Source: an uncultured Burkholderiales bacterium (lineage in GTDB: Bacteria > Pseudomonadota > Gammaproteobacteria > Burkholderiales > Burkholderiaceae_E). From it: a stretch of 43,676 nt of DNA. Every line of letters begins with the position of its first letter. Position 1 is the first letter of the stretch. The position numbers and the translations under genes were made by a program. Under the pieces are notes generated by a model that searched no databases, had not been told where the DNA came from, and was given only the letters and a program-made list of their open reading frames with translations. Shown one piece after another: positions 1 to 43,676 of this stretch. The stretch is from assembly GCA_903903975.1 (NCBI GenBank), contig CAIVAS010000164.1, forward strand, positions 1-43,676, written 5' to 3'.

Positions 1-150
1 ATCCGCAATCATCTGGTCGATTTCCTGGTGCACCGGTCCAAGCTGATCCAGCAGGGCGGTGCCGATCCGTCATCGGAGACCGGCGCCGGTCCGATAGAGG
101 TCTCGCCCGGTCTCTTGCCCGATGCTCAACCCCTTCCCGCCAATGCCTAG
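1..150 (+). CDS. C-terminal end of a gene cut by the window edge; possibly a nitrate/cyanate ABC transporter ATPase
   Basis: Frame 1 is open from the first base to a TAG at 148-150, giving the last 49 residues of a protein that begins outside the window. The start of the fragment, IRNHLVDFLVHRSK, resembles my recollection of the end of NrtD/CynD-type nitrate and cyanate importer ATPases. It is followed by a low-complexity tail rich in Pro, Gly and Ala. The gene ends 18 bases before cyanase, and a cyanate/nitrate importer upstream of cynS is a known arrangement. No Walker motif lies inside the window, so the function rests on a short tail and on context. Confidence 0.5.
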   Translation: MRNHLVDFLVHRSKLIQQGGADPSSETGAGPIEVSPGLLPDAQPLPANA

Positions 151-168
151 TCTGGAGATCCGATCGAA

Positions 169-612
169 ATGGACCGCAACGATGTCACCCGCAAAATTGT
201 CGAAACCAAGGTCAGCAAGCGCATCAAATGGGCCGATGTGGCGGCCCGGGTCGGTCACAGCAAGGAGTGGGTGACCGCCGCCTGCCTCGGGCAGATGACT
301 CTCGACGAGAAGCAGGCCACGGTGATCGGCGACATCTTCGGGCTGACCGAAGACGAGATGGCCTGGCTGCAGGTCGTGCCCTACAAAGGCTCGCTGCCGA
401 CCGCGGTGCCCACCGATCCGCTGATCTATCGCTGGTACGAGATCGTCAGTGTCTATGGCACGACGATCAAGGAGCTGATTCATGAAGAATTCGGCGACGG
501 CATCATGAGCGCGATCGACTTCTCGATGGACATCACCCGCGAACCCGACCCCAAGGGTGACCGTGTGCATGTCGTGCTGAGCGGCAAGTTCCTGCCTTAC
601 AAGACCTACTGA
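169..612 (+). CDS. cynS: Cyanase (cyanate hydratase)
   Basis: Cyanase catalyses the bicarbonate-dependent conversion of cyanate to carbamate and CO2; carbamate then breaks down to ammonia and CO2. The protein is 147 aa, near the usual 150-156. It has the N-terminal helical part (SKEWVTAACLGQMTL) and the C-terminal cyanase domain. The catalytic residues known from the E. coli enzyme (Arg96, Glu99, Ser122) are present at Arg88, Glu91 and Ser114 with the same spacing, in IYRWYEIV and IMSAIDF. A GGAG sits just upstream of the ATG. The gene follows the end of a possible nitrate/cyanate importer ATPase by 18 bases, consistent with co-transcription. The stop codon lies inside a perfect inverted repeat. 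The enzyme detoxifies cyanate and supplies nitrogen. Confidence 0.97.
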   Translation: MDRNDVTRKIVETKVSKRIKWADVAARVGHSKEWVTAACLGQMTLDEKQATVIGDIFGLTEDEMAWLQVVPYKGSLPTAVPTDPLIYRWYEIVSVYGTTIKELIHEEFGDGIMSAIDFSMDITREPDPKGDRVHVVLSGKFLPYKTY

Positions 613-658
613 GCGCGAGCGCCGTCGCGCTCAGAGATGGTGCGTGGCGCGCACCATC
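610..658. other. Two consecutive perfect 9-bp inverted repeats after cynS
   Basis: The first repeat has arms at 610-618 and 625-633 (TGAGCGCGA / TCGCGCTCA) and includes the cynS stop codon. The second has arms at 636-644 and 650-658 (GATGGTGCG / CGCACCATC). Both are perfect and would form stable hairpins in RNA. Neither is followed by a T-run, so they are not canonical intrinsic terminators. They could stabilise the 3' end of the cynS mRNA, act as a rho-linked stop, or bind a protein. The structure is seen directly; the role is unknown. Confidence 0.6.
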
Positions 659-681
659 GGTATGCGCTTTTGCGGTCTCGC

Positions 682-709
682 TGTATACAATCTCAGTCTT
701 GGGTTGTAT
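682..709. promoter_or_regulatory. Candidate GntR-family operator: TGTATACA palindrome plus inverted half-site
   Basis: TGTATACA at 682-689 is a perfect palindrome. ATACAA (685-690) and TTGTAT (704-709) form a further inverted pair 13 bases apart. Operators of the form TTGTATACAA are common for FadR/FCD-type GntR regulators, and a gene of that class (4850-5629) is in the operon that starts 45 bases downstream. Autoregulation of the importer operon is the inference. Confidence 0.45.
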
Positions 710-726
710 TCGAATGCGTTTTCGCA

Positions 727-742
727 TGGTACGGCTCTTGCA
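727..742 (+). promoter_or_regulatory. Sigma-54-like sequence upstream of the PotABCD-type importer (weak)
   Basis: TGGTAC at 727-732, five bases, then TTGCA at 738-742. This matches TGGCAC-N5-TTGC(A/T) at all but one position and keeps the essential GG and GC at correct spacing. A start point about 12 bases after the GC would fall at or just before the GTG at 754, leaving almost no 5' leader. That counts against it, or implies a leaderless message. Confidence 0.3.
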
Positions 743-753
743 ACGAGTCGACC

Positions 754-1785
754 GTGAATCCTTCTTCTGTTGCGGCGCAGAGTGCCGCGGATCTCGTCCT
801 GATCGGCCTTGCCAAGCGGTTCGGCGAAACGCTTGCTGTCGCCGGTATCGATCTGACGATTCCGGCCGGCAGCTACTGCTGTCTGCTCGGGCCGTCGGGC
901 TGCGGCAAGACCAGCACGCTTCGCATGATCGCCGGCCACGAGTCGGCCACCGAAGGCGATGTGCTTCTCGGGTCACGCAACATCACTTCCTTGCCGGCCG
1001 CACAGCGCGGCACGGCGATGATGTTCCAGAGCTATGCGCTGTTTCCGCATCTGAGTGCGCTCGACAATGTCGCCTTCTCGCTCAAGATGCGCGGCGTCGA
1101 TCGCGTCAAGCGGCATACGCGTGCGACCGAGCTGCTCGAGATGGTCGACATGGGGCCTTATGCCCTGCGCAAACCCTCCGAACTCTCCGGCGGTCAGCAG
1201 CAGCGGGTCGCTCTCGCGCGGGCGCTGATCACCCAACCCAAGGTGCTGCTCCTCGATGAGCCCCTGTCGGCGCTCGATCCGTTCTTGCGGGTTCGCATGC
1301 GCGCCGAACTCAAGCGATGGCAGTCCGAGCTCGGGCTGACCTTCGTGCATGTCACCCATTCGCAGGAAGAGGCGCTGGCCCTGTCGGATCAGGTCGTGGT
1401 GATGAATGCCGGGCGCATCGAGCAGACCGGCTCGCCGCGGGAAATTTTCGAGGCGCCGGCCACCGAGTTCGTCGCCCGTTTCATGGGTGGCCACAACGTG
1501 ATCACGGTGGCGGGCGAGCTGGTCTCGCTGCGCGCCGATCGCACCCTGCTTGCGCGCGATGGGCTGCCTGATGCGCCGGGTTTCGCTGCCCGCGTGGTGT
1601 CGACCGAATACCAGGGCACCCATGTGCTGATCGGCCTGCAGTCAGAGCATGCCGGCGAGCTCACGGCCATGGTGCGAGAAGACCCCTTGTTGTTGGTGCC
1701 GTATGCGCCGGGTGATGCGGTGTACGTGCACTGGAAGTCCGAAGACCTGCATCGCCTTTCTACTGTTCCCGCCCCCAACCACTGA
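754..1785 (+). CDS. ABC transporter ATP-binding protein, spermidine/putrescine (PotA) type
   Basis: This is the nucleotide-binding subunit of an importer formed with the three genes that follow; it hydrolyses ATP on the cytoplasmic face. From GTG 754 it is 343 aa. It has Walker A GPSGCGKTST, the Q-loop FQSYALFPH, signature LSGGQQQR, Walker B VLLLDEP and the switch His in HVTHSQEEAL. A roughly 100-residue TOBE-type regulatory tail follows from about residue 240. The frame is open back to an ATG at 637, but the extra 39 residues are unlike the family and run through the cynS 3' palindromes and the operator-like repeats, so GTG 754 (VNPSSVAAQ...) is preferred. The substrate is not fixed by the sequence. 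Linkage to a racemase-family gene and the nitrogen theme suggest a ureide, hydantoin or amine. Confidence 0.9.
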   Translation: MNPSSVAAQSAADLVLIGLAKRFGETLAVAGIDLTIPAGSYCCLLGPSGCGKTSTLRMIAGHESATEGDVLLGSRNITSLPAAQRGTAMMFQSYALFPHLSALDNVAFSLKMRGVDRVKRHTRATELLEMVDMGPYALRKPSELSGGQQQRVALARALITQPKVLLLDEPLSALDPFLRVRMRAELKRWQSELGLTFVHVTHSQEEALALSDQVVVMNAGRIEQTGSPREIFEAPATEFVARFMGGHNVITVAGELVSLRADRTLLARDGLPDAPGFAARVVSTEYQGTHVLIGLQSEHAGELTAMVREDPLLLVPYAPGDAVYVHWKSEDLHRLSTVPAPNH

Positions 1786-1796
1786 AGGAGAAGAGC

Positions 1797-3080
1797 ATGA
1801 CCGAACCTGTTCGCCCGGCTGAACCGGCCGCGCCGAAGTCCGAGAATCGCCGCACCCTGATCAAATGTGTGACCGCTGCCGGTGTCGTCACCGGATTCCC
1901 GTATGTGCATGCCCAGGAAAAAGTGGTGCTGCGCTACCTCGGTACCGCCGTCAATCAGGACAAGGCAATCGGCGACAAATTCAAGGCCGATACCGGCATC
2001 GAAATCCAGTACATCCCGGTCACCACCGACGATGTCACCAAGCGCGCGGTCACCGCGCCCAACTCCTTCGATCTGATCGACACCGAGTACTTCTCGCTCA
2101 AGAAGATCATCCCCACCGGCAATCTGATGGGCATCGATTCGAAGCGCATCAAGAATGCCGACAAGATCACCTCGCTTTTCACCAAGGGTGAAGTCAACGG
2201 CAAGAAGGTGGGCGATCAGGGCACCGCGCCCAAGAAAGTCATGTTCCTGGAAGGCGGCAAGAGCAAGACCTTTGCCAAGTCGCCGACGCAATACATGACC
2301 CTGATACCGACGACCTACAACGCCGACACGCTCGGCATCCGTCCCGACCTGATCAAGCGTCCGATCGAGTCCTGGAAAGAACTCCTCAACCCCGAGTTCA
2401 AGGGTAAGGCCGCCATCCTCAACATCCCGTCGATCGGCATCATGGACGCGGCGATGGTGGTCGAGGCGATGGGTATCTACAAGTATCCCGACAAGGGCAA
2501 CATGACCAGGAAGGAAATCGACCTGACGATCAAGACCCTGATCGATGCCAAGAAGGCCGGTCAGTTCCGCTCGCTCTGGAAGGACTTCAACGAGTCGGTC
2601 AACCTGATGGCCTCGGGCGAAGTCGTGATCCAGTCGATGTGGTCTCCGGCGGTCACCAAGGTGCGTTCGCAGGGCATCGCCTGCACCTACCAGCCGCTCA
2701 AGGAAGGTTATCGCGCTTGGGCGGCCGGCTTCGGTCTGCCCACCACGCTGGCCGGCAAGAAGCAGGATGCGGCCTATGAGTTCATCAACTGGTTCCTCGA
2801 TGGCTGGGCCGGCGCCTACCTTAATCGCCAGGGCTATTACTCGGCGGTGCTCGAAACCGCCCAGGCCAAGATGGAGCCCTATGAGTGGGCCTACTGGATG
2901 GAAGGCAAGCCTGCCGAGAAGGACATCAAGGCGCCCGATGGCTCGGTGCTCGAGAAGGCCGGCAAGGTTCGCGATGGCGGTTCCTACAATGACCGCATGG
3001 GCGGCATCGCCTGCTGGAACGCGGTGATGGACGAGAACAACTACATGGTCCAGAAGTGGAACGAGTTCGTCGCAGCCTGA
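1797..3080 (+). CDS. Periplasmic substrate-binding protein, PotD-type (extracellular solute-binding family 1)
   Basis: This 427-aa protein is the substrate receptor of the ABC importer. It starts 11 bases after the ATPase, with GGAG before the ATG. An N-terminal NRRTLIK followed by a hydrophobic stretch and VHAQ resembles a twin-arginine (Tat) signal, so it may be exported folded. The mature part has the two-lobed arrangement of PotD-like proteins (VLRYLGTAVNQDKAI..., FDLIDTEYFS..., MASGEVVIQSMWSPAV..., AAYEFINWFLDGWAGAYL). Its length is above the roughly 350 aa of classical PotD. The ligand cannot be read from the sequence. The operon includes a hydantoin/allantoin racemase-family gene, so a ureide or hydantoin ligand is a reasonable guess, while polyamines remain possible. 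Confidence 0.88.
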   Translation: MTEPVRPAEPAAPKSENRRTLIKCVTAAGVVTGFPYVHAQEKVVLRYLGTAVNQDKAIGDKFKADTGIEIQYIPVTTDDVTKRAVTAPNSFDLIDTEYFSLKKIIPTGNLMGIDSKRIKNADKITSLFTKGEVNGKKVGDQGTAPKKVMFLEGGKSKTFAKSPTQYMTLIPTTYNADTLGIRPDLIKRPIESWKELLNPEFKGKAAILNIPSIGIMDAAMVVEAMGIYKYPDKGNMTRKEIDLTIKTLIDAKKAGQFRSLWKDFNESVNLMASGEVVIQSMWSPAVTKVRSQGIACTYQPLKEGYRAWAAGFGLPTTLAGKKQDAAYEFINWFLDGWAGAYLNRQGYYSAVLETAQAKMEPYEWAYWMEGKPAEKDIKAPDGSVLEKAGKVRDGGSYNDRMGGIACWNAVMDENNYMVQKWNEFVAA

Positions 3081-3952
3081 TCGCGTCGAGCGGCCTGCCT
3101 GCCTGGGTGCAGGCAGGTCCGTTCGCGCTGGTATTTCTGTTTTTCTTCATCGTGCCCCTGGTGCTGATCGTGGCGGTCAGCTTCTGGGACTTCAATGAGT
3201 ACGAACTGCTGCCGGCGTTCACCCCGAAAAACTACATCCAGATCTTCGAGGGTTGCAGCAATGTCGATGACCTGTGCACGACGGTTCGCACCTACCTCTC
3301 GACGCTGAAATTCTGCGGCCTGGTCTGGTTGGTCACGCTGATCCTGGGTTTTGCGGTCGCGTATTTTCTTGCCTTTCACATCCGCTCATCGAACACGCAG
3401 ACCTTGCTCTTCATTGTCTGCACGATTCCGTTCTGGACCTCGAACGTGATCCGCATGATTTCCTGGGTACCGCTGCTCGGGCGCAACGGGCTGATCAACA
3501 AGGGGCTGGTCGGTGCCGGTCTGGTCGACAAGCCGATCGAGTGGCTGCTGTTCTCCGATTTCTCGGTGGTGCTCGCGCTGGTGCACCTCTACACGCTCTT
3601 CATGATCGTGCCGATCTTCAACTCGATGATGCGCATCGACCGATCGCTGCTCGAGGCGGCGCGAGACGCCGGCGCAAGCGGCTGGCAGGCGCTCTGGAAC
3701 GTGGTTGTGCCGCTGTCGCGCACCGGTATTCTCATCGGTTCGATTTTCGTGATCACCATCGTCATGGGGGACTTCGTCACCATCGGCGTGATGGGTGGCC
3801 AGCAGATCGCATCGGTCGGCAAGATGATCCAGGTGCAGACCTCCTATCTGCAGTTCCCGATCGCGGCGGCCAATGCGGTCATCCTGCTGGCGGTGGTGCT
3901 GATGATCATCTGGGCCCTGACGCGTCTGGTCGATATCCGGAGGGAATTGTGA
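3056..3952 (+). CDS. ABC transporter permease, PotB type
   Basis: This is an inner-membrane permease subunit of 298 aa with about six hydrophobic segments, beginning with FALVFLFFFIVPLVLIVAVS. The EAA loop that contacts the ATPase is present as EAARDAGASGWQALW near residue 200. The chosen start is GTG 3056, which overlaps the end of the binding-protein gene by 25 bases. No better start precedes the first membrane segment, and the overlap suggests translational coupling. The second permease overlaps its stop codon. Together with the two preceding genes it forms a PotABCD-like importer. Confidence 0.88.
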   Translation: MERVRRSLIASSGLPAWVQAGPFALVFLFFFIVPLVLIVAVSFWDFNEYELLPAFTPKNYIQIFEGCSNVDDLCTTVRTYLSTLKFCGLVWLVTLILGFAVAYFLAFHIRSSNTQTLLFIVCTIPFWTSNVIRMISWVPLLGRNGLINKGLVGAGLVDKPIEWLLFSDFSVVLALVHLYTLFMIVPIFNSMMRIDRSLLEAARDAGASGWQALWNVVVPLSRTGILIGSIFVITIVMGDFVTIGVMGGQQIASVGKMIQVQTSYLQFPIAAANAVILLAVVLMIIWALTRLVDIRREL

Positions 3953-4842
3953 GCGGCCCGCTGATGTCGCGGGTGAGCGCGCGCCAGCCCGGATTCTGGC
4001 CGCTGGCCATTGTCTTCGGCCTGTTCGTGCTGTTCCTCTACGGACCGATGCTGACGATTTTCGTGCTGAGTTTTCAGGGCCCGGAAGGCGGACTGGTTTT
4101 TCCGATGCGCGGCGTCTCTCTGCACTGGTTCGTCAAGCTGGCCGAGGGCATCGGCGTGGTCGACATCTGGGCGGCGTTTCGCCGCTCGCTCAAGCTCGGG
4201 TTGGTGGTGGCCGCGTTCACCATCCTGCTGTCGTTGCTGGCGAGTCTGGCGTTTCGCAAGCAGCTGCGCGGCGGCAATGCGCTCTTTCTGATTACGGTGG
4301 CCAGCCTGATCATGCCCTCGATCATCGTGTCGCTCGGCCTGGGCCTGCAGTTTCGACTGCTCGACACCGGCTGGAAGTCGCTGCTCGAGTGGCTCGAATG
4401 GACCGAGTTCCTGGAAGGGTTCGGCACCTCGATGGGGCTCTACACCTCGGCGCTGGCAGCACACCTCACCTGGACGCTGCCCTTCGGTCTGTTGATCATG
4501 TTTGCGGTCTTCAATCGTTTTGATCCGGCCTATGAAGAGGCCGCACGCGACCTCGGTGCCACGCCCTGGCAGGCCTTTCGCCATGTCGTGCTGCCGCTGA
4601 TCGGTGCGTCGGTGGTGGGCGTGGGCATGTTCGGTTTTACCCTGTCCTGGGACGAGATCGCCCGTTCCTCGCAGGCGATCGGCGACCTCAACACGCTGCC
4701 GCTCGAGTTGCAGGGCCTCACCACCACCGTGACCACACCGGTCGTCTATGCGCTTGGCACGGTCACCACCGTGGTGTCCTTCGGCGTCATCGGGCTCACG
4801 CTCGGTCTGATCGCGCTGCTGCGTCGGCGTCCTCGCGACTGA
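3949..4842 (+). CDS. ABC transporter permease, PotC type
   Basis: This is the second inner-membrane permease subunit, 297 aa with about six membrane segments. The EAA loop EAARDLGATPWQAFRHVV lies near residue 195. The start is GTG 3949, overlapping the TGA of the first permease (GTGA), with a strong ribosome-binding site (GGAGGG) just upstream. An ATG five codons later is the alternative. Pairing with the first permease gives the heterodimeric channel typical of polyamine-type importers. The open frame continues upstream through the first permease gene, but that part is a shadow. Confidence 0.88.
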   Translation: MSGPLMSRVSARQPGFWPLAIVFGLFVLFLYGPMLTIFVLSFQGPEGGLVFPMRGVSLHWFVKLAEGIGVVDIWAAFRRSLKLGLVVAAFTILLSLLASLAFRKQLRGGNALFLITVASLIMPSIIVSLGLGLQFRLLDTGWKSLLEWLEWTEFLEGFGTSMGLYTSALAAHLTWTLPFGLLIMFAVFNRFDPAYEEAARDLGATPWQAFRHVVLPLIGASVVGVGMFGFTLSWDEIARSSQAIGDLNTLPLELQGLTTTVTTPVVYALGTVTTVVSFGVIGLTLGLIALLRRRPRD

Positions 4843-4849
4843 GGCCACC

Positions 4850-5629
4850 ATGACCGAGGCCCGAACCAGCGCCGGACGTGTCGAGTCTGCGCCAGATGCT
4901 GCAAGCAGCAGCGCACCCGACAGCACATTGAGCAGCGCCTTGAGCGACGCACAGATCCACGACCGAATCGTCGCCGCCGTGCTCGACCATCGCCTTGCAC
5001 CTGGCACGAAGCTGGTCGAAGAGCGGCTCGGGCGCGCTTTCGGTGTGTCGCGTACCCGCATTCGGCAAGTGCTCATCAGGCTGTCGGAGCAGCGCATCGT
5101 CACACTCACACCTAACCGCGGTGCCACGATCGCCCAGCCCGATCCGGTCGAATCGCGCGAGGTGTTCGCGGCACGCCGCCTGATCGAGCCGTCGATTGTC
5201 GAGGCGTTCGCGGCCGTGGCAGGACGCGCCGAGCTGGCTCGACTCGACCGGATCATCCACGATGAACACCGCGCGATTGCGGCACATCGGCGCGGCGATG
5301 CCATCAGGCTGTCGGGCGAGTTTCATCTGGCGATCGCCGAAGGCGCCGGCAATCAGACGCTGGCCCGCATGCTCGGTGAGCTGGTCTCCCGAACCTCGCT
5401 GGTGCTGATGACCTACGGCTCGTCGCAGCCGCATGGCGCCGGACCCGCCGGTGGCTGCGATGGCGATGCCCATCACTCGCTGCTCGCTGCGCTGCGCGAG
5501 CGCCGTGGTGCTGCCGCTGGCCGCTTGATGCAGGCGCATCTTCAGGATCTCGAGGATCACCTCAGCTTCGAGTTGCCCGACAACGCCGGCATCGATCTCG
5601 AGTCCCTGTTCGCGAGCCCGCACGCATGA
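4850..5629 (+). CDS. GntR-family transcriptional regulator, FCD type
   Basis: This is a 259-aa DNA-binding regulator. After a low-complexity Ser/Ala-rich N-terminus of about 33 residues comes the winged helix-turn-helix (KLVEERLGRAFGVSRTRIRQ, about residues 54-73, then VTLTPNRGATIAQ). An all-helical FCD ligand domain follows, with a typical E-FH pattern (GEFHLAIAEGAGNQTLARM) and HHSLLAALRERRG. FCD domains usually bind a carboxylate through a metal. The start is 7 bases after the permease stop, and the stop overlaps the next start (ATGA). Being inside the operon, it probably senses the transported compound or a breakdown product, and it may bind the TGTATACA repeat at 682. Confidence 0.92.
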   Translation: MTEARTSAGRVESAPDAASSSAPDSTLSSALSDAQIHDRIVAAVLDHRLAPGTKLVEERLGRAFGVSRTRIRQVLIRLSEQRIVTLTPNRGATIAQPDPVESREVFAARRLIEPSIVEAFAAVAGRAELARLDRIIHDEHRAIAAHRRGDAIRLSGEFHLAIAEGAGNQTLARMLGELVSRTSLVLMTYGSSQPHGAGPAGGCDGDAHHSLLAALRERRGAAAGRLMQAHLQDLEDHLSFELPDNAGIDLESLFASPHA

Positions 5630-6429
5630 CCACTGTCCTGCTGATCAATCCGAATACCTCTGCCGGCGTGACCGACCTGATGTCGACGCTGGTTGCGCCG
5701 CTGCTCGATGTACCGATCGAACTCGAAGCAGTCACTGCCCGGTTCGGCGCGTCCTATATTTCAAGCGAAGTCTCGTATGCGATTGCCGCCCATGCCCTGC
5801 TCGATGCCTGGGCGGCCCATCGTGCCGCGGGCGGGCGTTGCGATGCAGTCCTGGTTGGATGCTTCGGCGATCCTGGGGTGGCTGCGCTGCGCGAGATCGC
5901 GGGTGTGCCGGTGATCGGGCTGGCCGAGGCGTCTCTGCGCGAAGCCGCCCGCTACGGCCGCCATGCGATTGTGACCGGTGGTCTGGCCTGGCGACCGATG
6001 CTGCTGCGCTTTGCCGCTGCCCACGGCCTTGATCGTGATCTGGCGGGTGTGCATGTGCTCGAGCGCAGCGGCGCCGAGCTGATGGCCGATCCGCAGGCCG
6101 CCGAGCGTGATCTGCTGGCTGCGCTGCGCGAGGCTGCCACCGACGGTGTTGGCGCGCTGGTGCTGGGGGGCGCGGCGCTCGGTGGCATTGCCGCCCGTCT
6201 GGGCTCGCGCCTGCCGGTGCCGGTCATCGACAGCGTGCAGGCGGGTGCTCGCGCGGTCAACGAGGCGCTGCGGGCATCGGGTCTTCGAACCGATCAGGAG
6301 GCGGCTGCGTCTTCAACGGCCGATGCCACCGTCGCCTGGAGCGGACTGTCGGTCGAACTGATCGCTGCCCTCAGTCGTGGCGTCGACCTTTCTGCCACTG
6401 CACATCCGTCCCGCCCTCGTGGCGGTTGA
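5626..6429 (+). CDS. Asp/Glu/hydantoin racemase-superfamily protein, allantoin/hydantoin racemase-like, second catalytic Cys missing
   Basis: This 267-aa protein overlaps the GntR gene by ATGA. The N-terminus VLLINPNTS and the motif VGCFGDPG are typical of hydantoin and allantoin racemases (HyuA/HpxA), which use two cysteines to move a proton between faces of the ring. The first cysteine is present at Cys79. The second, expected in a VLGC motif about 103 residues later, is replaced: codons at 6166-6171 read Gly-Gly, giving VLGGAALGG with Gly182 at the cysteine position. A two-base racemase mechanism is therefore unlikely. It could be a one-cysteine enzyme such as a decarboxylase or isomerase, a non-stereo-interconverting binder, or an inactive relic. 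The last 59 bases overlap the convergent adenosyltransferase gene. Confidence 0.85.
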   Translation: MTTVLLINPNTSAGVTDLMSTLVAPLLDVPIELEAVTARFGASYISSEVSYAIAAHALLDAWAAHRAAGGRCDAVLVGCFGDPGVAALREIAGVPVIGLAEASLREAARYGRHAIVTGGLAWRPMLLRFAAAHGLDRDLAGVHVLERSGAELMADPQAAERDLLAALREAATDGVGALVLGGAALGGIAARLGSRLPVPVIDSVQAGARAVNEALRASGLRTDQEAAASSTADATVAWSGLSVELIAALSRGVDLSATAHPSRPRGG

Positions 6430-6925
6430 GGACACGAGCCAGCACGAAGAGCAGGTCAGATAGTCGGTTCACATACTGACGGCAGGCAGGTCGGATCGCC
6501 TCTTCGCCACCGAGTGAAACGATCGCGCGTTCGGCGCGTCGGCAGACGGTTCGCGCAATATGCGCGATGGCGGCCGACCGTGAGCCGCCGGGAAGAATGA
6601 ATTCCTGAAGCCGGGGCAGCGTCGCGTTATAGCGCAGCAGCAGCGCGTCGAGCTGTGCCACTTGCGTCTCGGCCAGGTTCTCGAAGCCCGGAATGCACAG
6701 TTCGCCGCCGAGATCGAAGAGATCGTGCTGAATGTCGAGCAGGGCTTGCCGGATGTCATCAGGCAAGGGCTCGGTCAGCAGCAGGCCGATGGTCGAATTG
6801 AGTTCGTCGACATCGCCCATGGCCGCCACGCGCAGGCTGTCCTTGCGCGTGCGACTGCCGTCGCCCAGTCCGGTCGTGCCGTCGTCGCCGGTGCGGGTAG
6901 CGATTTGAGTCAGGCGATGGCCCAT
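6371..6925 (-). CDS. ATP:cob(I)alamin adenosyltransferase, PduO type
   Basis: This enzyme adds the adenosyl group of ATP to cob(I)alamin to make coenzyme B12. It is 184 aa, typical for the family. The N-terminal ATP-binding segment TRTGDDGTTGLGDGSR is present, followed by GDVDELNS, and the C-terminal VNRLSDLLFVLAR carries the conserved Asn-Arg-Leu-Ser-Asp. The ATG at 6925 (MGHRLTQI) is chosen because family proteins begin with this segment; the frame upstream is open but unlike the family. It is the last gene of the minus-strand run and lies 61 bases after an orphan binding protein. It overlaps the racemase-family gene tail to tail by 59 bases. No B12-dependent enzyme is visible in the window. 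Confidence 0.95.
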   Translation of the reverse strand: MGHRLTQIATRTGDDGTTGLGDGSRTRKDSLRVAAMGDVDELNSTIGLLLTEPLPDDIRQALLDIQHDLFDLGGELCIPGFENLAETQVAQLDALLLRYNATLPRLQEFILPGGSRSAAIAHIARTVCRRAERAIVSLGGEEAIRPACRQYVNRLSDLLFVLARVLNRHEGGTDVQWQKGRRHD

Positions 6926-6968
6926 GATGCTTGCTCGATTGGATGCGCGAAGGCGAAGCGCGCATTTT

Positions 6969-6987
6969 AGGCTTATGGCGTAAGCCT
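6969..6987. other. Perfect 7-bp hairpin at the 3' end of the NMT1-type gene
   Basis: AGGCTTA at 6969-6975 and TAAGCCT at 6981-6987 form a perfect inverted repeat with a 5-base loop, touching the stop codon of the binding-protein gene. Read on the minus strand it is followed by A-rich rather than T-rich sequence, so it is not a canonical terminator. It may protect the 3' end or partly separate the adenosyltransferase gene. Confidence 0.4.
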
Positions 6988-8045
6988 TACTTCGGAAACA
7001 CCTTTCGCTCACTGGCCGACGGCAGCAGGCCGGCGCCAAAGATCCGCTCGGCCGGGATCCTGACGTTCAGCCCGAAGGCATCCTTGACCTGCAGCGCCAT
7101 CAGCGTCAGTCGGGCCGGATCGACTTCGCCGAAGCCTTCGCTACGTGCATCGGCCGTCAGCACCGAGCCATTCAGGGTCAGTTTCAGGCGTTTGGTCTCG
7201 CGCGCCCCATCGATGCTGGCATCGTAGTCGCGCAAGGTCTCCACGGCAGCCTGCGGATCGGCGATGACCGCCTTGACACCACGTGTGAACGCTCGCAGGA
7301 AGGCTTTGACTGCCTCCGGGTGCTGTCTGAGGAAGGCTTCGGACACGATGATCGCGCTGCCATAGAGCTTTACGCCGAATTTCGAATAGGGCATCACGAC
7401 GATGTCCTCGTCTTTTACGCCGCTGGCATTGAGGTCGAAGAGCGAGGTGAAGTAAAAGCCGGTGATCGCATCGACTTCGCCGCGGGCGAGCATGGACTCG
7501 CGCTGCTCGGGTGCCATCGAGACCCACTTGATTCGGGCAGGGTCGATGCCATTGGATTTTGCAAAGATCGGGAAAGCCTTGCGACCGGCATCGAATGCCG
7601 GGGCACCCAGGGTCTTGCCGGCCAGATCGGCCGGGCGCTTGATACCCGACTTTTTCAGCGCCATCACCGCCGACGGTGTGTTGTTGTAGACCATCATCAC
7701 CGCGACCGGCTTGCCTGCCTGGTCGGGATTCGTGCCCCAGAAGGCCATCAGCGACGCCAGATCGGCAAAGCCCATGTCGTAGTCGCCGTTGGCCACGCGC
7801 GCGACCGTGCCGCCCGAGCCGTCGCCGGCATCGATGCTCACCGCAAGCCCCTCGTCGCTAAACCAGCCTTTGGCTTTGGGCAGGGTAAAGAGGGCGGCGG
7901 GCCCCTCGAAGCGCCAGTCGAGCTGAAAGCGGATCGGCGTGTCGCGGGCATCAGCCGGGGCGGCGCTTGCGAACAGGGCGATGAGTGCGGCAACCCGAAA
8001 TCCCTGGCGCAATCCCTGGCAAATCACTGACACGGTTCGAATCAT
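6987..8045 (-). CDS. NMT1/ThiY-type periplasmic substrate-binding protein (orphan)
   Basis: This 352-aa exported protein belongs to the NMT1/THI5-like binding proteins, which include the receptors of nitrate, taurine/alkanesulfonate and pyrimidine-precursor importers. A signal peptide (hydrophobic stretch ending ADA about residue 33) precedes IRFQLDWRFEGPAALFTLPKAKGWF, the typical start of this fold. Later motifs are YDMGFADLASLMAFW and GVKLYGSAIIVSEAFL. The start codon is 2 bases after the CoA-transferase stop, so the two are very probably co-transcribed. No permease or ATPase of the matching type (SsuBC/ThiXZ) is nearby, so it either shares another importer or its partners lie elsewhere. 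The ligand is unknown. Confidence 0.88.
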   Translation of the reverse strand: MIRTVSVICQGLRQGFRVAALIALFASAAPADARDTPIRFQLDWRFEGPAALFTLPKAKGWFSDEGLAVSIDAGDGSGGTVARVANGDYDMGFADLASLMAFWGTNPDQAGKPVAVMMVYNNTPSAVMALKKSGIKRPADLAGKTLGAPAFDAGRKAFPIFAKSNGIDPARIKWVSMAPEQRESMLARGEVDAITGFYFTSLFDLNASGVKDEDIVVMPYSKFGVKLYGSAIIVSEAFLRQHPEAVKAFLRAFTRGVKAVIADPQAAVETLRDYDASIDGARETKRLKLTLNGSVLTADARSEGFGEVDPARLTLMALQVKDAFGLNVRIPAERIFGAGLLPSASERKVFPK

Positions 8046-8047
8046 GG

Positions 8048-9184
8048 TCAGTCCGTCAGGTGGGCAGTATTGTGTTCGCCGAGCCGCGGTGCAGCGCTGC
8101 GGATGGCGGGTCGCTCGCCGTCGAAGGACAAGGGCAGTCCGGTGAGCCGGAAGTCTTCGCCGGGAACGGTCTGAATGATGCCGAGTGCTTCGACCTGCGG
8201 CTGCGACAGGGCCTGCGGCACGTCATGGATCGGCGCACACGGCACACCGGCCGCCTCCAGAGCTGTCATCCATTCGCCCCGTGGTCGCCTGATCAGCAGG
8301 CCTCGGATCTGCGCCAGCAGCTCGGCCTTGTTGGCCAGCCGATCCCGATTACCCCGAAAGCGCGCATCGGTCGGCCAGTCGGGCCGCTCCAGCACCTGGG
8401 CGAACTTGACGAAGAGCCGGTCGTTGCCGACGCAGATCAGGAAGGGGCCGTCGGCGCCGTCAAAGGCCTCGTAGGGCACGAAACCCGGATGGCCGCTGGC
8501 ATGCCGCTCGGGCAGGCGGCCTTCGTTCATCCAGGCATCGCCCTTCTGGGCCAGCCAGGTCAGGGCGGTTTCGAGCAGCGAGGCCTGGACGATGCCGCCG
8601 AGCCCGGTGACCAGGCGACGTTGCAGCAGCGACAGCGCGCCGATCACCGTCCACATGCCGGTGCCCTGGTCGCAGACCGAAGCGCCCATGCGAACCGGCG
8701 GACCGTCGGGGTCGCCGCTGATGCTCGACAGGCCGCTGAAGGCCTGAATCAGCGGCTCGTAGCCCGGTCGCGCGGCCATCGGGCCGACATGACCGAAGGC
8801 CGACATCTCGCAATAGACCAGGCGCGGATGGCGCTCGCACATCGATGCGCCGTCCAGACCGAGTTGCGCCGGTACGCCCGGGCGCAGGTTGTGCACCAGG
8901 ACGTCGGCATCGGCCACGATGGCATGCAGTGCCTCGATGCCCTGTGCGGACTTGAGGTCGATGGTGACCGACGCCTTGCCGCGGTTGAAGACCTGGAAGG
9001 TGAGCGAGTCGCCGTGACGAAAGGCGGTCCCCATCTGGCGCGCATCGTCGCCGCCTTCCGGGCGTTCGACCTTGATGACCGTGGCGCCGAGGTCGGCAAA
9101 GATGGCGCCGGCAAACGGCCCGGCGAGCACCTGCCCGAGTTCAACGACGGTCAGGCCGGCCAGCGGCCCTGCGGTGTGTGTCAT
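8048..9184 (-). CDS. Class III CoA-transferase, CaiB/BaiF family
   Basis: This enzyme transfers CoA between carboxylic acids through an aspartyl-CoA thioester. It is 378 aa. The family start (LAGLTVVELGQVLAGPFAG), the KVERPEGGD segment and LVHNLRPGV are all present. The likely catalytic aspartate is Asp172 in VCDQGTGM, close to the position of Asp169 in formyl-CoA transferase. ATG 9184 is preferred over a longer frame because AGGAG lies at good spacing and the family begins here. It sits between two orphan binding proteins (Bug type upstream, NMT1 type downstream), suggesting activation of an imported organic acid. The acid cannot be named from the sequence. Confidence 0.93.
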   Translation of the reverse strand: MTHTAGPLAGLTVVELGQVLAGPFAGAIFADLGATVIKVERPEGGDDARQMGTAFRHGDSLTFQVFNRGKASVTIDLKSAQGIEALHAIVADADVLVHNLRPGVPAQLGLDGASMCERHPRLVYCEMSAFGHVGPMAARPGYEPLIQAFSGLSSISGDPDGPPVRMGASVCDQGTGMWTVIGALSLLQRRLVTGLGGIVQASLLETALTWLAQKGDAWMNEGRLPERHASGHPGFVPYEAFDGADGPFLICVGNDRLFVKFAQVLERPDWPTDARFRGNRDRLANKAELLAQIRGLLIRRPRGEWMTALEAAGVPCAPIHDVPQALSQPQVEALGIIQTVPGEDFRLTGLPLSFDGERPAIRSAAPRLGEHNTAHLTD

Positions 9185-9245
9185 GGCGATCTCCTTGCGT
9201 CTGATACGAGCGATGCCCTGTCGGGCAGTGGCCATGCGGGCGAGG

Positions 9246-10289
9246 TCATTCGACCTCGAGTTTCGCTTGTGCCACCACGCGCTTCCATTTGTCGATCTCG
9301 CTGCGAACGAAGGCATCGAGCTGCTGCGGCGTGCCAGGCGAGAGGTCGGTGGCAGGCCCGGCCTTTTGCCTGAACTCGGCTGAACGCAGAATCTCACCGA
9401 TGGCCTTGTTCAGCTTGGCGACGATCGGCTCGGGCGTGCCGGCCGGCAGGAACACCGCGGTCCAGGCAATCATCTCGAAGCCCGGCAACCCGGATTCGGC
9501 CACCGTCGGCAACTCGGGCGCTGCGCTTGAGCGGGTCAGGCTGGTGGCGGCGAGCGCACGCACTCTTTGCGCGGTGACCTGCGGCAGGGCGGTGCCGGCA
9601 TCGCAGAACATCACCTGCACCTGACCGGCGACCAGGTCTGACAGCGCCTGCGGATTGCCCTTGTAGGTGACATTGACCATGTCGATCCCGGACTGGGACT
9701 TGAACATTTCGCCGGCCACCCGCGAGGACGCGCTGCCGCTCGAGAAGCTCAGCTTTCCGGGGTTTGCGCGTCCATAGGTGATGAGTTCGCTGACGCTGCG
9801 CACCGGCAGGCTCGGATTGACCAGCACCAGCAGCGGCGCGGTTCCGATGAGCGTGACCGGTGCGAAGTCGCGGATCGGGTCATAGGGCAGCTTGCGGCGC
9901 AGCGCCGGATTGGAGGCGTGCGTGCTGTTGGAGGTGACGAAGACGGTGTAGCCGTCGGGTTTGGACCGAGCGGCCGCTTCGGCCGCGATGCTGCCATCGG
10001 CCCCTGGCCGGTTGTCGACCACCACCGGGACGCCGAGTGATGTCGAGAGCCGCTCGCCGATCAGCCGCGCATTCAGGTCGGTGCCGCTGCCGGCCGGAAA
10101 CGGCACGATGAAGCGGATCGGTCCGGTGGGCCAGTCGGTCTGCGCATGGCCGGTCGCGGGCGCGAGCGCGAGCAATGCGCCGCTCAGTGTGGTGCTCAAT
10201 AAGGTGCTCATTGAGGCGCCCAGCGTCGTGCTCAGCAGCGCGCGCAGTGCGGCGCGTCGGGGTAATGCGGACAGCGGGGCTTGGGTCAT
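9246..10289 (-). CDS. Bug/TctC-family tripartite tricarboxylate transporter substrate-binding protein
   Basis: This 347-aa periplasmic receptor is of the Bug family, greatly expanded in Burkholderiales. A long signal region (about residues 1-49, ending GHAQ) precedes the hallmark WPTGPIRFIVPFPAGSGTD. Other family motifs are VVDNRPGADGSIAAEAAA, SKPDGYT and LPTVAESGLPGF. ATG 10289 was chosen because it starts a normal signal peptide; an ATG further upstream would add an unlikely basic extension. No TctA/TctB membrane subunits are in the window, so it is either an orphan receptor or uses a permease elsewhere. It probably belongs with the CoA-transferase 61 bases downstream. The ligand is likely a carboxylate. 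Confidence 0.92.
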   Translation of the reverse strand: MTQAPLSALPRRAALRALLSTTLGASMSTLLSTTLSGALLALAPATGHAQTDWPTGPIRFIVPFPAGSGTDLNARLIGERLSTSLGVPVVVDNRPGADGSIAAEAAARSKPDGYTVFVTSNSTHASNPALRRKLPYDPIRDFAPVTLIGTAPLLVLVNPSLPVRSVSELITYGRANPGKLSFSSGSASSRVAGEMFKSQSGIDMVNVTYKGNPQALSDLVAGQVQVMFCDAGTALPQVTAQRVRALAATSLTRSSAAPELPTVAESGLPGFEMIAWTAVFLPAGTPEPIVAKLNKAIGEILRSAEFRQKAGPATDLSPGTPQQLDAFVRSEIDKWKRVVAQAKLEVE

Positions 10290-10375
10290 CGGGTGTCTCT
10301 TGTCGTTTGGAGCACCGATTATCCGCAGTCCGCGCATCCTTGTCGCTGCGAGGCGATTCGTTCGACGCCGCAGGC

Positions 10376-11134
10376 TCAGCGGTCGATGGCCGACAGGAAC
10401 TGCTTGAGCTCGGGCGTTGAGGGATTGTCAAACAGCGACTGCGCCGGTCCGATCTCATGGATGCGACCGGCATGCATGAATACGATCCGATGCGAGACTT
10501 TGCGAGCAAAGGCCATCTCGTGCGTGACCATCATCATCGTCATGCCCTGTGCGGCCAGCGACTCGACCACGCGCAGCACCTCGCCGACCAGCTCCGGATC
10601 GAGCGCCGACGTGATCTCATCACACAGCAGCACCGCCGGTGCCATCGCCAGCGCGCGCGCAATAGCCACGCGCTGCTGCTGACCGCCCGACAGCTGATCG
10701 GGCATTGCGTCGAATTTTTCGCTCAGTCCGACGCGCACGAGCAGTTCCTGAGCCAGCGCCTGCGCGGCGTCGTGCGGCAGCTTCTTCACCAGCGTGGGCG
10801 CGAGCATCACATTGCGCCCGGCGCTCAGATGCGGAAAAAGATTGAAGGACTGAAAGACCATGCCGACCTGCTGGCGCAGTGCGCGCATCGCCCTGGCATC
10901 GCCATGCGCCAGAGGCTGCCCGGCGACCGCGAGGCTCCCTGAATCGAAGCTCTCCAGGCCATTGATGCAGCGAAGCAGCGTGCTCTTGCCTGAGCCGCTG
11001 CGCCCGATGATGGCAATCACTTCGCCCGGTGCGACCTGCAGGTCGATGCCCTTGAGCACCTCATTCTCGCCGAAGCGCTTGCGAAGGCCGGCAATCTCGA
11101 CAACCGGCATGGCCGATGGATCAGCGTGCGACAT
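10376..11134 (-). CDS. Polar amino-acid ABC transporter ATP-binding protein (GlnQ/HisP type)
   Basis: This 252-aa ATPase energises the importer made with the two permeases and the binding protein encoded upstream. It has Walker A GRSGSGKSTL, Q-loop FQSFNLFPH, signature LSGGQQQR, Walker B AVLLCDEITSALDP and the switch His in VTHEMAF. The DEITSALD variant and the length are typical of GlnQ-type proteins. The start overlaps the end of the second permease by 14 bases, which indicates coupling. The order binding protein, permease, permease, ATPase is standard for the family. Confidence 0.93.
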   Translation of the reverse strand: MSHADPSAMPVVEIAGLRKRFGENEVLKGIDLQVAPGEVIAIIGRSGSGKSTLLRCINGLESFDSGSLAVAGQPLAHGDARAMRALRQQVGMVFQSFNLFPHLSAGRNVMLAPTLVKKLPHDAAQALAQELLVRVGLSEKFDAMPDQLSGGQQQRVAIARALAMAPAVLLCDEITSALDPELVGEVLRVVESLAAQGMTMMMVTHEMAFARKVSHRIVFMHAGRIHEIGPAQSLFDNPSTPELKQFLSAIDR

Positions 11135-11771
11135 TCAGATTCCTTTCGAGTCGCCGGCTCCAGGCCGACAGCGGCCAGCACAAGGCGAAATACATCAGCG
11201 CGACCAGGCTGTAGACCAGAAACGGTCGGAAGGTGGCATTGGCGATCATCGATCCGGTGCGGGTCAGCTCGATGAATCCGATCACCGAGGCGAGCGCCGT
11301 GCCCTTGATTACCTGCACCATGAAGCCCACGGTCGGCGGCACCGCGATGCGCAAGGCCTGCGGCCCGATCACCCAGCGCAACTGCTCGGACAGGCTCAGC
11401 GCCAGGCTGGCCGAGGCCTCCCATTGACCGCGCGGCACGGCATTGATGCAGCCTCGCCAGATCTCGGTGAGAAAAGCGCTGCTGTAGAGGGTGAGCGCCA
11501 GGCCAGCCGCGACCCAGGCCGAGACCTTGATGCCGAAAAGCCCGAGCCCGAAGTAGGCCAGAAAGAGCTGCATCAGCAGCGGCGTGCCCTGAAAGAGCTG
11601 CACATAGCCGCCCACCAGCCAGCCGCCCAGGCGCGGGCGGGCAATGCGAGCGACCAGTAAGGCTGCCCCGACCAGGCCGCCGCCTGCGAAGGCGATCAGC
11701 GACAGCACGATCGTCCAGCGCATGGCCAGCAGCAGATGACGCAGGATGTCCTGGATCGGGAAGTCGACCAT
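11121..11771 (-). CDS. Polar amino-acid ABC transporter permease (HisM/GlnP type), second subunit
   Basis: This is an inner-membrane permease of 216 aa with about five hydrophobic segments. The family motifs include YVQLFQGTPLLMQLFLAYFGLG and, in the EAA-like loop, GQWEASASLALSLSEQLRWV. It starts 9 bases after the stop of the first permease, and its end overlaps the ATPase start. The two permeases are related and would form a heterodimer. Substrates of such systems are amino acids or similar small nitrogen compounds; the exact one is not visible. Confidence 0.92.
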   Translation of the reverse strand: MVDFPIQDILRHLLLAMRWTIVLSLIAFAGGGLVGAALLVARIARPRLGGWLVGGYVQLFQGTPLLMQLFLAYFGLGLFGIKVSAWVAAGLALTLYSSAFLTEIWRGCINAVPRGQWEASASLALSLSEQLRWVIGPQALRIAVPPTVGFMVQVIKGTALASVIGFIELTRTGSMIANATFRPFLVYSLVALMYFALCWPLSAWSRRLERNLNVAR

Positions 11772-11780
11772 GCGCGTGCG

Positions 11781-12443
11781 TCAGCGTCCGAACAGCAGTC
11801 GCGGTCCGAGCCAGTTGAGCAGCTGTCGCAGCACGATGGCAAAGGCGAGATACATCAGGGTCGCAACGATATAGGCCTCGAAGGCGCGAAAGTTGCGCGA
11901 GTGGATCAGGTTGGCGGCATGCGAGAGTTCTTCGGTGGCGATCTGGCCGCAGACCGCCGAGCCAAGCATCACGATCACGATCTGGCTGACGGTGGCCGGC
12001 CAGACCCGCTTGAGCGCGGGCGGCATCACGACACGGGTGAAGGTCTGCAGCGGTGTGAGTGCCAGGCTGGCTGCGGCTTCAAGCTGACCGCGTGGCGTGG
12101 CCTCGATGCCGGCCCGCACGATCTCGGTCGAATAGGCGCCGAGATTCAAGGTCATGGCAATGATCGAAGCCCACTCGGCCGTCAGCCTCACGCCGATGGC
12201 CGGCAGCCCGAAAAAGACGAAGAACAGCTGGATGATGAAAGGGGTGTTGCGGATCAGCTCGACATAGCTCGCCACGATCCAGCGCAAGGCACTCGGTCCG
12301 CTTGATCGGGCCCAGGCGCAGGCAATCCCCAGGCTCAGCCCGAGGATCACCGCAACGACAGTGAGCCCCGCCGTCCAGGCCAGGCCCCGCAGCAGCAGTG
12401 GCCACTGCGACAGGACCGCTGCGAAATCAAGCTGGATCAGCAA
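11781..12443 (-). CDS. Polar amino-acid ABC transporter permease (HisQ/GlnP type), first subunit
   Basis: This is a 220-aa inner-membrane permease with about five hydrophobic segments. The recognisable family segment YVELIRNTPFIIQLFFVFFG is followed by the EAA-like loop GQLEAAASLALTPLQTFTRVV. It lies 19 bases downstream of the binding-protein gene and 9 bases upstream of the second permease. All belong to one minus-strand operon that probably begins at the candidate sigma-54 promoter near 13413-13428. Confidence 0.92.
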   Translation of the reverse strand: MLIQLDFAAVLSQWPLLLRGLAWTAGLTVVAVILGLSLGIACAWARSSGPSALRWIVASYVELIRNTPFIIQLFFVFFGLPAIGVRLTAEWASIIAMTLNLGAYSTEIVRAGIEATPRGQLEAAASLALTPLQTFTRVVMPPALKRVWPATVSQIVIVMLGSAVCGQIATEELSHAANLIHSRNFRAFEAYIVATLMYLAFAIVLRQLLNWLGPRLLFGR

Positions 12444-12462
12444 ATTGTCAGGGCTCGCAGCA

Positions 12463-13299
12463 TCACTGCGGCAGGTCGCCTGCCGGGCGGCCCAGCCACT
12501 TCATCGCGAGGCGGTCGAGTTCACCCGATTTTTTTGCCTCGGCCAGGATCTCATTGACCTTCAGTCTGAGTTTGTCTTCGCCCTTGGCCACGCCGATGAA
12601 GTTCGGTGAATCCTTGAGCAGCAGCTTGTATTCGGCCGACAGCGTCGGGTTGCGGGCCATCATGTTGCCGGCGACCGATGCGCCGGTGGCGATCAGCTGG
12701 GTCTGACCCGACACGAAGGCGGCAACCGTCGCCGCATTGTCTTCGAAGCGTTTGACGTCGAGGGTGGCCGGGGCAATCTTGGCGAGCTCCTGGTCTTCCA
12801 TCGCACCGCGGGTCACCGCAACCGTCTTGCCGCCCAGGTCGGCCGGTGTCTTGACGGTCATCGCCTTGGGTCCGAAGACCGCCTGATAGAAGGGCGAGTA
12901 GGCTGCGGTGAAATCGATGACCTTTTCGCGCTCGGCGTTCTTGCCCAGCGTCGAGATCACCAGATCGGCCTTTTTCGTTTGCAGGTAAGGAATCCGGTTG
13001 GCGCTGGTCACCGACACCAGCTCAAGCGTCACACCGATTTTCGCGGCGATCAGCGCGCCGATGTCGATGTCCAGGCCCTGCGGTTTGAGGTCGGCACCAA
13101 CGAAGCCATAGGGCGGATAGTCGGTCGGAATCGCGATCGTGATCTTCTTTTGCGCCACGATGTCGTCGAGCGCGGACTGGGCGTGCACTGGCGTCGGGCC
13201 GGTGATCGCGGCGGTCATGACAATCGCTGCAATCGCCGACAGGGCGATGCGTGTTCTGTTGAGCGCGCGTCGGCGGCTCGAGAAAGACAGGGTCATCAT
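12463..13299 (-). CDS. Polar amino-acid ABC transporter substrate-binding protein (family 3)
   Basis: This 278-aa periplasmic receptor is the first gene of the amino-acid importer operon. A signal peptide with a basic N-terminus (SSRRRALNRTRIA) ends near VHAQ, about residue 39. The mature start ITIAIPTDYPPYGFVGADLKPQGLDIDIG is the classical pattern of family 3 receptors. The conserved ligand-binding arginine occurs in KNAEREKVIDFTAAYSPFY. ATG 13299 has AAGGA at good spacing, so it is preferred over the longer frame. The ligand may be an amino acid or a ureide, since the divergent genes encode allantoin degradation. Confidence 0.92.
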   Translation of the reverse strand: MMTLSFSSRRRALNRTRIALSAIAAIVMTAAITGPTPVHAQSALDDIVAQKKITIAIPTDYPPYGFVGADLKPQGLDIDIGALIAAKIGVTLELVSVTSANRIPYLQTKKADLVISTLGKNAEREKVIDFTAAYSPFYQAVFGPKAMTVKTPADLGGKTVAVTRGAMEDQELAKIAPATLDVKRFEDNAATVAAFVSGQTQLIATGASVAGNMMARNPTLSAEYKLLLKDSPNFIGVAKGEDKLRLKVNEILAEAKKSGELDRLAMKWLGRPAGDLPQ

Positions 13300-13349
13300 G
13301 GATTCCTTCGAAAACTGCACAGTGGTTTGGGAGGGGAGCCTGGAACCTA

Positions 13350-13364
13350 GGTCGGGAACCGACC
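13350..13364. other. Short perfect hairpin in the divergent intergenic region
   Basis: GGTCGG at 13350-13355, loop GAA, CCGACC at 13359-13364. It lies between the amino-acid receptor start and puuE, within the expected leader of the minus-strand transcript. It could be a leader hairpin or a protein site; no function can be assigned. Confidence 0.35.
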
Positions 13365-13412
13365 GGCGCTGCGGCAGCCCGCGATTGTGCCTGCTCGCAG
13401 GCAGACAGACCA

Positions 13413-13428
13413 TGCAATTGTCGTGCCG
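13413..13428 (-). promoter_or_regulatory. Candidate sigma-54 promoter for the amino-acid ABC operon
   Basis: On the minus strand the sequence reads CGGCAC (13428-13423), GACAA, TTGCA (13417-13413). It matches TGGCAC-N5-TTGC(A/T) except for the first base, with the essential -24 GG and -12 GC at correct spacing. It points toward the receptor gene at 13299. Transcription would start near 13400, giving a leader of about 100 bases. Confidence 0.6.
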
Positions 13429-13437
13429 GGCCTGCGC

Positions 13438-13463
13438 TACAATTCAGTGCGTATTCAGTGCGT
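13438..13463 (+). promoter_or_regulatory. -10-like TACAAT and 11-bp tandem repeat upstream of puuE
   Basis: TACAAT at 13438-13443 resembles a -10 box. Overlapping it, ATTCAGTGCGT occurs twice in direct tandem at 13442-13452 and 13453-13463, about one helical turn apart, 28 bases before the puuE ATG. No convincing -35 at 17 bases is visible. Tandem repeats with 11-bp phasing next to a start point are typical of regulator sites, but no regulator is identified. Confidence 0.4.
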
Positions 13464-13491
13464 CTTCCGTCCGTCAGCCACCCCGACTCCG

Positions 13492-14415
13492 ATGCCAGCT
13501 TATCCTCGCGACCTGATCGGCTACGGCCGCAATCCTCCGCATGCCCGCTGGCCGGGCAATGCCCGCGTGGCGGTGCAGTTCGTCCTCAACTATGAAGAGG
13601 GCGGCGAAAACAGCGTGTTGCATGGCGATCCGGGCTCCGAGCAGTTTCTGTCCGAGATCATCGGTGCCCCCGCCTATCCCGACCGGCATCTGTCGATGGA
13701 GTCGATCTACGAATACGGATCGCGTGCCGGCGTCTGGCGCATCCTGCGCGAATTCGAGCGCCGCGGCCTGCCGCTGACCGTCTTCGGCATCTCGATGGCG
13801 CTCGAGCGCCATCCCGATCTCACCCGCGCCTTCGTCGAACTCGGCCACGAGATCGCCTGCCACGGCTGGCGCTGGATCCACTATCAGTCGATGGACGAAG
13901 CCACCGAGCGCGAGCACATGCGCATCGGCATGGGCATCATTGAACGGCTCACCGGCGAGCGACCGCTGGGCTGGTATACCGGGCGCGACAGCCCGAATAC
14001 CCGGCGCCTGGTGGCCGACGACGGCGGTTTTCTCTACGACTCCGATTACTACGGCGACGATTTGCCGTTCTGGACGCGAGTCACCCGCACCGATGGCGTC
14101 GAGGTCGATCACCTGATCGTGCCCTACACCCTCGATGCCAACGACATGCGCTTTGCCACGCCGCAGGGCTTCAATACCGGCGAGCAGTTCCTGCAGTACC
14201 TGACCGATACCTTTGATGTGCTCTATGCCGAAGGCGAAGACACGCCGCGCATGATGTCGATCGGCATGCATTGCCGCCTGCTCGGGCGGCCCGGTCGCTT
14301 CCGCGCCCTGCAGCGTTTCCTGGACCATCTCCAGCGCCACGATCGCGTCTGGATCTGCCGGCGGGTCGATATCGCCCGCCACTGGATCGCCCACCATCCG
14401 GCCCCTGCCGGTTGA
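13492..14415 (+). CDS. puuE: Allantoinase, cofactor-independent PuuE type (polysaccharide-deacetylase fold)
   Basis: This enzyme opens the allantoin ring to allantoate. It belongs to the metal-independent allantoinases of the NodB/polysaccharide-deacetylase fold, first described in Pseudomonas, not to the dinuclear-metal AllB family. It is 307 aa against 308 in the Pseudomonas protein. Family motifs are YPRDLIGYGRNPPHARWPG at the N-terminus, VQFVLNYEEGGENSVLHGD, HEIACHGWRWIHY and GWYTGRDSPNTR. The frame is open 35 codons further upstream, but the family begins at ATG 13492. The name puuE here is not E. coli puuE, a GABA aminotransferase. The following hydrolase gene begins 7 bases after its stop, so the two steps are co-expressed. 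Confidence 0.95.
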   Translation: MPAYPRDLIGYGRNPPHARWPGNARVAVQFVLNYEEGGENSVLHGDPGSEQFLSEIIGAPAYPDRHLSMESIYEYGSRAGVWRILREFERRGLPLTVFGISMALERHPDLTRAFVELGHEIACHGWRWIHYQSMDEATEREHMRIGMGIIERLTGERPLGWYTGRDSPNTRRLVADDGGFLYDSDYYGDDLPFWTRVTRTDGVEVDHLIVPYTLDANDMRFATPQGFNTGEQFLQYLTDTFDVLYAEGEDTPRMMSIGMHCRLLGRPGRFRALQRFLDHLQRHDRVWICRRVDIARHWIAHHPAPAG

Positions 14416-14422
14416 GCGCCGC

Positions 14423-15661
14423 TTGAGCGCCTCCGGCTGTCGCTTCGGCGAATCGATCCTGGCGCGCGCCGAGCGGCTCGCCGCCATCACCCAGGATGCG
14501 CCCCGGGTCACCCGCGCCTACCTCACGCCCGAGCATCGGCGCGCCGGTGAGCTGATCGAGTCCTGGATGCGCGAAGCCGGCATGTCGGTTCACTGGGATG
14601 CGCTTGGCAATGTGGTCGGTCGCTATGAGGGCAATGTCGCCGATGCGCCGGTCCTCATGACCGGCTCGCACCTCGATACCGTGCGCAACGCCGGCCGCTA
14701 TGACGGTCTGTTCGGCATTCTGTCGCCGATCGCCTGCGTGGCAGATCTGCACCGCCGTGGCCTCAGGCTGCCGGTGGCGATCGAAGTGGTGGCTTTCGGC
14801 GATGAGGAGGGCGTGCGCTTCGGTGTCACGCTGATCGGCAGCAAGGCGATGGCTGGCGCTTTCAATCCGGCATGGCTTGACTGCACCGATGCCGATGGCC
14901 TCTCGATGCGCGATGCCCTGAGCGAGTTTGGCGGCGACCCGGATGCCCTGGCCAGCGTCGATCGGCGCGGCAAGGGCGTGGTCGCGTTCATCGAGTCGCA
15001 TATCGAACAGGGGCCGGTCCTGCTCGATGCCGGGCTGTCGCTCGGGGTGGTCACCGCGATTGCGGGTGCAAGCCGCATCCGCTGTGCCGTGACTGGCCTT
15101 GCCGGACACGCCGGCACGGTGCCGATGTCGGCACGACAGGATGCGCTCGCCGCCGCAAGCGAAATGGTGCTGGCGCTTGAGCGGCACTGCACGGTGCATC
15201 CGGGTCTGGTCGGTACGGTCGGGCGGCTGTCGGTGCTGCCGGGGGCGGTCAACGTGATTCCCCAGGATGTCGAATTCACCGTCGATCTGCGCTCAGGTGT
15301 CGATGCGACGCGCCGTGCGGCGCTCGAGGCATTGCGCGCCGAATTCGCGGACATCGCCACGCGGCGTCGGGTCAGGCTCGTTTTCGAGCCCTTTTTCGAG
15401 CTGGTCGCGGCGCCCTGCGACGAAGGTCTGCAGCAGCAGTTTGCCGACGCAATGGCCACCCAGGGGCTGCCGGTGAGGCATCTTCCCTCTGGCGCCGGTC
15501 ACGACGCGATGTCGTTTCCGGCGGTCTGCCCGATCGCCATGCTTTTTGTGCGCTGCGGCAATGGTGGCATCAGCCATCACCCCGACGAGACCATGACCCT
15601 TGAGGACGCCGATGCCGCGACCGAGGTGCTGCTGCGTTTTATCGAACACTTCGAGCCCTGA
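14423..15661 (+). CDS. allC: M20 amidohydrolase, allantoate amidohydrolase / N-carbamoyl amino-acid hydrolase family
   Basis: This dimetal hydrolase is most likely the next step after PuuE: allantoate to ureidoglycine, CO2 and ammonia. It is 412 aa, normal for the family. Metal ligands by motif are His83 in GSHLDTV, Asp94 in GRYDGLFG, Glu128/Glu129 in FGDEEGVRFG, His193 in IESHIEQGP and a late His in GISHHPDE. The dimerisation segment contains the family-typical GLAGHAGTVPMSAR. The start is a TTG at 14423, 7 bases after puuE; no ATG is suitably placed. Distinguishing allantoate from N-carbamoyl-amino-acid substrates by sequence is unsafe, and the assignment leans on the puuE neighbour. A hairpin (GAGCCC-TGA-GGGCTC, 15653-15667) encloses the stop codon. 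Confidence 0.85.
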   Translation: MSASGCRFGESILARAERLAAITQDAPRVTRAYLTPEHRRAGELIESWMREAGMSVHWDALGNVVGRYEGNVADAPVLMTGSHLDTVRNAGRYDGLFGILSPIACVADLHRRGLRLPVAIEVVAFGDEEGVRFGVTLIGSKAMAGAFNPAWLDCTDADGLSMRDALSEFGGDPDALASVDRRGKGVVAFIESHIEQGPVLLDAGLSLGVVTAIAGASRIRCAVTGLAGHAGTVPMSARQDALAAASEMVLALERHCTVHPGLVGTVGRLSVLPGAVNVIPQDVEFTVDLRSGVDATRRAALEALRAEFADIATRRRVRLVFEPFFELVAAPCDEGLQQQFADAMATQGLPVRHLPSGAGHDAMSFPAVCPIAMLFVRCGNGGISHHPDETMTLEDADAATEVLLRFIEHFEP

Positions 15662-15667
15662 GGGCTC
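15653..15667. other. Hairpin enclosing the stop codon of the allantoate hydrolase gene
   Basis: GAGCCC (15653-15658), TGA stop as loop, GGGCTC (15662-15667). It is perfect but short and has no T-run. A role in 3'-end stability is possible; read-through to the next gene cannot be excluded. Confidence 0.35.
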
Positions 15668-15791
15668 CGAAGGTCGGGATGGGGCAGTCGTCCGTCAGTC
15701 CGGCGCGAACTGATCGCCCAAAATTGTCAAACTCAGGAAACATTCTGGCACCATCGGTGTCGTGTATCAGGTCACCGTTTGGAGAACGCCC

Positions 15792-16640
15792 ATGCCGATT
15801 CGCCCGGGTCGATGGTTCGCCGCCGTCGCAGCCGCCGTCGCGCTTGTCCTTCCTTTGTCTGTCGGGGCGCAGGAGTACCGCTTTTCTCCGGTCAACCAGT
15901 ACGGCATCAAGATGACCGCCGAATACTGGAATCCGATCATCGACTATGTGTCGGAAAAGAGCGGCATCAAGATCGTTCTGAAAATCGGCCGGACCTCGGC
16001 CGAGACCACGGCGATGGTGCTGCAGCAGGAAGTCGAGTTCGTCTTCAGCAACCATCTGTTCAGCCCGGAGCGAGAAAAGCTCGGCTGGAAGGTGACGTCG
16101 CGGCGCGATACGCCGCCGATCTTCGCGCAGATCGTGGTGCCGGGCGATTCGACCATTCGTGAACTGGCCGACCTTGCTGGACAGGAGGTCGCGTTTCCGG
16201 GTGCGGAGGCACTGGTCGCCTACAAGATGACCTACGCCGAGCTGCTGGCCCGCAAGATCGATGTTCGGGTGGTCTTTGCCGGCAATATGGATGCGGCCAT
16301 CGTTCAGGCTTTCAGCGGCAAGACCCGCGCCGTCGGTGCCAATTCGCAGCTGATCGAGGGCTATGCCAAGCGCGAGTCGAAGTCGTATCGAGTCCTCTGG
16401 ACCTCCGAGCCCCTGCATGACCTCGCATTGAACGTGTCCGGCAAAGTGCCGGCGCGCGATGCTGCCGCGGTCACCCGGGCCTTCGTCGAGATGGCCAACG
16501 ATCCTCGTGGACGCGAGATCATGGTCAGGGCATCGAAACTCGTGGGACTGCCCGAAAACACCCGCTTCATCGCCTCGGATGGTCACGAGTACGCGACCTA
16601 CCGCAACTTTTTCAAGACGGCGCCCCTTTCGCTGCAATAA
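15792..16640 (+). CDS. PhnD-like periplasmic binding protein, probably the ligand sensor for the adjacent kinase
   Basis: This 282-aa exported protein has a signal peptide (FAAVAAAVALVLPLSVGAQ) and the fold of phosphate/phosphonate-type (PhnD) binding proteins. YRFSPVNQYGIKMTAEYWNPIIDYV at the start and PGAEALVAYKMTYAELLARK in the middle are typical. ATG 15792 with GGAG upstream is chosen; a GTG 30 bases earlier is in frame but less likely. No permease or ATPase follows. Thirty bases downstream begins a membrane hybrid kinase with a periplasmic domain. PhnD-like proteins paired with kinases often act as sensors that hand ligand occupancy to the kinase, as TorT does for TorS. The ligand is unknown; a phosphonate is not implied. 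Confidence 0.85.
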   Translation: MPIRPGRWFAAVAAAVALVLPLSVGAQEYRFSPVNQYGIKMTAEYWNPIIDYVSEKSGIKIVLKIGRTSAETTAMVLQQEVEFVFSNHLFSPEREKLGWKVTSRRDTPPIFAQIVVPGDSTIRELADLAGQEVAFPGAEALVAYKMTYAELLARKIDVRVVFAGNMDAAIVQAFSGKTRAVGANSQLIEGYAKRESKSYRVLWTSEPLHDLALNVSGKVPARDAAAVTRAFVEMANDPRGREIMVRASKLVGLPENTRFIASDGHEYATYRNFFKTAPLSLQ

Positions 16641-16670
16641 GACAGGTCGCCGCTTGAGTTTTCCCGCTGA

Positions 16671-19637
16671 ATGAAGCGTTTCCTCTCCTCTCTCCTGCCC
16701 CGATCGCTTGCCGGTCGCTTCTTCGGCTTGTGTGCACTGTCGGTGGCGCTGACTGCCGCAATTGGTCTGGGTCTGTTCTATCGTTTGCAGTTTGCCGAGC
16801 ATGTCGAAGCCTCGACCCTGATGGCCAATGCCCTCGAGCAGGTACTGGTGCAGTCCATCGCCGACAGTGCGGTGATCGGCGATTACGACACCATCGACAA
16901 GACGCTCCAGAAGGTGATCACGCGCTCGCCTTTTTCGATGGCCTCCTTCAGTGATCTGAAGGGCGGCAAGATCCGCACCGAGAGCTCGGTCGATTTGGTC
17001 AATCCCGCTCCCGACTGGCTGGTGGAGAAACTGGACACTGAATTGCCCCCGATCGTCAGGGTGATCTCGGTGGGCGGGCGCGATTACGGCGTGCTGCGCA
17101 TGAACTTTGATGCCGAGCGGGTGGCGGCCGACATCTGGTCGCTGATGCGCACGGCACTCATAGTGGCCGCCCTCGGCATGATTCTCGGCCTGACGCTGAT
17201 CGGCTATCCGCTGGTGCGCTGGATGCGCAATCTCGACCGGATGGGGTCTTTTGAGGAGAAGCTGCGCGAAGGCGAGATCGATCCTGGGGCGGTGCTGTCG
17301 GCCGATGCGCCGGTCGAGATTCGCCGTGCCTTCGACGTTCTGAGTCGAACTGCCGCAAGCCTTCAGGCGCAGCGCGGTCGCGCCGATGTGACCCTGCAGG
17401 CGATTGCCGATGGTGTGCTGTCGATTGATGCAGGCGGTCAGGTGATCTTTGCCAATCCGGCCGCCGCCGACATGCTCGGACGTTCGGCGGCCGATCTCTT
17501 TGGCAAGTCGGTCGAAGAGGTCTTGCCCGGCACCGGCGGCGATGAGGCCTTGCAAGCCGGCTGGCGCAATCGCCGCATCTCGATGGCAATGGGACAGCGC
17601 GAATCCGATGCGCCCAGCGGCCCGATCCGGATTTTCGATACCAGTCTTTCGCCGATCCGCATCGGCAGCGATGAGCCGATTGGTTTCGTGCTGGTCTGCC
17701 GCGATGTCAGCGATGAGCAGCGGATCCAGGATGAAATACGAGCCCAGGCGCAAAGCAGGCAGGCGACACTCGACTCGTTGCGCGGCGTGTTGCGCGGTCT
17801 GGTGCCGGCGTCGGTGCTGCCTCGTCTGGATCGCGACAACGAGGACATCGGCGCGATGTCGCGCTGGGTGTCTGATCTGGTGTATGAGCGTGAAGCCAGT
17901 CGCGAAGAACTCGTTCGTGCCAAGTCTGCCGCCGAAGCATCGAATCAGGCCAAGACCGAATTTCTCGCCAATATGAGTCATGAGATCCGCACCCCGATGA
18001 ATGCCATCATCGGCCTGAGCGATCTGGTGATGGGCACGCCGCTTGAGCCCACTCAGCGCGAGCATCTGCAACTCGTGCGCACCTCCGCCGATACCCTGCT
18101 GTCGATCATCAATTCGATCCTCGATTTTTCGAAGATCGATGCCAATCAGATGGAACTGGAGTCGATCGCCTTCGATCTGCGTGCGACGGTCGCGCGTGTT
18201 GTCGCGGCGCTGTCGCCCGGTGCGACCGCAAAAGGCCTCAAGCTCGAATTCCAGATTGCCCCGGATGTTCCCGAGGCAGTGGTCGGTGACTCGGTTCGCC
18301 TCGGCCAGGTGCTGACCAACCTGATTTCCAATGCGATCAAGTTCACCCAGCAGGGTTCGGTGACGGTCCTGATTGACGCTGATGATGCGCCAAAAGGCCA
18401 ATTGCGCCTGCGCTTCAAGGTGGTCGATACCGGCATCGGTGTGGCACCCGAAAAAATCGAACGCATTTTCGAGCCTTTCTCACAGGCCGACACGTCCACC
18501 ACGCGCGTCTATGGCGGCACCGGGCTGGGGCTGACCATCTCGCGGCGACTGGTAATGCAGATGGGTGGTGAGCTGCGACTGCGCAGCAGGGTGGGCGTGG
18601 GCAGTACCTTCGGTTTCGAGATCGTGGTGTCGCCGGCAACGGCGGCGATGGTGCCTGCCCCGGCGGCGCTCCAGCCAGCCGCGCTGCCGACACTCGATTC
18701 GCTGCGGGTGCTGCTGGTCGAGGATCACCCGGTCAATCAGAAGCTGGCCACCGCGATCCTGAACAATGAAGGCCATACCGTCGAGGTCGCCGCCAACGGT
18801 GAAGAGGGGCTGGCACGCCTGCGCGCCGGTCAGTTCGATCTGGTGCTGATGGACATTCAGATGCCGGTGCTCGATGGTCTGCAGGCCACGATGCAGATTC
18901 GCGCAGACGAGCAGGGCAGCGCCAGGCGCATCCCGATCATTGCCATGACCGCCAATGCCCTGGTCGGCGATCGCGAACGCTGCCTGGCCGCCGGCATGGA
19001 CGACTATGTCTCCAAGCCTTTTCGCAAAGCCGAGCTGTTTGCGGCCATCGCGCGTGCCATGGCGGCGGTCGGATCGCCTGCGTCGCCTGCGTCGCCTGCG
19101 CTGTACCGCGCCGATGCGCCGCTTGGTGCCGACCAGCGCATCGCCAGTTCATCCGACATGCCGTCCGACATGCCGATGACCCCAAGCGCCCTCGAGCCGC
19201 AGGCGGCGATGCCAATGTCAATGACGATGCCCGCTGTCGCGCAGCCCCGAGTCGACTACGCGGCGGTGCTGGCGGGTGCCGATCAGGACATCATCGACAT
19301 CATCGGCGAGCTCTTTCTTGAGCAGTACCCCGGCAATATCACCGAGATGGAAGAAGCTGCCGCCGATCTTGATCGGATGCGGCTCGCGCGGTGCGCGCAC
19401 ACCCTAAAAGGACTGTTCCGGACATTTTCGGCAGAGCGGGCCGCCGATTTCGCGGCTGCCATCGAGGCATCAGCCAAGGCCAGCGACACGTCGCCCGATC
19501 ACGACTTCGGCCCCGCAATCGGGTCGCTTAAACGCGAGGGTGAGGGCTTTTGCGGGGCGCTGGCCGCGCATCTGGCTGCCGCGCCGACTGCGACTGCCCT
19601 GGCCGAGGGCAACTCGCAGTCGTCAGCAGCCGGCTGA
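16671..19637 (+). CDS. Membrane hybrid histidine kinase: periplasmic sensor, PAS, HisKA, HATPase, REC, Hpt
   Basis: This 988-aa sensor kinase has a first membrane segment at about residues 16-37, a periplasmic part at about 38-158, a second segment at about 161-183, and a PAS domain at about 240-350 (LQAIADGVLSIDAGGQVIFANPAA split over it). The phospho-acceptor is His437 in NMSHEIRTPMNA. The ATPase domain has N-box NLISNAIKF and G-boxes VDTGIGV and GGTGLGL. A receiver follows with Asp728 in LMDIQMP, then a Pro/Ala/Met-rich linker and an Hpt domain with His910 in CAHTLKGLF. This is a full internal phosphorelay, but no response regulator with an output domain is in the window. The upstream PhnD-like protein is the probable periplasmic partner. 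The stop is 2 bases from the convergent amidase stop. Confidence 0.93.
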   Translation: MKRFLSSLLPRSLAGRFFGLCALSVALTAAIGLGLFYRLQFAEHVEASTLMANALEQVLVQSIADSAVIGDYDTIDKTLQKVITRSPFSMASFSDLKGGKIRTESSVDLVNPAPDWLVEKLDTELPPIVRVISVGGRDYGVLRMNFDAERVAADIWSLMRTALIVAALGMILGLTLIGYPLVRWMRNLDRMGSFEEKLREGEIDPGAVLSADAPVEIRRAFDVLSRTAASLQAQRGRADVTLQAIADGVLSIDAGGQVIFANPAAADMLGRSAADLFGKSVEEVLPGTGGDEALQAGWRNRRISMAMGQRESDAPSGPIRIFDTSLSPIRIGSDEPIGFVLVCRDVSDEQRIQDEIRAQAQSRQATLDSLRGVLRGLVPASVLPRLDRDNEDIGAMSRWVSDLVYEREASREELVRAKSAAEASNQAKTEFLANMSHEIRTPMNAIIGLSDLVMGTPLEPTQREHLQLVRTSADTLLSIINSILDFSKIDANQMELESIAFDLRATVARVVAALSPGATAKGLKLEFQIAPDVPEAVVGDSVRLGQVLTNLISNAIKFTQQGSVTVLIDADDAPKGQLRLRFKVVDTGIGVAPEKIERIFEPFSQADTSTTRVYGGTGLGLTISRRLVMQMGGELRLRSRVGVGSTFGFEIVVSPATAAMVPAPAALQPAALPTLDSLRVLLVEDHPVNQKLATAILNNEGHTVEVAANGEEGLARLRAGQFDLVLMDIQMPVLDGLQATMQIRADEQGSARRIPIIAMTANALVGDRERCLAAGMDDYVSKPFRKAELFAAIARAMAAVGSPASPASPALYRADAPLGADQRIASSSDMPSDMPMTPSALEPQAAMPMSMTMPAVAQPRVDYAAVLAGADQDIIDIIGELFLEQYPGNITEMEEAAADLDRMRLARCAHTLKGLFRTFSAERAADFAAAIEASAKASDTSPDHDFGPAIGSLKREGEGFCGALAAHLAAAPTATALAEGNSQSSAAG
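19074..19100 (+). repeat. Three tandem 9-bp units inside the hybrid kinase linker
   Basis: TCGCCTGCG occurs three times in a row (19074-19082, 19083-19091, 19092-19100) and encodes Ser-Pro-Ala three times in frame. It lies in the flexible linker between the receiver and Hpt domains, where length changes are tolerated. It probably arose by slippage. Confidence 0.8.
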
Positions 19638-19639
19638 TA

Positions 19640-21106
19640 TCAGGCGCCAGCCGCCGGGATCTGCCGCCTGACCCATTGTGTGGCCCGGTCATAGGCGTGG
19701 CCCAGCTGCATCACCGCCTGGTCGGCCTGCGGCGGGCCGATCAGCTGCAGTCCCATCGGCAGGCCGCGCGCATCGAAACCGGCCGGCACGCTCAGCGCCG
19801 GCAGCCCGGCGAGCGTCACCCCAGCCACGACTTCCATCCAGCGATGGTAGGAATCCATCGGCCGTCCGTTGATCTCGCTCGGCCAGCGCTGTGTGATGTC
19901 GAAGGGAAAGCACTGGGCGGTCGGCAGCACCAGGAAGTCGTAGCGCTCAAAGAGCGCGAGCACGCGCTGATACCAGGCGGTGCGCACGACGGTGGCCTTC
20001 TGGACGGCGCTGGTACTCATGGCGACGCCCTGCTCGAACTCCCACTGGGTCTCCGGCTTGACCTGGGCCCAGCGGGCCGGATCGGCATGGATCGGCTCGA
20101 AGCGCCCGACATTCGACAGTGAACGCAGCGCGCAGAAGCTGTGCCAGAGCGACTCGGGATCAAAGCCCAGCGGCGTCGCCTCGACCTTGCAGCCCAGGGC
20201 GCTGAAGTCCTGCAGCGCACGCTCGCACAGCGCGAGCACGCCCGGCTCCATGGCCAGATGTCCGTCGTAGTCGCCCAGCCAGCCGATCCTGACGCTGCGC
20301 CAGTGATCGGCGTCGCGCTGCAGACCCTCCGGTCCGATCGCGGGATCCCGAGGCAATGACAGGGGCTGACGCGGATCGAAGCCTGCCTGGGTCGCCAGCA
20401 GTGCGGCGAGGTCAGGAAGATTGCGGGCCATCGGGCCTTCGGTCGAGAGCTGTGCAAAAAACACATCGTCGGCCGGCCACTTCGGCACCCGGCCTCGCGA
20501 CGGACGCATCCCGAAGACATTGCTCCAGCCGGCCGGATTGCGCAGCGAGCCGCCGAAGTCGCTGCCATCGGCCACCGGCAGCATGCGCAGGGCCAGGCTG
20601 ACCGCCGCGCCGCCGCTCGAGCCGCCGCAGGTGCGGCTCGGGTCGTAGGCATTGGGCGTGGCACCGAAGACCGGATTGAAGGTGTGCGATCCCATGCCCC
20701 ATTCGGGCACGTTGGTCTTGCCGATGATGATCGCGCCGGCTGCCTTGATGCGCGACACCATCAGCGAGTCGGTGGCCGGGACATGGTCGCGAAAGAGCGG
20801 CGAGCCCCAGGTTGTGACGATGTCTGCGGTCTGCTCGAGGTCTTTCACCGCATGCGGAAAGCCATGCATCCAGCCGAGCGACTCACCCCGGCCGAGCTGG
20901 GCGTCGCGGGTGTCGGCCTGGGCCAGCAGGTCGGCTTCGTCGCGCATCGAGACGATGGCATTGGCCTGCGCATTGAGCTTGCCGATGCGACCGAGAAACG
21001 CCTGCATCACCTCACGGCATGAGGCGTCGCGCCGATGGATCGTGGCCGACAGTTCAAGGGCGTCGAGTTGGCACAGGTCGTTGGAGGGGGTCGGTGTGGT
21101 CGTCAT
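19640..21106 (-). CDS. Amidase-signature family amidohydrolase
   Basis: This enzyme hydrolyses an amide to a carboxylate plus ammonia or amine. It is 488 aa, typical of the amidase-signature family. The Ser-cisSer-Lys triad is visible: Lys88 in GFPHAVKDL, cis-Ser163 in CGGSSGGAA and nucleophile Ser187 in GSDFGGSLRNPA. The C-terminal LPALSVPAGFDARGLPMGLQLIG is also typical. It starts 2 bases after the DUF3830 stop, so the two genes form a tight pair. It is not GatA: there are no GatB/GatC neighbours, and the sequence around Ser187 (GSLRNPA) differs from GatA. The substrate is unknown; context favours small nitrogenous compounds. The stop is 2 bases from the convergent kinase stop. Confidence 0.93.
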   Translation of the reverse strand: MTTTPTPSNDLCQLDALELSATIHRRDASCREVMQAFLGRIGKLNAQANAIVSMRDEADLLAQADTRDAQLGRGESLGWMHGFPHAVKDLEQTADIVTTWGSPLFRDHVPATDSLMVSRIKAAGAIIIGKTNVPEWGMGSHTFNPVFGATPNAYDPSRTCGGSSGGAAVSLALRMLPVADGSDFGGSLRNPAGWSNVFGMRPSRGRVPKWPADDVFFAQLSTEGPMARNLPDLAALLATQAGFDPRQPLSLPRDPAIGPEGLQRDADHWRSVRIGWLGDYDGHLAMEPGVLALCERALQDFSALGCKVEATPLGFDPESLWHSFCALRSLSNVGRFEPIHADPARWAQVKPETQWEFEQGVAMSTSAVQKATVVRTAWYQRVLALFERYDFLVLPTAQCFPFDITQRWPSEINGRPMDSYHRWMEVVAGVTLAGLPALSVPAGFDARGLPMGLQLIGPPQADQAVMQLGHAYDRATQWVRRQIPAAGA

Positions 21107-21108
21107 GG

Positions 21109-21519
21109 TCAGGCTCGCTCGAAGACCACGTCCTGGGCGCCTTCCCAGAGGACCTTGACGCCCAAGGCACGCAGGTTCTCGCGTCCCTCGGTGATCGTCA
21201 GGAAATGGTTGCCGGCAAGCTGGCCCATCTTCGAGGCAAAGCAGCACGACCCATAGGCCAGGATGATCTCGGTCTCGCTGAAGCCGCCCGGATAGAACAG
21301 GATGTCGCCCACCGACGGATGGCTGGTGTGGTTCTCGAAGCCCACGCCGAGTTCGAAGTCGCCCAGCGGTACCCACACGCCTTCGCCGCTCCAGCGGACG
21401 TGAATCATCTTCTGACGGTAGGGCAAAAGCGCCAGGAAAGCGGCCACGGTTTTCGGGGCGTCGGGATGGGTTTCGGCGATGAAGCTGTGGCCGGCGGCGG
21501 TGATCTTGATCCGGGGCAT
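21109..21519 (-). CDS. DUF3830 family protein (cyclophilin-like fold)
   Basis: This is a 136-aa soluble protein without a signal peptide. It matches the DUF3830 family by its whole length, with IKITAAGHSFIAETHPDAPKT at the start and VGDILFYPGGFSETEIILAYG in the middle; from memory, this family has a cyclophilin-like barrel. Its biochemical role is not established. It is placed 2 bases before the amidase gene, so a role tied to amide turnover, for example substrate or product handling, is inferred. ATG 21519 is chosen because the family begins at this point; the longer frame is a shadow of the divergent hydrolase gene. Confidence 0.85.
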   Translation of the reverse strand: MPRIKITAAGHSFIAETHPDAPKTVAAFLALLPYRQKMIHVRWSGEGVWVPLGDFELGVGFENHTSHPSVGDILFYPGGFSETEIILAYGSCCFASKMGQLAGNHFLTITEGRENLRALGVKVLWEGAQDVVFERA

Positions 21520-21623
21520 GATGGGCTCGGAAGTGGTCGGTGAACCCGATTGTCCCCGAAGATCGCCCCTGCGCCTGTGTGAGGCGAGATAATCGGCACT
21601 CCGACCCGATCGGTTTTCCCGCC

Positions 21624-22409
21624 ATGACCCGCAACCCGACTCGCGCTCCGGCCACACTCGTTTTCGTGCATGGCGCATTTTTCGGGCCCTGGATCTGGGC
21701 CGAGCAACTGATGCCGCATTTCGAGTCGCTCGGTCTGCGCTGTTTTGCCCCCGACCTGCATGAGGCCTGGCCCCAGGCGCAGTGGTCGGCATCGATCGCG
21801 CGAGTGCCGATGGCGCGCTACATCGATCGTCTGCACGGGATGCTGGCCCAACTGAGCGGCCCGAAGATCCTGGTCGGCCATGCCATGGGCGCGCGCATCG
21901 TCGAAGGGCTGATCGGCCGCGGCGCGCGCGATGGCGCGGTGCTGATCGCGCCAACGCCGCCGGACGGCCTGGAGGCTGCGATGCGCGAACTGCTGATGCG
22001 CCATCCGGCGGCACTCTCGCGCATGCTCCTTGACCGTCGTCCGAGGCTGATGTTTGGCGATCCGCTTCATGCCGATCCCGAGCGCCTGTCGCAGTGGCTG
22101 CTCTCGCCCGAAGAGATCCGATCGTCGAGCGGCCTGGTTGATCTGCTTGCCGAGCGCCTTCGTGATGAGTCCTTTGCGGCCTGCCGCGACTGGCTGCGGC
22201 CCTCGACCATGTCGGCCGCCCTGCGCACGATGCCGGTGCTCACCATCGGTGGCCGCGAGGATCCGCTTGTGACGCCAGCGGCCCTGCGTCATGCCGCGGC
22301 GCAGTGGACGGCGACCGCCCATGTCGTGCCCCACGCCGGGCATCTTCCGATGCTGGGCCCAGGGGCGATATCGGTCGCCCGGCATATCGAGCGCTGGCTG
22401 TTCGGCTAG
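21624..22409 (+). CDS. Alpha/beta-hydrolase fold protein lacking the nucleophilic serine
   Basis: This 261-aa cytosolic protein has the alpha/beta-hydrolase fold: oxyanion motif VFVHGAFFGPWIW, the nucleophile elbow near residue 87, an acid at Asp213 in GGREDPLVTP and a histidine at His240 in PHAGHLPML. The elbow reads GHAMG (residues 85-89) instead of G-X-S-X-G: the codon at 21882-21884 is GCC (Ala). The rest of the elbow (KILVGHAMGARIVEG) is intact, so this is a point change and not divergence of the whole site. Ordinary serine-hydrolase chemistry is then not possible. It might be a binding or receptor-like protein, a lyase using the His/Asp pair, or inactive. It is transcribed divergently from the DUF3830-amidase pair, 104 bases apart. 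Confidence 0.85.
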   Translation: MTRNPTRAPATLVFVHGAFFGPWIWAEQLMPHFESLGLRCFAPDLHEAWPQAQWSASIARVPMARYIDRLHGMLAQLSGPKILVGHAMGARIVEGLIGRGARDGAVLIAPTPPDGLEAAMRELLMRHPAALSRMLLDRRPRLMFGDPLHADPERLSQWLLSPEEIRSSSGLVDLLAERLRDESFAACRDWLRPSTMSAALRTMPVLTIGGREDPLVTPAALRHAAAQWTATAHVVPHAGHLPMLGPGAISVARHIERWLFG

Positions 22410-22548
22410 CCGGGCAGTGCCGCGCGCACGCACGCGGTGGCCGCGGGTATCATCGAAGTCGTCGAGCCGAGCCGTCGGCCGTCATCACTGATCGTCACCC
22501 ATCGTCGCCAACGAGCCGCCCCGCCGGGCTCGCGTCCCCGAGGCCATC

Positions 22549-23961
22549 ATGAATCATCCCTATGCCCTGTCCGCGTCCCTGAAACGTCCGCTGCCCGAGG
22601 CGCTTGCCGCGCGGCTTCGCAGCCATTTTGGTGATCGCTTCAGCACGGCCGCTGCCGTGCGGGAGCATCACGGGCGAGATGAATCGCCCTTCCCGGTCAC
22701 ACCGCCCGATGCGGTCGTCTTTGCCCACTCGGTCGACGATATCGTCGAGGCGGTCAAGGCCTGTGCCGAGCATCGATTTCCGATCATCGCCTTCGGTGCC
22801 GGTTCGTCGCTAGAAGGGCATCTGCTGGCTGTTCAAGGTGGTCTGACCATCGACCTGAGCCAGATGAACAGCGTCATTTCGGTCGATGCCGAAGACCTCA
22901 CCTGCACCGTGCAGGCCGGAGTGACCCGCAAGCAGCTCAATGAGCACATCAAGGACACCGGTCTGTTTTTTCCGATCGACCCGGGCGCCGACGCTTCGCT
23001 TGGCGGCATGTCGGCCACGCGCGCCTCTGGAACCAACGCCGTGCGCTACGGCACGATGCGCGAGAACGTGCTCGGCCTGACGGTCGTGACCGCGCAGGGC
23101 AAAGTGATCCGCACCGGCGGTCGCGCCAAGAAGTCGTCGGCCGGCTATGACCTCACTCGGCTGATGGTGGGCTCCGAAGGCACACTCGGCATCATCGCCG
23201 AGGTGACGGTGCGGCTCTACCCGATGCCCGAGGCGATGTCGGCGGCGGTCTGCAATTTCTCGACCCTGTCGGACGCGGTGCGCACCGTGATCGAGACCAT
23301 TCAACTCGGCGTGCCGGTGGCCCGCAGCGAGTTCCTTGATGCCATGACGATCCGTGCGATCAACCGCCACAGCCACACCACCCTTCGAGAAGCACCGACG
23401 CTCTTTTTCGAGTTCCACGGCACCGAGTCGTCGGTGCGCGAGCAGGCGGCGACCGTGCAGGAAGTGGTGCATGCCAATGGCGGGCAGGACTTCGAATGGG
23501 CGACCCATCCCGAAGACCGCACGCGGCTCTGGAATGCCCGCCACAACGCCTATTTCGCCTGCCTGCAATTGCGACCGGGTTGCCGGGCGATTTCCACCGA
23601 CACCTGCGTGCCGATCTCCAGGCTGGCCGACTCGATCAACGGCGCCCGCGCCATTCTCGATACCGCCGACTTTCCGACCGCGCTGCTCGGGCACGTCGGC
23701 GATGGCAACTTCCACGCGGTGCTGCTCATCGACCCGGCCAATCAGGCGGAGGTCGAGCAGGCCGAACGCCTGAACGATCAGATCGTGCGCCTGGCCCTCT
23801 CGATGGACGGCACCTGCACCGGCGAACATGGCATCGGCCTGCACAAGATGGGCTTTCTGATTGAAGAGGCGGGCGAGGATGCGATCGATCTGATGCGTGG
23901 CATCAAGCGGGCCTTCGATCCCGACGGCATCCTGAATCCCGGCAAGATTTTTCGCGCCTGA
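22549..23961 (+). CDS. FAD-linked D-2-hydroxyacid dehydrogenase, D-lactate dehydrogenase (cytochrome) type
   Basis: This 470-aa flavoprotein oxidises a D-2-hydroxyacid and passes electrons to a respiratory carrier. The FAD-binding half has FGAGSSLEGHLLA, DPGADASLGGMSATRASGTNA and LMVGSEGTLGIIAEV. The C-terminal half has STDTCVPISRLADSI, the metal-site GHVGDGNFH and CTGEHGIGLHKMGF. The pattern fits D-lactate dehydrogenase (Dld1-like) better than the glycolate oxidase subunit GlcD, since no glcE/glcF follows. GAGG precedes the ATG. It has its own position between the hydrolase and the urease genes. A link to glycolate or other two-carbon acids from ureide breakdown is possible but not shown by the sequence. 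Confidence 0.92.
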   Translation: MNHPYALSASLKRPLPEALAARLRSHFGDRFSTAAAVREHHGRDESPFPVTPPDAVVFAHSVDDIVEAVKACAEHRFPIIAFGAGSSLEGHLLAVQGGLTIDLSQMNSVISVDAEDLTCTVQAGVTRKQLNEHIKDTGLFFPIDPGADASLGGMSATRASGTNAVRYGTMRENVLGLTVVTAQGKVIRTGGRAKKSSAGYDLTRLMVGSEGTLGIIAEVTVRLYPMPEAMSAAVCNFSTLSDAVRTVIETIQLGVPVARSEFLDAMTIRAINRHSHTTLREAPTLFFEFHGTESSVREQAATVQEVVHANGGQDFEWATHPEDRTRLWNARHNAYFACLQLRPGCRAISTDTCVPISRLADSINGARAILDTADFPTALLGHVGDGNFHAVLLIDPANQAEVEQAERLNDQIVRLALSMDGTCTGEHGIGLHKMGFLIEEAGEDAIDLMRGIKRAFDPDGILNPGKIFRA

Positions 23962-24006
23962 GCCATCTGTGCCATCTGTGCCATCTGGGCCATCTGTGCC
24001 ACCTGT
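23962..24006. repeat. Minisatellite of five 9-bp units between the dehydrogenase and ureD
   Basis: The unit GCCATCTGT is repeated five times (23962-23970, 23971-23979, 23980-23988, 23989-23997, 23998-24006), with single changes in unit 3 (last T to G) and unit 5 (T to C), followed by a further GCC. It begins at the dehydrogenase stop codon and ends 40 bases before the ureD ATG. It is not coding on the plus strand. Length variation by slippage is likely. Confidence 0.9.
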
Positions 24007-24046
24007 GCCTTCGATCCTCTGACCCCCCGCCCGAGTTGTCACACCG

Positions 24047-24943
24047 ATGGACCTTTCGCAGCAGCCTCAGGGGCCTCAGGGGCAGCCAGCCACCGGCTGG
24101 CGTGCGCGGCTCGATCTGCGTTTCGAAGATCGAGCCGGTCGCACGCGGCTGGTTCACAACCGGCATGAAGGGCCGCTGCGTCTGATCAAGGCCCTGCCGC
24201 TTGCCGATGGCCGCTGTCAGGCGGTGATCGTGCATCCACCGGGTGGGCTGGTCGGTGGCGATCGCCTCGACCTCGATATCCATCTCGCGCCGATGGCGCG
24301 TGTGCTGTGCACCACGCCGGGCGCCCAGAAGTGGTATCGCAGCACCGCGCATGCGGCGAGCGCCCGCACGCGGGTCAGGCTCGATGCGGCGGCTACACTC
24401 GAATGGCTGCCACAGCCGGCGATCGTCTATGACGCCGCGAGGGTCGATCAGTCGATTGCCTTCGATCTTGCGCCCGATGCCCGATTCATCGGCTGGGAGT
24501 GCCTGGTGCTCGGGCGGGCTGCGATGGGCGAGCGCTTTGATCGCGGCGCGCTGCGCCAGCGTCTGAGCCTCGATGTCGGCGGGGTGCCGCTCTGGGCTGA
24601 GCACCTCACCGCTGACGCCACCGACAGGCTTTTCAGTTCGCCGCTGGGGTTCGGCGGTCGGACCGTGGCCTGCACCGTCTGGGCGGTGGCGCCCGATGAC
24701 GCGCTCGACGAGGGTCTGCTGCAGGCCTGGCGAGGCGCCCTGGATGCAGCCTGCGCAGCCCCGCCCGGCAAGGCGATCCGGCTTGCGGCAGGCGCGTCTC
24801 GTACAACAGCCGGCTTGATCGCCGCCCGGCTGCTGGCCGATGATTCCGAGTCGGTGATGCAGGTCGCCCAGACGCTCTGGTCACTGGCCAGGCCGCTGGT
24901 GCTCGGTGCCGACAGCCCGCCTCCCCGCATTTGGGCGACCTGA
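24047..24943 (+). CDS. ureD: Urease accessory protein UreD
   Basis: UreD binds the urease apoprotein and, with UreF and UreG, delivers nickel and carbon dioxide to the active site. The protein is 298 aa, usual for the family. Typical segments are RTRLVHNRHEGPLRLIKAL, VHPPGGLVGGDRLDLD, TTPGAQKWYRS and LEWLPQPAIVYDAA. A short Gln/Gly/Pro-rich N-terminus precedes the conserved part. It opens the urease operon and is followed 49 bases later by ureA. The minisatellite ends 40 bases upstream; no clear promoter is visible there. Confidence 0.97.
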   Translation: MDLSQQPQGPQGQPATGWRARLDLRFEDRAGRTRLVHNRHEGPLRLIKALPLADGRCQAVIVHPPGGLVGGDRLDLDIHLAPMARVLCTTPGAQKWYRSTAHAASARTRVRLDAAATLEWLPQPAIVYDAARVDQSIAFDLAPDARFIGWECLVLGRAAMGERFDRGALRQRLSLDVGGVPLWAEHLTADATDRLFSSPLGFGGRTVACTVWAVAPDDALDEGLLQAWRGALDAACAAPPGKAIRLAAGASRTTAGLIAARLLADDSESVMQVAQTLWSLARPLVLGADSPPPRIWAT

Positions 24944-24992
24944 TCATCAGGACGCCTCCTTCAATCTCCTCACCCTCTGACCGGAACTCACG

Positions 24993-25295
24993 ATGGATCT
25001 GACGCCGCGCGAAAAGGACAAACTTCTGATCTTCACCGCCGGGCTGCTCGCCGAGCGCAGACGCGCTCGTGGCCTGAAGCTCAACTACCCGGAGGCCGTG
25101 GCCTACATCACGGCAGCCGTCCTCGAGGGTGCCCGCGATGGCCGCTCGGTGGCCGATCTGATGCACTACGGCACCACGCTGCTCGGTCGCGACGATGTGA
25201 TGGATGGCGTGCCCGAAATGATCCCCGACATCCAGGTCGAAGCCACCTTCCCGGATGGCACCAAGCTGGTGACGGTCCATCATCCGATCGCCTGA
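24993..25295 (+). CDS. ureA: Urease gamma subunit
   Basis: This is the smallest structural subunit of urease, 100 aa as expected. [23 protein letters not shown] and [21 protein letters not shown] are diagnostic, as is [22 protein letters not shown]. In most operons ureB follows directly. Here the complete urea transporter set urtABCDE intervenes, so ureA is separated from ureB by almost 6 kb while remaining on the same strand. The complex needs equal amounts of the three subunits, so this break matters for expression. Confidence 0.98.
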
Positions 25296-25363
25296 GCGGT
25301 CTGTTTTGCACGGTGGACGGGCGCATTGCGCACCAGAACAGGATGTTTTGATGCGCCACGGAG

Positions 25364-25379
25364 TGGCACGTTAGTTGCT
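25364..25379 (+). promoter_or_regulatory. Sigma-54 promoter upstream of urtA
   Basis: TGGCAC (25364-25369), GTTAG, TTGCT (25375-25379) is an exact match to TGGCAC-N5-TTGC(A/T). The transcript would begin near 25390, about 50 bases before the urtA start. A TGCAC at 25307-25311 and a GCGCACC at 25328-25334 could be parts of NtrC sites, but no full palindrome is clear. Nitrogen control of the urt genes by sigma-54 fits known biology. Confidence 0.8.
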
Positions 25380-25442
25380 GAGGATGGGCAGTGCGGAGAC
25401 CCCATCGTCCGTGCCAATACTTCCCAAAATCCGAGGATAGAA

Positions 25443-26708
25443 ATGACCCAACGCCGCGATTTCATCAAGGCTGCCGCTGCAGGCACCGCCTTGTCCCTCC
25501 CTGGCCTGACCGCCTCCAACATCGTCTTCGCGCAGGACAAATCGCCGATCAAGGTCGGTGTGCTGCACTCGCTGTCGGGCACGATGGCCATCTCCGAAAC
25601 CGCTCTGAAGAACACCGCGCTGATGACCTTCGAGGAAATCAACGCCAAGGGTGGCGTGCTCGGACGTCCTCTTGAGGCGGTCGTCGTCGACCCGGCCTCC
25701 AACTGGCCGCTGTTTGCCGAAAAAATGCGTCAGCTGATTTCGCAGGACAAGGTCGCTGCCACCTTCGGCTGCTGGACCTCGGTGTCGCGCAAGTCGGTGC
25801 TGCCGGTGGTCGAAGAGCTCAATGGCCTGCTGTTCTACCCGGTTCAGTACGAAGGTGAAGAGCTGTCGCAAAACGTGTTCTACACCGGTGCAGCCCCGAA
25901 TCAGCAGGCGATCCCGGCGGTTGAGTATCTGATGGGCAAGGGCGGCGGCAATGCCAAGCGCTGGTTCCTGGTCGGCACCGACTATGTCTATCCCCGCACC
26001 ACCAACAAGATTCTGCGTGCCTTCCTGAAATCGAAGGGCGTTGCTGAGAAAGACATCGAAGAGGTCTACACCCCCTTCGGTCACTCCGACTATCAGACCA
26101 TTGTTGCCAACATCAAGAAGTTCGCAGCCGGTGGCCGTACCGCAGTGGTCTCGACCATCAATGGCGACTCCAACGTGCCCTTCTACAAGGAGCTCGGCAA
26201 CCAGGGTCTCAAGGCCAAGGATGTCCCGGTCGTGGCCTTCTCGGTCGGAGAGGAAGAGCTGCGCGGCATCGACACCAAGCCGCTGGTTGGCCACCTTGCC
26301 GCCTGGAACTACTTCATGTCGGTCAAGAGCCCCGAGAACGACAAGTTCATCAAGAGCTACAAGACCTGGGCGGCTGCCAACAAGGTGCCCAATCCTGCCA
26401 CCGTGGTCACCAATGACCCGATGGAAGCGACGTATGTCGGTATCAACATGTGGAAGCAGGCGGTCGAGAAGGCCAAGTCGACCGATGTCGACAAGGTTCG
26501 CCCGGCAATGGCCGGCCAGACCTTCAAGGCGCCTTGCGGCTTCACGCTGACGATGGACAAGACCAACCACCACCTGCATCGCCCGGTGATGATCGGCGAG
26601 ATCCAGGCCAATGGTCAGTTCTCGGTCGTCTATCGCACGAAAGAGCCGATCCGCGCCAACCCCTGGTCGCCCTTCATTCCGGGCAACGAAGGCAAGCAGG
26701 GCGCCTGA
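25443..26708 (+). CDS. urtA: Urea ABC transporter substrate-binding protein
   Basis: UrtA is the periplasmic urea receptor of a branched-chain amino-acid-type importer. It is 421 aa. A twin-arginine signal (QRRDFIKAAAAGTALSLPGL split around it, cleavage near FAQ) implies folded export. The mature start IKVGVLHSLSGTMAISET, FGCWTSVSRKSVLPV and LLFYPVQYEGEE are diagnostic for UrtA rather than LivJ/AmiC. ATG 25443 has GAGG upstream and follows the sigma-54 promoter. The gene is followed by two strong hairpins before urtB, which would favour a higher level of receptor than of membrane subunits. Confidence 0.97.
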   Translation: MTQRRDFIKAAAAGTALSLPGLTASNIVFAQDKSPIKVGVLHSLSGTMAISETALKNTALMTFEEINAKGGVLGRPLEAVVVDPASNWPLFAEKMRQLISQDKVAATFGCWTSVSRKSVLPVVEELNGLLFYPVQYEGEELSQNVFYTGAAPNQQAIPAVEYLMGKGGGNAKRWFLVGTDYVYPRTTNKILRAFLKSKGVAEKDIEEVYTPFGHSDYQTIVANIKKFAAGGRTAVVSTINGDSNVPFYKELGNQGLKAKDVPVVAFSVGEEELRGIDTKPLVGHLAAWNYFMSVKSPENDKFIKSYKTWAAANKVPNPATVVTNDPMEATYVGINMWKQAVEKAKSTDVDKVRPAMAGQTFKAPCGFTLTMDKTNHHLHRPVMIGEIQANGQFSVVYRTKEPIRANPWSPFIPGNEGKQGA

Positions 26709-26714
26709 TTGATC

Positions 26715-26759
26715 CCGGTCTGCGCCGCGTCGGGATGACGCGGCGTTTTCGCAGACCGG
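26715..26759 (+). terminator. Nested hairpin with internal T-run after urtA (attenuator-like)
   Basis: An inner perfect 9-bp stem, CGCCGCGTC (26723-26731) with GACGCGGCG (26737-26745), is followed by TTTT (26746-26749), as in an intrinsic terminator. An outer perfect 10-bp stem, CCGGTCTGCG (26715-26724) with CGCAGACCGG (26750-26759), surrounds both and shares two bases with the inner stem. It lies just after the urtA stop and before urtB. Partial termination here would raise receptor over permease mRNA. Confidence 0.7.
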
Positions 26760-26778
26760 CTTTATCGATTGCCTGCAG

Positions 26779-26816
26779 GCAAGCCGCGGGGGAGCTATGC
26801 TCGCCCCTCGGCTTGC
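26779..26816. other. Second long hairpin between urtA and urtB
   Basis: GCAAGCCG (26779-26786) pairs with CGGCTTGC (26809-26816); inside, GGGG and GAGC pair with CCCC and GCTC around a 3-base loop, with one mismatch and one bulge. No T-run follows. Such stems commonly block 3' exonucleases and would protect the urtA message. Confidence 0.6.
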
Positions 26817-26868
26817 AGGCTGCGCTCGCCGGCAGCCTCCCGGTGTCGGACTGATTTTCTGGATCCCC

Positions 26869-28503
26869 ATGACAGTGTTCACCCCTCTGCTTCGCCGGTG
26901 CGTGCGCGGCATCTCGGTCTGCGCGTCGCTGCTTGCGATCGTCTGGACGAGTGCGGCCTTAGCCGTCGATCCGGAGATCCTCAAGCGGCTGGCCTCTGAC
27001 GATTTCGACGAGAAGGCAGCGGCCATCGAAGCGATTGCCGCAGCGCCCGACGACACCACGCTGCCGGTGCTCAAGGCCTTGCAGGATGGCGGGCTCTTCG
27101 TCGACGGCAAGGGTGGCGGCTGGATCAAGGCGGCAGACGGTGTACTCGATGCGGCCACCGGCAAGCCTGCCGAGATGCCGACGCCCGAACCCGATGAAGT
27201 CACGATCAACAACAATCTGCGCGGCCAGATCGATGGCGCGGTCGCAGCACTGAAACTGTTTTCGCCCGAGCGCGAGCTCAGGCTGGCCGCCGCACTCGCC
27301 CTGCAGGAAGGCGGTGACGAAGCCCTGCTGGCCACCCTGCGCAAGGCGCAGGAGAAAGAAACGGATCCTGAGGTCAAGCAGGCGGTGGCGCTGGCCGTGG
27401 CCGCGATCACGATCAAGTCCGATGACCCCAAGTTGCGTCTTGAGGCGGTGCAGGCGCTTGGTGACAGCGACCGGGCCGATGTCAAGACACTGCTGGCTGC
27501 GATCGTCGTTCAGAACGCCGACGGCAGCTGGGCCGAGAGCGACGATGCGGTGCGCACCGCGGCACGGGCCTCGCTGGCGCAGGTGTCGGCCCGACTGTCT
27601 CGCGCTGAGTGGCTCGGTCGGATCTTCGCCGGTCTGTCGCTTGGCAGCATCCTGATGCTGGCCGCGATCGGACTGGCCATCACCTATGGTCTGCTGGGCG
27701 TGATCAACATGGCCCATGGCGAGATGATCATGATCGGCGCCTATGCCACCTATGTCACGCAGACGGTGTTTCGCCAGGCCTTTCCTGATGCCTTCGCCTG
27801 GTATCCGCTGGTGGCCTTGCCTGTGGCTTTTCTGGCGGCGGCACTCGTGGGCGTGCTGATCGAGCGCACCGTGATCCGCTGGCTCTACGGTCGTCCCCTC
27901 GAGACGCTGCTGGCCACATGGGGGGTGAGCCTCATCCTGATCCAGGCGGTGCGCCAGGTCTTCGGTCCGCAAAACGTCGAGATCGAGAACCCGGCCTGGC
28001 TGTCTGGCGGGTTTCAGTTCGGCTCGCTGGTGCTGCCCTACAACCGCATCGTGATCATCGGTTTCGCGCTCGCCGTTCTGCTGGTGGTGGCGCTGGTGCT
28101 CAACCGCACGCGTCTGGGCCTGTTTGTGCGCGGGGTGACCCAGAACCGGCCGATGGCCTCGGCGGTGGGTGTGCCGACCGATCGGGTCGACATGCTGGCC
28201 TTCGGGCTGGGCTCGGGCATCGCCGGGCTGGCCGGTGTCGCCCTGTCGCAGGTCGGCAATGTCGGCCCTGAGCTGGGCACCTCCTACATCATCGATTCAT
28301 TCATCGTCGTGGTGCTCGGCGGTGTCGGGCAACTGGTGGGGACCGTGGTGGCGGGATTCGGGCTGGGTGTGGCGAGCAAGCTGCTCGAGCCCTGGCTGGG
28401 GGCGGTCATCAGCAAGATCCTGATCCTCGCGCTGATCATTGCGTTCATCCAGAAGCGTCCTTCGGGGCTGTTCGCCCTCAAGGGCCGTTCGGTGGAGACC
28501 TGA
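26869..28503 (+). CDS. urtB: Urea ABC transporter permease
   Basis: This inner-membrane permease is 544 aa, long because UrtB carries an extra N-terminal domain. After a signal-like segment (about residues 11-31) there is a roughly 220-residue extracytoplasmic region of helical repeats (for example RELRLAAALALQEGGDEALL), then a LivH-like domain from about residue 250. Motifs in the permease part are GLLGVINMAHGEMIMIGAY, LETLLATWGVSLILIQ and GVTQNRPMASAVGV. ATG 26869 is used. A start 72 bases earlier is in frame but lies inside the second hairpin and is less likely. It is followed by urtC after one base. Confidence 0.96.
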   Translation: MTVFTPLLRRCVRGISVCASLLAIVWTSAALAVDPEILKRLASDDFDEKAAAIEAIAAAPDDTTLPVLKALQDGGLFVDGKGGGWIKAADGVLDAATGKPAEMPTPEPDEVTINNNLRGQIDGAVAALKLFSPERELRLAAALALQEGGDEALLATLRKAQEKETDPEVKQAVALAVAAITIKSDDPKLRLEAVQALGDSDRADVKTLLAAIVVQNADGSWAESDDAVRTAARASLAQVSARLSRAEWLGRIFAGLSLGSILMLAAIGLAITYGLLGVINMAHGEMIMIGAYATYVTQTVFRQAFPDAFAWYPLVALPVAFLAAALVGVLIERTVIRWLYGRPLETLLATWGVSLILIQAVRQVFGPQNVEIENPAWLSGGFQFGSLVLPYNRIVIIGFALAVLLVVALVLNRTRLGLFVRGVTQNRPMASAVGVPTDRVDMLAFGLGSGIAGLAGVALSQVGNVGPELGTSYIIDSFIVVVLGGVGQLVGTVVAGFGLGVASKLLEPWLGAVISKILILALIIAFIQKRPSGLFALKGRSVET

Positions 28504-28504
28504 G

Positions 28505-29611
28505 ATGCTGACCGCGCGAGCCACCAGGCTTTTTTCGCCGCTGCAGTGGACATTGCTGGCCCTGGCCTTTCTGGTGATCGGCGTGGCCGTGCCGCTTGCC
28601 CACGCGCTGCTGCCGGTCGACGCGAGTCTGCGGCCATCGACCTACATCGTGACCCTCGCCGGCAAGTTCATGTGCTATGCCATGGTCGCGATCGCCATGG
28701 ATCTGATCTGGGGCTATACCGGCATCCTGAGTCTGGGGCAGTCGCTGTTTTTTGCGCTCGGCGGCTATGCCTTCGGCATGTATCTGATGCGCGGCATCGG
28801 CCGCGAAGGCCAGTATCAGAGCCTGCTGCCCGACTTCATGGTCTTTCTCGACTGGAAGGCCTTCCCCTGGCAGTGGTGGAATACCGACAGCTTTTTGTGG
28901 AGCGTCTTTCTGGTCGTGGCAGTGCCGGGTCTGCTGGCCTTCGTGTTCGGATTTTTCGCCTTCCGCTCACGCATCAAGGGCGTCTATTTTTCGATCATCA
29001 CGCAGGCGCTCACCTTCGCCTTCATGCTGCTCTTTTTCCGCAACGAGACCGGGTTCGGCGGCAACAACGGCTTCACCGATTTCAAAACGCTGCTGGGTTT
29101 CCGGATCACCGATCCGGCCACCAAGGCCTCGCTGCTGGCGGCCACCGCCGTCGCGCTCTTTGGCACATTTGTGCTGGCGCGCTGGCTGGTCACCCGCAAG
29201 TTCGGTCGCGTGCTGCAGGCGATCCGCGATGCCGAGTCGCGGGCGCGCTTTTGCGGTTACGACACGCTCAACTACAAGCTCGGTATCTGGACGCTGGCCG
29301 CCATCATCAGCGGCGTGGCAGGTGCGCTCTATGTGCCGCAGGTCGGCATCATCAACCCGAGCGAGATGTCGCCGGCCAATTCAATCGAAATTGCGATCTG
29401 GACCGCGGTCGGTGGCCGCGGCACCCTGATCGGCCCGATCATCGGCGCCCTGCTGGTCAATGGTGCCAAGAGCTGGTTTACGCAGGCTTTCCCTGAATAC
29501 TGGCTGTTTTTCCTGGGTCTGCTCTTTGTGCTGGTCACGCTCTTTTTGCCGCAGGGCGTCATTGCGCTCTTCAAGCCCCGCAGCGCGTCATCGAAGGCAG
29601 GCAAATCGTGA
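28505..29611 (+). CDS. urtC: Urea ABC transporter permease
   Basis: This is the second inner-membrane permease of the urea importer, LivM-like, 368 aa with 8 or more hydrophobic segments. Diagnostic parts are IAMDLIWGYTGILSLGQSLFF, FRNETGFGGNNGFTDFK and QAIRDAESRARFCGYD. It begins one base after the urtB stop, and its stop codon overlaps the urtD GTG. The frame is open upstream into urtB, but the family begins at the ATG used here. Confidence 0.96.
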   Translation: MLTARATRLFSPLQWTLLALAFLVIGVAVPLAHALLPVDASLRPSTYIVTLAGKFMCYAMVAIAMDLIWGYTGILSLGQSLFFALGGYAFGMYLMRGIGREGQYQSLLPDFMVFLDWKAFPWQWWNTDSFLWSVFLVVAVPGLLAFVFGFFAFRSRIKGVYFSIITQALTFAFMLLFFRNETGFGGNNGFTDFKTLLGFRITDPATKASLLAATAVALFGTFVLARWLVTRKFGRVLQAIRDAESRARFCGYDTLNYKLGIWTLAAIISGVAGALYVPQVGIINPSEMSPANSIEIAIWTAVGGRGTLIGPIIGALLVNGAKSWFTQAFPEYWLFFLGLLFVLVTLFLPQGVIALFKPRSASSKAGKS

Positions 29612-30363
29612 ACGTCGACGTCTCGCACCGTGTCATTCTTTACCTCGAAGGCGTGACGGTCAGCTTCGATGGTTTTCGCGCGCTCAACGATCTGTCGCTC
29701 AGCCTGGACGATGGCGAACTGCGCTGCATCATCGGGCCCAATGGTGCCGGCAAGACGACCATGATGGACGTCATCACCGGCAAGACCCGGCCCGATACCG
29801 GCCGCGTGTTCTTCGGGCAGACCCTCGATCTCACCGCGATGTCCGAGTCGCAGATCGTGCAGGCCGGCATCGGTCGCAAGTTCCAGCGGCCCACGGTCTT
29901 CGAGACCATGAGCGTGTTCGAGAACATGGAGCTCGCGCTCAAGACCGACAAGGGCGGTCTGGCCAGCCTGCGGGCCAGGCTCGATTCCGAGCAGCTCGGT
30001 CGCATCGAATCGATCCTGCAACTGACCAATCTGCGCGATGAGGTTGATCGGCTTGCCGGCACGCTGTCTCACGGCCAGAAGCAATGGCTCGAGATCGGCA
30101 TGCTGCTGTCGCAGGACCCACGGGTGGTGCTGCTCGATGAGCCGGTCGCCGGCATGACCGATGCCGAGACCGACAAGACCGCCGAGTTGTGCCTGCAGCT
30201 CGAAAAGAAGCACACCGTGGTCGTGGTCGAACATGACATGGACTTTGTCTCGAAGATCGCCCGCAAGGTCACCGTGCTGTCGGAGGGCAGTGTGCTCGCC
30301 GAGGGGCCGATGGATGCGGTTCGCAATGACCAGCGTGTGATCGAGGTCTACCTGGGTCGCTGA
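29608..30363 (+). CDS. urtD: Urea ABC transporter ATP-binding protein
   Basis: This is a LivG-type ATPase of 251 aa. It has Walker A GPNGAGKTTMMDVITG, the variant signature LSHGQKQWLEIGMLL typical of UrtD, Walker B VVLLDEPVAGM and the switch His in VVVEHDMDFV. The start is GTG 29608, overlapping the urtC stop (GTGA). It pairs with UrtE to form the heterodimeric motor of the importer. Confidence 0.96.
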   Translation: MNVDVSHRVILYLEGVTVSFDGFRALNDLSLSLDDGELRCIIGPNGAGKTTMMDVITGKTRPDTGRVFFGQTLDLTAMSESQIVQAGIGRKFQRPTVFETMSVFENMELALKTDKGGLASLRARLDSEQLGRIESILQLTNLRDEVDRLAGTLSHGQKQWLEIGMLLSQDPRVVLLDEPVAGMTDAETDKTAELCLQLEKKHTVVVVEHDMDFVSKIARKVTVLSEGSVLAEGPMDAVRNDQRVIEVYLGR

Positions 30364-30372
30364 GAGGCAAGC

Positions 30373-31068
30373 ATGCTGAAAATCGAAGGGCTCAATCAGT
30401 ATTACGGCGGCAGCCATACCCTGCGCAATGTGTCGTTCGAGGCGCCGATGGGTGCTGTCACCACCGTGCTCGGTCGCAACGGCATGGGCAAGACCACCCT
30501 GCTCAAATGCCTGATGGGACTGTTGCCGGTCGAGTCGGGGCGCATCGAGTTCGAGGGCCGCGACATCACGCATCTGAAGCCGCATCAGCGTGCCCAGATG
30601 GGCATTGCGCTGGTGCCCCAGGGCCGCGAGATTTTTGCGCGTCTGAGTGTCGAGGACAATCTGCGTATCGCGATGGCGGCCACCGGGCAGACCGACCGCA
30701 GCGTGCTCGACTCGAGCTATGAGACCTTTCCGATCCTCAAGCAGTTCGCGCGCCGCCGCGGCGGTGACCTCTCGGGCGGCCAGCAGCAGCAGCTAGCCAT
30801 TGCGCGAGCGCTGGTCACCAAGCCGCGCCTGCTGATCCTCGATGAACCGACCGAGGGCATCCAGCCCAACATCATTCAATACATCGAAGCGGTGATCGCC
30901 AAACTGGCGGCCGACCGGACGATGGCGATTCTCCTGGTCGAACAGTATTACGACTTCGCACGCACGCTGGCCGACCGCTATGTGGTGCTGCAGCGGGGCG
31001 AGGTGCTGCGCACCGGCGAGGGCAAGCAGATGGACCAGGATGGGGTGCGGGGCCTGCTGTCGGTCTGA
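30373..31068 (+). CDS. urtE: Urea ABC transporter ATP-binding protein
   Basis: This is a LivF-type ATPase of 231 aa. It has LNQYYGGSHTLRNVSFEA at the N-terminus, Walker A GRNGMGKTTLLKCLMG, ALVPQGREIFARLSVEDNL, signature LSGGQQQQLAIARAL and Walker B LILDEPTEGIQPNI. It is the last urt gene, 9 bases after urtD. No terminator is seen in the 129 bases before ureB, so transcription probably continues into the urease genes. Confidence 0.96.
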   Translation: MLKIEGLNQYYGGSHTLRNVSFEAPMGAVTTVLGRNGMGKTTLLKCLMGLLPVESGRIEFEGRDITHLKPHQRAQMGIALVPQGREIFARLSVEDNLRIAMAATGQTDRSVLDSSYETFPILKQFARRRGGDLSGGQQQQLAIARALVTKPRLLILDEPTEGIQPNIIQYIEAVIAKLAADRTMAILLVEQYYDFARTLADRYVVLQRGEVLRTGEGKQMDQDGVRGLLSV

Positions 31069-31197
31069 TCACGAATTGAAGGCAGTCTCCGACAGGCCGA
31101 TGCCTGCGCTTCCCGTTTATCATCCGATCCAGGGTCGCTACGCACGAGGCTGCGAAACGATCCACCTCACAGCCTTCCCCGACCTGAAAGACCCATC

Positions 31198-31551
31198 ATG
31201 ATTCCTGGCGAAATGCTGATCGACGACGGCGATATCGAGCTCAATGCCGGTCGCCCGCGCATCGAGATCGTCGTGCGCAATACCGGTGACCGACCGATTC
31301 AGGTCGGTTCGCACTATCACTTCTTCGAGACCAATTCGGCCCTCGACTTCGATCGCGAAGCCGCCCGCGGCCACCGGCTCGACATCGCCTCGGGCACCGC
31401 GGTGCGGTTCGAACCGGGCCAGGCCCGCACGATCGGGCTGATTGCGCTCGCCGGCGATCGCATCATCTACGGATTTCGCCAACTGGTGATGGGGCCGCTC
31501 GATGCAGCGCCGGCCGCGAAAGTGCGCGCACCCAAAAAGAAGAAGGTCTGA
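31198..31551 (+). CDS. ureB: Urease beta subunit
   Basis: This structural subunit of urease is 117 aa. [39 protein letters not shown] and [19 protein letters not shown] are diagnostic. A Lys-rich C-terminus ends the protein. It is separated from ureA by the urtABCDE block and from ureC by 2 bases. The 129-base gap before it contains no obvious promoter or terminator. Confidence 0.98.
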
Positions 31552-31553
31552 TC

Positions 31554-33275
<1,722 letters not shown>

Positions 33276-33291
33276 GCAGGCGACCCAAGCC

Positions 33292-33801
33292 ATGACGCTG
33301 ATTGTTGCGACATCGATGGCGCCGGTCGGCCGGCCGGTCGACGAGGTGATCGAGCTGGCTTTCGAGCAGCGCGAGCGATCCCGGTTTCGGGCCACGCTGC
33401 TGTCGGGCGAGGAGATCGGTGTTGATCTGCCGCCGGGCACGCTGCTGCGCCATGGTGATCGGCTGCTGCTGGCAGACGGGCGCATCGTGGCGATCGAAGC
33501 CGCCCCCGAGCGTCTGCTCGAGGTCCATGCCCATGATGCGATCGAACTGGCCCGCATCGCCTATCACATCGGCAATCGGCATGTGCCGATCCAGATCGGT
33601 GACGGTTTCGTGCGACTGCTGCCCGACCATGTGCTGCAGGCGATGATCGAGCGGCTCGGTGGTCATGTGCATGAGGTCAGCGTCGGCTTTCAGCCCGAGT
33701 CGGGCGCCTACGGCCACAGCCATGTGCATCATCAGCATGATGATCAGGGCCATGGCGGACGCATTCATGTTTTCGATCCGCGCCACGGCGAATCAGCCTG
33801 A
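33292..33801 (+). CDS. ureE: Urease accessory protein UreE (nickel chaperone)
   Basis: UreE binds nickel and delivers it to the UreG complex. It is 169 aa. The conserved nickel-site segment is ELARIAYHIGNRHVPIQI and the central part is LPDHVLQAMIERLGG. The C-terminal tail is rich in histidine (GHSHVHHQHDDQGHGGRIH), which adds nickel storage capacity. It is followed by ureF after 13 bases. A nickel buffer of this kind may matter because the neighbouring nickel permease gene is shrunken. Confidence 0.96.
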   Translation: MTLIVATSMAPVGRPVDEVIELAFEQRERSRFRATLLSGEEIGVDLPPGTLLRHGDRLLLADGRIVAIEAAPERLLEVHAHDAIELARIAYHIGNRHVPIQIGDGFVRLLPDHVLQAMIERLGGHVHEVSVGFQPESGAYGHSHVHHQHDDQGHGGRIHVFDPRHGESA

Positions 33802-33814
33802 GCCGCGTGCCCTC

Positions 33815-34540
33815 ATGACCCGCCGCAGCGCAGCCCTGCTTCAACTGGCGAGCCCGGCTCTGCCGATTGGCGGCTACAGCTATTCCACCGGCCTTGAATG
33901 GGGCATCGAGAGCGGACAGGTCAAGGATGAGGCGGGTGCGCGCGAATGGGTGGCCGATGCGCTCGCGCTCACGCTTGCCCGTTTTGATGGGCCGCTGATG
34001 CTGGCCGCGCTGCGTCAGGCGCGGACGCTTCATCCTGTCGATGTGCAGGACGCGGCCGATTCTGCGGATACCGACGAGCGCTTCGAGCAGCTTGCTGCGC
34101 TCAATGCCAAGGCGATCGCGGCGCGCGAAACCGCCGAGTTGCGGCTCGAATCGCAGCAGATGGGCTATTCGATGGCGCGCTGGTTCGAGGCGGTCTGCCC
34201 CGATCCGCGCACCGATGCGCGGCTGATCGCGAGGCTTGCACCGCTGTCATTGCCGGTGGCCTGGGCCGTGGCGGCGGCGCGCCTTGCGCTGTCCGACGAG
34301 GATGCACTGCTTGGTTTTGTGTGGGCTTTCGTCGAGAATCAGGTGATGGTCCTGATGAAGGCCATGCCGATGGGCCAGATCGCCGCGCAGCGTCTGTTAC
34401 GCTCACTCGGCCCAGAGATCGATCAGGCCATCGATGCCGCACTGTCCCTGACCGAGCACGACTGGTCGAGCGCCGCGCCGCTGCTGGCGATCGCGTCGGC
34501 CCGCCACGAAACCCAGTATTCGAGACTTTTCAGATCCTGA
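33815..34540 (+). CDS. ureF: Urease accessory protein UreF
   Basis: UreF is a helical scaffold that joins UreD-urease and UreG during nickel insertion. It is 241 aa. [22 protein letters not shown] is the family hallmark, followed by [11 protein letters not shown] and [11 protein letters not shown]. The start is ATG 33815; the frame is open earlier within ureE, but the family begins at [13 protein letters not shown]. It is 4 bases from ureG. Confidence 0.97.
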
Positions 34541-34544
34541 CACC

Positions 34545-35156
34545 ATGAGCGCACACGGACCCCTTCGGGTTGGCATCGGCGGGCCGGTCGGCTCGGGCAA
34601 GACCGCGCTCACGCTGGCATTGTGCCGCCGCCTTCGCAGCCGCTACGACATTGCGGCGGTCACCAACGACATCTATACCCGCGAGGACGCCGAGTTCCTG
34701 GTCAAGAACGATGCGCTGCCCAAGGAGCGCATTCTCGGGGTCGAGACCGGCGGTTGCCCGCATACCGCGATCCGCGAAGATGCCTCGATCAACCTCGAGG
34801 CGGTCGACCGCCTGTCACGGGCATTTCCCGGGCTGCAGATCGTCTTCGTCGAATCGGGCGGCGACAATCTGGCGGCCACGTTTTCGCCCGAACTGTCCGA
34901 TCTCACCATCTATGTGATCGATGTGGCGGCCGGCGAAAAAATCCCGCGCAAGGGCGGCCCCGGCATCATGAAGTCCGATTTGCTGGTGATCAACAAGATC
35001 GATCTCGCGCCTTATGTGGGCGCCTCGCTCGAGGTCATGGACCGCGATGCACGCGCGATGCGCGGCGAGCGTCCCTTCATTTTTTCCAACATGAAAGAAG
35101 GCCTGGGCCTGGACGATATCGTGTCGTTCATCGAGCGTCGCGGTCTTTTTTCCTGA
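34545..35156 (+). CDS. ureG: Urease accessory GTPase UreG
   Basis: UreG is the GTPase that drives nickel insertion. It is 203 aa. P-loop [15 protein letters not shown], the metal-binding [17 protein letters not shown] with the Cys-Pro-His motif, [16 protein letters not shown] and [16 protein letters not shown] are all present. It is the last complete urease accessory gene; a shrunken HupE/UreJ gene follows 63 bases later. Confidence 0.98.
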
Positions 35157-35219
35157 GCCCGCGCCAGTCATCCAACAGTCCATTCACCTTTGCCAATCAC
35201 TGATTCCCCGGATACCGCC

Positions 35220-35477
35220 ATGAGCCACTTTCGCCTTCTGACTGCCGCCGCTGCGGCGCTGCTTGCAACCCCCCTGTCGGCGCTGGCCCACGATGGTCAC
35301 GGCTCAAGCGTGCTTGTCGCCCTTTTCGTGCATCCCTTCAGCGGCCTCGATCATCTGGCCGCGATCGTTGCGATCGGTGCTCTGACCGGCGTGGCCCTGG
35401 CAAGCCTTGCACTCTTCGTGGTCGGCCGCGCGATCGGACTCTTAATCGCTCAACTGCCGCTGGCTCGGGCTCCATGA
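35220..35477 (+). pseudogene. Shortened HupE/UreJ-like nickel permease gene
   Basis: Only 85 codons are present; HupE/UreJ proteins are normally about 190-200 aa with several membrane segments and two His-rich motifs. What remains is the signal peptide (LLTAAAAALLATPLSALAHDGHG), the first hallmark motif HPFSGLDHLAAIVAIGA and then a terminal-type membrane segment (ALASLALFVVGRAIGLLI). The central membrane segments with the second His motif are missing, yet the frame is intact, as expected from an internal in-frame deletion. It ends by overlapping the next kinase start (ATGA). It may be a relic, or a short metal-binding membrane peptide may still be made. Position after ureG is the normal place for ureJ. 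Confidence 0.7.
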
Positions 35478-37681
35478 TTGATGAGATCGATCTGGCGGTC
35501 TGGCGCCTCGATCTGAATCACCGGGTCATCGAGCTGAACCGCGCGGGGCGGCAACTGTTCGGTCTGGCCGACGCCGACCCGATCGACAATCTCGACTGGC
35601 GCTCGGCATTTCATCCGGACGATCTCGGGCTGGCGCAGGCAGCGCTGCTTGCCGGGACCGGCTCGCGCGACGAAGCGGGCTGTGATTTGCGGGCCCGGGC
35701 AAACGACCCGTCGGGTTTTCGATGGTTCAAATTTGGCGTCCGTGCCCGCCGCCTCGGCGGGGGCGATCACATCGGATGGACCTGCTTTGCGCGAGATATC
35801 CACGGGCTGTTTCTGGCCCGGACCGCGTTGCAGCAATCAGAGCGACTGCTGAAGGTGACTTTCGGCACCGGTCCGATGGGCAGCTGGCGGCATGTCCGGG
35901 GCGAGCCACGCCTCGATGTGGACGAGTTCATTTGCAGAATGTGGGGGCTGCCACCGGGGCAAGGCTCGGTGTTGCTGACCGATCTGATCGGGTCAATCCA
36001 TCCGGCCGATCGCAAACAGTTTGCGAAGGCTGAAGAACAGGCCTGGCACGCGGGCTCATTGGACGGCAGCTTTCGATTTCGACGCCCCGACGGAGAGTTT
36101 CGATGGCAGCGATCCATTGGTGTCCTGGTGACCGATCCCGGTAGCGGGCGTCCGGCATTGATCGGTGTCAGCACCGATGTCACCGAGCGCCAGCAGGCGC
36201 GCAAGGAATTACGGATCTCGTCGCAGCGCCTGAAGATCGCGCTCGATGTCAGCAAGGTGCTGCTTTACACGATGGATCGCGAGCTGCGCTATACCTGGCT
36301 GCATTCGCCCGAGCGCAATCTCGACCATCTGATCGGCAAGCGCGACGACGAGATCCGCGAGAACCCCGCACAAGCTCGCGAACTGATGGCCTTCAAGCGA
36401 GAGGTGCTCGACAGCGGCATCGGTGCCCAACGCCTGTCCCTGATCGACATTGATGGTGAAGCGCTCCATCTCGACGCCTCGATCGAGCCGCTTCACGACG
36501 AGGACGGAAAGATTCAGGGCCTCGCAGGCGCGGTCTTCAATGTCACCAAGCGGCGCCGTGCCGAGATCGCGCTGCGCGAGGCCAACCAGCGCAAGGACGA
36601 TTTTCTGGCGATCCTGTCGCATGAATTGCGAAACCCGCTGGCGCCGATTCGCAATGCGCTTGCATTGATGCACGAGTCTGACTCGCAGGAGGTGCGCGCT
36701 CGTGCTCTGCCGATCATCGATCGTCAGGTCCGGCAGATGAGCCGGCTGATCGATGATCTGCTCGACATCTCGCGCCTGACCAATGGCCGGCTGAGCCTGC
36801 GCCGAGAGCCGGTCGATATGACCGAATTGCTTCGATATATCGGCGGCGCGCAGGGGCTGGTCTTGCAGTCGCGCCAGCAGCAGGTCGAGGTGACGCTGCC
36901 TGAGCATGCGCTGGTGATCGATGGCGATCGTGGGCGGATCGGGCAGGTGTTGGCCAATCTCTTCAACAATGCCTCGAAGTTCACGCCGCAGGGTGGGCGG
37001 GTCTGGCTTGAGGCGCACGCCGAGGGGGCGGATCTCGTCATTCGCATTGGTGACAACGGCATCGGTATTGCGGCCGATCAGCTCGAGCGGATCTTCGAGA
37101 AATTCGCGCAATTGCCGCCCAATGAAGGCATGACTGACAATGGGCTGGGCATCGGTCTGCACCTGGCGCGAGAGCTAGTCACGATGCACGGCGGCTCGAT
37201 CGTGGCGCGCAGCGAGGGGCTCGGAAAAGGCAGCGAGTTCATCGTGCGTCTGCCGCTCAGCGAGCGCGAGGCGGCGTCGCCCGCGGCCATCCCGGCGCCG
37301 GTCGCGCGGCCTGCTGCGCTCAGCGTTCTGGTGGTCGATGACAACCCCGATATCACTGAGACCATGACGCTGCTGCTGCAGGCCTGGGGCTATCGCACAC
37401 TCAGCTCAACCGATGGGGCTGCCGGCCTGGCGCTGTTCGAGGCGCAGCATCCCGATGTGGTGCTGATGGATATCGGCATGCCCCGCATGGACGGCTACGA
37501 GCTGGCTCGGCGGATCCGCGCCTTGCCCGGTGGCAAAGCCGTGTCGCTGATCGCGGTGTCGGGCTGGGGGCAGGCGGCCGATCTTGCCCGCAGCCGCGAG
37601 GCGGGCATCGATGAGCATCTGCTCAAGCCGGTCGATCCGACCCGTCTGCGTGAAGCGCTCGAGCGCTGCGCCCTGGTCTGA
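35474..37681 (+). CDS. Cytosolic PAS hybrid histidine kinase with C-terminal receiver (copy 1)
   Basis: This is a 735-aa protein without membrane segments. Three PAS-type domains lie at about residues 1-115, 120-240 and 245-365, ending in family-typical TDVTERQQARKEL and FNVTKRRRAEIAL. The phospho-acceptor is His383 in LSHELRNPLAPI. The ATPase domain has N-box NLFNNASKF and G-boxes GDNGIGI and GLGIGLH. A receiver ends the protein, with Asp666 in LMDIGMPRMDG. It starts inside the stop of the shortened HupE/UreJ gene (ATGA), so translation may be coupled to the urease operon. A paralogue with the same layout follows 12 bases later. There is no DNA-binding regulator nearby. The ligand is unknown. 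Confidence 0.92.
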   Translation: MIDEIDLAVWRLDLNHRVIELNRAGRQLFGLADADPIDNLDWRSAFHPDDLGLAQAALLAGTGSRDEAGCDLRARANDPSGFRWFKFGVRARRLGGGDHIGWTCFARDIHGLFLARTALQQSERLLKVTFGTGPMGSWRHVRGEPRLDVDEFICRMWGLPPGQGSVLLTDLIGSIHPADRKQFAKAEEQAWHAGSLDGSFRFRRPDGEFRWQRSIGVLVTDPGSGRPALIGVSTDVTERQQARKELRISSQRLKIALDVSKVLLYTMDRELRYTWLHSPERNLDHLIGKRDDEIRENPAQARELMAFKREVLDSGIGAQRLSLIDIDGEALHLDASIEPLHDEDGKIQGLAGAVFNVTKRRRAEIALREANQRKDDFLAILSHELRNPLAPIRNALALMHESDSQEVRARALPIIDRQVRQMSRLIDDLLDISRLTNGRLSLRREPVDMTELLRYIGGAQGLVLQSRQQQVEVTLPEHALVIDGDRGRIGQVLANLFNNASKFTPQGGRVWLEAHAEGADLVIRIGDNGIGIAADQLERIFEKFAQLPPNEGMTDNGLGIGLHLARELVTMHGGSIVARSEGLGKGSEFIVRLPLSEREAASPAAIPAPVARPAALSVLVVDDNPDITETMTLLLQAWGYRTLSSTDGAAGLALFEAQHPDVVLMDIGMPRMDGYELARRIRALPGGKAVSLIAVSGWGQAADLARSREAGIDEHLLKPVDPTRLREALERCALV

Positions 37682-37693
37682 ACCGGAATCCTG

Positions 37694-39991
37694 ATGCCGA
37701 AATCGACATCCGACGCCTCGAGTCAGTCAGGTCAGGCCTGGTCCGGGTCGCTGCTCAATGCGATTGATCTGCCAGTCTGGCGTATCGACGAGCGCCATCG
37801 CATCGTCGAGTTGAACCGCGCGGCAAGGCAGCTGTTTCAGCTCACCGGTGAGCAGCCGGCGGTCGATCTCGACTGGCAGGCGATGATCAGCGCAGCACAT
37901 CGGGTCGACATCGAGGCGGCGCTCACGGCGGCGCGATCCTCGGATGACGAGGTGGCATGCGAAATTCAGTTCGCCGTGCCGGCCCTGTTTGAGGCCAGAT
38001 GGTTTCGCCTGGCCTTCCGGTCGCTGCGCGCCGAGGGCGCCGGTCATATTGGTTGGGCCTGTCATGCCAGCGATATCCACGAGCAGGTGCGCAAGCACGA
38101 TCTGCTCGAGCAGCGCGATCAGGAGCTGAAGCTGGCAATGGGCTCCGGCGAGCTGGGTTTCTGGCGGATCACGCAGGGTGACCCTTATCTTGTCGAAGTC
38201 GATGATCCCGTGCGGCTGATGTGGGGCTTTGGGGCGGCACCAGCGCGCCCGCGGATGGCCGACCTGGTGGCAAGGGTGCATCCCGACGATCGCGATGACT
38301 TCCTGAGGCTTGCTCAGATGTCGTGGCAGTCGGGCGCATCCGATGGGGTCTTTCGCCTGTTGCTGCCCGATGGCCGTATCCGCTGGCAACGAACGCTCGC
38401 CTTGCGAATGACCGATCAGCGCACGAAACGGCTGCAGGTGATCGGCGTGGCGTCGGATGTCACCGACCGCCAGATGGCCCGCGATGCGCTGCGCGTGTCG
38501 GGGCAGCGCCTGCAGATCGCGCTCACCGCAAGCGGACTGACGCTCTTCACCATGGACCGGGATCTTCGATTCACCTGGGTCCATTCGGCCGAGCCCGCCG
38601 CACAGACCCTGATCGGCAAACGCGATGACGAGCGCGCCATGCGCCCTGACGAGGCGCGTGCCCTGATGGCGTTCAAGCAGGGGGTGCTCGACACCGGCGT
38701 CGGCGGCCGGCGTCTTTACACCATGACCCTGGGCAACAAGCTCCTCTATTTCGAGACCACACTCGAACCCCTGCGGGATGCCGAAGGGCGCGTCGAAGGG
38801 CTGGTCGGTGCGGCCTTCAATGTCACCCGGCAGCGGCTGTCCGAAATCGCGCTCTATGACTCTGATCGTCGCCGTGACGACTTCCTGTCGGTGCTGGCTC
38901 ACGAGTTGCGCAACCCGCTGGCACCGATCCGCAATGCGCTTGAAATCCTGCGCGATCTCGAGATTCCGAAGGCCGCGGCCGCGGTCATGCCGGTGGTTGA
39001 GCGTCAGGTCGCACAGCTGGCCCGGCTGGTCGATGATCTGCTCGACGTTTCGCGGGTCACCACCGGACGCCTGCAGGTGCAGATCGAGCGGGCTGACTTG
39101 GTCGAGATTGCACGCCGGTCGGCTGAATCGTATCGGCTGGTGATCGAGGCGGCCGACCGACGTCTGGAGGTGGCTTTTCCCGACAGCAGGCTGATGGTCA
39201 GTGTCGATCCGATCCGGATCAGTCAGGTGATCGGCAATCTGCTGAACAACGCGGCGAAGTTCTCGCCGGCGGGCGGGCAGGTGCGCGTCGCCCTGTTTGC
39301 TGAGGGCGACTCGGTGGTGCTTCGCGTGACGGACGATGGCATCGGCTTTCTGGATGCGCAGATTCCCCGGATGTTCGAGAAGTTCGTGCAGCTGCCCGGC
39401 GCCAAGGGCGTCGCAAGAGAAGGGCTTGGCGTCGGCCTGCACCTGTCACGCGAACTGATGGAGCTGCATGGCGGCACGCTCGATGCCCGCAGTCCCGGGC
39501 CGGGTCTGGGCGGCGAATTCACGCTGAGACTGCCGATGGCTCATGGTGATGCGCATCCGGGTGATGGGCCGCAGGGTGAAGCGTCAGAGGTGGTCAGTGC
39601 CCCGGGCTCGCCTGCCAGGGCTGCCGGCCTCGAGATTCTGGTGGTCGATGACAATGCCGATGTGCTCGAAACCACGTCGCTGCTGCTGCAGGCCTGGGGG
39701 CATCGACCGCTGCGTGCCCAGGACGGCGCTGCCGCACTGGCGATGCTTGCCTCCCAAACGCCTCATGCTGTGCTGATGGATATCGGCATGCCGAGGATGG
39801 ACGGCTTCGAGATGGCGCGCCGGATCCGCGAGCTGCCCGGTGGCAAGGCGATCCGGCTGATCGCGATGTCGGGCTGGGGCCAGCCGGCCGACCGCGAACG
39901 GGCCCGCGCGGCCGGTATCGATGAGCATCTGGTCAAGCCGGTCGACCCGATCCGCCTGCGCGAATTGCTCGATCAGCTGGCGAGCACCTGA
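37694..39991 (+). CDS. Cytosolic PAS hybrid histidine kinase with C-terminal receiver (copy 2)
   Basis: This 765-aa paralogue of the preceding kinase has the same domain order and no membrane segments. It has about 19 extra residues at the N-terminus, then PAS domains beginning LLNAIDLPVWRIDERHRIVEL, parallel to IDLAVWRLDLNHRVIEL in copy 1. The phospho-acceptor is His403 in LAHELRNPLAPI and the receiver Asp is Asp696 in LMDIGMPRMDG. The kinase core and receiver are much closer to copy 1 than the PAS parts are, which suggests a tandem duplication followed by divergence of input. The gene ends at an intrinsic terminator 27 bases downstream. Confidence 0.92.
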   Translation: MPKSTSDASSQSGQAWSGSLLNAIDLPVWRIDERHRIVELNRAARQLFQLTGEQPAVDLDWQAMISAAHRVDIEAALTAARSSDDEVACEIQFAVPALFEARWFRLAFRSLRAEGAGHIGWACHASDIHEQVRKHDLLEQRDQELKLAMGSGELGFWRITQGDPYLVEVDDPVRLMWGFGAAPARPRMADLVARVHPDDRDDFLRLAQMSWQSGASDGVFRLLLPDGRIRWQRTLALRMTDQRTKRLQVIGVASDVTDRQMARDALRVSGQRLQIALTASGLTLFTMDRDLRFTWVHSAEPAAQTLIGKRDDERAMRPDEARALMAFKQGVLDTGVGGRRLYTMTLGNKLLYFETTLEPLRDAEGRVEGLVGAAFNVTRQRLSEIALYDSDRRRDDFLSVLAHELRNPLAPIRNALEILRDLEIPKAAAAVMPVVERQVAQLARLVDDLLDVSRVTTGRLQVQIERADLVEIARRSAESYRLVIEAADRRLEVAFPDSRLMVSVDPIRISQVIGNLLNNAAKFSPAGGQVRVALFAEGDSVVLRVTDDGIGFLDAQIPRMFEKFVQLPGAKGVAREGLGVGLHLSRELMELHGGTLDARSPGPGLGGEFTLRLPMAHGDAHPGDGPQGEASEVVSAPGSPARAAGLEILVVDDNADVLETTSLLLQAWGHRPLRAQDGAAALAMLASQTPHAVLMDIGMPRMDGFEMARRIRELPGGKAIRLIAMSGWGQPADRERARAAGIDEHLVKPVDPIRLRELLDQLAST

Positions 39992-40017
39992 GAGGCTTCA
40001 GGCTTCGCTGCTGCCCC

Positions 40018-40042
40018 GGCGCTCGCAGCGCCTCGTCTTTTT
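40018..40042 (+). terminator. Intrinsic terminator after the tandem kinases
   Basis: GGCGCT (40018-40023), loop CGC, AGCGCC (40027-40032), then TCGTCTTTTT to 40042. This is the clearest rho-independent terminator in the window. It ends the plus-strand run and separates it from the convergent gcvT gene. Confidence 0.8.
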
Positions 40043-40073
40043 GCCGCGGCCTGGTGTCTCGCAGCCGCCAGAT

Positions 40074-41183
40074 TCAGCGCTTGTATCGCTTCGGCACGAA
40101 GGGCAGCGGCACGGTCTGCACCGCGGGTCGGCGATCGCGCACAGCCGCTTGCGCAGGCTGGGCGCCGGTCGTCAGATAGGCCAGCATGATCGGCTTGCCC
40201 AGCGTGGGCGACACCGTGCCGCTGGTGACCTCGCCCACACTGGCGCCCTCGGCATCCAGCAGCGATGCATGCGATCTGACCGGAATCGAGTCGGACGAGA
40301 TCAGCCCGACCAGCTTGCGCGACGGGCCTTGGGCAAGCTGCGCCAGTACCGTGGCCGCACCCGGAAAACCACCTGCCAGGGCGCCGCCGGTGCGTCGCGA
40401 CTTCGGGATCGCAAAGCTCAGGCCGGCTTCGACAGGCGAGGTGCTGGGGCTGATGTCGTTGCCATGCAGCGGCAGACCGGCTTCCAGGCGCAGGGTGTCG
40501 CGTGCGCCCAGGCCTGCCGGGGCGACCCGTGGGTCGGTGAGCAGCCGGCGCACGATTCTTTCGGCAGCCTGCGGGGGCAGGGAGATTTCGTAGCCGTCTT
40601 CGCCGGTGTAGCCGGAGCGTGTGGTAAAGCAGCTCGCGCCTTCGAGCATCAGGTCGCGCGCCTGCATGAAGCTCATGGCGGCGGCTGCCGGGTCGAGTTG
40701 CGCCAGCACGGCTTCGGCTTGCGGGCCCTGCAGCGCAATCAGGGCGGCATCGACCCAGTCGAAGGACAGGTCAGGGCACAGCGCCATCAGCCGTGACCGG
40801 TCGGCGTCACGGTTGCCGGCGTTCACCACCATGCGCACCGTGTCGCCGAGATTGACCAGCATCAGGTCGTCTTCGATGCCGCCGGCGTCGTTGAGCAGAA
40901 AAGAATATTTCTGCAGACCGATTGGCCAGCCATTGAAGTCGATGGGCAGCGCTGCCTGCAGGCTCTTTTGCAGCGACAGCGCCGTGCCGTCGCGCGCCCG
41001 GATGTGCAATTGTCCCATGTGCGAGACATCGAAGAGTCCGGCCTGCGAGCGGGTGTGCAGGTGCTCGGCTTTGAGGCCCGCCGGGTATTGAATCGGCATG
41101 TCGTAGCCGGCAAACGGCCCGAATTTCGCGCCGAGTTCGCGGTGCAGCCCGGCCAGCGGGATCTGTCTGACCATGGGGTCCAT
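40074..41183 (-). CDS. gcvT: Glycine cleavage system T protein (aminomethyltransferase)
   Basis: GcvT transfers the methylene group from the lipoylated H protein to tetrahydrofolate and releases ammonia. It is 369 aa. GAKFGPFAGYDMPIQYPAG, GLFDVSHMGQLHI, SGYTGEDGYEISLP and LGARDTLRLEAGLPLHGND are diagnostic. The start at 41183 (MDPMVRQ) has GGAG at good spacing; an ATG three codons later is possible. It lies 46 bases downstream of gcvP on the same strand. The usual order is gcvT-gcvH-gcvP; here gcvT follows gcvP and gcvH is not between them. Confidence 0.96.
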   Translation of the reverse strand: MDPMVRQIPLAGLHRELGAKFGPFAGYDMPIQYPAGLKAEHLHTRSQAGLFDVSHMGQLHIRARDGTALSLQKSLQAALPIDFNGWPIGLQKYSFLLNDAGGIEDDLMLVNLGDTVRMVVNAGNRDADRSRLMALCPDLSFDWVDAALIALQGPQAEAVLAQLDPAAAAMSFMQARDLMLEGASCFTTRSGYTGEDGYEISLPPQAAERIVRRLLTDPRVAPAGLGARDTLRLEAGLPLHGNDISPSTSPVEAGLSFAIPKSRRTGGALAGGFPGAATVLAQLAQGPSRKLVGLISSDSIPVRSHASLLDAEGASVGEVTSGTVSPTLGKPIMLAYLTTGAQPAQAAVRDRRPAVQTVPLPFVPKRYKR

Positions 41184-41229
41184 CAGTGGCTCCGGCGCGC
41201 GCGGGCGTCGGTGGGCAGGGTGGCGGGGC

Positions 41230-43676
<2,447 letters not shown>

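What the first reader, a model, noticed from the sequence alone, without database searches (positions are those of the whole stretch)
24047..35156. Urea transporter operon embedded inside the urease operon, splitting ureA from ureB
The order is ureD-ureA-[urtA-B-C-D-E]-ureB-C-E-F-G, all on one strand. Normally ureA, ureB and ureC are contiguous and the urt genes lie beside the cluster, not within it. With the sigma-54 promoter and attenuator-like hairpin inside the insert, ureA and ureBC could be transcribed differently although their products are needed in equal amounts. It may instead couple urea uptake directly to UreBC synthesis.
Basis: partly seen in the sequence, partly recalled or inferred. 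Interest (0 to 1): 0.62.

Follow-up and report, generated by a model that had tools for sequence, protein, structure and literature searches.

The report
Urea transporter genes splitting urease operon
In a little-known genus of Burkholderiales the five urea-uptake genes and their nitrogen-starvation-type promoter sit between the first and second urease subunit genes, a real, inherited and rare rearrangement that probably leaves part of the urease outside the usual nitrogen control.

Summary
Observation confirmed: ureD-ureA-urtABCDE-ureB-ureC-ureE-ureF-ureG, all on +. It is not a misassembly. Of 12 genomes held for the genus, 9 show ureA followed by urtA: 6 with the whole order on one contig, 1 across two overlapping contigs, 2 running off contig ends. 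Three are contiguous. One genome of another genus of the family, G087, has the same order. Elsewhere it is rare: 0 of 60 other scorable genomes in an order sample, 1 of 47 in a class sample (G502), and a related dispersal in 1 of 66 in a phylum sample (G406). A sigma-54-type site precedes urtA (25364) and none was seen before ureD. The usual order is promoter-urtABCDE-ureDABCEFG, so uptake and urease are already coupled; what is new is that ureD and ureA lie outside that control. Probable history: a promoter-urt block came to lie at the ureA|ureB junction, with later loss of urt in some relatives. In G001 ureA joins a spacer homologous to the urtE-ureB spacer. Separate regulation is inferred, not shown. 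New variant of a known kind.

The parts
24047..24943 (+). ureD, urease accessory protein; upstream half of the split cluster
   Evidence: Pfam UreD 190 bits; no sigma-54-like site in the 347 bases before it
24993..25295 (+). ureA, urease gamma subunit
   Evidence: NCBIfam urease gamma 177 bits, cut-off 123
25364..25379 (+). sigma-54 promoter-like site TGGCACGTTAGTTGCT upstream of urtA
   Evidence: 12 of 12 consensus positions; 10-12 of 12 in 8 of the other 9 split genomes read, degraded in G004
25443..26708 (+). urtA, urea-binding protein with Tat-type signal
   Evidence: TIGR03407 581 bits, cut-off 492.75; TIGR01409 over its cut-off
26714..26762 (+). intercistronic RNA hairpin between urtA and urtB
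   Evidence: fold z-score -2.57 over 26700-26800
26797..28503 (+). urtB, urea permease subunit with N-terminal HEAT-like extension
   Evidence: TIGR03409 421 bits; HEAT_2
28505..29611 (+). urtC, urea permease subunit
   Evidence: TIGR03408 441 bits
29608..30363 (+). urtD, urea transporter ATPase
   Evidence: TIGR03411 381 bits
30373..31068 (+). urtE, urea transporter ATPase
   Evidence: TIGR03410 334 bits
31069..31197 (+). urtE-ureB spacer; its homologue directly follows ureA in G001
   Evidence: G001 ureA-ureB spacer against this spacer: local score 76, shuffled mean 22.8, 0 of 500 reach it
31198..31551 (+). ureB, urease beta subunit
   Evidence: NCBIfam urease beta 169 bits, cut-off 129
31554..33275 (+). 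ureC, urease alpha (catalytic) subunit
   Evidence: TIGR01792 958 bits, cut-off 680; nickel-site and catalytic motifs present
33292..33801 (+). ureE, nickel chaperone
   Evidence: NCBIfam UreE 170 bits, cut-off 144
33773..34540 (+). ureF, accessory protein (start approximate)
   Evidence: Pfam UreF 125 bits
34545..35156 (+). ureG, GTPase accessory protein
   Evidence: TIGR00101 342 bits, cut-off 204
22549..23961 (+). GlcD-like FAD oxidase, upstream neighbour of ureD in 11 of 12 genus genomes (the contig of G007 ends before it); possible source of transcription into ureDA
   Evidence: below the GlcD cut-off

Best explanation
A working urease/urea-uptake cluster was rearranged in an ancestor: the promoter-plus-urtABCDE block that normally precedes ureD came to lie between ureA and ureB. 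The result is probably two overlapping transcription units. The upstream one (ureDA) is read from sequence before ureD, perhaps as the tail of the GlcD-like gene's transcript. The downstream one (urtABCDE-ureBCEFG) starts at the sigma-54 promoter and is switched on by nitrogen limitation through an NtrC-type activator. UreD and UreA would then be made at a background level and UreB, UreC, UreE, UreF, UreG and the transporter on demand. Shown: order, conservation, promoter position, rarity, G001 junction. Inferred: direction of the move, transcript boundaries, NtrC control, and any use of the split.
For: Same order on one contig in G000, G002, G004, G005, G006, G010; across two contigs with a 123-bp end overlap in G011; ureD-ureA-urtA to the contig end in G003 and G008. 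Usual order urtABCDE-ureDABC in the family genomes G014 and G016 and as the most frequent order in the named loci that reach both sets. Sigma-54-like site upstream of urtA at 10-12 of 12 in 9 of 10 split genomes read; none (9 or more of 12) upstream of ureD in the 9 split genomes where that stretch was read, nor in the 8 urtE-ureB spacers read. urtA, urtC and ureC trees each separate genus g1 plus G087 from the rest with support 100. rpoB trees: a five-genome clade all split, clade G007/G009 contiguous, clade G000-G003 split but for G001, outgroups joining on the side of the all-split clade. G001's ureA-ureB spacer matches three urtE-ureB spacers (scores 76, 83, 105; shuffled about 23; 0 of 500 each) and not two ureA-urtA spacers. 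Convergence: G502 has ureD-ureA-[sigma-54-like 11/12]-porin-urtABCDE-ureB, with the urtE stop overlapping the ureB start; G406 has a sigma-54-like site (12/12)-urtABCDE-ureBC on one contig and ureD-ureA-ureJ-ureEFG on another.
Against: No transcript or protein data. Read-through from ureA across 147 bp could make one long mRNA; the only terminator-like match at the end of ureA (25286-25301) is weak, such matches are not far above the chance number (11 found, 6.2 with sd 3.0 expected), and the stretch differs in G002 and G005 (by eye). No sigma-70-like promoter was found in the 250 bases before ureD. Three genus members do without the embedded urt and its promoter. Gaps over 400 bp at ureD|ureA and ureA|ureB are frequent in named loci (11 of 40 and 9 of 42, the latter including the split record itself, against 1 of 42 at ureB|ureC), which fits simple tolerance of these junctions. 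The one clade II spacer tested (G007) carries no trace of a former insert, so ancestral presence there is inferred from the tree only. The move from upstream of ureD rests on the usual order elsewhere; no intermediate was seen.
Confidence: 0.55

Rival explanations
1. The split is real but has no regulatory effect: ureA|ureB is a junction that tolerates inserts, ureDA and the rest are joined by read-through, and the internal promoter only adds to it.
For: Other inserts at this junction: KdpA, a P-type ATPase, KdpC, KdpD and a response regulator in G622; cyanase plus a TauE-like gene in G328; a 2OG-Fe(II) oxygenase in G491; UreJ directly after ureA in G406. Published: cynS between ureA and ureB in Acidihalobacter (PMC9062700, passage). 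In Synechocystis the ure genes are fully scattered (PMC6737895, passages). No conserved terminator between ureA and urtA was seen.
Against: In three lineages (g1/G087, G502, G406) what stands upstream of ureB is the urt operon with a sigma-54-like site, and ureD has none.
Confidence: 0.33
2. The urt block did not move from upstream of ureD but was inserted between ureA and ureB from elsewhere in the genome or from another organism, into a cluster that had no adjacent urt.
For: Contiguous clusters exist in the genus (G001, G007, G009), which lack this urt type above the UrtA cut-off, and in the family (G013, seen on an 8.2-kb contig only); upstream of ureD is a GlcD-like gene and no urt remnant was seen there.
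Against: urt and ureC trees show the same grouping of g1 with G087, as expected if both were inherited together; the split is found on both sides of the deepest rpoB division of the genus. Neither bears directly on where the block came from.
Confidence: 0.35
3. Assembly or binning artefact.
For: The genomes are fragmented drafts; G002 holds both a split and a contiguous version, and the contiguous contig C124 is 99.4% identical to G001; G003's urtA-C contig is 99.2% identical to the window while its ureA contig is 92-94% identical.
Against: The same junctions in separate genomes that are only about 90% identical to the window in DNA (G002, G005), with conserved junction spacers.
Confidence: 0.02

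Closest known systems
urtABCDE-ureDABCEFG cluster of Herbaspirillum, Burkholderia and Cupriavidus
   Same: Same genes, a sigma-54-like site before urtA (Cupriavidus L067 12/12, Herbaspirillum L121 11/12, Burkholderia L099 10/12), same internal order of each block.
   Different: Here ureD-ureA precede the promoter and urt block instead of following it.
Acidihalobacter urease cluster with cynS between ureA and ureB (PMC9062700, passage)
   Same: Foreign gene in the same ureA|ureB junction.
   Different: One metabolic gene there; here a five-gene transporter operon with its own promoter-like site.
   Same: ureD-ureA-[sigma-54-like]-urtABCDE-ureBCEFG.
   Different: Distant urt type (47% UrtA), an added porin gene, and ureB overlapping urtE; looks independent by sequence and by its relatives.
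Cyanobacteria with dispersed urease genes (PMC6737895, passages)
   Same: Subunit genes need not be contiguous.
   Different: Dispersed over the chromosome, not split by the transporter.

Membership tests
Canonical nitrogen-controlled urt-ure cluster | urtABCDE immediately upstream of ureD | tested here: not met
Canonical nitrogen-controlled urt-ure cluster | ureA, ureB and ureC contiguous | tested here: not met
   5.9 kb between ureA and ureB
Canonical nitrogen-controlled urt-ure cluster | sigma-54 site upstream of urtA | tested here: met
   12 of 12 at 25364
Canonical nitrogen-controlled urt-ure cluster | NtrC/sigma-54-dependent expression of all ure genes | not testable with these tools
   no transcript data
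Nickel urease (UreABC with UreDEFG) | all seven genes and the nickel-site motifs of UreC | tested here: met
   (UreD and UreF by Pfam only)
Urea ABC transporter UrtABCDE | all five subunits above NCBIfam cut-offs | tested here: met

The most novel reading that the evidence does not exclude
Placing ureBC behind a sigma-54-driven urt operon while ureD and ureA stay outside it is a recurrent, selected regulatory design: UreD and the gamma subunit are kept at a constant level while the catalytic part of urease is made only when urea is taken up under nitrogen limitation. It appears to have arisen three times in the genomes sampled (this family, G502, G406).
Probability: 0.2. Interest if true: 0.6.

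Novelty: new variant of a known kind. Interest (0 to 1): 0.4.

Why it matters
It is a natural experiment on whether a 1:1:1 enzyme needs its subunit genes in one transcription unit. Close relatives with and without the insert at the same site (G000 and G001) and a seemingly independent copy of the same design (G502) make the question testable.

Tried and rejected
Misassembly: rejected by separate genomes. A second ureA or ureB elsewhere that would make the split irrelevant: none found in G000. 'Common order': rejected. Attenuator: rejected by position. Remnant of urt in the contiguous clade II spacer: none found in G007, the one tested. Order conserved in relatives of G502: the other 4 urease-bearing genomes of 31 in its order are contiguous. 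Around G406, 73 of 76 genomes have a match and among the rows listed only G406 has ureA and ureB on different contigs (the match list was cut short, so this is not a full count). The plasmid search for urtE next to ureB was uninformative: the top hit's match also covers ureD and ureA by its annotation, the rest of the 30 rows shown cover about the UrtE part only, and 155 records with 80% or more of the query covered were not examined. Literature: searches (the last for the Lac Pavin source); I saw listings and read passages of five papers only (PMC6737895, PMC9062700, PMC5840417, PMC5491218, PMC3093359). In those, the nearest things were the cynS case, the cyanobacterial scattering and a ureA-ureB gene fusion in Rhizobiales (PMC5840417); no report of a urt insert was seen. 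The searches ignore case, so 'ureA' also matches 'urea', and most subscription papers are missing.
Full report
What is there. The window is the whole of contig C164 of a 3.95-Mb draft genome. Pfam and NCBIfam identify ureD, ureA, urtA, urtB, urtC, urtD, urtE, ureB, ureC, ureE, ureF and ureG, in that order, all on +. The genome shows no second UreA or UreB. UreC keeps the expected nickel-site and catalytic motifs (motif list recalled). Five genes were compared between G000, G002 and G005: ureA, urtA, ureB, ureC and urtE differ by 3.5-9.6% in DNA; four of them differ by 0-3% in protein, while UreB differs by 5-10%. They look under selection, least clearly UreB.

Is it an artefact? Twelve genomes are held for the genus. 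Six carry the split order on one contig (G000, G002, G004, G005, G006, G010). G011 carries it on two contigs whose ends share 123 bp. G003 and G008 show ureD-ureA-urtA and then end. G001, G007 and G009 have ureA next to ureB. G002 also has a contiguous copy on a 5.5-kb contig 99.4% identical to G001, which may be bin contamination. G002 and G005 are about 90% identical to the window over the cluster, so these are separate genomes.

How common is it? All counts use one gamma-plus-beta urease model, and the gaps were read from the tables by eye; the samples overlap. Family: 62 genomes outside the genus, 30 with a match; 26 have both halves joined or within 0.7 kb, three show one half only, and one (G087) has the split. 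G087 has ureD-ureA-urtA-urtB on one contig and urtB-urtC-urtD-urtE-ureB-C-E-F-G on another, with a shared 127-bp end. Order: 150 genomes, 62 others with a match; 60 joined or within 0.8 kb, two with one half only. Phylum: 200 genomes, 66 others with a match; 65 joined or within 1.5 kb and one (G406) on two contigs. Class: 185 genomes, 47 others with a match; 45 joined or within 1.5 kb, and two (G502 and G622) with gaps of 6.0 and 8.3 kb.

Other cases at this junction. G502 has ureD-ureA, a sigma-54-like site (11 of 12), a porin gene, urtABCDE, then ureB whose start codon overlaps the urtE stop, then ureC-E-F-G. Its urt genes are 47-53% identical to ours, and the four other urease-bearing genomes of its order are contiguous. 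G406, of another class, has a sigma-54-like site (12 of 12), urtABCDE, ureB and ureC on one contig, and ureD, ureA, ureJ, ureE, ureF and ureG on another. G622 has a Kdp-type potassium-pump gene set between ureA and ureB, G328 a cyanase gene and a TauE-like gene, and G491 an oxygenase gene. A published parallel is cynS between ureA and ureB in Acidihalobacter (PMC9062700, passage). In the named loci, gaps over 400 bp occur at D|A in 11 of 40, A|B in 9 of 42 (including the split record), B|C in 1 of 42, C|E in 0 of 30, E|F in 0 of 23 and F|G in 1 of 18. The first two junctions of the cluster tolerate inserts; ureB|ureC rarely does.

Control. The site TGGCACGTTAGTTGCT at 25364 fits the sigma-54 consensus (recalled) at 12 of 12 positions. 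It is at 12 of 12 in G002, G003 and G005, 11 in G006, G008, G010 and G011, and 10 in G087; it is damaged in G004, whose urt block also has several deletions. No such site was seen before ureD in the nine split genomes where that stretch (about 250-380 bp) was read, nor in the eight urtE-ureB spacers read. In named loci a site of at least 10 of 12 lies near the urtA start in 51 of 79; the background is 0.076 per kb and strand. Among the canonical genomes scanned singly, G014, L059 and L102 showed none. So the urt promoter is probably ancestral and normally also stands before ureDABCEFG. This agrees with the Herbaspirillum genome paper (PMC3093359, passages) and the Burkholderia NtrC regulon (PMC5491218, passages).

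History. rpoB trees give three clades: five split genomes; G007 and G009, both contiguous; and G000-G003, split but for G001. Outgroups join on the side of the all-split clade (G005 had no rpoB match, several sequences are partial, and support inside the G000-G003 clade is 46-81). The urtA, urtC and ureC trees each separate g1 plus G087 from the rest with support 100; the ureG tree is poorly resolved inside the genus. The simplest account is one origin of the split and at least two later losses of urt. G001 supports loss: its ureA-ureB spacer matches the urtE-ureB spacer of three split relatives (scores 76, 83 and 105 against a shuffled mean near 23, 0 of 500) and not two ureA-urtA spacers. 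The same match would also be seen if urt had been inserted just after ureA, so the direction rests on the tree. G007's spacer shows no such match. G001, G007 and G009 each keep a different, distant urt operon elsewhere, as do the window's own genome on contig C217 and G002. By rpoB (426 residues) G087 belongs to another genus (92.5% to G018, 81-84% to this one), its cluster sits beside a different gene, read by eye as a PQQ-type sugar dehydrogenase, and its relative G018 has a different contiguous cluster. Horizontal transfer of the whole split cluster is likely but deep common ancestry is not excluded.

Verdict. A real, conserved and rare rearrangement of two well-known gene sets. The likely mechanism is two transcription units with only the second under nitrogen control; this is inferred from promoter position and needs transcript data. 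Nothing categorically new is needed to explain it.

Noticed in passing
L178 (G502), 4763-15714: Seemingly independent ureD-ureA-[sigma-54-like]-porin-urtABCDE-ureBCEFG cluster in another family of the class; the ureB start codon overlaps the urtE stop codon.
   Followed up: partly
L138 and L139 (G406): ureBC behind a sigma-54-like site and urtABCDE on one contig, and ureD-ureA-ureJ-ureEFG on another, in a genome rated 100% complete.
   Followed up: partly
L179 (G622), 6264-15174: A Kdp-type gene set (KdpA, P-type ATPase, KdpC, KdpD, response regulator) sits between ureA and ureB on the same strand.
   Followed up: partly
L181 (G328) 7033-8536 and L180 (G491) 7510-8887: Cyanase plus TauE-like gene, and a 2OG-Fe(II) oxygenase gene, between ureA and ureB.
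   Followed up: partly
L036 (G004), 8400-12600: The embedded urt block has several deletions with changed frames and a damaged sigma-54-like site, while the ure genes align over nearly their whole length: decay in progress or assembly gaps.
   Followed up: partly
L144 (G003:C230): urtA-C here are 99.2% identical to the window although the contig that should precede it (C177) is only 92-94% identical: strain mixing or recombination.
   Followed up: no
window 31704-31992 (-): Rfam RF02514 (5' ureB antisense sRNA) matches at 125 bits opposite the start of ureC; it may only reflect conserved coding sequence.
   Followed up: no
window 23964-24010: Short imperfect tandem repeats (units of about 12 bp) between the GlcD-like gene and ureD, seen by eye.
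   Followed up: no
window 35474-39991: Two adjacent PAS hybrid histidine kinases follow ureG; homologues follow ureG in G001 and G002 and, as far as the fetched stretch reaches, the first of them in G005.
   Followed up: no
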